From NCBI GenBank assembly GCA_032622095.1, contig CP136069.1:3954976-4018975 (forward strand): a stretch of DNA of 64,000 nucleotides, written 5' to 3'. Of this stretch, positions 1 to 64,000 are shown one piece after another. The position numbers were made by a program, and so were the translations under genes. This stretch comes from Siphonodentalium dalli (taxonomy: Eukaryota; Mollusca; Scaphopoda; Gadilida; Siphonodentaliidae). The number at the start of each line of letters is the position of its first letter. Position 1 is the first letter of the stretch. Below the pieces are notes generated by a model that saw only the letters and a list, made by a program, of their open reading frames with translations, made no database searches and was not told the DNA's origin.

Positions 1-9
1 ACCATCATC

Positions 10-41
<32 letters not shown>

Positions 42-2270
42 CATATTCATCATCAGCATCATCGTCATCATCTTCGTCATCATCATAACCATCATCACCA
101 TCACTATCATTATTGCCATCATCATCATCATCGTCATCTCACCACTTCCGTCGTCATCAGCAGCATCCATCATTATCGCCATTATCATCAGTATGGTGAT
201 GATCATCGTCATCATCTTTAACTTCTTATTCTCACCATCATCAATAGCATCACCATCATCTTCATCACCATCTTCGTCATCATCATCATTATCATCATCA
301 TCATCTTCATCATTGTCACCGTCGTCGTCTCACCACTACCACCGTCATATCACCATCCTAATCAAAAGCATCACCATCATCTTTATCACCATCATAGTCA
401 TCATTATCATCATCAGTATCATCATCATCAGCATCATCATCATCATCATCATCGCCGTCGTAGTCGTCTCACCACTGCCATCGTCATCAACAGCATCACT
501 ATCATTATCAGTATGGTGATGGTCATCGTCATCATCGTCATCATATTTAACATCGTCGTCTTTCAATCTTCATCAATAGCATCAGCATCATCTTCATCAC
601 CATCATCGTCATGAGTATCATCATCATCATTATTATCATTATCATCATCATCGTCGTCGTGTAACCACTATCATCATCATCATCACCATCAGCATAATTT
701 TCATCGTCGTCATCATCATTATCATCATCATCGTCGTCGTCGTCTCACCACTATCATCAGCATCATCATCGTTGTTGTCGTCGTCATCATCATCATCGAT
801 ATCATCATCATCATCATCAATAGCATCACCATCATCATAATCATCATTAACATCGTCCTCTCACCATCATCATCAATAGCATCACCATCATCTTAATCAT
901 CATCATCAACATCATCATTATCATCATCATCCTCATAACCATCATTAACATCGTCATCTCACCATCATCATCAATAGCATCACCATCATCAGCATCATCA
1001 TTAACATCGTCATCTCACCATCATCACAAATAGCATCACCATCATCATAATCATCATCATCAACATCATCATTATCATCATCATCATAACCATCATCAGC
1101 ATCATCATTAACATCGTCATCTCACTATCATCATCAATAGCATCGCCCTCATCATAATCGTCATCATCAACATCATCATTATCATCATCGAAATCATCAT
1201 TAACATCGTCATCTCACCATCATCATCAATAGCATCACCATCATAATAATCATCATCAACATCATCATTATCATCATCATCATCGTAATCATCATTAACA
1301 TCGTCATCTCACCATCATCACCAATAGCATCACCATCATCATAATCCTCATCATCAACATCATCATTATCATCATCATCATCGTCGTAATCCTCATTAAC
1401 ATCGTAATCTCACCATCATCCTCAATATCATCACCATCATCATAATCATCATCATCAACATCATCATTATCATCAACATCGTAATCATCATTAACATCGT
1501 CATCTCACCATCACCATCAATAGCATCACCATCATCATAATCATCATCATCATCATCGTAATCATCATTAACATCGTCATCTCACCATCATCACCAATAG
1601 CATCACCATCATCATAATCATCATTAACATCGTCATCTCACCACCATCATCAATAGCATCACCATAATCATAATCATCATCATCAACATCATCATTATTA
1701 TCATCATCATCGTAATCATCATTAACATCGTCATCTCACCACCATCATCAATAGCATCACCACCATCATCTCACCACCATCAGCAATAGCATCAACATCA
1801 TAATAATCATCATCACCATCATCATAATCATCATTATCAACATCATCATTATTATCATCATCATCGTAATCATCATTAACATCGTCATCTCACCATCATC
1901 ATCAATAGCATCGCCATCATCATTATCATCATTAACATCGTCATCTCGCCATCAGCATCAATAGCATCACCATCATCATAATCATCATCATCAACATCAT
2001 CATTATCGTCATCATCATCATCATAATCATCATTAACATCGTCATCTCACCACCATCAGCAATAGCATCAACATCATAATAATCATCATCACCATCATCA
2101 TAATCATCATTATCAACATCATCATTATTATCATCATCATCGTAATCATCATTAACATCGTCATCTCACCATCATCATCAATAGCATCGCCATCATCATT
2201 ATCATCATTAACATCGTCATCTCGCCATCAGCATCAATAGCATCACCATCATCATAATCATCATCATCAA

Positions 2271-2303
<33 letters not shown>

Positions 2304-5300
2304 AATCATCATTAACATCGTCATCTCACCACCATCAGCAATAGCATCAACATCATAATAATCATCATCACCATCATCATAATCATCATTATCAACATCA
2401 TCGACATAATCATCATCATCTTCGTAATCATTCTTAACATCGTCGTCTCACCATCATTATCGATAGCATCACCATCATCATAATCATCATCATCTCACCA
2501 TCATCATCAATAGCATCACCATAATCATCATCATCAACATCATCATTATTATCATCATCATCGTAATCATCATTAACATCGTCATCTCACCATCATCATC
2601 AATAGCATCGCCATCATCATTATCATCATTAACATCGTCATCTCGCCATCAGCATCAATAGCATCACCATCATCATAATCATCATCATCAACATCATCAT
2701 TATCGTCATCATCATCATCATAATCATCATTAACATCGTCATCTCACCACCATCAGCAATAGCATCAACATCATAATAATCATCATCACCATCATCATAA
2801 TCATCATTATCAACATCATCGACATAATCATCATCATCGTCGTAATCATTCTTAACATCGTCATCTCACCATCATTATCGATAGCATCACCATCATCATA
2901 ATCATCATCATCTCACCATCATCATCAATAGCATCACCATCATCATAATCATCATCGTCAACATCATCACTATCATCATCATCATCGTAGTGATCATTAA
3001 CATCGTCATCTCACCATCATCATCCTGTATCATCATCATCATCATCGTAATCATCATTAACATCGTCATCTGACCATCATCATCAATAGCATCACCACCA
3101 TCATAATCATCATTAACATCGTCATCTCGCCACCATCATCAATAGCATCGCCATCATCATAATCATCATCATTAACATCATCATTATCATCATTAACAGA
3201 GTCATCTCATCATCAATAGCATCACCATCATCATAATCATCATAATCATCAACATCATCATTATTATCATTATCATCATCATCGTAATCATCATTAACAT
3301 CGTAATCTCACCATCATAATCAACAGCATCACCATAATCATAATTATCATCACCATCATCATAATCATCATCAACATCATCAGTATCATCATCATCATCG
3401 TAATCATAATTAACATCGTCATCTCACCATCATCATCAATAGCATCACCATCATCATAATCATCATCATCATCAACATCAACATTATCATCATCAACATC
3501 ATCGTAATCATCATTAACATCGTCATCTCACCATCATCATCAGTATCATCACCATCATCATAATCATCAACATCACCATCATCATAATCATCATCATTAA
3601 CATCATCATTATCATCATCATCGTAATTATCATTAACACAATCATCACCATCATCATTAACAGCGTCATCTCATCATCAATAGCATCACCATCATCATAA
3701 TCATCATAATCATCAACATCATCATTATTATCATTATCATCATCATCGTAATCATCATTAACATCGTAATCTCACCATCATAATCAACAGCATCACCATC
3801 ATCATAATCATCATCACCATCATCATAATCATCATCAACATCATCAGTATCATCATCATCATCGTAATCATAATTAACATCGTCATCTCACCATCATCAT
3901 CAATAGCATCACCAACATCATAATCATCATCAACATCAACATTATCATCATCATCATTGTAATCATCATTAACATCGTCATCTCACCATCATCATCAATA
4001 GCATCACCAACATCATAAACATCATCATAATTAGTATCATCATCATCATCGTAATCATCATTAACATCGTCATCTCACCATCATCATCAATAGCATCACC
4101 ATCATCATCATCATCATCATCAACATCATTATTATCATCATAATCTTCGTAATCATCATGAACATCGTCATCTCACCATCATCACAATAGCATCACGATC
4201 ATCATAATCATCGTCATCAACATCATCATTATCATCATCATCATAACCATCATTAACATCGTCATCTCACCATCATCATCAATATCATCACCATCATTAT
4301 AATCATCATCATCAACATCATCATTATCATCGTCATCATCGTAATCATCATGAACATCGTCATCTCACCATCATCATCAATAGCATCACCATCATCATAA
4401 ACATCATCATCAACATCATGATTATCATCATCATCATAACCATCATTAACATCGTCATCTCACCATCATCATACACATCATCACCATCATCATAATCATC
4501 ATCATCAACATCATCATTATCATCATCATCATCGTAATCATTATTAATATCGTCACCCCCCATCAATAGCATCACCATCATCATAATCATCATCATGAAC
4601 ATCATCATCGTAATCATCATTAACATCGTCATCTCACCACCATCATCAATAGCATCGCCAACATCATAATCATCATCATCAACATCATCATTATCATCAT
4701 CATCGTAATCATTATTAACATCGTCATCTCACCATCATCAGCAATAGCATCACCATCATCATAATCATCATCGTCAACATCATCACTATCATCATCATCG
4801 TAGTCATCATTAGCATCGTCATCTCACCATCATCATCCTGTATCATCATCATCATCATCATCGTAATCATCATTAACATCGTCATCTCACCATCATCATC
4901 AATAGCATCACCATCATCATAATAATCATTAACATCGTCATCTCACCACCATCATCAATAGCATCGCCATCATCATAATCATCATCATTAACATCATCAT
5001 TATCATCATCATCGTAATTATCATTAACACCATCATCACCATCATCATTAACAGCGTCATCTCATCATCAATAGCATCACCATCATCATAATCATCATAA
5101 ACATCAACATCATCATTATTATCATTATCATCATCATCGTAATCATCATTAACATCGTAATCTCACCATCATAATCAACAGCATCACCATCATCATAATC
5201 ATCATCACCATCATCATAATCATCATCAACATCATCAGTATCATCATCATCATCGTAATCATAATTAACATCGTCATCTCACCATCATCATCAATAGCAT

Positions 5301-7887
5301 CACCATCATCATCATCATCATCAACAACATCAACATTATCATCATCATCATTGTAATCATCATTAACATCGTCATCTCACCATCATCATCAATAGCATCA
5401 CCAACATCATAAACATCATCATAATTAGTATCATCATCATCGTAATCATCATTAACATCGTCATCTCATCATCAATAGCATCACCATCAGCATCATCATC
5501 AACATCATTATTATCATCATAATCATCGTAATCATCATGAACATCGTCATCTCACCATCATCACGATCATCATAATCATCGTCATCAACATCATCATTAT
5601 CATCATCATCATAACCATCATTAACATCGTCATCTCACCATCATCATCAATATCATCACCATCATTATAATCATCATCATCAACATCATCATTATCATCG
5701 TCATCATCGTAATCATCATGAACATCGTCATCTCACCATCATCATCAATAGCATCACCATCATCATAAACATCATCATCAACATCATCATTATCATCATC
5801 ATCATAACCATCATTAACATCGTCATCTCACCATCATCATAAACATCATCACCATCATCATAATCATCATCATCAACATCATCATTATCATCATCATCGT
5901 AATCATTATTAATATCGTCACCCCCATCAATAGCATCACCATCATCATAATCATCATCATGAACATCATCATCGTAATCATAATTAACATCGTCATCTCA
6001 CCACCATCATCAATAGCATCGCCAACATCATAATCATCATCATCAACATCATCATCATTATCATCATCATCGTAATCATTATTAACATCGTCATCTCACC
6101 ATCATCAGCAATAGCATCACCATCATAATAATCATCATCATAATCATCATTATCAACATCATCGACAATATCATCATCATCGTCGTAATCATTATTAACA
6201 TCGTCATCTCACCATCATTATCGATAGCATCACCATCATCATAATCATCATCATCTCACCATCATCATCAATAGCATCACCATCATCATAATCATCATCG
6301 TCAACATCATCACTATCATCATCATCATCATCGTAGTCATCATTAAGATCGTCATCTCACCATCATCATCATCATCATCATCATTGTAATAATCATTAAC
6401 ATCGTCATCTGACCATCATCATCAATAGCATCACCATCATCATAATCATCATTAACATCGTCATCTCACCACCATCAATAGCATCGCCATCATCATAATC
6501 ATCATCATTAACATCATCATTATCATCATCATCGTAATTATCATTAACACCATCATCATTAACAGTGTCATCTCATCATCAATAGCATCACCATCATCAT
6601 AATCATCATCATCATCATCAACATCATCATTATTATCATTATCATCATCATCGTAATCATCATTAACATCGTAATCTCACCATCATAATCAACAGCATCA
6701 CCATCATCATAATCATCATCACCATCATTATAATCATCATCAACATCATCAGTATCATCATCATCATCGTAATCATAATTAACATCGTCATCTCACCATC
6801 ATCATCAATAGCATCACCATCATAATAATCATCATCATTATCATCATCATCATCGTAATCATCATTAACATCGTCATCTCACCATCATCACCAATAGCAT
6901 CACCATCATCATAATCCTCATTCTCAACATCACCATCATCATCAATAGCATCGCCCTCATCATAATCGTCATCACCAACATCATCATTATCATCGCCATC
7001 ATCGTAATCATCATTAACATCGTCATCTAACCATCATCATCAATAGCATCACCATCATCATAATCATCATCATCAACATCATCATTATCATCATCACCAT
7101 CGTCGTAATCCTCATTAACATCGTCATCTCACCATCACCATCAATAGCATCACCATCATCATAATCATCATCATCATCATCGTAATCATCATTAACATCG
7201 TCATCTCACCATCATCACCAATAGCATCACCATCATCATAATCATCATTAACATCGTCATCTCACCACCATCATCAATAGCATCACCATCATCATAATCA
7301 TCATCATCAACATCATCATTATTATCATCATCATCGTAATCATCATTAACATCGTCATCTCACCACCACCATCAATAGCATCACCATAATCATCATCATC
7401 ATCATCGTAATCATCATTAACATCGTCATCTCACCATCATCATCAATAGCATCGCCATCATCATAATCATCATTAACATCGTCATCTCGCCATCAGCATC
7501 AATAGCATCACCATCATCATAATCATCATCATCAACATCATCATTATCGTCATCATCATCATCATAATCATCATTAACATCGTCATCTCACCACCATCAG
7601 CAATAGCATCAACATCATAATAATCATCATCACCATCATCATAATCATCATTATCAACATCATCGACATAATCATCATCATCGTCGTAATCATTCTTAAC
7701 ATCTTCATCTCACCATCATTATCGATAGCATCACCATCATCATAATCATCATCATCTCACCATCATCATCAATAGCATCACCATCATCATAATCATGATC
7801 GTCAACATCATCACTATCATCATCATCATCGAAATCATCATTAACATCGTCATCTCACCATCATCATCCTGTATCATCATCTTCTTC
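1..7887. repeat. Degenerate ATC-trinucleotide satellite, left block
   Basis: Almost pure ATC/CAT triplets on the + strand, with scattered point changes. A recurring core (CATCGTCATCTCACC, then CATCAATAGCATCACCATC, then an ATAATCATC run, then CGTAATCATCATTAA) gives an irregular repeat of roughly 45-100 bp. Larger blocks are duplicated: the rare variant GTCACCCCCATC occurs near 4552 and again about 1365 bp later near 5917, and CATCCTGTATC occurs near 3025, 4838 and 7868. No gene is seen. Open frames such as 193-519 (+) and 4360-4632 (-) are only triplet runs without stops. The composition is fully strand-asymmetric: CAT/ATC on +, GAT/ATG on -. Confidence 0.97.
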
Positions 7888-7916
7888 GACAATTCGTGGA
7901 GTGTGTGGGTCAATCC

Positions 7917-8399
7917 ATGGCAGATGTATCCAATACACAGAGAAATATCGCAGAAACATTAAATGAATTTATGAAATACGCCACAGATGATTGTTATCCG
8001 GACGAGAGCGATGCTCATTCTGACAGCAGAAGTTCGCATTCCAGTAAACCAAATGACGTGAGCTATCATTCAGAAGTCCCGTTACACGAACACAAGCAAA
8101 CCCGACAGACGCCTACTCGCTCAGCAGATGATTCACAGGACGACTATTTCTTCCACAAGCATGGCAGTCCAATAAAAACTTCACAAGTATACCTTGGAGG
8201 ATTTGCTGACTCCGTTACCATTCATGACATTAAGAAGCACCTTCTATATAAAGACGTTCGATTCACGGTTATACGAATGCTGAGGGGTAACTGCGCTCGC
8301 ATAAATATATGTGATGATGATGTCGATTATGTTCTCGGGCACCGATTCTGGCCAAGTGGTGCCACGTGCAGGATGTGGGTTCACAAATCCTACGATTAA
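7917..8399 (+). pseudogene. LINE ORF1-like C-terminal fragment
   Basis: The reading frame is open from the satellite border to a TAA at 8397-8399; the first ATG is at 7917. The N-terminal half is acidic and serine-rich (low complexity). The C-terminal half reads VYLGGFADSVTIHDIKKHLL and ends with HRFWPSGATCRMWV. A 'VYLGG' opening followed by a final 'FWP.G...R' strand is the usual C-terminal module of ORF1 proteins in CR1/Jockey-like LINEs, which bind RNA. The true 5' end is missing because the satellite starts just upstream. It is followed after about 10 bp by the endonuclease frame. Only the family-level role is supported. Confidence 0.65.
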
Positions 8400-8444
8400 T
8401 GCATACCATTGTTTACTTGTGTGAAACATGTTATCTGCCTCAGA

Positions 8445-9947
8445 ATGTGTAAAATTGTTGCGCTGTTAGTACTCACCTTATTTTTGTACTTAAGCGGTAT
8501 ACAAAATCAGGACGTTCACTTGTCACCAATCATATGTAACTGTAAAATGGATACCACTAATCTTAATGTGATTACATGGAATGCTACAGGCGTCATGTCG
8601 TCCGGTTATTACTTGAGTCAGTTACTGAGAAGTGGTATACATGATATAATAGGTCTCAGTGAACACTGGCTCTATCAATACGATACAAATTTTCTGGGTT
8701 CGCTCGACAAGTATTATGAATACCATGCTGTGTGTGATTCCCGCCAAAGGAACCCCAATAAAAGAGGGAGACCGAGTGGCGGGGTCGCACTGTTATGGCA
8801 CACCAGAATTTCTGAACGAATAAGCCCTCTTGCAATTGACGATGATAGAATAATAGGAATACAAATAAGAATAACAGATGAATGTTTTTTGTACCTATTG
8901 CAAGTTTACCTGCCTTCTACAAATTACTCGGTCGAATTTTACGACGAATACACAAAAACACTTGGCGACGTTTGTGATATGTATAAACCATACGGCAATG
9001 TAATAGTAATGGGGGGTTTTAATGGTCAATTTGAGAAATCCGATGACCGAAACATGGCATTCAGAAAACTTGTCAAGCGAATCGAAATGGTGTCTGTGAA
9101 CCATACTTTTTGTCATGATTGTCCGCGTACGACATGCGTCCCTTTTGGCGGTGGCCCACACGAAGGAACGATCGTTGATCACATTATGATCCCACACACT
9201 CTTATTCCTTTCATGCGAGACGTGCGCGTTTTAGATGATGATGCCATCAATGTGTCCAATCACAGACCAGTTACTCTGAACATAAGCTTTGAATTACGAG
9301 ATCGACATGTAGGTAAATCAGACGCCGACGGAAATGGCATTGTAGATTGGAAAAAGGCCAAATATCAGCCTGAAATTCTTGAACATTACAACCGAATTCT
9401 TGATTCAGAATTAAACTCACCCGACCAATTAGATCAAAAGGAAACCGATCCATGTAAAATATACGATTCAATTGTAAGTGCAATATCAAATGCATCCAAA
9501 ACAACCCTGCCAAAAAAGAAATTCAATAAATGCCTGAAACCCTTCTGGAACGAAAATTTTAAAACCATGCATATGAATATGCGGCAAATTTGGGTGAATG
9601 AAGGCAGGCCTCGCGCAGATACTCACTTGGAAAGTTATATAAAATATAAAAATGCGAAATGTGACTTCCGTAGAGAATATAGAAAAGCATCTAGTAAATA
9701 CCTGGCCGAACAAAATGATGAAATTGATAAACGTGCTCAAATTGATCAGAACTATTTATTCCGTATTTTACACACGAAACGTCAGAAAAATCACATCGAT
9801 AAGAACGCATTTTTTTCATATGAGGGACAAACTCTTCGTCATGATCACGAAATTTCAGAAGGATGGGCATCTTACTTTGAAAAATTATATTCCCCGCTAT
9901 ATGATATAGACCAGAGTTTGACACACAGCACTTCAACTATGCAATGA
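8445..9947 (+). pseudogene. LINE ORF2: APE-type endonuclease and linker
   Basis: The frame is open from about 8409 to TGA at 9945-9947; 8445 and 8547 are ATG candidates. From 8565 it reads LNVITWNATG (strand 1 of the exonuclease-endonuclease-phosphatase fold), then IIGLSEHWL (the catalytic Glu strand), GGVALLW, a YLPS strand, VIVMGGFNGQ (the usual GDFN motif, here GGFN), then TIVDHIMI and SNHRPV (the terminal Asp-His region). Losing the Asp of GDFN should impair catalysis. A basic linker follows (residues about 330-480). The frame ends just before the RT domain, which continues in another frame, so the polyprotein is broken by one or more indels at about 9920-9960. Confidence 0.85.
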
Positions 9948-10420
9948 ATTTGTTACACGAAAAACCACCAGCAATCAGCATGGTGATAATTATAATGACA
10001 TACTCTTTTGTGTAACTCCACTTGAATTACTTTCTGTTTATCGCAGCCTGAGTTTTGGAAAAGCAACTGGTTGGGATGGCATATCGAATGAACACCTGAT
10101 ATATGGAAGCCATAAGTTAACTCAGACGGTATCTAATCTTATGACAGTCATGATTCAAACACAAATTATCCCTTCACAGATGAAACGTGGTGTAATCATA
10201 ACACTATACAAAGGTGGTTCAAAATCCAGAACTGACTTTGATAGTTTCAGAGCTATAACGCTGATGCCCACTTTATACAAGTTACTCGAAAAGATTTTAC
10301 AAACTAGAATAGAATTATACGCCCCAAAATTACTTAATGTACATCCGCTTCAACACGGTTTCCAAAAGGGCATAAGCGCAACAATGACGTCATATGTAAT
10401 GAAAGAATGTATCGCATATC
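9922..10420 (+). pseudogene. LINE ORF2: truncated reverse transcriptase
   Basis: A different frame from the endonuclease. It reads SVYRSLSFGKATGWDGISNE, which is the classic non-LTR RT motif 1 region (K..G.DGI..E.L), then MKRGVIITLYKGGSKSRTDF and FRAITLMPTLYKLLEKI (RT motif 2, the 'YRPI' position), then HGFQKGISATM (the 'QxGF..' motif). The catalytic YADD block and everything after it are absent because the ATC satellite begins at about 10421. The encoded enzyme cannot be active. Translation beyond 10420 is satellite-encoded His-rich sequence. Confidence 0.9.
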
Positions 10421-13400
10421 GTCATCATAATCATCATCACCAACATCATCAGTATCATCATCATCATCGTAATCATCACTAACATCGTCATCTCACCATC
10501 ATCACCAATAGCATCATCATAATCATCAACATCATCACTATCATCATCATCGTCGTAATCATCATTAACATCATCATAATCATCATCACCAATAGCATCA
10601 CCATCATCTTAATCATCATTAACATCGTCATCTCACCATCATCATCAATAGCATCACCATCATCATAATCATCATTAACATCGTCATCTCACCATCATCA
10701 TCAATAGCATCACCATTATCATAATCATCAACATCATCAGTATCATCATCATCATCATCAACGTAATCATCATTAACACCGTCATCTCACCATCATCATC
10801 AATAGCATCACCATCATCATCATCAACATCATCACTATCATCATCATCGTCGTAATCATCATCTCACCATCATCATCAATAGCATCACCATCATCTTAAT
10901 CATCATTAACATCGTCATCTCACCATCATCATCAATAGCATTACCATCATCATAAACATCATGACCATCATCATAAGCATCATCATCAACAGCATCAGTA
11001 TCATCATCATCAACGTAATCATCATTAACATCGTCATCTCACCATCATCATCAATAGCATCACCATCATCATCATCAACATCATCACTATCATCATCATC
11101 GTCGTAATCATCATCTCACCATCATCATCAATAGCATCACCATCATCTTAATCATCATTAACATCGTCATCTCACCATCATCATCAATAGCATTACCATC
11201 ATCATAAACATAATGACCATCATCATAAGCATCATCATCAACAGCATCAGTATCATCATCATCAACGTAATCATCATTAACATCGTCATCTCACCATCAT
11301 CATCAATAGCATCACCATCATCTTAATCATCATAAACATCGTCATCTCACCATCATCGTCAATAGCATCACCATCATCATAAACATCATCATCAATAGCA
11401 TCACCATCATCATAATCGTACTCACCAACATCATCATTATCATCATCGTAATCATCATTAACATCGTCATCTCACCATCATCACCATTAGCATCATCATA
11501 ATCATCATCATCAACATCATCATTATCATCATCATCATCGTAATCATCGTCATCTCACCATCATCATCATCATCAATAGCATCACCATCAACATTACCAT
11601 CATTAACATCGTCATCTCACCATCATCATCAATAGCAACACCATCATCATAATCATCATCAACATCATCATGATCATCATCATCGTAATCATCATTAACA
11701 TCGTCATCTCACCATCATCATCAATAGCATCATCATAATCATCATTAACATCGTCTTCACCATCATCATCAATAGCAGCACCATCATCATAATCATCATC
11801 AACAACATCATCAGTATCATCATCATCATCTCACCATCATCATCAATAGCATCACCATCATCATTAACATCGTCATTATCATCATCATCTTCATAATCAT
11901 CATCAACATCACCATCATCATCATAATCATCATTAACATCGTCATTTCACCGTCATCATCATCAACATCATCAGTATCATCATCATCATCGTAATCATCA
12001 TTAACATTGTCATCTCACCATCATCATCAATAGCATCACCATCATCAACATCATCAGTATCATCATCATCATCATCATCGTAATCATCATTAACATCGTC
12101 ATCTCACCATCGTCACCAATAGCATCACCATCATCATAAACATCATCATCTCACCAACATCATCAATAGCATCACCATCATCATAATCATCATCATCGAC
12201 ATCATCATTATCATCATCGCAATCATCATTAACATCGTCATCTCACCATCATCATCAATAGCATCACTATCATAATAATCATCATTAACATCGTCATCTC
12301 ACCATCATCATCAATAGCATCACCATTATCATAATCATCATCACCATCATCATCAACATCATCAGTATCACCATCATCATCGTAATCATCATTAACATCG
12401 TCATCTCACCATCATCATCAATAGCATCACTATCATCATAATCATCATCATCAACATCATCACCATCATCACCATCAACATCATCAGTATCATCATCGTA
12501 ATCATCATTAACATCGTCATATCACCATCGTCATCAATAGCATCACCATCATCATCATATCACCATCATCATCAATAGCATCACCATCATCATCGACATC
12601 ATCATCGTAATCATCATTAACATCGTCATCTCACCATCATCATCAATAGCATCATCATAATCATCATTAACATCATCTCACCATCATCAATAGCATCACC
12701 ATTATCATAATCATCATTAACATCGCCATGTCACCATCATCGACAATAGCATCACCATCATCATAATCATCATTAACATCGTCATCTCACCATCGTCATC
12801 AATAGCATCACCACCATCATAATCATCATCATTATCATAATCATTGTAATTATCATTAACACCATCATCACCATCATCATTAACAGCGTCATAATCATCA
12901 TCAACATCATCACTATCATCATCATCTTCGTAATCATCATTAACATCGTTAGCTCACCATCATCACCAATATCATCACCATCATCATAAACATCATCATC
13001 TCACCATCATCATCATCAATAGCATCACCATCATCATCATCGACATCATCATTATCATCATCGTAATCATCATTAACATCGTCATCTCACCATCATCATC
13101 AATAGCATCACCATCATCATAATCATCATTAACATCGTCATCTCACCATCATCAATAGCATCACCATCATCATAATCATCATTAACATCGTCATGTCACC
13201 ATCATCGACAATAGCATCGCCATCATCATAATCATCATTATCATCGTAATTATCATTAACATCGTCATCTCACCATCATCATCAATAGCATCACCATCAT
13301 CATAAACATCGTCATGTCACCATCATCGACAATAGCATCGCCATCATCATAATCATCACCATCAACATCGTAATTATCATTAACATCGTCATCTCACCAT

Positions 13401-13849
13401 CATCATCAATAGCATCACCATCATCATCATCAACATCATCAGTATCATCATCATCATCGTAATCATCATTAACATCGTCATCTCACCATCATCATCAATA
13501 GCATCACCATCATCATTAACATCGTCATCTCACCATCATCATCAATAGCATCACCATCATCATTAACATCGTCATCTCACCATCATCATCAATAGCATCA
13601 CCATCATCATTAACATCGTCATTTCACCATCATCATCAATAGCATCACCATCATCATTAACATCGTCATCTCACCATCATCATCAATAGCATCACCATCA
13701 TCATTAACATCGTCATCTCACCATCATCATCAATAGCATCACCATCATCATTAACATCGTCATCTCACCATCATCATCAATAGCATCACCATCATCATCA
13801 CCATAATCATCATCATCGTAATCATTATTATCATCGTCATCTCACCATC
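10421..13849. repeat. ATC satellite, middle block
   Basis: The same satellite as at 1-7887. Between about 13440 and 13790 it is strikingly homogeneous: a 47-bp unit (CATCGTCATCTCACC core, then AATAGCATCACC, then CATTAA) is repeated about seven times with hardly a change. Elsewhere the block is heterogeneous. An earlier block at about 10790-11310 shows a duplicated stretch of roughly 240 bp. Confidence 0.96.
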
Positions 13850-14105
13850 TGTCGGGAAGTACGGATAAATATCGGGAAGATCGAAGAAGTCGGACAAGCG
13901 AAGTACTGCATATATCACCTTTACTGTCAGCTACATAATCACAATCTCATTCAATAACACAAGCACATATTGTCACATTCACAGTTCACTCACGCGCATA
14001 TAATAGCGCGTGCGTAATCACATGCATTGTCTGTTGATCACTCAGCCACAGTCGTTACCACAATTGACCGTCCGATATATACAGGGGCGTATCTAATCCC
14101 CGACA
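13850..14105 (-). repeat. Long terminal repeat (3' LTR relative to the ORF)
   Basis: 256 bp, ends TG..CA. It contains a short palindrome with an AT-rich centre at 13992-14011 (ACGCGC..GCGCGT around ATATAATA) that could serve as a TATA-like core promoter. The gag-like ORF reads into it and stops at 14093-14095. A short purine run GGAGGA lies against its edge on the minus strand and may be the polypurine tract. Confidence 0.93.
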
Positions 14106-15187
14106 TCCTCCGGGGGCACCGAACAGAAGTCCAAATTCACAAGCAGAGAAGAGGTCAGTTTTGCGTTGAAATATCCATTCAATGTTAGACACGCTGTGGA
14201 GATCTTGAAAGTACGTCCAAAAGATAACTTAGTCGGGATTGCCAAGGATCTTAGACCAGGCATGCACGGTACATATAATTCACACTCAAATACAGAACAC
14301 ACGTCTGGAAGACCTAAAGCAACATACGCAAATACATCATGCGAATCAATGATCGAGTTCGAATATCCAGCAGACAGAAGACTGTCCAGTGTCTGTGGAC
14401 CGTATGGCACATCAATCACATATTCACACGCATCGCTCTCGGGTGGTTCAGAAGAATTGCGAGTATCAAGATCGGTCGAGGTCTCTCCGACGAGGGGAAT
14501 ACATGTAGCAGCTGCCATCAATATACCCGGTGTCGCTAGGTTATACATGGGTGAAGTCGGTTGGTCATCTGGTGATATCGACCTACTAATATGTGCACCA
14601 AAAGCAAGCACATCCGACTGGGGATCTATCTGACAAGGGATCGAATGGTCGGGAGTTTCAGAACCTGAAACCGATGCGTCTATAGAGATCATAGTATCAC
14701 TAACATGTGAAGCACATTCGACTGTAACTGGTTCTGTACTGACTGAATTCAGACCATTGGGCACATGGACGTCGGCTGAACTTCTGTCACCAAACGAAGC
14801 TGGTACAGTACATTCCGGGTGGTCTGCTTCTGTGGACGGGAAATATCGAACTAGCTGGGTTGTGCACGTGTCTCTTACATCAAGATGTCCATCAAGATAC
14901 TGTCCAATCATGGAACACCTGTCTCGCACACCTCGCATGGCATCCTCTATAAGGTCAGCTTCTCTTAAATAAGCATCGTCATTCTCTATGTGTTCTATTA
15001 TATCCCAGGATGATCGACCTAGGGCTTTAACATTAGTTCTGATCAGCAATTGAATGTCTAAGAGTTCCTCTGCGCATTCCAGAGATTGAAAATCCATGAG
15101 AACATCGGCCTTGTGGACAAGATCTAGCGTGTCATCGAAGAGATGTGTCCATATCGTTATGCTCATGCGTTCCTTTGTCGAATTCAT
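14093..15187 (-). CDS. Gag-like protein of the LTR element (364 aa)
   Basis: The only long ORF of the element, from ATG at 15187 to TAG at 14093-14095 inside the 3' LTR. The N-terminal third (residues 1-110) is charged and predicted helical, rich in Glu, Asp and Leu, as in retroelement Gag heads. Residues 110-250 are Ser/Thr/Pro-rich and probably disordered. There is no CCHC zinc knuckle, and no protease D[TS]G or RT motif is visible. The last residues, PPEDVGD, are encoded across the LTR border. It is intact despite lying in non-genic satellite, which fits recent insertion. It could be an internal deletion fusing Gag head to polyprotein tail. I do not recognise a close named homologue. Confidence 0.6.
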   Translation of the reverse strand: MNSTKERMSITIWTHLFDDTLDLVHKADVLMDFQSLECAEELLDIQLLIRTNVKALGRSSWDIIEHIENDDAYLREADLIEDAMRGVRDRCSMIGQYLDGHLDVRDTCTTQLVRYFPSTEADHPECTVPASFGDRSSADVHVPNGLNSVSTEPVTVECASHVSDTMISIDASVSGSETPDHSIPCQIDPQSDVLAFGAHISRSISPDDQPTSPMYNLATPGILMAAATCIPLVGETSTDLDTRNSSEPPESDACEYVIDVPYGPQTLDSLLSAGYSNSIIDSHDVFAYVALGLPDVCSVFECELYVPCMPGLRSLAIPTKLSFGRTFKISTACLTLNGYFNAKLTSSLLVNLDFCSVPPEDVGD

Positions 15188-15201
15188 GTTGTGTCCAGGA
15201 T

Positions 15202-15217
15202 CCGGTTCGAGGGACCA
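15202..15217 (-). other. Primer-binding-site-like sequence
   Basis: On the minus strand, two bases after the upstream LTR, the sequence TGGTCCCTCGAACCGG begins with the TGG expected to pair with a tRNA 3' CCA. Its complement contains GGTTCGA, a T-arm-like string, but too close to CCA for a full-length tRNA 3' end. Priming may therefore use an atypical or truncated tRNA. The position is right; the partner is unknown. Confidence 0.55.
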
Positions 15218-15219
15218 AA

Positions 15220-15475
15220 TGTCGGGAAGTACGGATAAGTATCGGGAAGATCGAAGAAGTCGGACAAGCGAAGTACTGCATATATCACCTTTACTGTCAG
15301 CTACATAATCACAATCTCATTCAATAACACAAGCACATATTGTCACATTCACAGTTCACTCACGCGCATATAATAGCGCGTGCGTAATCACATGCATTGT
15401 CTGTTGATCACTCAGCCACAGTCGTTACCACAATTGACCGTCCGATATATACAGGGGCGTATCTAATCCCCGACA
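15220..15475 (-). repeat. Long terminal repeat (5' LTR relative to the ORF)
   Basis: 256 bp, matching 13850-14105 except for one base I can see (A/G about 20 bases from the TGTCGGG end). The same TATA-like palindrome is at 15362-15381. In this copy it would drive transcription toward lower coordinates, into the gag-like ORF. Confidence 0.93.
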
Positions 15476-15590
15476 TCATCATCATTAATAGCATCACCAT
15501 CATCATAAACATCGTCATCTCACCATCATCAGCATCGTAATCATCATTAACATCGTCATCTCACCATCATCATCAATAGCTTCTTAATTA
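15476..15590. repeat. ATC satellite, right edge
   Basis: Short tail of the same satellite after the LTR element. It decays into unique sequence near 15590 (TTCTTAATTATCTTC). Confidence 0.9.
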
Positions 15591-17840
15591 TCTTCATTAT
15601 CTTCCCATCCTGACTCGGAACAACATCACTTTTGAAAATGTTTATCTGCAACACTATATATACCTTCCTTGTAAACAGATGCATCGTTCTGTTATACAGC
15701 CATTAGCAAATATAGGGCATCATACCATACATCATGCTCATCAGAGGTGGACAAGCAATAAAGGCGAATTTGTATCTATCCATATACCCTATTTGAAGTC
15801 TTGAACACATCAAGTACTGAAGGGATTATACTCTCAATATCAACAGAGGTTGTGGCCGAATGGCTATTTTATCAGACACGATACGATTTATAATGCTGCA
15901 TATGTTTTTTTTCTGAAAGCCTGGGACACTTTACAAAAAGCGGCTGACAAATAATAACAAGAGCATCGCTAGGGCAAAATACGCCTTTAGTCATTTCGAA
16001 TTGTACTACCGCAAAATAAATTAATACTTTGAGCTTACATTTGAAGAAAATCTGATATACCCCTAATTTCAATGCCAAAATGCGGTCAAATTCTAAGTCG
16101 AAAAATGGCCGTAACTCATGTAAAATAATTAGACAGAACCTATATTCGAACTTGGCCTGTAGTTTTAGCTGGGAAATACACATACCAGCTTTGGTTCAGA
16201 TCAAATAATCAAAACTGGAGTTATCGGTCGGAAACCGAAATGTTATGAAATTGGTCAAATTCCAAACTGGAGTTATCGATCGGAAACCAAAAATGTTAAC
16301 GGACGGACGGACGGATAGACTGATAACATAATAAGACCTTTTTTTTCAAAAGGGCGTATAAAAATGCAATTATAACTGTCTATGTGACCACCAACGCTAT
16401 TTTCAGTCACGACAACACCACGAACTGAAGGTATATGCTTTCATTTTTAACTGAGGATGGACAGTTCTATCAGGAAGTAAATAATTTATATGGATGGTTT
16501 GGTTCATGAATCCTGGGAGTCTGTGGCACTTTGCAATAATCGGCTGGCAAATACGGAAGGCGAATTGTCACTGTTTTTGGGACCCCCTACCTATTTGAAG
16601 TATTTGACATACCACGAACTAAATGTATATGCTATGTAATTTAGCAGAGGGTGTGGAGAAAATGCTATTGGAAATAAGATCAGGAAATATACAATTATTT
16701 TGGTGGTCCCGTTCCCGAAAGCCTGCGTCACCTTACACGAAGCGAACGGCAAATCAGAAAGACAATTTTTCGTTTGTTTGGAGACCACCTACCCTATTTT
16801 AAGTCTTGAACACTCAACAAACTGAATATATAGGCCTAACAACATTTTCCCAGCTACACATCACAATCTCTTGCGTTTGATTTAGATATACTGGCATGTA
16901 CAACTGAGAGTACTGCCACCCTGGTGGGAATTCATTTGAACATACTATTTATTTTCTATATATATTTTTGTTTATTATTTAGAGGGACACTTGCAATCAC
17001 TTTGGCAACAAAAGTTATTTTTTTTTATTTGTGAGACTATATGTATACATTGTGTGTCATATGTTGTCTATAACAAATATTTCAGTCCTACAAAGTCGAC
17101 GTCGATCCATGTTTATATATATAGCTGTTATCGATAAAAATGTGTTGCTGTGGGTGTTGTTGTAACTGGGGGTCTGGAAGCCTGAACACGTCTTTAATCA
17201 CTTAAAAAATGTTACCGTGCCCAATGTTCAGCTAACGAGTCATGTGGGCTCCCATTATGATAAATTTGGAAATTTAGTGAAGTTATCAAAAATATGAAAT
17301 TTTTCAACCAAAAACGTGATTGGGGGAGGGGTAGCTAAAATCCGTTATCTCGCAATCCGATCAAAATTGACGTATACTTCTTTCTACACATGACTGTCAG
17401 CTAACTACTACACCATATGGATTAATTATTTGTGCATTAATGCAATATCCATTTCAATGATAATGTTTGATAAAAAAAAATTTAAACGGCGATTTGTCAG
17501 CAAAAAATAAATGTTTCGGCTGCAAATCGCAGGATAATCCAAATTAACAAACACTCTTTTCATATCAGGTAGAATATGGTATGATGTAGTACTTCTAACA
17601 CCAAAACTGTTGGCAAATAAGTTATTTTCTGGAAAAGGTTACTAGTGGGTATCGTTCATCGTCGATTTGGCAATAGCCACCACCGATTCCGTTATTTTTC
17701 ACTATCATTTTCGTGAAAAATATATATTTCTTCTTTGAAAAAAGTTACGAGACTTCAACTTGTTCTACTGCACATGGGTAGGTGCACGTATCTCGAAAAC
17801 TAGAGCGCTTTTAACCTAACATTTTGTCTGGTAAACTTAA
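15591..17840. other. Gene-free stretch with old diverged repeats
   Basis: No coding region recognised. A diverged unit recurs around 15760-15950, 16400-16580 and 16600-16800, with shared phrases such as GGCGAAT.TGT, CCTA.CCTATTTGAAGT and AAGCCTG.G.CACTTTACA. A GGAC-rich run (GGACGGACGGACGGA) at about 16302-16316 resembles the tail of a dispersed invertebrate repeat also hinted at near 58310 and 60440. A paired string TCCCGTTATTTTTCACTATC is unique. No promoter can be assigned. Confidence 0.6.
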
Positions 17841-18556
17841 CATTTTATTTTAACAGGGTTCCCGTGGATTGACGGTACATACACCACGTATATAGATGTG
17901 TAACCCGACATGTTTTATTTTAACAGGGTTCCCGTGGATTGACGGTACATACACCACGTATATAGATGTGTAACGCGACATGTTTTATTTTAACAGGGTT
18001 CCTGTGGATTGACGGTACATACACCACGTATATAGATGTGTAACGCGACATGTTTTATTTTAACAGGGTTCCCGTTGATTGGCGGTACATACACCACGTA
18101 TATAGATGTGTAACGCGACATGTTTTATTTTAACAGGGTTCCCGTTGATTGGCGGTACATACAGCACGTATATAGATGTGTAACCCGACATGTTTTATTT
18201 TAACAGGGTTCCCGTGGATTGACGGTACATACACCACGTATATAGATGTGTAACGCGACATGTTTTATTTTAACAGGGTTCCCGTGGATTGACGGTACAT
18301 ACACCACGTATATAGATGTGTATCGCGACATGTTTTATTTTAACAGGGTTCCCGTGGATTGACGGTACATGCACCACGTATATAGATGTGTAACGCGACA
18401 TGTTTTATTTTAACAGGGTTCCCGTGGATTGACGGTACATACACCACGTATATAGATGTGTAACGCGACATGTTTTATTTTAACAGGGTTCCCGTGGATT
18501 GACGGTACATACACCACGTATATAGATGTGTAACGCGACATGTTTTATTTTAACAG
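17841..18556 (+). repeat. 70-bp tandem array of 3' splice sites before the lectin exon
   Basis: Exact 70-bp period: the string TTTTATTTTAACAG ends at 17856 and every 70 bp after that up to 18556, giving 11 acceptors. In ten units the acceptor is followed by GGTTCCCGTGGATTGACGG, which in the phase of the downstream exon reads FPWIDGTYTTYIDV and then a stop. WIDG is a typical start of the second half of a C-type lectin domain. So each unit looks like a copy of intron end plus exon start. The eleventh acceptor is followed by the intact lectin exon. Units differ at only a few bases. Confidence 0.95.
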
Positions 18557-18774
18557 ATTATGGCGTGTCGATTGACGGCAGGGATAGAGACGGATCGGAC
18601 GTCATGATGACGTGGGACGGAGTGAGGCTGCCGTTCGTTGACTGGGCGCCCGGTGAGCCATACGGCGGGGATGAGGACTGCATGGGCGCCGGGTACTACT
18701 CCTCTCGGGGCCGGTATCTGATGTTTGACTATACATGCAGCTACGGACGCCAGTCTGTGTGCGAGATGATGTGA
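18557..18774 (+). CDS. C-type lectin domain terminal exon (partial gene)
   Basis: It starts after the polypyrimidine-AG acceptor at 18543-18556 in phase 1 and ends with TGA at 18772-18774, giving about 71 residues. It reads YGVSIDGRDRDGSDV, MMTWDGVRLPFVDWAPGEP, YGGDEDCMGAGYYSSRG, MFDYTCSYGRQSVCEMM. This is the C-terminal half of a C-type lectin domain: the W.DG...F..W.PGEP loop, then ED C, the final C, and a C.E end. The Ca/sugar-binding EPN motif is altered to EPY and the WND motif to MFD, so classical mannose-type Ca binding is doubtful. Upstream exons (signal peptide, first half of the domain) are not visible between the satellite and the array. It may be an active gene end or a stranded exon. 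Confidence 0.75.
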
Positions 18775-18802
18775 GGCACATGTAACACACGACAGAGACC
18801 AG

Positions 18803-18985
18803 GGCGTGTGACGTCATGATGACGTGGGACGGAGGGAAGCTGCCGTTCGTGGACTTGGTGCCCCGTTATCCACACGGCGGGAATTATGACTGCATGCTCG
18901 CCTCGTACTCCTCATCCGCGGCCGGTATCGAATGTATGACTTCCCATGCATATGGACACCCCCGTCTTTTTGCGAGATGATGTGA
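18803..18985 (+). pseudogene. Broken second copy of the lectin exon
   Basis: Starting 29 bp after the intact exon, the sequence repeats the run from GTCATGATGACGTGGGACGG through TGCGAGATGATGTGAGGCAC, matching 18600-18780 at most positions. Small deletions (for example after CTCCTCATCCGCG) shift the frame, and several codons are changed (PGEP region now CCCCGTTATCC). It has no acceptor immediately upstream. It is a tandem partial duplicate that has lost coding capacity. Confidence 0.8.
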
Positions 18986-18989
18986 GGCA

Positions 18990-19915
18990 CATGACAGAAT
19001 GACCAGTTATATATATAGGGGCCTATATATATAATGAATACTAACATTTCTGATGCACCTAAAAAGTTGATTTGCAAATGTTGTTTTTGAAGAGTTTAAA
19101 ATCTGGTCATTTTGAGTATGTCATTAGCGTCCAGGGCGGACATTTTTCAAACATCAATTAAATACATAAAATATATCAGTGACTATAACATTTCACATCA
19201 TATTTCAACAACTCAACTTCAATTATAATGGAATTCGGCAGCAAACTGTTTCTGGATTATAAAATTGAATGTTGAATTTATTGGAATGTTGTATGATTAT
19301 TAGGTGTCTGCCTTATTCTGACAAAATATAAAATGTCTGCCTTAGGATGGTCTACAATGTATATTTAAAAAAAACAATTACCAGACGCTAAGTATTTATA
19401 TATCTTATGTTTAAGTATATTTTGTAATGGCTTCTATAGTATTATGGCCTATTGGGCCTATCCATAGCAAAATTATGTAATCAGTTTTGAAAACGAACAC
19501 AAATCAAAAAAGTTTATATGTCTACCTATAATGCGGGTTTTATATGGTTGGTCTGCCAAATCAAAAGTTTGATAAATTTGATTCACAACCAGTCGTAGAC
19601 GAGTTGTGAATAACATTTATCAACCGAGTTTCATAAAATCTTATATTCCAACATAACGAGTTTCAGATCTTGTATAGCACATACAAAAGTAGAGCTTTAT
19701 GCCTTTTTAACAAATCAAAATCCTTAAAAGAAGATAGAAAATGCATACATTTGCAGCGTTGGCTGAGATGCTTCACAATCGTATATGACTGACAGTATTG
19801 CGCACTTTGGGGCTGGTGGCGGAAAGTATAGTTCCCCAATTTGCCTCTTTGTTTTTATGTCTATTTTCGATAGTGCAACGAAGTTAACAATAATTTAACG
19901 TTAATGAACAAAACA
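18990..19915. other. AT-rich stretch, nothing recognised
   Basis: No ORF of interest and no clear repeat beyond short AT runs. The string TATATATATAGGGGCC TATATATATA at about 19009-19033 is a short palindrome. Confidence 0.5.
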
Positions 19916-19917
19916 AA

Positions 19918-20404
19918 GCAATGCATTGGTGCTGGTGTCATGCGCTGATTTTTGCGATAGTATTTATTCGCCTGAATCAATGTAAAGACGCGTGGTCATT
20001 TTGTTGGCACGATGTCAAGTGATATGTAACTAATTTGCACGCGCCGCCCAGGAAGCACGCATCGATTCATAACTAGTGAGAGATAAGGAAATATGTAATG
20101 GCTTTTTAATGATATAATAGGGGTTTAATGTGATATATATATTTAAATTGAATGTTTGCCTTCATTATTTTGCATTTACTGGTGTTGGTGATCATGCGCG
20201 GCTTTTCGAAATATTATTAATCCGCCTGAATCAATGTAATGACGCATATCATTTTGTTGGCGTGATGCCAAGCGATGTGTAACTAATTTTCCCGGGAAGC
20301 ACGTGCCTATTCATAACTGGTGAGAGATAAGGAAACATGTAATGGCTTTTTAAATTATATAGTAGGGGTTTCATATGCTATATACAAATTGAATGTTTGT
20401 CTTC
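19918..20404. repeat. Diverged tandem duplication, about 245 bp x 2
   Basis: 19918-20164 and 20165-20404 share the same order of phrases: GGTG(C/T)TGGTG..CATGCGC, CGCCTGAATCAATGTAA, CATTTTGTTGGC, GTAACTAATTT, ATTCATAACT.GTGAGAGATAA, GTAATGGCTTTTTAA, TAGGGGTTT and AATTGAATGTTTG. About three quarters identical by eye. Function unknown. Confidence 0.85.
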
Positions 20405-20624
20405 ACTGGTAATCCACATGTGTACCCATGTTACAATTTGTATTTACATCTACAATGTATATGCCACTGACTCAACCATTTTCTGTCATATCTATTTTGA
20501 TAATCAGAATAAAAGAATTAAAATTTATTAAAGCTGGTATATATCTCTTCCTGACAAGTGATTCCTGACACACACAATAAACTCCAGACTATCTCTATCT
20601 CTGCCTCTCATTCAGTCTCTCCCA

Positions 20625-20953
20625 CAATATATGTGACCCTGTGCCAATGCATTCTCTTATATATGCGAGTCGACCATATAACAATTTTTTATCAATGGAG
20701 CCCCACACATATATAGAAGCATATAGAAGAGTGTCGTCTGCTCATGTTTGTCTGGGGCTCTGTATGATTAAATTATAAAATTGTTAAAGAATACAAGAAA
20801 AAATTATTAAAATTGTCAAAAATTGTTAGGCCAATGAATTCTCTTATATATGCGAGGCGACCTATGGTCGACTCGCATATATAAGAGAATGCATTGGCAC
20901 AGGGTAAAAAAATCCCGACTTACGACTGGATTTGATATGGCGGGTCACATATA
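20625..20953. mobile_element. Foldback MITE with ATATATGTGACCC ends
   Basis: The outer ends ATATATGTGACCC and GGGTCACATATAT are inverted. Inside the left end is half of the shared hairpin module (20639-20667), then a stretch related to the CAGAGCCCCA/TGGGGCTC MITE family, an AT-rich spacer, and a complete hairpin module (20829-20902) ending GGCACAGGG. The left hairpin is interrupted, so the copy is rearranged. Confidence 0.8.
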
Positions 20954-21480
20954 TCTCTGGGCTATTTAAATCAGCAGACTCCAGTTAACAATGGGAGTGT
21001 CTGTCATCACCTATGTGATACACAATTACCCCCCTTATACCATAACGCTCACACCCTTCAAAAATGAATAACCAACAGACAAAATACACCATAAGGTGAT
21101 GACAGGTCATGGGTATATGGTGCACCCTCTCTCTCTCTACCCGAATTAAAAATGTTCAGAAATGAGTTTGATATGGGCGCTATAACGGCTATATATATAT
21201 ATAAAATCGACTAATTTCATTCACGTTAAAAACAAACTTATGTACAAGAGAATTTGAATGTTGAACGGACGTTGAATGTTGTGCTAACTACACACGAATG
21301 TTGAATGATGTGCTAACTTCATGGACCCGTTCAACTGTGCGTGGGTGAATAATATGCCATTTGTTGTTGCTAAATCACCTCTGTGGACATATATAACCAC
21401 AACAGGCACTGGTCTACATACTCATACTGACTGTGGATTCTTCTTCTTGTGCCACCAGTCCATCTAAAAATCTCAAGATA

Positions 21481-21605
21481 TCCTCGTGCCAATAGGATCA
21501 AATTAGACCTATATATTCACATAGGTTCAAATTAGACCTATATATACACATAGGTTCAAATTGGACCTATATATTCACATATAGGTTCATATTGGACTTA
21601 TTTTT
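21481..21605. repeat. Short direct repeats (AAATTAGACCTATATATTCA unit)
   Basis: About three copies of a 36-39-bp unit with AGACCTATATAT.CACATAGGTTCA. No gene. A few related CAAATA/CCTATATGGG phrases continue to about 21950 in weaker form. Confidence 0.8.
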
Positions 21606-22123
21606 CAGAAATAATCCCACATTGAGCTTATATCCTTTATTCCGTTGAATGGTGCGGGCCCGGAAACACGTTTGGAAGAGCGTGCATCTGGGAAGTCGTA
21701 TCGATGAAAAAGTTGATTAAATAGTGCCAATATATGGGCTTATTTCGTATTGAAACAAGCACATATCCGCCTTATTTTGAACACCGCGTTTTACGCCTAC
21801 ACAGGGTGTACTTTTTTCTCAAATACTCTTTATATGGGCCTAAAACGCGACATTCAAAATAATCCCGTATGTTACTTCTTTTCACAAATCAGTTCATATT
21901 GGCATTATTTGAGAACTCAAATACGTTCTATATAGACCTAAACTCTGGTTATTAAAACGGCCCCATTTGGAAATTTTGCGCTTATTATCAATAAAACAGG
22001 CTGGAAAATAACACTAATAAACAAACTCACAGCCTACCATAATTATGTATGCTCTTTATACTGGGTTTGCATTATGACCGGCACCATGCATCCAACGGAA
22101 TAACGGGTATACGTCCCGTTTAG

Positions 22124-22505
22124 CCCTTTACCCAACAAACCGGCCAAATAAAGCTTCAACAGCCTAAAATATCTTCGGTCTGTCTCAATAGAACCATACA
22201 AATATGGATATCATTGGAACCGGCTCCTTGACCACATTGTGATAGTTACAGTTATGCCCTGTGCCAATGCATTCTCTTATATATGCGAGTCGACCATAGG
22301 TCGCCTCGCATATATAAGAGAATGCATTGGCCTAAAAAAAATCTTTTTTTAACACTTTTTACCATTTTTTCTTACATTCTTTAACAATTTTATAATTTTT
22401 AATTTGTTAAGCCAATGCATTCTCTTATATATGCGAGGCGACCTATGGTCGACTCGCATATATAAGAGAATGCATTGGCACAGGGCCGTTCTGTTGGGTA
22501 AAGGG
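22124..22505. mobile_element. piggyBac-like MITE with double hairpin (copy A)
   Basis: The ends CCCTTTACCCAACA and TGTTGGGTAAAGGG are inverted. The right flank is TTAA; the left flank is TTAG, probably a mutated TTAA. The internal order is a left arm with GGCCAAATAAAGCTTCAACA, a CCCTGTGCC-flanked hairpin, an AT-rich spacer, a second hairpin in inverse orientation, and GGCACAGGG. TTAA target sites and CCC-starting ends are the hallmark of piggyBac-type elements. No ORF: non-autonomous. Confidence 0.85.
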
Positions 22506-22509
22506 TTAA

Positions 22510-23585
22510 GGGCTTAAATCAGAATCAAATAAGTCCAAAATGAACACATGTGAATATTTATCTTTATATATATTTGCTAATGTCTATCTGTGTTCTACAG
22601 AAATTCACAGGGGACCATCTAAATGGCACCAAATGGGTCTACTATAGGGGTAATTTTTTACGAGAAAGATAATGACGCGGGTTAGAATTTCTAAAGTGAT
22701 GCCGTTGTTGTCAGGGACAGACAAGGGGGAGGGCCGATTTCCACCAGATTGATACACATTCTTCTCCGTAATACGAGTAAGCTAATCGTGTGGTATAGAT
22801 ATGCCAAATTGGTGCCGCCTGGGTGAGAGATATGGGTGGGCTAAATTTGATACGAATTTGTATACTCGCCAATTTTCATCAAATTTATATATATGCATAT
22901 CCATAATGAGTAAGTGTGTGGTTTAATGATGACAAAATTGGCGCCGCTTCAGTCTAAAATAGGGACGGGAGGGTCACCAAAACTGATTTAGTCTGTTCCA
23001 TTCAATATAGTTTCCACAAAAAATTACAATAAACCACTCAAAATCTAGCTGTCGTGCACATGTAGCTGATATACATGTACAGCACAGCAACATTTCTTTT
23101 AACCTGAGAATATTTTGCCAATATATAGCGCCATGAACAAAACATTTCTTTAAAACACCCCATGGAGATATGATAGCCAGGTGTCCTCAAAATCTTAGTC
23201 TAACCCACTAGATTGATTGATACATCTCTATATATATGTAAAACCCAATTGTCGTCTTTTATTTTTGCGAACTAATGTGTTTATGATGTTCTTTCGTGTC
23301 ATAACGTCTGACGTATACGCAGTTGTAAATAAATAAATAAATACTTCTTTATTGGTGGAACGTATTAATCGGGATAAACAAAATGACAATCGACAAGGTG
23401 AGCCACTACTTATATTCCATGTGTAAGAATCGTGTTTTGTGATGCTATTTGAATATACAATTTATGAGAAAACGTGTAACACTTTCAGCAAGAGTATTCT
23501 CTATTCCCACAAAATATCCACAGCATGCAGAGAGTTTCACATCTCTTTAACCTGGGCAACGCCATCTAACCCTGCTAGTTGTCTA
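22510..23585. other. Gene-free AT-rich stretch
   Basis: No ORF with recognisable product and no strong repeat. Weak internal similarity exists around 22720-22990 (repeated 'ATTGGTGCCGCC/ATTGGCGCCGCT' phrases). Confidence 0.45.
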
Positions 23586-23589
23586 TATA

Positions 23590-24450
23590 GTCCCACCATA
23601 TGAGGGAAGCAGGCCCCCAGTAACCCCTAATTAAATTTTTACGACATGGAAATGCTATATATTTGTGCAGGAGATGTCTCTTTACTGAATTGTACTAGAA
23701 CTACTGGGTGGAGACACACTCTCATGGGACAGGGAAGCTGATAATAACAATAGGGGTTTCTACCCAATTTTAAGTCAATATGTACACCAAAATTATGAGG
23801 GGATACTTAGTGTCCTCAGGGACCCCTAATTCCATTTATATGACCATGGTAATGCAATATATCTGTGGAGATATTTCGTATCTGAAATATACTAGAGCCC
23901 CGGGCTGTAGACACATTCATGGGACAGGGATGCTGATGATAAAATTGGCATTTTTACCTAATTTTAAGTCAAAAAGTACACCACATGAGGGAAGCAAGCC
24001 CCCATGGACCACTTCTTTGACCATGGAAATGGTATATATCTGTGCAGGAGGTGTCCATTTAATAAAGTATACTAGAGCTCCGGTGTTAAGACACTTAATT
24101 CATGAGGCAGGGACGCCATTTTCGAGTCAATATAAATATATGCCCACCACATGAAGTAATCAGGCCCACAGTAACCTATTTTTCCCCATCTTATGGCCAT
24201 GGACATAATATATATCTGTGCAGAAGATGTCCCTTTACTGAAATTTATTGGAGCTCAGGGGTGGAGACACACATTCATGTGACAAGGATGCTGATATTGA
24301 AATAGGGGGTTTTACCAATTCAAGCCCAAGGGACCCTAATTCCCTTTTTATGACCATGTAAATTGTATATATCTGAGATGTCCTTCATTCAAATATACCA
24401 GAGCTCCGGATGGAGACACACATTCGTGGGGCAGGGATGATGATATGCAT
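23590..24450. repeat. Old degenerate tandem repeat, about 180-190 bp x 5
   Basis: Shared phrases recur in the same order about five times: GGGAAGCAGGCCCC, GACCATGGAAATG, TATATATCTGTGCAGGAG, TGTCC.TTTA.TGAA, ATACTAGAGC(T/C)CCGG, GGAGACACACATTCATGGGA, CAGGGATGCTGAT and TTTTACCCAATTTTAAGTCAA. Copies have drifted strongly, so no intact frame persists. Confidence 0.85.
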
Positions 24451-24459
24451 TTGGAAATA

Positions 24460-25186
24460 AATAATCGTTGAGTGTTGCCACGACGGAGGACGAGCTAGCC
24501 GACAGACAGCAAAAAATGCCAGCTAACTAAACGACCATAGGGCCTGGCATTTTTCAGTTCAATTTTGCCAGCATATGACAGGACCCGTAATGTCTGAAAA
24601 GATGAATCAGTATTGATTATTTATGTCTGCCAGACTATTGAAAACATGATTGAATAATATTTATGTTATTTTATGACGTTTTGGTCACTCATACAAATAG
24701 TTCTTCCAATGGCTGTCAAAGAAACTAAAATATGCAATGAAAAATGTTTTATTTATTTTATTGGGTTACGGTCTTAAAATATGGTGCATATTTTTAGTCA
24801 ATATTCGCCCGACTGACCACACTCTAAATAAAGTTTAGTTACGCATGACTAAATTTTAGTCAACTTTTAAGGTCAAAACTCCTCCGAATAAACAATTCTT
24901 AAATAAACTATTTTCTGACTAAATATATACAAACTCAATTGGGTTACCTCGTTTTCCTCCTACACAATTTTAGTTAATTGTAACTCACTAAATTGGGTCA
25001 AAATTAATTAGTAACTCTTAACCCAATATTTAGTAAGGTTTTAACCCAATATGTAACTAATCATTGGGTTACACAAAGTAACCAAATGGAATTGTGTTAT
25101 AAAATTAACTTAATATTTTGTAGCCTTTAACTAGAATTGAGTCATGTATGACTAAATAATGTGGGTCAAAAGTGACTAAATATTGG
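24460..25186. other. Gene-free stretch rich in ATTGGGTTA/TAACCCAAT words
   Basis: From about 24770 to 25190 the words ATTGGGTTA, TAACCCAAT and TAGTTA/TAACTA appear in both orientations many times, a self-complementary low-complexity block that probably derives from an old foldback element. No gene seen. Confidence 0.55.
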
Positions 25187-26043
25187 GTCCATGTTCTTCT
25201 CAGTGTAAGATAAATGGGAGTTCCCAGACGTGATTTTTGTTCATGTTCTTCTCAGTCTAAGATAAATGGGAGTTCCCAGACGTGATTTTTGTTCATGTTC
25301 TTCTCAGTGTAAGATAAATGGGAGTTCCCAGACGTGATTTTTGTCCATGTTCTTCTCAGTGTAAGATAAATGGGAGTTCCCAGACGTGATTTTTGTTCAT
25401 GTTCTTCTCAGTGTAAGATAAATGGGAGTTCCCAGGCGTGATTTTTTTTCATGTTCTTCTCAGTGTAAGATAAATGGGAGTTCCCAGACGTGATTTTTGT
25501 CCATGTTCTTCTCAGTGTAAGATAAATGGGAGTTCCCAGACGTGATTTTTGTCCATGTTCTTCTCAGTGTAAGATAAATGGGAGTTCCCAGACGTGATTT
25601 TTGTTCATGTTCTTCTCAGTGTAAGATAAATGGGAGTTCCCAGGCGTGATTTTTTTTCATGTTCTTCTCAGTGTAAGATAAATGGGAGTTCCCAGACGTG
25701 ATTTTTGTCCATGTTCTTCTCAGTGTAAGATAAATGGGAGTTCCCAGACGTGATTTTTGTCCATGTTCTTCTCAGTGTAAGATAAATGGGAGTTCCCAGA
25801 CGTGATTTTTGTCCATGTTCTTCTCAGTGTAAGATAAATGGGAGTTCCCAGACGTGATTTTTGTTCATGTTCTTCTCAGTGTAAGATAAATGGGAGTTCC
25901 CAGACGTGATTTTTGTCCATGTTCTTCTCAGTGTAAGATAAATGTGAGTTCCCAGACGTGATTTTTGTCCATGTTCTTCTCAGTGTAAGATAAATGGGAG
26001 TTCCCAGACGTGATTTTTGTCCATGTTCTTCTCAGTGTAAGAT
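25187..26043. repeat. 52-bp minisatellite, about 16 units
   Basis: Exact 52-bp period; CAGTGTAAGATAAATGGGAG recurs from 25201 every 52 bp to 26033. Each unit contains GTTCTTCTCAG, a good 3' splice-site look-alike, followed by TGTAAGATAAATG. Units are almost identical, with a few TTTT/TGTC variants that recur in a pattern, showing block amplification. The array ends directly at a truncated MITE end. Confidence 0.97.
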
Positions 26044-26125
26044 AACTCGCATATATAAAAGAATGCACTGGCACATGATCTTTAATGTTGCACCAGCGCA
26101 GCTCCTGTTATGACAGGGTTAACAC
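26044..26125. mobile_element. MITE end fragment fused to the minisatellite
   Basis: ACTCGCATATATAAAAGAATGCACTGGCAC is followed by CTTTAATG.TGCACCAGCGC and ATGACAGGGTTAAC. It matches the right end of the elements at 52438-52685 and 38757-39030. The left half is gone, replaced by the 52-bp array. Confidence 0.75.
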
Positions 26126-27290
26126 CTACTATGTATATAGACGGAGTATATTGATAATTTGGCGGTATAACGAGTAGTGATATATATATATATGCATGTA
26201 TAGAGTGAAACATGGAATATGCATGTATGTACATAATATACATAGACTCTCGGGTTGACATGCAGCCTGATCAATCTTACTGGGTATAGATACTTATATT
26301 GACTTTTGCAGAACAAATATGTGTTTATATCAGCAACATTTCCAACCAAATTTCCCACTGCAAGCGCCACATGTCCCTTTAAGATTTTATGTTATGGGCA
26401 ATACGTCTGACCTCACTAGGGGAGAGAATGAGTGTAAGAATCACTATAGTACACATTATAATCCCATAATGTAGTCATAAAAATAATGGCACAAGAAATA
26501 AGCAAGATATAGACAGAAATCATAAGTAAAATGACATAAATATCGAGTTAGTAATAAGCCATTTAAAGGTACGGATAGCCTTTGCGATGTGTATTGCTGT
26601 TCCAATAGTCACATCCGTTAAAACCAGCACAAACAGAAAGAATATTAAAATAGAGACATATTTTGTTGTTATACCAATTATAATATCGCCTGAATAATGT
26701 TGTTGTCAAGGTCGTACACAGTGTTAGTAAACAAAAGCCATATTATGTTTCAGTACAGTATGTAAATAGTGTGAGATAAGCAAAACACTCAACATTGGGA
26801 AGATCACACTATAAGAACTTTGGTTAAAACTTAAAACTGTATCCTGCTGTTTACAACACTCGTTATACTCGCTATTCCAATTTTTTTTTTTTACTGAATG
26901 TCAAAATAACAGGCACCTAATGGATGGTGCATGTCAAATTTTCAGATGTTCTCTATGAGACAGTAATTAAATTTCCAATCAACTTATTATTCGTCAATGA
27001 TGCATACATTTTAGTGAGCAGTATAAACTTCTTTTTTTTCTCTTCAAAAATGCAATTCACAAACGAGATAATTATATTTGCTCTGAAATTAAAAAAGAAC
27101 TATGTCCGATTTGGCCAGTAATGGCTCCTTGGACATACCCAAACATAGATTGTTTAAAAAATTTCTATTGGACAAAATGTCCAACAGATACAGAAGCACT
27201 CTGGTCATAAGTTATTTTTCGTTGGACAATGACTGTGACCGGCCACTTATTTTGAGCCTTGAATTTGGCATTAAATTGGTCACAGTGAAT
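26126..27290. other. Gene-free AT-rich stretch
   Basis: No recognisable coding or repeat structure other than homopolymer T at 26880-26892. Short frames here have no domain features. Confidence 0.45.
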
Positions 27291-27294
27291 CAAT

Positions 27295-27766
27295 CAAGCC
27301 TTGAAATAGTGTGTCTGTCAATTTGCAAAATGAGGTTCCCAGAGGGTGAATTTAGTGATGATAGCCCGCATGGAAGCATGCATCATGAAGTGTCGTCTGC
27401 TTCAGTCTATTTGAGGCTCTCTATGGGTTAGACACACTATTTCAAGGCTTGGTTCAGTAATGTACGACTCAGACATCAAATGATAAAGTTTAATGTTTAA
27501 CCCACAGGGATCCTCGCACAGATGGAAGCATGTATCATGAAGTGTCGTCTGCTAAGACTCTGCTTCAGTCTATTTGAGGCTCTCTATGGGTTAGACACAC
27601 TATTTCAAGGCTTGGTTCAGTAATGTACGACTCAGACATCAAATGATAAAGTTTTATGTTTAACCCACAGGGATCCTCGCACAGATGGAAGCATGTATCA
27701 TGAAGTGTCATCTGCTTCAGTCTATTTGGGGCTCTCTATGGGTGAGACACACTATTTCAAGGCTTG
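27295..27766. repeat. Tandem MITE copies, about 180-bp period
   Basis: Segments containing GTTTAACCCACAGGGATCCT, GCACAGATGGAAGCATGTAT, AGTGTCGTCTGC, GAGGCTCTCTATGGGTTAGA and CACTATTTCAAGGCTTG follow each other about 2.5 times. The left edge carries CAAGCCTTGAAATAGTGTG, the inverse of the right edge, so the whole block has inverted ends nested around the tandem copies. Confidence 0.85.
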
Positions 27767-27836
27767 CAATCACCTAAAATAAATCATCATAAGAGTGTTT
27801 TGTGGATAATATCGTATTCATAATATCATGATACTA

Positions 27837-27963
27837 TAGTATTGCCCTAAATAATCGACAGAGCTTTCCGATGAATGGCAACAAGCCATATTTTCGACTA
27901 AATCCTGAAAAGTTACCCACAATTCTGCTTGGGTTAAGGAGTCGATTATTTAGGACATTACTG
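27837..27963. mobile_element. Tc1/mariner-like MITE with TA target site
   Basis: The ends TAGTATTGCCCTAAATAATC and GATTATTTAGGACATTACTG are inverted and flanked by TA. The interior has TTTCCGATGAATGGCAACAA and AAAGTTACCCACAATTCTGC. Partial copies lie at 38517-38650 and 45497-45668. 127 bp, no ORF. Confidence 0.85.
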
Positions 27964-28530
27964 TATCATTACACAATACTATTAGTATATTCTTGGGGAC
28001 ATTTTCATAATATCGGTTGGGATGATGCTGTTTTGGACTGAGTTCCGCCCATTGCTCTTCTTTTATGGATGTTCATTCAAAAACGTACTACATGTAAATA
28101 TGGAGCCCGGGTGTTCACATAAACCCCTGAATGTGATTGATCACCTGATATGTCCGCGATTAATCTTTCTTCAAAATGATATATCATCTACATTGAGAGA
28201 AATTTGAAATTCTCTGGAAAACAAAGCTTTGTTTAGTTTATATATAACTCACTGCTTTGACATTTAACGGACCTCTGATGTTTGATATCATCATGCTTGG
28301 GAAAGGCTGCCCCTCTATGTTCATATACGCAAAGCGTCCATTTGACCTTATCCGAAGACATACAAGCAATATAACCCCCACCTACGAATCTGGGCGTAAC
28401 GTCTGTTACAGAAGAGCAACGGGATGGGACTCAGTCCAAAAACATCATCAACCCGACCAATATCCCAAGCCTTTGTGGACTGAGAAGACTAACCAGGTAA
28501 CTAACTATACGAGGGTTAACCGATTTGTTA

Positions 28531-28606
28531 CCCTGTGCCAATGCATTCTCTTATATATGCGAGTCGACCATAGGTCGCCTCGCACATATAAGAGAATGCA
28601 TTGGCC
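28531..28606. repeat. Shared hairpin module (solo)
   Basis: The arms GCCAATGCATTCTCTTATAT and ATATAAGAGAATGCATTGGC enclose GCGAG(T)CGACC ATA GGTCG(C)CTCGC. The whole folds as an almost perfect stem of about 33 bp with a 3-base loop. Flanks are ACCCTGT on the left and CTAACAATTTTTTGC on the right. Confidence 0.95.
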
Positions 28607-28670
28607 TAACAATTTTTTGCAATTTTAATAATTTTTTCTTGTATTCTTTAACAATTTTATAATTTAACCC

Positions 28671-28752
28671 ATACAGAGCCCCATACAAACATGAGCAGAC
28701 GGCACTCTTCTATATGCTTCTATATATGTGTGGGGCTCCCTGCAGGGTAATG
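28671..28752. mobile_element. Foldback MITE, CATACAGAGCCCC family
   Basis: AACCCATACAGAGCCCCATA, GAGCAGACGGCACTC and TGTGTGGGGCTCCCTGCAGG form an inverted-arm element of about 85 bp, related to the copy at 32704-32792 and more distantly to the CACAGGGAGCCTCACACAGA family. Confidence 0.8.
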
Positions 28753-29161
28753 AATATTATAGAAGAGCAACGGGATGGGACTCGGTCCAAAAACATCATC
28801 AACCCGACCGATATTCCATGCCGTTGTGGTCTGAGAAGACTTGTCTATCGAATGCCCAGATCATATCATACACAACATATTCCATATTATATACCATTTG
28901 GAAGAGGAACAAAACATATACATGTATGCCAAAGAGCTGTGGCCCAGGAGAGTCCACAAAGTGATAGAGATTCTCAGGATCACCCCAAAATTCACAAAAA
29001 CAACATGTTCGCAGTTTAATCGACCGGATAAATTGATAATACAATTTTTTACGAACTTCCTCTTTCAAATGGTATGCAATATGGGATATGTTGTATATGA
29101 GGTAATCTGGTGATTCAATATGGGATATGTTGTATATGAGGTAATCTGGTGATTCGGAAAT

Positions 29162-29670
29162 TAAGATGAGAGCGAGAATCGATGCAGAGTGAGATGAGAG
29201 AGGGATTCTGTGATATGAGAATGGTCAGGCATGCAGTATTATATGAGAATGGTCAGGCATATATACATTAAGATGAGAGCGAGAATCGATGCAGAGTGAG
29301 ATGAGAGAGGGATTCTGTGATATGAGAGCGAGAATCGATGCAGAGTGAGATGAGAGAGGGATTCTGTGATATGAGAGCGAGAATCGATGCAGAGTGAGAT
29401 GAGAGAGGGATTCTGTGATATGAGAATGGTCAGGCATGCAGTATTATATGAGAATGATCAGTCATATACATTAAGATGAGAGCGAGAATCGATGCAGAGT
29501 GAGATGAGAGAGGGATTCTGTGATACGAGAGCGAGAATCGATGCAGAGTGAGATGAGAGAGGGATTCTGTGATACGAGAGCGAGAATCGATGCAGAGTGA
29601 GATGAGAGAGGGATTCTGTGATATGAGAATGGTCAGGCATGCAGTATTATATGAGAATGATCAGGCATGC
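29162..29670. repeat. 49-bp minisatellite with higher-order spacer
   Basis: The unit GCGAGAATCGATGCAGAGTG, AGATGAGAGAGGGATTCTGT, GATATGAGA repeats at 49-bp spacing in blocks of three. The blocks are separated by a spacer with ATGGTCAGGCATGCAGTATT and ATACATTAAGATGA. About seven units in total. The minus-strand frames through it (SLSHLTLHRFSL) are repeat artefacts. Confidence 0.95.
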
Positions 29671-29808
29671 ACAAGAGAGAGGGATTGATCAATGTAGATG
29701 AACAGAAAATAAAAAATAATAATAATTAGTACTGATACAAGGTTGAGAAACATCCTCATGCAAAAAACGAACAGCTTAATTTCGCGCAAACGAGTAGCAA
29801 TATGTCAG

Positions 29809-29960
29809 TTTCATATACCAGTAGATATTCATTGGTGTCTCGGCATAAAATAATCATGTTGAATCTGGGCTCTATAATGCCTTCAGTGTTTCATATAGAT
29901 ATTCATTGGTGTCTCGGCATAAAATAATCATGTTGAATCTGGGCTTTATATTGCCTTCAG
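29809..29960. repeat. 76-bp direct duplication
   Basis: TTTCATATA..TAGATATTCATTGGTGTC, TCGGCATAAAATAATCATGT and TGAATCTGGGCT..ATA.TGCC occur twice in tandem with few changes. Confidence 0.9.
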
Positions 29961-29964
29961 GCTT

Positions 29965-30980
29965 CAGTTATCACCAGTGACGCATCATTGTTGAATCTGC
30001 ATGGCTTTGTTAAAAAAAAATTCTAAAAAAATTGTTTTCTAGTGCCCCGTTGTTTGTCGCCCACTTTGACATTATGATTTCAATTATAGCAATTTCATAT
30101 CACCAAGGAATGGGTTAAACATCTCTGTCGATAGTGATCGGCCTCTTGTCTATACAAATAATTTTTATTCAAATTGAATGGTACACCTTTTGATGATTTC
30201 GAGCATAAAATTATTGTCATAGAACCCATGGTGCCTGCCAATATGATAGTCCTATTGGGTTTAAAAAAAAATATAATTTCAAAGAGGAATAGAATATGTA
30301 TATTTTGTACATCTGCATGTATTTGGCCATTCTTATTTTGATAGATTATGGGTTCATAAGTAGGTAGACCAGTAGTCTACCATGTTCTATTCTGCTATGG
30401 AAAACCCGCATAAAGAACTCATATAAATAAAGACTCGCATAAAGAACCCATATAAATAAAGACTCCTTTGGGATATATATTGGCAGAAATTTAATGAAAT
30501 AACTTTTCAAACTCTTCATTCATTAAGAGTTTATTGGATAATATTCTAAGCCACAATATTTTGAGACGTAGAGTAAGGAATGTAAACAGACAAACCGGTC
30601 AAAAGTCAAAGGTCACATTTGCGCAACAATAATACATTTTGGTTACACATGGCACTATTTCATGTTTTGGATCAAATGTTGCATAACAATTTATATAATG
30701 GAAAATATATGGGAGGCGACTAATTAAAGTCCTTCTTGTTAGTGCCTACTAGCGTTAGGGTGCACGGAGAGTGAAGATCCGCTCCATCTCTCTATTTAAT
30801 TGCGCGCTGAGGTGCTGTGCTGAGGTTTATTGTTCCAGATTTGTATGTGCGTTTTGTTCACCTTTGCGAGTTGTCATCATGGATTACTATATAGAGAGGG
30901 ACACGTTGATGTCAACGGATGTGACACTGTGAGATGGATGCTCGTGACCATATTGCATGCGATTGAGTTGTGAGTAAATA
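29965..30980. other. Gene-free stretch
   Basis: AT-rich, no recognisable coding region. A small direct duplication (ACTCGCATAAAGAACCCATA or CTCAT version) lies at 30405-30466. CTCTCTATTTAATTGCGCG and nearby sequence near 30790 are unremarkable. Confidence 0.45.
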
Positions 30981-30984
30981 AAAA

Positions 30985-31135
30985 TATGCGAGGATGATCC
31001 CCCAGTGAGGTACTCAATCACTTGAATATCCCACAAATTGTCTAGCGCGAGACATCTACATGTGATGTGTGTGCGTATATGTAGATGTCTCGCGCGAGAT
31101 CATTTGTACCTCACTGGAGGACCATCCTCGCATAT
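30985..31135. repeat. Long imperfect palindrome
   Basis: AATATGCGAGGATGATCC, CCAGTGAGGTAC and GCGCGAGACATCTACATG on the left are answered by CATGTAGATGTCTCGCGCGA-type sequence, GTACCTCACTGG and GGACCATCCTCGCATAT on the right. It would fold as a hairpin with unpaired patches. The 93-bp array starts right after it. Confidence 0.85.
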
Positions 31136-31141
31136 TTGTAA

Positions 31142-31770
31142 TTTATAGAATGGGTTTATTGAATGGAATAAGGGTCGGATCATGTAATAAAGAGAGATAC
31201 GACACTGGTTACCTTAACGAATGTTACATAACAATTTATAGAATGGGTTTATTAGTGATACGACACTGGTTACCTTAACGAATGTTACATAACAATTTAT
31301 AGAATGGGTTTATTAGTGATACGACACTGGTTACCTTAACGAATGTTACATAACAATTTATAGAATGGGTTTATTGAATGGAATAAGGGTCGGATCATGT
31401 AATAAAGAGAGATACGACACTGGTTACCTTAACGAATGTTACATAACAATTTATAGAATGGGTTTATTAGTGATACGACACTGGTTACCTTAACGAATGT
31501 TACATAACAATTTATAGAATGGGTTTATTGAATGGAATAAGGGTTGGATCATGTAATAAAGAGAGATACGACACTGGTTACCTTAACGAATGTTACATAA
31601 CAATTTATAGAATGGGTTTATTGAATGGAATAAGGGTCGGATCATGTAATAAAGAGAGATACGACACTTGTTACCTTAACGAATGTTACATAACAATTTA
31701 TAGAATGGGTTTATTGAATGGAATAAGGGTCGGATCATGTAATAAACAGAGATACGACACTGGTTACCTT
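31142..31770. repeat. 93/60-bp minisatellite
   Basis: The long unit (93 bp) contains TTTATAGAATGGGTTTATTG, AATGGAATAAGGGTCGGATC, ATGTAATAAAGAGAGATACG and ACACTGGTTACCTTAACGAA. A short version lacks 33 bp in the middle. Long and short units are mixed. Because 93 is a multiple of three, a + frame stays open through consecutive long units, but it stops at short ones. Confidence 0.95.
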
Positions 31771-31774
31771 ACTC

Positions 31775-32115
31775 ATATTTAAATTCGCGCAGTACTATTT
31801 GAGCACTGATTGGGTGAAAAATAGTACTATTCCTGTATTTATATCAAATCACACATAAATCAGGTACGTTATTGCATTGCATGTCTATACATACATTAGA
31901 GATGGTTGGACTGAATATAGACAAATATATTGACATGTTGGTATGCTTCTTAACACCATTATTCATGTGTAAATAATGGTAAAATCGTCGGTGTTGCAAT
32001 ATTTGTAAGAAATACACATAATCCCGTGCGAAAGAACACGAAGGAGTGACAACGTGTCATGTCAACCCAACTGTTTGAAATACTGATGACAGCCAATGTC
32101 ATGTCCATACTCAGG
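31775..32115. other. Gene-free stretch
   Basis: No recognisable coding region or repeat. Confidence 0.4.
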
Positions 32116-32118
32116 CCG

Positions 32119-32552
32119 ATGGGGTCGTTGTCACAAGGCCCTGGTCACATTCGTAGCCAGTTTTTTAAATCGATCACATTCGTAGGCAGCTTTTCTATAA
32201 TTCCATGTTTTATATGAAGCGAAATGATGACGTCATCGCGTTCGCGACTAAAATATCGACGTCCTGCTCCAAATTTGACTTCTGTAACAACTTATATTGT
32301 AATATAATTCGAGTATCTAACGACATTGATCAGAAACCCAAGGTTATTGGAGGAACTAATATAAATTAAAATGTATGTTGTTTTTCATCAACTCAGAAAA
32401 ATGAGACTAACATAATCTTGTTCATTGAAACTCGCATGAATATATGAAAAGCTGGCTTCAAATGTGATCGCCGTAGAAAAGCTGGCTACATTTGTGTTCG
32501 ATTTAAAAAGTTGGCTACGAATGTGACCGGAGCCTTGTGACAATGACCCCAT
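32119..32552. mobile_element. Inverted-repeat element of about 430 bp
   Basis: The ends GATGGGGTCGTTGTCACAAG and CTTGTGACAATGACCCCATC are inverted. The arms continue with TCACATTCGTAGCCA / TGGCTACGAATGTGA and AGCTTTTCTA / TAGAAAAGCT, so the terminal repeat is about 90 bp per side around an AT-rich middle. No ORF. The superfamily is uncertain, since the flanks show no clear target duplication. Confidence 0.85.
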
Positions 32553-32565
32553 CAGCGATACTCAG

Positions 32566-32945
32566 TTTTTTTACCCTGTGCCAATGCATTCTCTTATATA
32601 TGCGAGTCGACCATAGGTCGCCTCGCATATATAAGAGAATGCATTGGCCTAACAATTTTTTACAATTTTAATAAATTTTTCTTGTATTCTTTAACAATTT
32701 TATAATTTCACCCATACAGAGCCCCAGACAAACATGAGCAGACGACACTCTTCTATATGCTTCTATATATGTGTGGGGCTCCCTGCAGGGTAATGGATGT
32801 TTTTTTATTTTATGTCCTAAAATTAAAAAAAAATGATAAAAAATTGTTAGGCCAATGCATTCTCTTATATATGCGAGGCGACCTATGGTCGACTCGCATA
32901 TATAAGAGAATGCATTGGCACAGGGCTAACTGTAACAGGGTAAAA
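32566..32945. mobile_element. Double-hairpin MITE with TTACCCTG ends
   Basis: TTTTTTTACCCTGTGCC and GGGCTAACTGTAACAGGGTAAA bracket two complete hairpin modules in opposite orientation (32577-32647 and 32852-32922). Between them lies a copy of the CATACAGAGCCCC foldback MITE (32704-32792). It is a composite of nested elements. Confidence 0.85.
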
Positions 32946-33289
32946 AAATATATTCCCATATGTGGTTGTTTTACGGGTACTTCTTTAAAGTTTCATTCAT
33001 ATCCGTAACGATTTGAATATCAGAATAATTATTTTGAGCAAATATAACTATTAATCTTCTCAACAAAATGTTGATGCAGTTTACTAGATGCTCACTTTCA
33101 TTGCGGTGGTCTTTAATATACACAGGTACCCTCAGGAACAATTGAGAACTGACACTGTCATGAGATAAAAGTTTTCTTTTCGAAAATATATGTCAGTTTT
33201 GAGTTTGCGCAGCACGGGGCACGAATTCAAAACTGAGCGAAAAATAGTACTGCACGAATTTAAATACGAGTAAGTTATTCAAATCTGGT

Positions 33290-33420
33290 TGGGAGCTGCG
33301 CTGGTGCAGCATTAGATATCCTGTGCCAGTGCATTCTCTTATGGGAGACTCGCATATATAAGAGAATACCCTGGCTTACAGGTCAAGGTAAATATTGTAT
33401 TCTCTTATATGTGTGATGTT
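33290..33420. mobile_element. Degraded MITE (GTGCCAGTGCATTCTCTTAT family)
   Basis: GCTGCGCTGGTGCAGCATTA, CCTGTGCCAGTGCATTCTCT, GGGAGACTCGCATATATAAG and CTTACAGGTCAAGGTAAATA match parts of 52438-52685 and 38757-39030. Confidence 0.8.
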
Positions 33421-33447
33421 CTCTAGGGGATATACCAGATCACAGGC

Positions 33448-33770
33448 ATTTAACAAGACCCAGCAGTATAACAGCCATTCAACTCGACGACCCACCAGTA
33501 TCACAGCCATTCAACTTGACCCACCAACATCATAGCCATTCAACTCAACCCACCAACATAACAGCCATTCAACTCGACCCACCAGCATCACAGCCATCCA
33601 ACTCGACGACCCACCAGCATCACAGCCATTCAACTTGACCCACCAACATCATAGCCATTCAACTCAACCCACCAACATAACAGCCGTTCAACTCGACCCA
33701 CCAGCATCACAGCCATTCAACTCGAAGACCCACCAGCATCACAGCCATTCAACTTGACCCACCAGCATCC
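33448..33770. repeat. 29-33-bp minisatellite
   Basis: About ten units of CAGCCATTCAACTCGACCCA plus CCAGCATCA with alternating variants (CTTGACCCACCAACATCAT, CTCAACCCACCAACATAA). The variant order repeats, so blocks of about four units were duplicated. Confidence 0.95.
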
Positions 33771-34078
33771 CTTGACATTAGCAGGACATACTAGTGGAGA
33801 CAGAGCACAATGCGATCATAGGTAATGTACCAGTCTCTTTGACCCGGTCTATACATAATGGATTGTCCCATTCAGTAATAGAAGTACAACTTGGAATAGT
33901 CTATTTTTCATCTGGAGGGGTGTTCAGAAAAAATAAACAGACAACAGATAACAAAAATGCAGAAGGTATCCTATTTATTAGAGCGAAATGTTCCTACTAA
34001 AATGTAATGTTTAACCAACAGGGAGCCTCACACAGATGAAAGCATGCACTACAGAGTCTATGTGTGGTCCCTCTATGA

Positions 34079-37000
34079 GGGGGACTACCCCACCCCCTCT
34101 GGCATCCGGCCTAAAATGTGGGGGGGGGTGGCATCTGGAATACTCTATAACAGAGGGTGGCATCCGGAATACTATTTATACCAATTTAACCTATTGTTGC
34201 CAAACGTTTATAGCTAAAACAACGCATTGGTAGTATCAAATGTACAATTCATATACTCAAAGAAAGAATGAGAGGTGGGAGTGCTATGCAACTATCCCTT
34301 TACGTTGCTCCATTCCGTCTCCGTGTCACAGCATAAAACCTTCCATGGGGGAATTCTGGGTCGGGTTTTAGCCTTAGTTAGCCAAGAACTGTCCTTGTAC
34401 AATATCCAAATAAAAGTCTCCCAAATCCAAAATGACGCCCACAATGGCCGACAGATTTTGAAAAATCACTGAAATTCCCTCATATTCACATCATTGAGCA
34501 TTATTGTCGAGACAACTCACCGATTCTTACAGTTGTGTTGGAAATACTGAGGTGAAGTAATTACCTTACATCTCATACAAGAAATTGTTTTCCAAATCGA
34601 AGATGGCTGCCAAAATGGCGACCGAAATATGAAAACACGCCTACATTCATTTACTTTCTTACGATGGGCGTTATTGTTTCGCGATTTATACCCACCATTA
34701 CATGTTGATATGGAATATTGATATGAAGTATGTATTCATTACGTGCGCTCGCGCAACAGTATGGCGATCAGACAGATTCGTACGTAGCTTGGTGTCACCC
34801 TACTCCGTTTCACTCCATGACGTCACCAAAAACGACGTAAAACCTCGTGGCGTTCTGACATTTTTACTGTGCCGCTTTTTGCTATGTTTATTTTATGTGT
34901 TGTTTTCGATTATTTGTTTGTCGCCGATATCGCCATTTGTCGGGTTTCCCTGTTTCTATATTTAAAACTGGCATGCTCGTAGTGAGCCTCGATTTTGATT
35001 TTTTCTCCCAGGTCAAAATTCGTCAAAGTTATGACAAAAATAGATCGACCTACATTTTCTCCATCAGAACTCTACATCAAAGAGTCTATAGACTCCTTCG
35101 GGACCTACATAGACTCATTCATTTGGGTATTTTTACTTATAATTGGGAAGTTTTATCATTTTTTGGTTCGTGCGAAGACCTCTTTTTTTCGTGCGGGAAA
35201 AGTCTCATCCTTTCGGCAACATGGAATTGGTTTTAATTGATTAATATAGTAATTTGCCTTTTATCTGTGATGAAATGATAAATGGTAATTGTCTTTTTTT
35301 GCTAACATTAAATTAAATTAAATAAATTAAGTAAAATACAGTGAAATTATTTTTTAAATTATTGTTTATTACATTTTTGCGCACGTTGGCATCTCTCTGA
35401 GTGCATTCTAGTTTGAGTTTGGCAATTGATACAGTCAAGTAGGCGTTCAAGAAGTGTGGGTATATTATGCATTATGGTCTTCTACTCCTTAGCAGAAAGG
35501 CATCCGTCAAATGTCAGACTTTCAACATTCGAAGCCATATGCAGAAGTTTTCCGGGTACGTAAGTGCATTAGATGAGTATGTGAATTGATGAACCATATA
35601 TTGAGAAGTGGCTGTTTGGGAAGATCACCAGGTGTACATGTTGTTATCCCCGTTAGGTCACCAAAGCTGAAAATACGCAGATAGAGACCGGCACCGGCAT
35701 ATGCATTGTTTGAAACATTCCGATTAGTGGGACCTTTATATATAAAAGTTTAGAAAACTGTGTTGGTGTGAGCGAGATAGATTAATGTGACGAAGATACG
35801 GAAACTGGGCCAGATAATGCTGAATGTGGCAAATCAGAATAAACTCAGGTACTGTTGTTTTGATTATTGGAAGTCAAAATATGACTATTCGGCGCACCTA
35901 TATATGGTTACGGCCATTATGGGCGCTTAGTGGAGAATGGATATCGAAATGCCACATCGCGATTATTAATTGTGGATTTTCATCCTTCCAGAAGGCTACG
36001 ACTTATTTTGGAACTAATAGATGGCTTATATTATGTACCGTTTTGTCCATCGAAATAATGACAAAAAGTTGAAATTAGTATGTGATAATATCGACTTCTT
36101 TACAATTTCTGGCCGCCAGTTTGCTCGCCATCTTGACTGTTAGAATTTTCCAAACTCAACTGAGTACTTCATATACATTTTCCATATGTACATGTAGTTG
36201 TTGGCATAAATCGCGTAACAATAAGGTCCATCGAAAGAAAGTAAAGGAATGTGAGCGTCTTTTCAAATTTCGGACGCCATCTTCAATTTGGAAAACAATT
36301 TCTTGCAGTAGATGCAAGATAATTACTTCACCTCAGTATTTCCAACTCAACTGTTAGCATGTGTCCAGTTGTCTCGAAAATAATGCCCAATGATGTGGAA
36401 ATGAGGGAATTTCGGTCATTTTTCAAAATATTTCAGCCATTGTGGGCGCCATTTTAAATTTTGGCGGACTTTTATTTTGATATGATAAAAGGACAGTTCT
36501 TCGCCTAAGTGTTCCCAACTCACAATAGTAAACAGGTGTGGATTTGTCGTGACAATAATGCTCACTGATGTTAAAATCAGCGATTTTTTTTATTTCTGGT
36601 GGCCATTTTGGCCGCCATCTTGGATTTGGGTGAATATTAGTCAACTCAGATATAAGAGGAACCCTAGCTCGAGTATCTACTGCACATATATATATGCATG
36701 GGTGTTGTTATAATAGCAATAACATTCATTGATCCGAAACATTACATCGCGTTCTTAGCGTCGATTCGGCTTTGACCTATTAATTATACCGGCATTTGGG
36801 AAAACGTGATATCAGACAAAAAAATCCCACAATGAATGTATATAATGGTCGCCTTGTGTTTGCTAATGACTCTTCTATACGATAAATGTATAAATTGATG
36901 CCAAGATGCCAATATTTTCCAACAGAGACAAACGAAATGTGGTGAAATGTCATAAAATAGCATATTTTCACATTTCGGCGGCCATCTTTGCCACTATATT

Positions 37001-37652
37001 GGATTCTGGTGTCGGATTTTGGCTATTTTGTAAGGGTTGTATATTAACATAATGAATCGAGCGGAAAATAAGACCTCATGTGATATCATCTTTACTATAA
37101 CGGCGATCAAAAAGACCTGGTGCATATACAAAAATGGCCGACATGATGGACGCCATCTTGTCTGGAGTCTCTGCGACCACTTTTTTTTTCTGGTTAAAAA
37201 AATTAGAGGAGACATTAAGAAAGAAAATTAGTGGGGTGAAGTTGAGTCCTGGGGGTGAAGAGGTCGACCAATATCTCCTGGACTAGATGCATCAAATTTG
37301 AGCGCCATGTTTACTAAGTCAGATTATCAAGGTCGCATGTCGAAGTATCGAAAGCGATCGAGATATGTCTCGTACTATGCATTTTGCGTTCACCGTCTAC
37401 AATATTGTTGTCATTGTTTCTATTGACGCGGGACTATTGTGAAATGCCGTCGTTAGACGGGTAGGAAAATTAAATATGTGACAACTATAGTTAATTATGA
37501 ATAAAAACAACACTAAATAATATCTGTCATTGTAATTTCGGCATCCGGAATACGAAATATACAGGTTTCGGCATCCGGCGTACTGACACTCGGCATCCGG
37601 AATACTCTATATTAACCCCGGAATCCGGCGTACGAAAAGGGGGTGGTCCCCC
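34079..37652. mobile_element. Probable 3.6-kb DNA transposon, no transposase recognised
   Basis: The left end GGGGGACTACCCCACCCCCT and the right end AGGGGGTGGTCCCCC are inverted. Next to each lie repeated GGCATCCGGAATAC words in inverse orientation (34104-34175 and 37540-37630). Flanks are near-identical: CTCTATGA on the left, TCTATGGG on the right, as expected for a target duplication of about 7-8 bp inside an older TTAACC..CAGGGAGCC MITE. The interior has scattered inverted copies of sequences with AAATGGC/GCCATTT words and no frame with transposase motifs. Part of it (34735-35405) recurs inverted at 46146-47100. Confidence 0.6.
34735..35405. repeat. Left member of an 11-kb-spaced inverted repeat
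   Basis: The sequence from ACGTGCGCTCGCGCAACAGT through CATCTCTCTGAGTGCATTC matches 46146-47100 in inverse orientation with high similarity, apart from an extra stretch of about 300 bp in the other copy (46370-46690). The frames here (LDFDF.SQVKIRQSYDKN and neighbours) are shared by both copies but have no recognisable domain. It is probably part of a dispersed transposon. Confidence 0.85.
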
Positions 37653-37691
37653 TCTATGGGTTAGAAGGAGTGTCGTCTGCTGCAGTCTATG

Positions 37692-38347
37692 AAAATAGCG
37701 CCTAGTCTCAGACATGACAATTGAAATAGCGCCTAGTCTCATACATAACCAATGATATAGCACCTAGTCTCGGACATTACCAATGAAATAGCGCCTAGTC
37801 TCGGACATTACCAATGAAATAGCGCCTAGTCTCGGACATAACCAATGAAATAGCGCCTAGTCTCGGACATAACCAATGAAATAGCGCCTATATCAGACAT
37901 GACCAATGAAATAGCGCCTAGTCTCAGACATGACCAATGATATAGTGCCTAGTCTCAGACATAACCAATGAAATAGCACCTAGTCTCGGACGTGACCAAT
38001 GAAATAGCACCTAGTCTCGAACATGACCAATGAAATAGCGCCTAGTCTCGGACGTGAGCAATGACATAGCACCTACATGTAGGCTCGAACATGACCAATG
38101 AAATAGCGCCTAGTCTCGGACATGACCAATGAAATAGCGCCTAGTCTCGGACATGACCAATGAAATAGCGCCTAGTCTTGGACATAACCAATGAAATAGC
38201 GCCTAGTCTCGGACGTGAGCAATAAAATAGCGCCTAGTCTCGGACGTGAGCAATAAAATAGCGCCTAGTCTTGGACATAACCAATGAAATAGCGCCTAGT
38301 CTCGGACGTGAGCAATAAAATAGCGCCTAGTCTTGGACGTGACCAAT
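37692..38347. repeat. 31-bp minisatellite, about 21 units
   Basis: The unit AATGAAATAGCGCCTAGTCT plus CGGACATGACC has an exact 31-bp period with few variants (GAGCAATAAAATAGCG, GATATAGCACC). It begins a few bases after the TCGTCTGCTGCAGTCTATG end of a MITE. Confidence 0.95.
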
Positions 38348-38394
38348 TGAATGAAGGGAATCACATCAATACAGAAATCAGATCTGAATTCCAA

Positions 38395-38516
38395 TTCCAG
38401 AAAAATAACTAATTTACTGTGCACTTAATGATAAAAACCAATATATTTACTGTGCACTTAATGATAAAAATAACTAATTTACTGTGTACTTAATGATAAA
38501 AACCAATATATTTTCA
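38395..38516. repeat. Short tandem repeat (ATTTACTGTGCACTTAATGA unit)
   Basis: Three and a half copies of a 38-41-bp unit with AATTTACTGTG(C/T)ACTTAATGATAAAAA, ending in TTTTCAGTAAATATGGC. Confidence 0.9.
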
Positions 38517-38650
38517 GTAAATATGGCTTGTTGCCATTCATCGGAAAGCTCTCACTGAGAGCTTTCCATTGAATGGCAAAAAGCCATATTTCCGATTAAA
38601 TCCTCAAAAATTACCCATAACTAAGGAGTCGATTATTTAGGGCATTACTG
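38517..38650. mobile_element. Partial Tc1/mariner-like MITE
   Basis: The interior and right end match 27837-27963 (AATATGGCTTGTTGCCATTC, AATTACCCATAACTAAGGAG, TCGATTATTTAGGGCATTAC, then TA). The left terminal repeat is missing; instead the interior is folded back on itself (GAAAGCTCTCACTGAGAGCTTTC). Confidence 0.8.
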
Positions 38651-38756
38651 TATTCTGGCCACGAAATTCATATAATGTTGATATAAACTTCACTTTTGTT
38701 TTAGGTTGCCATTATGAAGTATGACAGAACAAATACAAAAGAGCGGTCATGATATC

Positions 38757-39030
38757 TCAACCCTTTTCATGACGGGAGCTGTGCTGGTGCATCAATGCAT
38801 CATTAAAGATCCTGTGCAGTGCATTCTCTTATATATGCGAGTCTCCATATTTAATGATCTTCTGCCACTGGATTCTCTTGTATATGTGAGTCTCCCATAG
38901 GGAGCCTCGCATATCTAAGAGAATGCACTGGGTTACAAAGGCAAGGTAAATATTGTTAGAATAAACGGATTATCTTATATATGTTAGTCTCCCCTACATA
39001 TATAAGAAAATGCATTGATTGGCACAGGGT
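38757..39030. mobile_element. Degraded MITE, TCAACCCTTTTCATGACGGG family
   Basis: GAGCTGTGCTGGTGCATCAA, ATTAAAGATCCTGTGCAGTG, GCATTCTCTTATATATGCGA, AGGCAAGGTAAATATTG and GGCACAGGGTTTTCAT share order with 52438-52685. The copy has an internal duplication of the hairpin arm. Confidence 0.8.
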
Positions 39031-39225
39031 TTTCATAAAATTTCAGGAAGCTACAGTATTGTAAGGATTAATCTTGAACTATGTTTATAGTCACCTTTTT
39101 GAAGTAGAAAATAACCCATTTCTTTCTTAAACGCCAAGGGGAAATCACTCAAAATCGTGGTGATCTGTTGCAGCTAATAAACATTCGCATCATAGAAATC
39201 AAATGTCAATCACAGTTACCAAGAC

Positions 39226-39711
39226 TAGGGCCCTGCGAATCGATTTGATGCGATTCAGAATCTCTTTGTCTGATTCGATTCGAAATCGGCTATCCAGATT
39301 CTAATTATATCAAGCTATACTATATAGACCACTGAAGCATTGCAAGACAAATGAAACTGATTCAAGTCGAACTTCAGCTATGTAAAGGCTTACTGACTTC
39401 ATTATTGCGAATGATAACACTTCGATATTATATAGCAGAGATAGCCACAAAGATTGAGCACTTCATTTATGGTTAATATATAGCGCACTTCATTTATGGT
39501 TAATATATAGCGCACTCCATTTATGGTTAATATATAGCGCACTCCATTTATGGATAAAATAAAACAAAGTTAGTAAATTGATACACTCAGTAAAGTGATA
39601 TCTACATCGTCACTATTAATAGATGTAATGATACGATTCGAGATTCAATGTGATTCGGAATCATTTGGCTGATTCGATTCGAGATGAAAATGCCCGATTC
39701 GCAGGGCCCTA
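39226..39711. mobile_element. hAT-like non-autonomous element, 486 bp
   Basis: The ends TAGGGCCCTGCGAATCG and CGATTCGCAGGGCCCTA are a perfect 17-bp inversion. The flanks ACCAAGAC and ACCAATAA agree at 6 of 8 positions, compatible with an aged 8-bp target duplication. The interior contains a 31-bp tandem repeat (GCACTTCATTTATGGTTAAT unit, about 39452-39550). It lies 68 bp beyond the stop codon of the HURP-like gene and may affect its 3' UTR. Confidence 0.85.
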
Positions 39712-39778
39712 ACCAATAAACAAGAAACTGGTTATGCTCTGTTCAATATTATATGTACATAAAGATATCATAGAATAA

Positions 39779-39951
39779 TCACATAGGAGAAAAACATATG
39801 AGATCAGACCCCGACGACGATGGCGGCGTGCCCGGAATATCACTCATTGACGATGACGATGCCCTCTTCTTATAGGGAGTTGACCTTCGTCTTCTCTCAG
39901 CACTTGGTAATCTCTTCAGTGTGTTCTTTGATGGTTGATTGTCATTCGGAG
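39779..39951 (-). CDS. HURP-like terminal exon g
   Basis: Acceptor CTATTTCAG at 39952-39953, stop TGA at 39779-39781. It encodes (T)PNDNQPSKNTLKRLPSA, ERRRRSTPYKKRASSSSMSD, IPGTPPSSSGSDLICFSPM. It phases perfectly with exon f. Basic and serine-rich, with ST-P and GTPP sites. No AATAAA is seen in the 67 bp before the downstream hAT-like element, so the polyadenylation site is not located. Confidence 0.8.
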
Positions 39952-42900
39952 CTGAAATAGAAAATTATTCATATACAAATGTACTATAACCCTTTGAGTG
40001 CCAGGGGCCGATCTCATCGGCCCTAAACCTACAAAATAAGTCTGTTAAAGAATATAAGAATAAATGATTAAAATTGTAAAAAAAAAAAAAAAAAAAAAAA
40101 AATGTTTAGCCAATGCATTCTCTTATATATGCGAGGCGACCTATGGTCGACTCGCATATATAAGAGAATGCATTGGCACAGGGTATATGGGTTAATACAA
40201 AAATCGACCTGGCACTCAAAGGGTTAACTTGGTGGTTTGTGCTCCAAACTAAACTTAATAACATTAATAATAATACGGACATTATTTTAAATCGCCTACC
40301 CTAAAGTATTAATAATAATATAGACACTATTTTAATTTTTTAAATCACCTACCCTGAAGTATTAATAATAATACCGACACTATTTAAAATCGCCTACCCT
40401 AATAATACTAATAACACTATATTAAATCCACTACCCTAATAATATTAATAATAATACCAACACTATTTTAAATCGCCTCCCCTAATAATATTAATAATAC
40501 TGACACTATTTTAAATCGCCTCCCCTAATAATATTAATAATACCAACATTATTTTAAATCGCCTACCCCACCCTGTCTACCCTAAAGTATTTTTCAGGGT
40601 TTTCCAGGGTTTTCAAGAAAATTTATTTAATTTTTTCACCAAAAAATTTCATAAAACACATTTAAAGTGATGTGAAACACTGCGGTAGGGTGATCGAATA
40701 GAAAAGGAGAAATATCTTGCTCAAAGTAGTTATTTTTACAAATATTATATCCAAATTGGCAACACACATCGTCTTTCTTATATTTTAATTAATTGCAATG
40801 ATTCTCGAAGGTGAAATCGTTTTCTTTATCTTATCGCATATAGTTAGTTCCGTCCCGAATCGAGAAGTAAATATTTACAATTGAGAGTAGTTCAGCCGAT
40901 ATTTTCTATGAAGTGGTACGGTCGATTTGCTTGATATTTTCGGTGATGTTACTAAAATGCTACAATCCTCCAGTTGACATAGCACCTGAATACTAACTTA
41001 TCAGTTTAACATACCCCAACAAGTACATAATATGTCTTTAAGCATCTCAGAATAGAATGATTTTTAAGTAAAAGTATTGTGTAATATTAAAATTTATAGA
41101 AAAATAATCAAAAGTAGTTTTATGTCAATCTTTCAGAGTAATACGCATAGAGAAAGTCAAAATAATATGTCAAATTAAAAATCAAGCCTACCTACCGACA
41201 ATATTTTTTTTTCGGCTTGTAACCCAAACCAGATATTTAATTTTTTTAGCCTGAGGGTATTTATTACAGAATTATAGGATTAGGATTAGTACTTAATTGA
41301 AGCCACTTGGTGGTTTATGCTCCAAAATAAACCTAATAATATTTGCTTTTAAATTTTTACCTGGTATCAAAATAGGTTGATAAATACCGTATCTACCTTT
41401 CTACGAGCATTAGGCCATTAAATAAAATGTCTGTGTTATCAGGCAATTAATTATATCTCTATTATGAGATGGGGGGGGGGGGGGGATATTTAGATTTTTT
41501 CCCCAAAATCTGAAAAACATACCGGTACTCAAGAAACAAAAATGAATGTGTCTCCAGGGGAAGGAGTTCATATTTTGCTGAGCAGTTAATAGAGTGTATT
41601 GTATTGTGTAGATGAAATTATTTTTCATTTCAAACATTTCAAATTTGAAATCCAAAATGGCTGCTGATGGCCATGTTTTGTAACAAATTTCCGATATAAT
41701 AGATGGCTCCCATCTAGAGGTTACCCCGAAGCTCCATATGAAGTTGATGATCGGACGAGGGATGTGGCCTGTAGGGTGTGCCGAAAGATTTAGTCATACA
41801 AAGAGTGAAATCCAAGATGGCTGCTAACAGCCATGTTTTACAACGAATTACAGAAAACATTGATGGCCCCCATCTAGGTCACCCTAAAGATCCATATATA
41901 TATAACTATAAAAATACCGCCGTAATAACAAAATTACACCCAATTAATTGTTATTTTCATAAATATTGAGAAATTTCAGTGAATTTATAATCTATGAACA
42001 ACAAAAGACAATCCTGGTCATCAATATAGCTGTGATGGTATAAATAAATCTAATCCTGAATAAGGAATTATTATAGGTATTATGAATTTTATCAAAGTTA
42101 ATTTTCATGTTACATGATTATACAGTCCCAATTAAATTCATAATTTTCCAACAGAAATATATGGATGGATCGTCCGTGACTGGCCCTTTCTGAAAATATG
42201 CGAAAAACCATGTGCCAATACATTCTCTTATACTGGCACAGGAATTTTAATGCAGCTCCTGTCATGAAATGGTTAACAGTTGATTGATTTATCGTACAAT
42301 GTATAATACCAGACGATATAAAAAATATCTCAAATTCAACCGAGTCTGCACATGCCAAGTTTTTTCCCCACCATCTGTCGGCCACATGGTCTTTCTTGCG
42401 AAAATCATTCTTTTGAAACCGAAAGTTAAGCTTGTATTTGCCATTGTACCCCAAGCGGGACGACCCCTCATATTTTTTCATGAATCGTTTTCCCTCATTT
42501 TAGGGAATGATTCTTAGAATTAATTTCGGATGAAATTGAAATAGTCAAAGGTAAAACATAGACGGCTACTTTCCTTTGATCTGTTGCAGTTTGTGACATT
42601 GGTGACAGTGTTCGCGCTGTCGGTGGCCAAATTGGCCAATGGCTAAACTTTTATTTTACCTCAAATGGATACAGAAATCTAATTAATGAGTTGATGTAAA
42701 TTTGTTGTTGGCCCAGCCATTTCTGAATTTTTTGATTTTCACCGGGCTTTTTGCGTATGGTCGGATGTGAAATCCCGCCGTATTCTATATTAACGCTTTA
42801 CATGAATTGATATGTCTGTGTGATATAATGCATACCTATGTTCGTATAATATTGTTTTTAAAGCTGTGTTTGTGTTGTTTTAATTATGTTTTTATTCTGA

Positions 42901-45900
42901 GTAACAAATATTTTAGTCATTAGTTGTGAAACGCCCAGAAAATGAGGATTTAATTTGACCAAGATTTATAAAATGTAATGTTTAACCCACAGGGAGCCTC
43001 ACACAGATGAAAGCATGCACTACAGAGTGTCGTCTGCTGCAGTCTATGTGGGGCTCTCTAAAGGGTTAAGCATAAATTACAACTCACTGTGTTGTTCTGT
43101 AGAAGCTGGCTCACATAGTGATTCTGGTGCTGACGGCTCTAAGTATTTCATGAATAGGTCGTCTGGTATATTTTTTTCACTCAGTGATGTTCTAGTCCGG
43201 GATCGAGTCACAGGACTCCTAGGAACCGACGTCGGCTCCAGATATTTCGCCAGATCAAACACGTCCTCATTTGTTGTCTCTTCCTCTTGAGTATCATTCG
43301 CAAATCGTACTGTTTTATTTGCATGGACACTTCGTCTGAAATTCATGGAAATATACGATTTGAAGGGATTCAAGGCCTTTAAAGTGTATAGCCCATAGAG
43401 AGCCCCACATAGATTGGAGCAGACAACACTCCATAGTTCATGCTTCCATCTGTGTGAGGCTCCCTGTGGGTTCATAAGTCAATAAGTATATAGCCCATAG
43501 AGAGCCCCACATAGATTGGAGCATACGACACTCCATAGTTCATGCTTCCATCTGTGTGAGGCTCCCTGTGGGTTCATTCAAAATAACATAAAAGTCTGTA
43601 AAACAACTACATGTGTATCATCAATAAGTATATAGCCCATAGAGAGCCCCACATAGATTTGAGCAGACGACACTCCATAATTCATGCTTCCTTCTGTGTG
43701 AGGCTCCCTGTGGGTTCATAAGTCAATAAGTATATAGCCCATAGAGAGCCCCACATAGATTGGAGCATACGACACACCATAGTTCATGCTTCCATCTGTG
43801 TGAGGCTCCCTGTGGGTTCATTCAAAATAACATATATTTTTTTTTTATTAAAGATGGATTATCTCTTTAAAGATGGATTATCTCTTTAAATAAGAAATTT
43901 GAGATAGTTGCCTGGGTGTAAAATATGAACTGAAGACCCCTGTCCGGAAAGGCTTCTATCAATTAATATTGATTTTATTTTGAATATTTTATTGGGCCCG
44001 TTTATTTGTTTAGGCCAAAACGAAGAATACCTGTGTTTAGGGTAACCCGCCCGCCCCTACTCAAAACCTGCCGCCAAATTCCATTTTATCGTTTTTCAAA
44101 AATTTCCTCCGACTTCATTTTATTTTTTCGTAATTAGGAATTCGCGACTACGGAATTAGCTTAAACAAGTAAACCATTTTCGTGCAAATATCGTCAATTC
44201 ACGAAAAACGGAAGTGCCGCCATTGTTGTTGTAGTATATTCGTATTCCCTCGTCATTGTTCGGCAAACACGCGATAATTGTGCCGGAATATGTATTAACT
44301 AGCAAATCGAAAGTAACCGGATATTTTGCCGATTGCGCATGGCGATTGAATATGGCAGAAACACTTCCGTGTGCGGATAGATCCTGAGTTTTAGCTATTA
44401 AACTTCACAAATGCGTTCATATGAATCAGAATAGAAACATCATGGCGCCTGTCAACTATAGCACAGACATGTTATCGTGCGTGAACCGGTACCACATAGA
44501 TTCTGAACTGACAGAAAAGGACATAGTAATAAAATGTCGGATTAAAAATAATTCTGACACTTTTGAAATCGACCCAAAGCTCAAAATTCCATTATTATAG
44601 TTTATCCACCTCTCACCGCATCCACACTGAAAATTATAAGCCTGACATAACATGAGTCTGTATGTACCCATGCAGTAGGAGTGGTATGTGCCTGGTAGAA
44701 CTTAATTTTTTCCTAGTAGAACAATTTCTCATTAAATATTCATTAGTTCTACAGAAATCCGGACCCGATGAATCAACATCTTCTGTGTCGCAATGATCGG
44801 AATGCAACAGTCATAGGGTAATCAATGCACATATATTGTTCTTGGTGCTTACTTTGTTTTACAGGTGTTAATGCCACCACCGCTTTACATATTGATTATG
44901 TTATGTATGTCACGTTGGCGTTGCCGCATGTACATGTATGTGCCATTTACAATGGAGGAACTCTTGTTAAATTCACCTTCGGAGTTGAATATTTCGCAAA
45001 ATTTCTTAGTATTCGAGTCGGTGGATAAACAAAATATCATAAGTGTCTTGTGTGGGAAATTGAAAAGTAATATGTCCACTCGTAGGTTTTGGCCTGTAAT
45101 ATCCGAGCTTCAGCATGAACATAAACCGTTTAATTTCCAACACTAGACACTTATTCTACATGTATATATAATATCATTTAATATCATGCTGTATACATGT
45201 CATTGAACTTCTGCAACACCATTAAACTGATTAAAGCTACCATGACATTGATTAGTGTGACAATGACTTGCCCAAGTTATATACGAGTGACACTGGCAGA
45301 CGATTAGAAGGCACGAATACTTAAATACTATTCCCCGTGAAAAATAAAATGAAAAAATAAAATAAAATGAAGTACCGCCCGCCCGCCCCTGTTTTTTTCC
45401 CTCATGTTACCCTAAACTCAGGTATTCTTCCTTTTGGCCTTATTTTTAGAACAGAACATTCGGGCGATACCATAGCCATAGAATTATTGGTATTTTTTCA
45501 GGATTTAGTCGGAAATATGGCTTGTTGCCATTCATTGTTGCCATTCATCGGAACGCTATCGTCGAGAGCTGTCTGATAAATGGCAACAACCCATATTTCC
45601 GACTAAATCTTGAAAAATTACACATAATTCTGCTGTGATTAAGGGGTCAATTACTTTGGGCATTACTGTTTAACAGCTTATAACTTAGGATGAATCGTAC
45701 GTGACACGTGATGGAGCAACCACACACACTGTGCCTCAAATTTTTATCGGCAACATAACGCTGAGAATAACAGCATGTACATGTATGTAACAGCATGCAA
45801 TTGGCCCCAGTGGAAACGACATGACAAGTACGTATCATCATGGATTGTGCAATATGTCTGGATTTTAGCCCACAAAGCCAACATGGCGTAAATGAACCAT

Positions 45901-48900
45901 ACCATGACGTCATATCTGGTTTTCATTAAACTAACTAACGAAATTGGTCTAAATGAAACTAATATGCCGAAATCACATGGGAATGCGTCGGAAGTTGGGA
46001 AGTTGACAAATTTATTTGCATCTCATTGGTTCATAGCAGATTCCGCAATTTAACAATCTCCAGACAGTTGCTAACCGGAAGTCACGTGTCAATTTCACAA
46101 AAAATCATACACGCCACCAGAATTTGGCTCATCGCTATAGAAACTAGAATGCACTCAGAGAGATGCCAACGTGCGCAAAAATGTAATAAACAATAATTTA
46201 ACAAATAATTTCACTGTATTTTACTTAATTTATTTAATTTAATTTAATGTTAGCAAAAAAAGACAATTACCATTTCTCATTTCATCACAGATAAAAGGCA
46301 AATTACTATATTAATCATTTAAGTAATTAAAACCATTTCCATGTTGCCGAAAGGATGAGACTTTAATATCGATTACATTTTTTTCAGCAGCATATTTTCA
46401 TTTTCCGATAGTCAAAGTTGACCAAAGGAGCAATTATAAGAAATAATTAGTACTATTTTTGTAAATATTGATAGCAGCCAATATGCAACAATAAATATCA
46501 ATAATTAATCAATAACGATCATTTTATGTAATAATAAACTCTTCAAACGGTGTTTGTGTTAACAAATGCGTTTTGTTTTGTGTTACGTCATTCGTCGTAT
46601 TTGACCGGCTGAACTCGGCTGAAGGTTAGGCGATTCAGCCTATTGCGTCGAATTACGAAATCGCGTTTTGAATGTCTCTCTTTTCCCGCACGATAAAAAG
46701 AGGTCTTCGCACGAACCAAAAATGATAAAACTTCCCAATTATAAGTGAAAATAACCAAATGAAGGAGTCTATGTAGGTCCCGAAGGAGTCTATAGACTCT
46801 TTGATGTAGATTTCTGATGGAGAAAATGTAGGTCAATATATTTTTGTCATAACTCTGACGAATTTTGACCTGGGAGAAAAAATCGAAATCGAGGCCAACT
46901 ACGAGCATGCCAGTTTTAAATATAGAAACAGGGAATCCTGACAAATGGCGATATCGGCGACAAACAAATAATCGAAAACAACACATAAAATAAACATAGC
47001 AAAAATGTCAGAACGCCACGAGGTTTTACGTCGTTTTTGGTGTGACACCAAGCTATGAACGAATCTGTCTGATCGCCATACTGTTGTGCGAGCGCACGTA
47101 AATATAGGTAAAATTATATGCCGTCATCATTTATCTGCGCCTAAGGTATAAGCATCAACACGCGCTTGCGGTTGCTATAACTGTTGACATAAAACACTGC
47201 TGACTGCTCTACAACAACTGTGGATATAACGAGAGTAGCTACATGGTCATCTCTAAGTATATTATTAAGTAAATTGATAGATTTCTTGTTATGGTTTCCC
47301 ATTGTATTGTCTGTTATTCGGCACACGTAACGAATAACCCACGTTTGATGGTGTTTTATGACTAGATAGTTCAATCCCATAATTTTTGCCAAATGAAATT
47401 ATTTTATGCCATTGGCAAGCGGCAACATGAACCCTGGTTTTCAAAATCAATCGAGATATTGTTGTAAGACAGGGTTTCCGCCAGGCCGGCTGCGGGTCCG
47501 TCACACGGACCCATTCCCCTCGCAGATGATCTGTTTGATTCATGCATGTACCAAATGTCAGTAGCAATATGTCGTAAATTTTTTTTGGCTGCAACGGGAG
47601 TTCGGGGGTTAAACAGAATAATGGTGAAAAAGCGGGTCAAATAGCGACATTAGATACAGCGTAATACATGTCGCGGTAACATCAAAGAATGCCGGACTGT
47701 TGAATACTGATGTTTTTGTGCACGGGATTCAATGGATGAAATTACTCAGACTCGAAGACCCCGTCCTGTCCTATCGTACAATTACATAATTGGATCAAAG
47801 AACACCCAATTGCTGAGTCGGGACATTTTTATGCACGGGATTTTCGTGGATGAAACTACTCAATGTTGATCATTTATCTTATTGCTGTATTATCATTTGT
47901 TTTGAGTTCGATGTCAGTGAAGTTCCTGAAAAAAACATGTGATTCTCTACGTGTGTTGATTATTATGCGTCTATTGCCATGCATACTCAACAAAATCCCA
48001 AAGTGATTTATTTCACAATAATACGGAACCTGTCCTGTCTTTATAGCGCGAATTCATAGTGACAACACCATTCATTTGAGCCATATTACACGCATGGAGG
48101 ATAAACATAAACACATACCCTTCCCCCCAATATGGAGATAAAGTCAAAGTACAGTCAATAATAGTTTTGTTGTCCCGCCTGGGTCCCCAAGCACAATCAA
48201 CGACGCACATGTTCACATTTCCAGCCGAAACTCAATTATATTTTATAAAACGTTGGCTAAAACTCTGTTCTATAGCTGCGGTCGATCGTCAGTTGTTGGC
48301 CTAAACAGACTATTGAACAAGCTACGCGTTCCGAGTGAAAGACTTCGCTACCATTCGTATTTCGCCACTATAAAAATATACTCCAGACAAACCCTGCAGT
48401 ATGACATCACAGCGCACAAGGAGTTTTACGATTGACAGAATACATGTACATAATCCTGTCAGTTTAATTTCCACGGACGCTACTTGAAATTCTAAAAAAT
48501 AATTTATTCAATTCTCCTTGCGTGGTATTATTGGTCAATGCGTAGATGCTTTTTAGTGTTTATATTCATTATATCTTATTGTAAGTTATAAATGTGTAAA
48601 CACTGTAACTCGTAGCTCGTTATTTATAGAGTATTCAATCAGACGGCAGTCTTATACGTACGTAATTACATGATTAATTATTTGTATACCATCAACAGAA
48701 TTAATGCACCCACAGAAATGATTGACTTGCATAATATATGTAGCTTTGGATTGCTTTGTGGGACACTCAGGTGCAAGGAAATGGCTACTTTTAAGTGCGT
48801 TATGTGTTTCTCCAATACGGACTCATTTATTTCCCCCTGGCGGAAACCCTGTGTAAGATATCCATATACCAAATATGAATGGAATCGTTGCCGTTTGTTC

Positions 48901-51900
48901 AAGTTATCGTGCTAACCGCCTTGAAATATCTAAAAATCAACAAAGGGCCATCATAAACTCTGGCAAAAATGTTGAGTTGGGTTGCAGCAACTATGCGAAA
49001 CATGGGCTTGGATTGAAAATTAATGAATTGTAACTGGATATCGTACTAGAGGTGCCACGAGTATTGATTTTGATAATCGATAATCGGTCGTCAATAATCG
49101 ACTATAATCGATTAATCGTACCTAATATTAATAACATCAGCGGAAGTTATATAATTCTGTAATATGGCCTATTGACTAGGTGCTGGTTAACTGCACTGTC
49201 GCTGGTTGTTTTAGGCATCTGCTGATGTAATTTTTATGTTAATAAAGTGCGTCAAAATTACTATTAATACTAATGAGCACAATGTATTGAATAACAGCAC
49301 AGTTCTCAGCGATGATATGGTTTTTATATTTGTGAGTTCATTAGACCGAACGTAGCGATTAATTTCAGTGTTATGAATAGCCAAATATTCAAACAATATA
49401 AAAGTAGGAATCTACGATAGACTGCCGGCGATTCCTAAAAAAGGAATCGAATCGGAAACTAAAAGTGTCATAAAACTACCAAAGTGTGGTTAACAATCAC
49501 AAAGGTGTTCCCCCACACGCACATTGCAGGACTCGATCAGAACAAGGTAAGTATTTGATAATAGTCAGTTTCATTCAGCATTCACCACACGATATGCGAT
49601 AGCCTTTACTAGTAACTTCTATGTATACTTATGCAAACAAAGTATACTCGCAATTACATCGCTGATTAAAATGCCATATATTTTGGTTCCATGCATTTAG
49701 AGAGAATGTCAATCAACTTCCCAATGGTCCAATCAGATTCAAGGGCGAGTGCATTCAGTTCATTGAACACGGTGACAGTTGGCACATTGCAAAGACAAAG
49801 TGCCACCTTTCAAGTATAAATATACAACGATGTCGCCATGACCCTACGAGAAACCATGTCGCATCATCAAATGAACTGCTGACTGTTTGCTACATATATT
49901 AGTCAGTACTCATGTTATTGGAATCTCTTTGATACACGTTCGAAGGATGTTAACCCCTCGGTTGTAGATTAAACTGTAGAACAAACACGGTATTCAGTAA
50001 TACATGGCATTTTCTGACGTCCGAAATAAATTGCGTAGATTAATCGACGATGGTAATGGTAATCGATTATCAGCTTTATCAACGGTTCATCGATTATACG
50101 ATTAATAGTGGCACCCCTATATCGTACACAACACTGTTGAGGAGTCTGACAAATTCACAAAAATAAGCTGATTAAGTGCCACGGACCTGGTCAGTTTTTA
50201 AAATCGATCAAGCAAGTCATTTGCAGAATGAGGTCCCCAGAGGGTGAATTTAGTGATGCTAGCCCACTATGCAGATAGCGTCACTAAATTCACCCTCTGG
50301 GGACCTCATTCTGCAAATGACAGACACACTAAACTCAGGCTTGCTTGTAACCCCCAACCAGGAAACTAAGTTGTTTTTTTTTGGGGCTTACCTGAGTGAT
50401 CTCCGTCTCGGTTTGTTTTCTTCCAAACTTAAAACCATCGTCTTCATCTCGCTGACTGACTCATCAAGTGCTAATTTCTTCGACACCAAAGATTGTCTCT
50501 GTGACCTACGTCTCGGCTCTACTTTGGGAGTTGAGTCCTTGAGCAACGGGCTCGGAACGACAGGAACATAACTCCGCCTTGGTTTGAGAATATATGCAGG
50601 ATCGGAAGAATTTGCTCCCGTAATGTCCATTGTTGGCACAAGGTTCTCTTTATCAACAGGAGCGGTTTCATTGTCTGATTCTGGTTCCATTTCTTTTGAA
50701 TCTAAATTCAGAGGTAGTTGACTAGGAGATGAATTGGAGGCAGGCGACGTCCTCAGTCTCCTCGTAGGTGTTCCAGCTGCAATGTAAAAAATTTAACCCT
50801 TTCTATACTATGCATATAGTCAGCAATCTGTAACGAGTTGAAACGTTATGTGACATGCGCTCTACTTTTGGCATTAAATGAATCTTGTTTTTGTGGGGTA
50901 CGTTCTAAAACTATTTTCAAAATTCCAATAAACCACTCCGGGGTGCAGCTTCCACCTCAAAATTCATGTCATCAGAACGAGGAGCAATTTGTCTGCGAGA
51001 AATTGGGACCTTGGTCATCATTACATTTAGCCTCGAATCTTCTTTAATATGCCTAGCAGACAACCTCCCCTTTCTTTTGACATCCATACATTTGTGCACC
51101 ACCTTCATTATGTGGGGAAATTATATGACGGATATGTTGTAAGCCATTATTTCTTTCAATATACTTATGTTGACAAACGGAAAGGCCATAAGGTCCGTCA
51201 GCCAGTGCTCCATTCTGACTTGTTATTGTCATTCCGGAAGGCTAGGTGTGATTTTCGTTGACAGATGTGTTACCTTGTCAGGCACCCACTTACCTGTATT
51301 GGTTAACCTTGAAAACAATGTAACAAATTTAACCCTTTCTGTACTAAATGGATTCTCCCATTCCGTTATAAAATTATACATTGAAATTGTCTAATAAAAT
51401 AATATGCAAGGCATATAGATCGACCCCGGCATGATCTTAACCCTTTACCCAACAAAACGGCCAAAACCGGCCAAATAAAGCTTCAACAGCCTAAAATATC
51501 TTCGGTCTGTCTCAATAGAACCATACACATATGGATATCATTGGAACCGGCTCCTTGACCACATTGTGATAGTTACAGTTATGCCCTGTGCCAATGCATT
51601 CTCTTATATATGCGAGTCGACCATAGGTCGCCTCGCATATATAAGAGAATGCATTGGCCTAAAAAAAATCTTTTTTTAATACTTTTTACCATTTTTTCTT
51701 ACATTCTTTAACAATTTTATAATTTTTAATGTGTTAAGCCAATGCATTCTCTTATATATGCGAGGCGACCTATGGTCGACTCGCATATATAAGAGAATGC
51801 ATTGGCACAGGGCCATTCTGTTGGGTAAAGGGTTAAGGGTAAGAACATTGCAAGGATCATGTAAATATTCATGAAACTCTATATGCCTATTTAGGTCTTA

Positions 51901-54900
51901 TCTTGGAGATCGTTTTGGATGCAAGTAGACTTCAATAATTATGCCTAAAAATTTACCCATTCCCTACCCAGTAGACTTCAATAATTATGCCTAAAAATTT
52001 ACCCATTCCCTACCCAGTAGACTTCAATAATTATGCCTAAAAATTTACCCATTCCCTACCCAGTAGACTTCAATAATTATGCCTAAAAATTTACCCATTC
52101 CCTACCCAGTAGACTTCAATAATTATGCCTACAAATTTACACATTCCCTACCCAGTAGACTTCAATAATTATGCCTATAAATATAGCCCATTCCCTACCC
52201 AGTAGACTTCAATAATTATGCCTAAAAATATAGCCCATTCCCTACCCAGTAGACTTCAATAATTATGCCTAAAAATTTACACATTCCCTACCCAGTAGGC
52301 TTCAATAATTATGCCTATAAAAATAGCCCATTCCCTACCAAGTATCTGTAAAGATATCCCATCATATCAGACAGATGTATTATCTGATTACCCAATTCAT
52401 GGGTTTTTTTTCAAGTTGCTCATAGAAACTGATAACTTTAACCCTTACATGACATGGAGTTTCCTGAAATTTTTGTGAAAACCCTGTGCCAATGAATTGT
52501 CTTATATATGCGAGTCACCCATAGGGAGCCTCGCATATATAAGAGAATATATTGGCCTAACAATATTTACCTTGACCTTGTAAGCCAGTGCATTCTATTA
52601 TAGGAAGACTCGCATATATAAGATAATGCACTGGCAAAGAATCTTTAATGCTGCACCAGCGCAACTCCCATCATGAAAGGGTTAACAAGAAAAATCACAT
52701 TAATTTTGTAAAATAAATGTCCATCTATGGTTGAACAATAAAACAAAATTTCAGGCTATAACATTTTTTGAGTAGGAAGTGGGCAATCAAACCCGATTTA
52801 AATTTTGGGCAAATCAAAGTTTACTATTTATATCTCTTAGATTTGGGCCAAAGAAAAAAACCTCTGCGTTTCCGGTTTCCCGACCTACCTGCCGACATTG
52901 GGCCAACCTGGATTTGTTTCCCAAAAGTTTCTTTTTTGTTTGTTCATGTAATTGACATGTAAAACACATCTTATATTGCTAAATATATACTATATACTAT
53001 GTTTACATTAAGCAGCAATAATTTTAGATGGAATTTTCAAAAACAATTTACTTCTATTAAAATACATGTCTACAGTGGTTGCAGATGAATCGCAATCTCA
53101 GGAATAAATCTGTTCTGAGAGTCGCACGGCCAGGTGAAAATGCGATGTCAACATGATGGCATGGTGCATATTCTGGGTATATTGTCAGATATAAAACTAG
53201 TTTTCTGTCAGAAACTTCAGCAACTGGATACAATGGTATTGAGAATACCAACTTTTATATTGTTTTTAGAATATGGTGCATTAGCCATTATTATATAGAT
53301 GGATTTGGAAAAAAATAAAAAATTGGCAAAAAAAAAAACATTTCCAACCTGTCTACCTGGATTTTTTTTCCCTACTTGCCAACCTGGATATTTTTGCTCA
53401 AGAAATCGGAAACAAACAAGTTTTTTTTGCTGGCCTTATTCATATCTTGTGTGAATGGAATAACAGGGTTAGAAAATAATCTTAAAAACAAGGGCAAGTC
53501 CATCTGTGAATTGGGAATTTTGGGAACAGAAATTTGGAAAACCTGACTATTCGAGAAAACCTGACTATTCGAGAAAACCTGACTATTCTCTCTTGTGAAA
53601 CATTTTAACCCTTTCCGTTGCTTAAAAAATACATAAACAAGCCTTGAAATAGGGTGTCTGTCATTTGCAGAATGAGGTCCCAAAAGGGTGAATTTAGTGA
53701 TGCTACCCCGAATAGCGGGCTAGCATCACCAAATTCACCCTCTGGGAACCTCATTTTGCTGGGGACCTCATTCTGCAAATGACAGACACCCTATTTCAAG
53801 GCTTGTACATAAATAGTGTAAAGAAAACAGTCAATGAAAGGATTTTGTGTGAATATATTGTAGAGGATTTGATATGAATGTAGCAGTTAATTTACCTTCA
53901 CATAAGAAATGAACGGCGGTTTCAATGTGGTCACAGGATTTTGACCGCGAGAAAAATTCAGCAAACTGCATGAACCCCGAAGGGGTTCATGCGGAGTTTG
54001 CTGATTTTTTATCGCGGTCAAAACCCATGACCACGTTGAATCCGCCGTTTATTATTTATATTTATATACTTACACTCTTTAAAACACTTCTCCAAATATG
54101 TCAGTGATTTCGTCAAAAAAACTTTTTCGTGCTATTTCGCTGTATTTTCATATTTCGCTTTTTCGTTGTATTTCATATTTCGATAATTCGCTATATTTGA
54201 CATATTATGGGATATGGGATTATATGATAACCAACATTCTGATAGTCAATCGAATATCTCGTGCCACCCGTGCTCGCGATTAGATGCAACTAGCCATCCA
54301 ATCGTGAACCTCGATTACATATTGTTTGCTATCAAATCCTTGGCGTACTCGCTGACTAGATACTCAAGCAGTCGGTAATGTCCGACAATCCCCGGTGATT
54401 TCCGGGACCAATGTGTTCATAAACCTATGAACGACATTGAAAGTGACGTCACGTTACGTTTATGAACGCATTGAATAAGGGGGCGTGTCTACCGTAACGC
54501 TATGGGGAAATCGGAAGAGATATCAGGTGTATGTAAATATAGTGATATGACGGAACCTTCACGGGACCGACGACCATGAACAATCCGGCATCAAACACTT
54601 TATTCTTACCTTCACAGTGATATGACGGAACCTTCACGGGACCGACGACCATGAACAATCCGGCATCAAACACTTTATTCTTACCTTCACAGTGATATGA
54701 CGGAACCTTCACGGGACCGACGACCATGAACAATCCGGCATCAAACACTTTATTCTTACCTTCACAGTGATATGACGGAACCTTCACGGGACCGACGACC
54801 ATGAACAATCCGGCATCAAACACTTTATTCTTACCTTCACAGTGATATGACGGAACCTTCACGGGACTGACGACCATGAACAATCCGGCATCAAACACTT

Positions 54901-57900
54901 TATTCTTACCTTCACAGTGATATGACGGAACCTTCACGGGACTGACGACCATGAACAATCCGGCATCAAACACTTTATTCTCTGGCTTTTCTTTTATATC
55001 GGATCCTTCATCCACCTGTTTCTTCATCTGTTTTCTAAAATCGGCAAACTTAGACTTCCCCATAGGTTTCTTCGCCATCTGTTCAGCTTTTTTCTAAGGA
55101 AAAAAAATTTACAACTTTATATCCACAATGCATAACAAGGATTTAAAACAAAAAGTGTGCTGCATTTTGTGAAATCATAACATTAAAACAATACGTTAGA
55201 TAAAATTGGAACTTTCAAATTTAGCGATACGGCCGAAAAAACTAAATAATGTGGTTTATAGATGTATTTGCCCGAAAAATAATAGATTCGTAGGCTTTTA
55301 ATTGTTTAATATAATATATATTTATTTTTTGTGTGTGTGTAGTTTTAGAGACTATAGATATTCACAGAATGTATTTCTAGAAAAGTCCCTCTGCATATTG
55401 CAGTGGAATGAGTACAATGTGATTAATTTACTACCGAAAATACCAAACAGCAAAAATATTTCAATATTGAATAAATATGTAATAATTCTTGTATTAATGC
55501 AAACTAAACACTAAAATCAAACTTTAAGACAATATTTTAGCTACTAGTTGATTCCAACTCAACTTCAGGCCGATTAGCAGGACGAAATAAGCTAAAATAC
55601 AATGACTACAAATTTTTACAAATTTCAATGCCAATATTTAATAGGGTCCTTGTGAAATATCATACAGCGTGGGTCGATTGCATGGGTATAAAAGTCGCAA
55701 TTAGTGTGCAGTACAGAAAGAGCGCATAATTTCAGAACAACAATTCCGTTCAGGATTCATTTCTCAATTTTGCATACGCTATTTCAGTATACCGCGTTGT
55801 TTTGAAATTTCGATGATATGATTAGAGATTTTCCAACAATTAGATCGCAGATTAGATTCGAACAAAAATCTGTGATTTGCAGGACCCTAGCCATTGACAT
55901 GAAATACCAACAGTCATAAGTTTGGTCTACAAGGGAGGAGGGGGTGCAGTTACAAGGAGGGGGTGCAGTTACAAGGGGAGGGGGTGCAGTTGGAAGTTGG
56001 ACACCCCATAACCATGTTCAGGTTATTGAAACTGAAACCAAGTATCATATTAATAACCCTTTCTATACTAAATACTCATTAAAGAGTAGTTACCTTATTA
56101 ACCCTCTCTATATACTAAATACTCATTGAAGAGTAGTTCCCTTAGGAAATGTTCAGATAATAAGTTCAACAAATCACTAGAGATGGGCGGTATTGAATTT
56201 CAATCTCGGTATCGGTAAATTTTCATTGATTTACCTCGGTAACAGTACAGTAATCGGTATTGCTATTAAACTATAAGACAAGAACAGAGGTTCCCGGTAA
56301 ATTGCGGTAATTCAAGTTTTTAACTGAACAATGAAAACATTTTTGGGAAACAAGTTTTTTAAAATGGTTAATTTCCCAAGGCATGTGGGGAAGACGAGGA
56401 ATTCCCCGTCCGAAGAAATATAGTAAATTTCATTCGTCGTTAAATTTGGAGTACTCTGCTCCACAAATCATATTCGGAAACATCACAATAGTTATTTTTA
56501 GATCATTTCTCTAATACGACTTCTGATTGGTTTTTAGTTCCGACAATCTTAAAGCGACATTCGGTCATGACATTCATTATTAATTTTGACAGCTTCAGGT
56601 CAATTGAAGCCCATTTTTTAGCCACTATTCACACATCTCTTTGAAGATTTACACGCACGCTGTCGCAAAAGAACAAAGAATAAGAGATTGCATCATTGCA
56701 TGACTACAATATCTATATGTGTCAATTTTGTCACCTTTTCGTGAGTGAATAGAATTGTGAGTAGTAATCAGTGATCACAATTCACAAATCCCATTCAATA
56801 GTCGCAACGCCGAAATAAATCCGCTGTGCAAACACAACATTGAGAATTTGAGCAAAACACATTGTAAAGATCGAATTCTTAGAATTTAATCAATTGATGG
56901 ATCTGTTCTATTTTTAGAAAGTGAAAGTAAGATTTTGATTCACTGTATAAATGAACTGTCCACATTCATTTGAAAATTGTCTTGATCACAATTAAGGAGT
57001 GTTTACTGTCAGAGAAACTTTACTCAAGACACACAGGTTGGCAACATATGAATAATTTAAGTACCGAAAATTCGGTATTTTTAGTTTTGATTCGGTACAG
57101 TAAATCGGTATTACGTTGATACCGACACCGCACGGTAAATACCGAGTACCGCTCATCTCTAAAAATCACCATAGGTACTTTTTGTTAAACTTATTAGCTT
57201 AACGTTTCCCGATTATAAATGAATCACATTCTGTTCTTGTTATATCTGTTTATCTGTCTGCTTGTATTACATTAACGCCCCTCCAAATGAATAATAGACA
57301 GTTCCAATTTATACTTTTATAAATAAATGGGAGAATCCATTTAGTATAGATAGGGGTAATATCACCCGTGAGACGGATAATTTCATGTTCGGTTCTTACC
57401 TATTAAACACAGCCTTCTTCACGTTTGTTTCTTCCACCCAATTGTTCTCTTTAACTTACCCTATTAAACACACCTTCTTCACGGTTTTTTCTTCCACCCA
57501 ATTGTTCTCTTTAACCTACCCTATTAAACACAGCCTTCTTCACGGTTTTTTCTTCCACCCAATTGTTCTCTTTAACTTACCCTATTAAACACAGCCTTCT
57601 TCACGGTTTTTTCTTCCACCCAATTGTTCTCTTTAACTTACCCTATTAAACACAGCCTTCTTCATGGTTTTTTCTTCCACCCAATTGTTCTCTTTAACTT
57701 ACTCTATTAAACACAGCCTTCTTCACGGTTTTTTCTTCCACCCAATTGTTCTCTTTAACTTACCCTATTAAACACAGCCTTCTTCACGGTTTTTTCTTCC
57801 ACCCAATTGTTCTCTTTAAGCTTGATGAGGTTCATGAACTTCTTATGAACATCTTCAACCTGGGATTAAAATCAGAAAATAAGTAAACAGTTACAAAAAC

Positions 57901-60900
57901 AAACCAATAAATGTAGCTACCGGTATCTTCTGGAAACCAATACAAAAAAAGGTCAGCAGACCACAGTGTCCCAGAAAACGTGGCAAGTCGATGCCACTTT
58001 GTTAAAGAAATTAAAAAAAATGTTGAAATTTTCTTAGTCGAAAAGGGTTAATAACTCTATAAAAAAATAATTTTTCCGTCTTCTATATACATGTTGCACA
58101 TCTCCAATATGTGGGTAACAATACACTGAAGTTTCAAATATCTATGATCAAAACTGTAATAGGAGTTGATTACACCATGAAGGTACCCTCATACAGAAAA
58201 TTAAAAAAAATGTTGAAATTTTCTAAACCGAAAAGGGTTAATAACTCTGTCAAAAAATAATTGTTCCGAAAACTGTAGGAGTTGATTACACCATGAAGGT
58301 ACTCAAAAGTGTGACGGATGGACGGACGGTACGACGAACGAACGGACGTAGCCCGTTTCTATAGTCCCCCAAAAATAAATTTTTCGAAGGACAACTAATC
58401 TCTAACTTGAAAAAGGCCCATAACATTGTTAAAGGCCTGGATGGCCTTCATGGTGGGTATGCTGTTAAAATAGTCACAATCGTCAAGTTCGTATGCTAAG
58501 TTATATCCTACAATGCTTCATAACAAACCTGTGTTAACCCTTTACCCAACAAACCGGCCAAAAACGCCCAAATAAGGCTTCAACAGCCTAAAATATCTTC
58601 GGTCTGTCTCAATAGAACCATACAAATATGGATATCACTGGAACCGGCTCCTTGACCACATTGTGATAGTTACAGTTATGCCCTGTGCCAATACATTCTC
58701 TTATATATGCGAGTCGACCATAGGTCGCCTCGCATATATAAGAGAATGCATTGGCCTAAAAAAAATCTTTTTTTAACACTTTTTACCATTTTTTCTTATA
58801 TTCTTTAACAATTTTATAATTTTTAATGTGTTAAGCCAATGCATTCTCTTATATATGCGAGGCGACCTATGGTCGACTCGCATATATAAGAGAATGCATT
58901 GGCACAGGGCCCTTCTGTTGGGTAAAGGGTTAAAATCATATCCCATGCTTCTTAACGAACCTGTATATAAATCATATCCCAGAACGCTTGTAAATCATCA
59001 CCGTTTACTTCTTTCTCGTCAGCCTTTATTATCTTGAACTCAAAATTATCAACGAGTCCCGAAAACTGTTTGAATCTCTGGGACATCAATAGCTGAGCCT
59101 GACCGATTGTCGTCCTTAACAGACCACTGACTGAAAAGAATGAAAGAAACGGCATGAAAAGAACGATAGAAACAGCATTAATTATGGTGGGTCTTAACTG
59201 ACGACTGACTGAAAAGAATGAAAGAAACGGCATGAAAAGAACGAAAGAAACAGCATTAATTATGGGTGGGTCTTAACTGACCACTGACTGAAAAGAATGA
59301 AAGAAACGTCATGAAAAGAACGAAAGAAACAGCATTAATTATGGGTGGGTCTTAACTGACCACTGACTGAAAAGAATGAAAGAAACGTCATGAAAAGAAC
59401 GAAAGAAACAGCATTTAATTATGGGTGGGTCTTAACTGACCACTGACTGAAAAGAATGAAAGAAACGGCATGAAAAGAACGAAAGAAACGGCATTTAATT
59501 ATGGGTGGGTCTTAACTAACCACTGACTGAAAAGAATGAAAGAAATGGCATTTAATGATGGGTGGGTCTTAACAGGGGCGACATTGAGCGGCATGACCAA
59601 TAACTGAAATAAACTAAAGGTTTGACTTTTGACTGTCACAATGGGACTAAGGATACCCCCCCCCCCCCCCCCAAATTTTTAAAACACTAAGATGTTTCAC
59701 ATGTCAGTAAACATTTAGTTCAAATAATAAAATAATAGATTGCCATTGCAGGTGCACAACCCTAACCCTAATCCTAAACCTATTCACCGAAAAAAGTAGG
59801 CATAAAAGCTCGGACAAAATATATTCATGTTGGAAAATGTTCTAAGTCGAAAAAGGGGAATAACATCACAAAAAAAAAGTCGGACAGATGTCAAAATCGC
59901 AGGTGCACAGGTTCCCATGGTACTAAATATCTGTGCCATATTTTTTAAAATTGAATTAAAAATGTAGAAATAAAAGCTCAGACAAAATTATACATGTTGT
60001 GAAAATGTTCTAAGTCGAAAAAGGGGGGTTAACTCCACCAAAAAAAGTCTGACAGATGTCATAATCACAGGTGCACAGGTTCCCATGGTGGTTGATGTCT
60101 GTGCCAAGTTTCACGGAAAATGATAACAAAAACGACTGAGAAAAACTCCGGACAAATTTGATTCCATGGAGGGACAAGGTCGCCGACCACAGTGTCGCCC
60201 GAAACGGTGGCTAACTCCAAAATTGGCAGTGTTATTGAAATCGGTTAATAATTGTTCGAGTTATTGCGCTTATGACAAACAAACTGGCGAGAAATTGTGA
60301 AACTAAGGTGAATAACTCAGGTAAGAAAAATCAGTCAAAATTGGTTGTCGAACCAACCCATCCAAGATAGTGTGGCAACCAACTCATAATTTTTATTTTA
60401 TTTAAATCTGTTAATATTTGTTCGAGTTATTGCGCTTACGACCGGATCGGATGGACGGCTACAAAGACGGATGGTGCTGATTTCTATAGTCCCCCGAAAT
60501 TTATTTTCGGGGGACAATTAAAGAACTATCAAGCTAGAGTATGTGCTAAAGGGAGCCTCAAGCTACAGTATATATATCCCTATTTAATGATGCAAGTCAT
60601 CAGCTTGAAATTGCGGGATTCGATACAAGTGACAATGCAGAACTCTCAGCTAAAACAGACCCATTTCCTGGTTCAGATCTCCCCCTAAAACAGACCCATT
60701 TCCTGGTTCAGATCTCCCCCTAAAAGACCCATTTCCTGGTTCTGATCTCCCCCTAAAACAGACCCATTTCCTGGTTCAGATCTCCCCCTAAAACAGACCC
60801 ATTTCCTGGTTCAGATCTCCCCCTAAAAGACCCATTTCCTGGTTCAGATCTCCCCCTAAAACAGACCCATTTCCTGGTTCAGATCTCCCCCTAAAAGACC

Positions 60901-61632
60901 CTTTCCTGGTTCTGATCTAGCCCTAAAACAAACCCATTTCCTGGTTCAGATCTCCCCCTAAAACAGACCCATTTCCTGGTTCAGAACTTCAGATCACCCC
61001 CTAAAACAGACCCATTTCCTGGTTCAGATCTTCTCCTAAAACAGACCCATTTCCTGGTTCAGATCTCCCCCTAAAACAGAGTGAGACCCATTTCCTGGTT
61101 CAGATCTCCCCTAAAACAGACCCATTTCCTGGTTCAGATCTCCCCCAATTAATTATTGTAATTGGAAACCATGTTCAAACATATGTTAAAAACATGAAGA
61201 ATTCGTCTAAAATCTTGGTAAAAAATGTGTCACTTGATTGGCTGAATTTTGCACAAAATAAATCACATGCAATCTATTAACTAGCATTTACGGACATCTA
61301 TTCAGGGATACCTACAGCAGGCAACACGAAAAAATAAATATAAAATCACGTACTTGCATGATAAAATATAAAAACTCCTACTTGAATGATAAAATATAAA
61401 AACTCGTACTTGCATGATTTATAAAATACAATATCACGTACTTGCATGATTTTCTTACTTTTTTGGCCTGAGAAATGTATATTGATTTTTTACTACTTAC
61501 TTTCGTCAGTAATGTTGCCAGAACATTGATCGCTGATCTCTGTCCATGTGTCACAATGCTGCTGCAGAATGGCCGATTCAGACACCAGGAGGTTTCGGAA
61601 ATGATTTGCACTCTGCCGAGAAGAATCATCTG
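39779..61632 (-). CDS. DLGAP5/HURP-like gene, 3' part, seven exons
   Basis: Seven minus-strand exons (61632-61501, 59130-58961, 57859-57764, 55093-54910, 50776-50392, 43335-43088, 39951-39779) join with matching phases (1,0,0,1,2,1) into 461 codons plus TGA. The product shows the GKAP-type domain (QQHCDTW; TTIGQAQLLMSQRFKQFSGL; FWDMIYIQVEDVHKKF; LIKLKENNW), then NKVFDAGLFMVVSPVK, matching the HURP motif I know as VFDAGFF.VESPVK, then a KEN box and a basic Ser/Thr-Pro-rich tail. HURP proteins bundle kinetochore microtubules, are Aurora A and Ran/importin targets, and are degraded by APC/C. The N-terminal microtubule-binding part must lie upstream, beyond the window or unrecognised. Three exon borders are buried in tandem arrays. 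Exon choice is my inference from homology and phase; transcripts would confirm it. Confidence 0.87.
39990..40227. mobile_element. piggyBac-like MITE, CCCTTTGAGTGCCAGG ends
   Basis: CCCTTTGAGTGCCAGGGGCC and CCTGGCACTCAAAGGG are inverted; the right flank is TTAA, the left ATAA. Inside are a hairpin module (40110-40180) next to an A-run of about 24 bases and a small palindrome GGGCCGATCTCATCGGCCC. It is 39 bp upstream (intron side) of the terminal exon of the HURP-like gene. Confidence 0.8.
40255..40585. repeat. Degenerate AT-rich tandem repeat, about 35-75 bp
   Basis: Recurring AATATTAATAATAATACC, ACACTATTTTAAATCGCC and TACCCTAA phrases, about seven units with indels. It is followed by gene-free AT-rich intron sequence to about 42980, including a G-run at 41470-41484 and two copies of a CCAA(A/G)ATGGCTGCT segment (41650-41740 and 41810-41890). 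Confidence 0.85.
42980..43069. mobile_element. piggyBac-like foldback MITE of 86 bp
   Basis: TTAACCCACAGGGAGCCTCA, CACAGATGAAAGCATGCACT, GAGTGTCGTCTGCTGCAGTC and TGTGGGGCTCTCTAAAGGGT, then TTAA. Ends are inverted and flanked by TTAA on both sides. It ends 18 bp from the donor of HURP-like exon f. Confidence 0.85.
43088..43335 (-). CDS. HURP-like exon f: C-terminal tail
   Basis: Acceptor CATGAATTTCAG, donor CACA|GTGAGT, 248 bp. It encodes (R)RSVHANKTVRFANDTQEEE, TTNEDVFDLAKYLEPTSV, PRSPVTRSRTRTSLSEKN, IPDDLFMKYLEPSAPESL and CEPASTEQH. KYLEPTSVP and KYLEPSAPE form an internal short repeat of a possible docking motif. MITEs flank it at 18 bp (donor side) and about 52 bp (acceptor side). Confidence 0.82.
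43387..43822. repeat. Cluster of four foldback MITE copies
   Basis: Four copies of a 90-bp element (ATAGCCCATAGAGAGCCCCA, CATAGATTGGAGCAGACGAC, ACTCCATAGTTCATGCTTCC, TGTGTGAGGCTCCCTGTGGG) at about 43387, 43491, 43632 and 43735. They are arranged as two tandem pairs with repeated spacers (TCATAAGTCAATAAGTA; CATTCAAAATAACATA), so a two-element block of about 244 bp was duplicated. Confidence 0.92.
44013..45439. mobile_element. PIF/Harbinger-like non-autonomous element, 1.43 kb
   Basis: The ends GGCCAAAACGAAGAATACCT (then GTGTTTAGGGTAAC) and AGGTATTCTTCCTTTTGGCC (preceded by GTTACCCTAAACTC) are inverted over about 34 bp. TTA occurs on both sides, the 3-bp TWA duplication typical of PIF/Harbinger. 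CGCCCGCCCCT follows the left end and also occurs at about 45376-45388 near the right end. No transposase or Myb-like frame is recognised. It lies in the intron between HURP-like exons e and f. Confidence 0.75.
45497..45668. mobile_element. Partial Tc1/mariner-like MITE
   Basis: TTTAGTCGGAAATATGGCTT, GTTGCCATTCATCGGAA, AACCCATATTTCCGACTAAA, ATTACACATAATTCTGC and GGGCATTACTGT match the interior and right end of 27837-27963. The left end is lost and replaced by an inverted interior copy, as at 38517. Confidence 0.8.
46146..47100. repeat. Right member of an 11-kb-spaced inverted repeat
   Basis: Inverse of 34735-35405, running from GAATGCACTCAGAGAGATGC to ACTGTTGTGCGAGCGCACGT. An extra segment at about 46370-46690 interrupts the match. 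The minus frame 46588-46986 shares VKIRQSYDKN and HQRVYRLLRDLHRL with the other copy, in different states of decay. It is probably a transposon relic in intron 5 of the HURP-like gene. Confidence 0.85.
47470..48851. mobile_element. hAT-like element, 1.38 kb, with 7-bp direct flanks
   Basis: The ends CAGGGTTTCCGCCAGG and CCTGGCGGAAACCCTG are a perfect 16-bp inversion, flanked by TGTAAGA on both sides (47463-47469 and 48852-48858). CAGGG ends are usual for hAT. Inside, a + frame near 48780 reads ATFKCVMCFSNTDSF, a possible zinc-finger fragment, but no transposase core is seen. Non-autonomous or heavily deleted. Confidence 0.82.
49047..50119. mobile_element. hAT-like element, 1.07 kb, with 8-bp target duplication
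   Basis: The ends TAGAGGTGCCAC and GTGGCACCCCTA are inverted with one mismatch; the exact 8-bp duplication TATCGTAC lies at 49039-49046 and 50120-50127. Both ends continue with clustered ATCGATTA/TAATCGAT words in inverse orientation. The interior has no transposase frame. It lies in intron 5 of the HURP-like gene, about 270 bp beyond the donor of exon e. Confidence 0.92.
50218..50346. repeat. Foldback repeat (CATTTGCAGAATGAGGTCCC family)
   Basis: GCAAGTCATTTGCAGAATGA, GGTCCCCAGAGGGTGAATTT and AGTGATGCTAGCC.. are answered by AGCGTCACTAAATTCACCCT, CTGGGGACCTCATTCTGCAA and ATGACAGAC.. GGCTTGC. A long hairpin, 47 bp from the donor of exon e. Related to 53636-53806 and to the half copy at 27295-27372. 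Confidence 0.92.
50392..50776 (-). CDS. HURP-like exon e: KEN box and Ser-Pro-rich region
   Basis: Acceptor TTTTTTACATTGCAG, donor CTCAG|GTAAGC, 385 bp. It encodes GTPTRRLRTSPASNSSPSQ, then EPESDNETAPVDKENLVP, then KPRRSYVPVVPSPLLKDSTP and a basic KVEPRRRSQRQSLVSKK stretch ending KPRRRSLR. KEN (about 50651-50643) is a classical APC/C degron, and several S/T-P sites suit Cdk phosphorylation. No globular domain. A shadow frame on the + strand (50269-50571) has no support. Confidence 0.87.
51441..51832. mobile_element. piggyBac-like MITE with double hairpin (copy B)
   Basis: Intact TTAA flanks at 51437-51440 and 51833-51836. Ends CCCTTTACCCAACA / TGTTGGGTAAAGGG. Interior as in copy A, with nearly identical sequence, which implies recent spread. 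Intron 4 of the HURP-like gene. Confidence 0.92.
51924..52346. repeat. 46-bp minisatellite, about 9 units
   Basis: AGTAGACTTCAATAATTATG, CCTAAAAATTTACCCATTCC and CTACCC, exact 46-bp period with TATAGCCCATT and TACACATT variants. Intronic. Confidence 0.95.
52438..52685. mobile_element. MITE with TTAACCCTT.CATGA ends
   Basis: TTTAACCCTTACATGACATG and CATCATGAAAGGGTTAAC are inverted with TTAA-like flanks. It contains two hairpin-module derivatives (52486-52557 and 52578-52636) with GTCACCCATAGGGAGCC loops, and TTAATGCTGCACCAGCGCAA. It is the fullest copy of the family seen in pieces at 26044, 33290, 38757 and 42205. Confidence 0.82.
52690..53630. other. Intronic stretch without recognised features
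   Basis: AT-rich. At 53539-53595 an 18-bp unit (GAAAACCTGACTATTCGA) is repeated three times. No coding region. Confidence 0.5.
53636..53806. repeat. Foldback repeat with CAAGCCTTGAAATAGGGTGT ends
   Basis: Left arm: CAAGCCTTGAAATAGGGTGT, CTGTCATTTGCAGAATGAGG, GTGAATTTAGTGATGCTA. The right arm is its inverse, ending ACACCCTATTTCAAGGCTTG. A short extra CCTCATTTTGCTGGGGA interrupts the right arm. A strong hairpin of about 75 bp in the intron transcript. Confidence 0.93.
53912..54049. repeat. Near-perfect 138-bp palindrome
   Basis: AACGGCGG..TTCAA.GTGGTCA, GGATTTTGACCGCGA, TCAGCAAACT.CATGAACCCC, then GAA, then the inverse arm GGGGTTCATG, AGTTTGCTGA, TCGCGGTCAAAACC and TGACCAC.TTGAA.CCGCCGTT. Only a few mismatches, so the arms are kept nearly identical. 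Structure suggests a foldback element; no target duplication is evident. Confidence 0.93.
54541..54981 (-). repeat. 75-bp array duplicating exon d end and its donor
   Basis: Exact 75-bp period (54541, 54616, 54691, 54766, 54841, 54916). On the minus strand each unit encodes NKVFDAGLFMVV(S/G)PVK VPSYHCEGK and carries TGTGAAGGTAAGAAT, a strong 5' splice site. Five donors are intact; the outermost unit ends in TATCACTATATTTACA and has lost it. The two innermost units keep SPVK; the four outer ones read GPVK, losing the Ser-Pro site. Confidence 0.96.
54910..55093 (-). CDS. HURP-like exon d: VFDAG motif, with repeated donors
   Basis: Acceptor TTTTCCTTAG, donor TGTGAAG|GTAAGAAT. It encodes KKAEQMAKKPMGKSKFADFR, KQMKKQVDEGSDIKEKPE, NKVFDAGLFMVVSPVK, VPSYHCE. 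The last 25 codons plus donor are tandemly repeated downstream in the same frame, so the exon could end at any of five donors (54910, 54835, 54760, 54685, 54610), adding 25 residues each time. The innermost donor is taken here as the ancestral one; it phases correctly with exon e. Confidence 0.88.
55933..55998. repeat. G-rich 21-bp triplicate
   Basis: GGGGGTGCAGTTACAAGG(A/G) repeated three times. Weakly G4-like on the + strand. The surrounding 55100-56170 has no recognised gene; AT-rich intron. Confidence 0.8.
56178..57161. mobile_element. hAT-like element, 984 bp, with near-perfect 8-bp duplication
   Basis: The ends TAGAGATGGGCGGTA and TACCGCTCATCTCTA are inverted with one or two mismatches. 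Flanks are CAAATCAC and AAAATCAC (7 of 8). Both ends are rich in CGGTA/TACCG words (TCGGTATCGGTAAATT; AATCGGTATTACG). No transposase frame. Intron 3 of the HURP-like gene. Confidence 0.9.
57385..57825 (-). repeat. 61-bp array duplicating exon c end and its donor
   Basis: On the minus strand the unit is TTAAAGAGAACAATTGGGTG, GAAGAAAAAACCGTGAAGAA, GGCTGTGTTTAATAGGGTAA, period 61 (one of 60). It has seven donor copies: the innermost is used for exon c, the outermost reads AATAG|GTAAGAAC, the others AGG|GTAAGT or variants (GGGTAGGT, AGAGTAAGT). Because 61 is not a multiple of three and each unit carries an in-frame TAA right after the donor, longer exons would be truncated. Confidence 0.95.
57764..57859 (-). 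CDS. HURP-like exon c: end of GKAP domain
   Basis: Acceptor TTTTAATCCCAG, donor AATAGG|GTAAGT, exactly 32 codons: VEDVHKKFMNLIKLKENNWV, EEKTVKKAVFNR. It continues FWDM.YIQ from exon b, as in human HURP (QIEDV..KF..L.KLEE..W). The second half of the exon and its donor form the unit of a 61-bp array continuing into the intron. Confidence 0.9.
58000..58400. repeat. Diverged dispersed repeat with GGACGGAC tail
   Basis: TTAAAAAAAATGTTGAAATT, TCGAAAAGGGTTAATAACTC and AAAAAATAATT.TTCCG occur twice (58010 and 58200), followed by GTGACGGATGGACGGACGG and ATAGTCCCCCAAAAATAAAT. A related sequence lies at 59800-60520. This looks like a SINE- or Helitron-like dispersed family; the class is not established. 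Confidence 0.65.
58538..58929. mobile_element. piggyBac-like MITE with double hairpin (copy C)
   Basis: TTAA at 58534-58537 and 58930-58933, ends CCCTTTACCCAACA / TGTTGGGTAAAGGG. Almost the same sequence and orientation as copies A and B. It ends 31 bp from the donor of HURP-like exon b. Confidence 0.92.
58961..59130 (-). CDS. HURP-like exon b: GKAP domain core
   Basis: Acceptor TTCATTCTTTTCAG, donor CAG|GTTCGT. It encodes (I)SGLLRTTIGQAQLLMSQRF, KQFSGLVDNFEFKI, IKADEKEVNGDDLQAFWDMI, YIQ. This is the most conserved part of the family: IGQA.LLM..RFKQF.GLVD and DL..FWDM. The acceptor is the innermost of six near-identical acceptors. The donor lies 31 bp from a piggyBac-like MITE. Confidence 0.92.
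59126..59575 (-). repeat. 78-80-bp array duplicating exon b acceptor
   Basis: On the minus strand each unit contains GCCGTTTCTTTCATTCTTTT then CAG|TCAGTGGTCAGTTAAGAC and CCACC(C)ATAATTAATGCTG. Acceptors lie at exon starts of about 59130, 59208, 59287, 59366, 59446 and 59526. The innermost leads into the conserved coding sequence (TCAGTGGTCTGTTAAGG). The next one out would extend the exon in frame by 26 hydrophobic residues. Confidence 0.95.
59590..60530. repeat. Dispersed repeat with internal duplications
   Basis: Repeated phrases in the same order (AAAGCTC.GACAAAAT, AAAATGTTCTAAGTCGAAAA, AAGTC.GACAGATGTCA, GCACAGGTTCCCATGGT) occur two or three times between 59800 and 60170. The stretch ends with a CGGATGGACGGCTACAAAGA, CTATAGTCCCCCGAAATTTA, TTTCGGGGGAC hairpin. 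It also has a C-run at 59657-59672. Intron 1 of this gene part; class unknown. Confidence 0.65.
60651..61147. repeat. 29-35-bp minisatellite, about 15 units
   Basis: AGACCCATTTCCTGGTTCAG and ATCTCCCCCTAAAAC with alternating 35- and 32-bp units. Intronic. Confidence 0.95.
61346..61455. repeat. Short tandem repeat next to exon a donor
   Basis: TCACGTACTTGCATGAT(A/T), AAAATATAAAAACTC.TACTT; about four units of 27-36 bp. Ends some 46 bp from the donor of HURP-like exon a. Confidence 0.85.
61501..61632 (-). CDS. HURP-like exon a: GKAP domain helix 1
   Basis: Acceptor TATTCATTCAG, exon CA GAT GAT.., donor A|GTAAGTAG after ..ACTGACGAA. It encodes DDSSRQSANHFRNLLVSES, AILQQHCDTWTEISDQ, CSGNITDE. 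This fits the start of the HURP/GKAP domain (FR..L.SE...L..HC..W). A neighbouring frame through the same bases (QQMILLGRVQII) is longer but lacks similarity and does not phase with the next exon. A piggyBac-like MITE starts 55 bp upstream. Confidence 0.85.
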
Positions 61633-61686
61633 CTGAATGAATAATACAAAAATATGAATCTTTCTGCAATTGTGAAATTGTGTTAA

Positions 61687-62124
61687 CCCTTTACCCAACA
61701 GAAGGGCCCTGTGCCAAAGCATTCTCTTATATATGCGAGTTGACCATAGGTCGCCTCGCATATATAAGAGAATGCATTGGCTTAACACATATTAAAAATG
61801 ATAAAATTGTCAAAGAATGTAGAAAAATATTATAAAAAAAGTTAAAAAATGTAAGAACAAATTATAAAATTGTTAAAGAATGTAAGAAAAAATGGTAAAA
61901 AAAAGATTTTTTTTAGGCCAATGCATTCTCTTATATATGCGAGGCGACCTATGGTCGACTCACATATATAAGAGAATGCATTGGCACAGGGCATAACTGT
62001 AACCATCACAATGTGGTCAATGAACCGATTCCAATGATATCCATATTTGTATGGTGTTATTGAGACAGACCTAAGATATTTTAGGCTGTTGAAGCTTTAT
62101 TTGGCCGTTTTGTTGGGTAAAGTG
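61687..62124. mobile_element. piggyBac-like MITE with double hairpin (copy D, inverted)
   Basis: TTAA at 61683-61686 and 62125-62128. Same family as A-C but inserted in the other orientation, with a longer AT-rich spacer between the hairpins made of duplicated AAATTGTTAAAGAATGTA-type sequence. It starts 55 bp upstream of the exon a acceptor. Confidence 0.9.
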
Positions 62125-62639
62125 TTAAACGGACATGGCTCGTTCGAACCTCCAAATTTTGTCTACATAATTTGAACCGACAGATATGATAGGTCGATAA
62201 ATACCCGAAATATCGATATGCCGGCTTCATATGCTTTGAAAAACACTTGCCAAAGTCACAGCCAATTTCCAGCCATTTTCAATTTTTCGCCCGAAATCAG
62301 ACAAACATTCTTTATTGCTACCATATCAGGAATAGAATAGCACGAAACACCCTTTTCTGTTGCATGTCATGCAAATGGCTGTTTTTTGTTTGGGACGTGG
62401 TCATTTTCCAGCCTTTCCATGCAGTTTGGAACTTGTAGTATGTTAAATTTGTGAGTCGATTAGAAAAGAAAAGTCGTGTTTTCAACAACAATGCCAGAGT
62501 TGAGCATTAATCAGTCACTGGAAATTTAAATTACGCATTGTGTTGCTTGCATGGTTTTAGTTCATTAACTTAGGTCAAAGAAACACAATCTGTTTCAATA
62601 TGCTTTCTGTACGAAGCTTCAATGTTCATAATTCTTGTC

Positions 62640-63554
62640 CAGGGTACCCACACATTTTTCAAAATCAAATTCAAGGACTATTTAAGCACTTTTCAAGGAC
62701 CACATACATGTACTTGATTTTCAAGGACTTCTAACTTGTTCATATACACTTACCAAAAGTTCACAACAAGCAACAAGCCTCCTCTCATATTGAAATACCT
62801 CTCTGATGCACACAATTTTATAACAAATGTTAATGTCTAATGTTGAAGCATGTCTTTGAAGAACAGGAACATGCTTTGTGCTCTTTTCATTGTCCTTCTT
62901 AAGGAATAAATCAAGCGAGTTGCCCATATTTGAAAGTTTGTTGTGCTTATCACTTTTCGAATGTGATTTAAATGCACTCTCTCCCATTCCGCCGATGTCA
63001 AATTCCTTCCGACAAACATTGCATAAAGCTTTACTTTTATTTTATTTTACCGACGAATGCCACGCATAAGTCTTTACCCAGCAGGGATTAAAAACACATC
63101 GGCCGGAAGGCATGATTGATAACTTTTCAAACTATTAACTATTCGTAAACAATTTCCTCCTGAATAAACAAAGAACTGACTCTGCAGAAAACAAGCGCGC
63201 ATGCGGTTGACACAAGACGCAAGAGCGATGACGTACTACACATAAATCTATTATAAAGCGTTGACGTCAGGTGATTCCTGGAATTTCCCGCTTGAGTTAA
63301 TAATAGAGGTGAGGATATCTCACTGTGAGAATTTTGTTAGCGTTCTGATTGCGTTGTCCGTTGTCATCGTAAGATGACTTCGGGAAGCATTTGTGCACCT
63401 AATTTCATTAATAAGATCGTAAATGGGCCAAATTCAAGTACTTATCAAGGGTGGTAGTGAGAAATCAAGTACTTTTCAAGGAACAAACTGAATTTAAGCA
63501 CTTTTCAAGGAAGGGGTCGAAATTCAAGGACTTTTCATTTGCGTATGAACCCTG
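62640..63554. mobile_element. hAT-like element relic with zinc-finger exon
   Basis: The ends CAGGGTACCCACACA and CGTATGAACCCTG are roughly inverted (CAGGGT..), and both ends carry repeated AATTCAAGGACTTTTCAAGG-type words (inverse on the two sides). Flanks share only TTGTC, so the target duplication is not proven. A minus-strand zinc-finger coding stretch lies inside. Confidence 0.55.
62721..63029 (-). pseudogene. Zinc-finger fragment of a transposon-derived protein
   Basis: The minus frame reads KALCNVCRKEFDIGGMGESA, FKSHSKSDKHNKLSN, MGNSLDLFLKKDNEKSTKH. C-x2-C and H-x5-H spacing with F.I..MG..A..SH.KS.KH is the BED/C2H2-like finger that I know from hAT-related proteins in invertebrate genomes. 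The finger spans about 63023-62943. Downstream the frame runs into unrelated sequence, with no dimerisation domain. Likely a remnant, or the first exon of a longer gene. Confidence 0.6.
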
Positions 63555-63559
63555 TTGTC

Positions 63560-64000
63560 TCAGGTGCAAGGAAATCAAAATTTTCTCCCAATGGGCGAAC
63601 ATGGCCATCCGTCGCATTGTGTATTTCCCAATACAAAGCTATAGCCCTCCTCAACTTTTACAGTTATGATTTTTTATACCTTAGTTACTACTGCCCTTAG
63701 TTTGTCTATTTTTGACATTTAAAGGGGTACTGTACGCCATTTTCATTAAATTTCTGGTGACAACAACGATCTAATATCGATAATATATAGAAACATAAGT
63801 AATTTGAGTCGAAGATGTATTCTGTAAACGCTCAGGTTAATAGGTTATCTTAAAATTTAATAATTTAAAAGTTAATAATTTGATATAAATTGAATTTATG
63901 ACTGGAGCCATAAAATGGCGTCAATTAAATTACGAATTTCCGTAATCAAACAAAGTAATTGAGGGATACTGGATTGTTAAACCGATCGCACACACGATCG
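63560..64000. other. Gene-free right edge
   Basis: AT-rich, no recognisable coding region. It would be part of the upstream intron or intergenic region of the HURP-like gene if its 5' exons lie beyond the window. Confidence 0.45.

Follow-up and report, generated by a model that had tools for sequence, protein, structure and literature searches.

The mirages of amphioxus (lancelets), first described in Canestro 2002 (as cited in PMC3087553), are tandem units of 10-160 bp lying across a donor or an acceptor together with the adjoining coding bases (PMC3087553, PMC3902484). According to these accounts, many copies retain AG or GT, inner copies are homogenised with the boundary copy excluded, and copy number is variable. 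The lancelet reports proceed gene by gene, and RT-PCR suggested normal splicing (PMC3087553, PMC3902484). At the exon 7 donor of human F7, intron 7 has variable 37-bp repeats, and of their 5' splice sites the most upstream is reported to be the only one used (PMC6627357). Tandem duplication of an AGGT-bearing segment is also the basis of the Rogers model of intron gain (named in PMC3087553).

The locus considered here lies in a 64-kb window, the whole stretch of DNA that was analysed, and holds three tandem arrays, each on a splice border of one gene. Set beside a sample of kinesin-motor exons, these arrays are probably mirage-type minisatellites, the exon-side copy being conserved, perhaps as an anchor, and the other copies being intronic decoys.

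The HURP gene and other arrays in the window

The minus-strand gene with the arrays is DLGAP5/HURP, as identified by a match to the GKAP domain (PF03359, E 9e-23) and to DLGAP5 of PDB 8x9p (E 6e-27), in an alignment that passes the VFDAGxF..SP motif. Its exon borders (Table 1) are predictions from sequence, set by homology and by matching splice phases (junctions a/b 1, b/c 0, c/d 0, d/e 1 and e/f 2).

Table 1. Predicted exons and tandem arrays in the window (a slash within a motif marks the exon border)
Feature	Position	Strand	Evidence and remarks
70-bp array, 10.2 copies	17843..18556	+	end falls exactly on acceptor TTTTATTTTAACAG/; 11 copies of TTTTATTTTAACAG
C-type-lectin-like terminal exon	18557..18771	+	downstream of acceptor TTTTATTTTAACAG/; PDB matches; Pfam search without match
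HURP exon f, putative last coding exon, to stop	43077..43335	-	phase-2 junction and open frame; family search without match; weaker call
HURP exon e	50392..50776	-	acceptor TTGCAG/CTGGAACACC, donor CTCAG/GTAAGC; frame only, Pfam search without match
75-bp array, 5.9 copies, over donor of HURP exon d	54541..54981	-	TRF; 25 codons per unit, in frame
HURP exon d, to first donor	54910..55093	-	homology via VFDAGLFMVVSPVK; acceptor phase 0, donor phase 1
61-bp array, 7.0 copies, over donor of HURP exon c	57395..57819	-	TRF; 7 donor copies
HURP exon c, end at first tandem donor AATAGG/GTAAGT	57764..57859	-	homology; phase 0 with first donor
HURP exon b	58961..59130	-	homology; acceptor TTTTCAG/TCAGTGG phase 1, donor CAG/GTTCGT phase 0
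79-bp array, 5.5 copies, over acceptor of HURP exon b	59115..59551	-	TRF
HURP exon a, where the GKAP match begins	61502..61663	-	GKAP/DLGAP5 homology; acceptor TTGCAG/, donor GACGAAA/GTAAGT, phase 1

The initial annotation had held that the three arrays each multiply a splice site; TRF finds all of them, and the counts were confirmed (six acceptors at exon b, seven donors at exon c and five at exon d). Units at exon b contain a pyrimidine tract, AG and about 16 exon bases, and in the six copies of TTTTCAG/TCAGT the first exon-type base is at 59526, 59446, 59366, 59287, 59208 and 59130. The direct repeat CTGTTAAG occurs here both in the exon at the array edge and in the intron just beyond the array. 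At exon c, where 56 of the 61 bases of the unit are exonic, the first donor is in frame and the last, intron-side copy (AATAG/GTAAGA) is one base shorter and out of frame. Six units make up the exon d array, which has five donors GAAG/GTAAGA (last exon base 54910, 54835, 54760, 54685 and 54610), the sixth and last copy being without a donor. Its copies 1-2 encode the conserved SPVK and copies 3-6 encode GPVK, the conserved serine being gone.

It could be that such arrays are in use, with tandem donors giving variable repeat numbers in proteins or buffering splice-site mutations. The exon d array would suit this, with its whole-codon unit and five donors of one phase, every one of which fits the phase-1 join to exon e. 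We nevertheless regard use as highly improbable: the units at exons c (61 bp) and b (79 bp) would disrupt the frame, copies 3-6 at exon d are without the conserved serine, and just 8 of 18 unit lengths are divisible by 3 (P 0.22, no bias), as expected if the decoys are unused.

Border arrays occur in three of the five HURP introns with both ends in the window (three of six on adding the intron upstream of exon a). Three of 11 HURP borders lie in arrays against 0.27-0.38 expected from per-border rates multiplied by 11 (P 0.003-0.007, window alone and post hoc), which is suggestive, if post hoc, of more border arrays in the 64-kb window than chance would give.

On the plus strand, the units of the 17843-18556 array comprise an acceptor and a diverged exon-like stretch, and a short direct repeat of 14 bp is found at the array edge. 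At a cut-off of E 1 the exon that follows gives 26 matches in the PDB, the best at E 8e-4, and every one bears the name of a protein that we take to be a C-type lectin. Window arrays of 46, 35 and 52 bp (at 51924, 60650 and 25187) lie away from known borders.

Array placement around kinesin-motor exons

Of the 123 exon hits to the kinesin motor in the 2.23-Gb genome, 115 formed an independent sample, all of one gene family and picked regardless of repeats. The other eight hits were outside the border count, and for two of their genes one exon apiece served solely in the paralogue comparison. Exon ends were taken as the ends of HMM hits and were refined by eye only where arrays were near. In the null model, arrays were collapsed to one unit each and placed at random, because a border can lie within an array only where the one ancestral unit already covered it.

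Thirteen of the 230 kinesin borders, in 13 exons, were strictly spanned by an array, against 3.9-5.8 by random placement (P 1.5e-4 to 0.004). When the count was limited to arrays with 2.5 copies or more, 10 borders were spanned against 2.5-3.6 expected (P 5e-5 to 0.001). The earlier impression that border arrays are hard to see as chance is thus supported in an independent sample, and border-crossing arrays are apparently common and above chance in this animal genome.

Some arrays would land on borders by chance in a minisatellite-rich genome. This account can point to 24 arrays of at least 2.5 copies in 235 kb around the kinesin exons, about one per 10 kb, and to the first kinesin batch, which alone and with the loosest array list gave 7 against 3.7 expected (P 0.076, not significant). 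It can also point to coverage, since arrays occupy 12-14% of the non-CAT window, which would predict 1.5-1.7 of 12 window borders. Raw coverage is, however, the wrong yardstick and was dropped as a null, as it inflates chance overlap by copy number. The right null for such claims is arrays collapsed to one unit, under which the joint P in the repeat-blind sample is 5e-5 to 0.004, and we consider chance improbable.

Three of the 13 spanning arrays (L011, L080 and L086) have about two copies, and L080 and L086 include only 3-5 exon bases. L058 (40 bp x 48.9) overlaps a hit end, stops 2 bases before the acceptor and is in neither the spanning nor the non-spanning tally; the acceptor array of L073 runs precisely up to the AG and, as a touching array, is outside the strict count. 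L012 (3686-3879), L018, L031, L043, L050 and L066 were inspected as border arrays and dropped, since they adjoin borders without crossing them.

Near exons (batch 1), arrays with 2.5 copies or more that span no border numbered 0 in 18.3 kb at less than 100 bp, 3 in 36.4 kb between 100 and 300 bp and 13 in 117.9 kb between 300 and 1000 bp. The loose list gave 1 in 18.2 kb, 12 in 35.4 kb and, beyond these distances, 21 in 116.1 kb. General crowding of arrays near exons may therefore contribute, because loose-list arrays are denser at 100-300 bp than farther out.

State of the copies and possible origin of the arrays

Among the kinesin spanning arrays, 11 were at donors and 2 at acceptors (P 0.022, small numbers), or 11 and 3 on adding the touching acceptor of L073 (P 0.057), a kinesin exon with a donor array as well. 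Outer copies have changed in some arrays: the L071 decoys have common changes absent from the exon copy, one decoy donor of L081 is without GT, and the L079 decoys are mutated. This decay, together with the reading frames, suggests that splicing uses the copy adjoining the exon. Decoy donors of the two longest arrays mostly retain GT (28 of 29 in L017, 12 of 13 in L073), so it may be that they have a role. Copy number differs between paralogues, three paralogous kinesin exons that are 96-98% alike having 15, 15 and 12 units. A short direct repeat, TTAACCC, is present at the edge of the L048 array; several of the arrays have no flanking direct repeat at their edges.

Preferential amplification of border segments, either by their sequence (AG/GT-type words) or by transcription events such as polymerase pausing, R-loops or U1 binding, is a further possibility, one that we find doubtful. 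The excess of border-crossing arrays and its greater strength at donors would be in keeping with it, as would the total matches, which number 5294 for the triple donor word and 959 for its reversed form, most of those listed coming from a few long arrays. Against the version based on words, loci hand-counted among the matches listed in the first ~191 Mb of contig 1 (101.788 and 101.793 Mb merged as one locus) came to at least 15 for triple-CAGGTAAG arrays and at least 13 for the reversed word. There may be a small preference for the donor word among arrays, yet the proposal in the initial annotation that such words drive amplification is unsupported by these counts. Its alternative, that only tolerated arrays remain, could explain the survival of the exon-side copy; it leaves the excess over intronic arrays unexplained, because intronic arrays should be equally tolerated.

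For mirage-type minisatellites, the explanation that we prefer, events would begin when a short stretch lying over an exon border is duplicated in tandem, probably via slippage or end-joining at short direct repeats placed by chance on either side of that border. Slippage and unequal exchange would then expand the array and homogenise its copies. The exon-touching copy, under purifying selection, would remain the working site, and the remaining copies would drift as intronic decoys. In donor arrays the working site would be transcribed first, so that the spliceosome could reach it ahead of the decoys, as in human F7 intron 7; in acceptor arrays the decoys would be transcribed first, which would make these less tolerable than donor arrays. 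A seed made of the conserved exon copy and the bracketing repeats could not be lost, and arrays might collapse and re-form there indefinitely, while purely intronic seeds would erode, hence the over-representation of border arrays.

We give an even chance to the broader proposition that exon borders are genome-wide array hot spots, with about one in nine exons having a multiplied splice site at 2-5 times the random rate, mainly at donors, owing to an undeletable seed or to duplication promoted by transcription or splicing. If so, splicing must reliably pick the exon-side copy among up to ~30 near-identical sites. A genome in which about one in ten sampled exons bears a multiplied splice site would amount to many natural experiments on spliceosome choice among such sites, and on whether border duplication feeds intron gain and conserved exon ends seed minisatellites.

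Comparison with mirages and related systems

To our knowledge, and as far as the literature was surveyed, mirages in print are a lancelet curiosity. The arrays described here are like them in that units span the exon-intron boundary (at three HURP borders and 13 kinesin borders, with one more touching), both 5' and 3' boundaries are hit in HURP and in kinesins, AG or GT is retained in the HURP copies counted above and in most copies of L017 and L073, and length is unstable, here between paralogues. On splicing, which RT-PCR suggested to be normal in mirages, the reading frames here favour the exon-side copy. Unlike the lancelet cases, this 9-contig genome, which in size and chromosome number does not resemble that of a lancelet, was sampled across genes and set against a random-placement null. 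Searches of it for the GFP family (PF01353) and for mollusc haemocyanin (PF14830) each gave 0 hits, neither of them with a positive control.

The likeness to F7 lies in a tandemly repeated donor, and frame and decay in our arrays are consistent with use of the most upstream one; F7 differs in being a single gene in which splice-site usage was studied, whereas our arrays are known from sequence. Tandem duplication with splice-type words is likewise shared with the intron-gain model, of which potato RdRp is reportedly a case. There, duplication creates an intron; here, on the predicted gene structures, the arrays lie on already working borders and multiply existing sites. The phenomenon is therefore of a known kind, that of the mirages, seemingly occurring genome-wide in an animal other than the lancelets.

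Splice-site arrays in the window

The minus-strand gene of the window, a segment of contig 9 (3.95-4.02 Mb) in a genome of 2.23 Gb in 9 contigs, is DLGAP5/HURP as judged from its predicted protein: the sequence typed from exons a-e matches GKAP in Pfam (PF03359, E 9e-23) and human DLGAP5 (PDB 8x9p, E 6e-27), and the splice phases are consistent at every junction (a/b 1, b/c 0, c/d 0, d/e 1, e/f 2). The initial annotation described three arrays in this gene, and TRF and the sequence confirm them with their copy counts. Exon b has six acceptors, each unit comprising a pyrimidine tract, AG and 16 exon bases; exon c has seven donors, in units of 56 exon bases plus GTAAG; and exon d has five donors in six units of 75 bp (25 codons), all five being phase-compatible with exon e.

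At exon c the first donor (AATAGG/GTAAGT) gives an in-frame join to exon d, the last, intron-side copy is one base short (AATAG/GTAAGA), and read-through past the first donor meets a TAA stop after two codons. In exon d the conserved SPVK serine (aligned with human VFDAGFFRVESP) is kept in copies 1-2 and replaced by glycine in copies 3-6, and no donor remains in the last copy. With inner donors in use, this exon could encode between one and five 25-residue repeats. A fourth array of the window adjoins a C-type-lectin-like exon, which has no match in Pfam and 26 matches in PDB up to E 1 (best E 8e-4), all of which we take to be C-type lectins.

Raw coverage of borders is misleading, because an array can contain a border only where its founding single unit already spanned that border, and each array was therefore collapsed to one unit. 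Under this null, 4 of 12 borders in the window were covered against 0.29-0.42 expected (P 0.0002-0.0009, post hoc, with the lectin array only touching its border), as were 3 of the 11 HURP borders alone (P 0.003-0.007, likewise post hoc).

Arrays and other features of the window, of the kinesin sample and of contig C4
Feature	Location	Strand	Description
HURP exon b array	59115-59551	-	79 bp x 5.5
HURP exon c array	57395-57819	-	61 bp x 7.0
HURP exon d array	54541-54981	-	75 bp x 5.9
Lectin-like exon array	17843-18556	+	70 bp, 10 copies; ends exactly at acceptor TTTTATTTTAACAG
Kinesin donor arrays	L011, L012, L017, L039, L048, L068, L071, L073, L079, L080, L081		Border-crossing
Kinesin acceptor arrays	L068 (exon other than its donor-array exon), L086		Border-crossing
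L073 exon	C7:207979598-207979738		Arrays at both borders: donor 30 bp x 14.5; acceptor 69 bp x 2.6, ending exactly at AG
L058 kinesin locus			40-bp array, ~49 copies, ends two bases short of acceptor
Recurrent palindromic element (CCCTGTGCCAATGCATTCTCTTATATATGCGAG...), probably MITE	22250-22490, 51600-51850, 58690-58910, 61720-62000		A relative comes after the L073 donor array
CAT/ATC repeats	1-7881, 10418-13849		~11 kb, degenerate; flank LINE-like frames (endonuclease/exonuclease domain E 4e-8; RVT_1 match below cut-off)
Open frame	14096-15316	-	407 residues; only one Pfam match, below cut-off (E 0.22)
Myosin-head matches	Contig C4, 274.2-275.5 Mb		At least 11 places, similar scores; likely a cluster of gene copies

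Border arrays in a repeat-independent sample

A PF00225 profile search of the genome gave 123 kinesin-motor exon hits, 115 of which were examined (batch 1: 95 exons in 60 regions, L009-L068, 234,865 bp; batch 2: 20 exons in 18 shorter regions, L069-L086). The sample represents one family, with hit ends taken as exon ends and arrays identified by TRF and inspection. Thirteen exons each had one border at which an array crossed the splice site; the donor of L017 was repeated about 30 times, and three of the 13 arrays (L011, L080 and L086) had about two copies only, those of L080 and L086 including just 3-5 exon bases.

With one unit per array placed at random inside the same loci, 5.8 crossings were expected against the 13 seen (P 0.004). 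The corresponding figures were 3.6 against 10 for arrays of at least 2.5 copies (P 0.001), 3.9 against 13 when units were limited to 130 bp or less (P 1.5e-4) and 2.5 against 10 under both restrictions (P 5e-5). Batch 1 alone was not significant on the loosest array list (7 against 3.7 expected, P 0.076) and significant at 2.5 copies or more (6 against 1.9, P 0.01). A rate based on batch-1 array density gave 3.9 expected for 13 seen (P 2e-4), or 1.8 for 10 at 2.5 copies or more (P 2e-5). The excess holds in the kinesin sample, at perhaps two to five fold, and the earlier view that the HURP arrays were hard to see as chance, for which the window figures are post hoc, gains support from a repeat-independent source (P 5e-5 to 0.004).

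No excess of non-crossing arrays (at least 2.5 copies) was found beside exons: without L058, there were 0 at less than 100 bp (18.3 kb), 3 at 100-300 bp (36.4 kb) and 13 beyond (117.9 kb). For these three distance classes a looser list gave 1 array in 18.2 kb, then 12 in 35.4 kb, then 21 in 116.1 kb, with the highest density at 100-300 bp. Donors were crossed more often than acceptors, 11 to 2 (P 0.022), or 11 to 3 (P 0.057) if the L073 array touching its acceptor is added.

Donor words, decoys and possible origin

The initial annotation also suggested that AG/GT-type words might be amplified preferentially, which was not borne out. Three CAGGTAAG at 38-68-bp spacing were matched 5294 times and the reversed word 959 times; counted by hand as loci, among the matches listed for the first 191 Mb of contig 1, the figures were 15 and 13. 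Border arrays are not clearly driven by the donor word; these counts would probably have revealed a four-fold preference for the word itself, though not a slight one.

Short direct repeats occur at the edges of several arrays, among them the HURP b array (CTGTTAAG), the L048 array (TTAACCC) and the lectin-like exon array (14 bp), and would have bracketed the seed segment; several further arrays lack them. Arrays in three paralogous kinesin exons that are 96-98% alike consist of 15, 15 and 12 units; the number of copies therefore varies, and an assembly accident at a single locus does not account for the array. Unit lengths are multiples of three in 8 of 18 cases, without bias.

Among the decoys, the array copies away from the exon, those of L071 have changes in common that are absent from the exon copy. 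GT is kept in 28/29 decoys of L017 and 12/13 of L073, the two longest donor arrays; decoys are therefore not eliminated, and the splicing machinery would need to favour the site next to the exon. In donor arrays the true site would be transcribed before the decoys, and acceptor arrays may suffer more because their decoys come first, which would fit the donor bias.

Comparison with known systems

Our literature search found no genome-wide count of border arrays and no case outside lancelets, F7 aside (sought by name), both weak negatives since its coverage took in few subscription papers. The genome studied here does not match Branchiostoma in size or number of contigs, and a search of it for the GFP family, run with no positive control, gave 0 hits. 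In intron 7 of human F7, which has 37-bp donor repeats, preference for the first-transcribed donor has been directly demonstrated (PMC6627357). The arrays described here belong to the same kind of structure as the mirages of amphioxus, minisatellites spanning exon-intron boundaries, which PMC3087553 and PMC3902484 report from a few genes, apparently without effect on splicing, and whose alleles differ, one globin having alleles of 6 and of 3 units.
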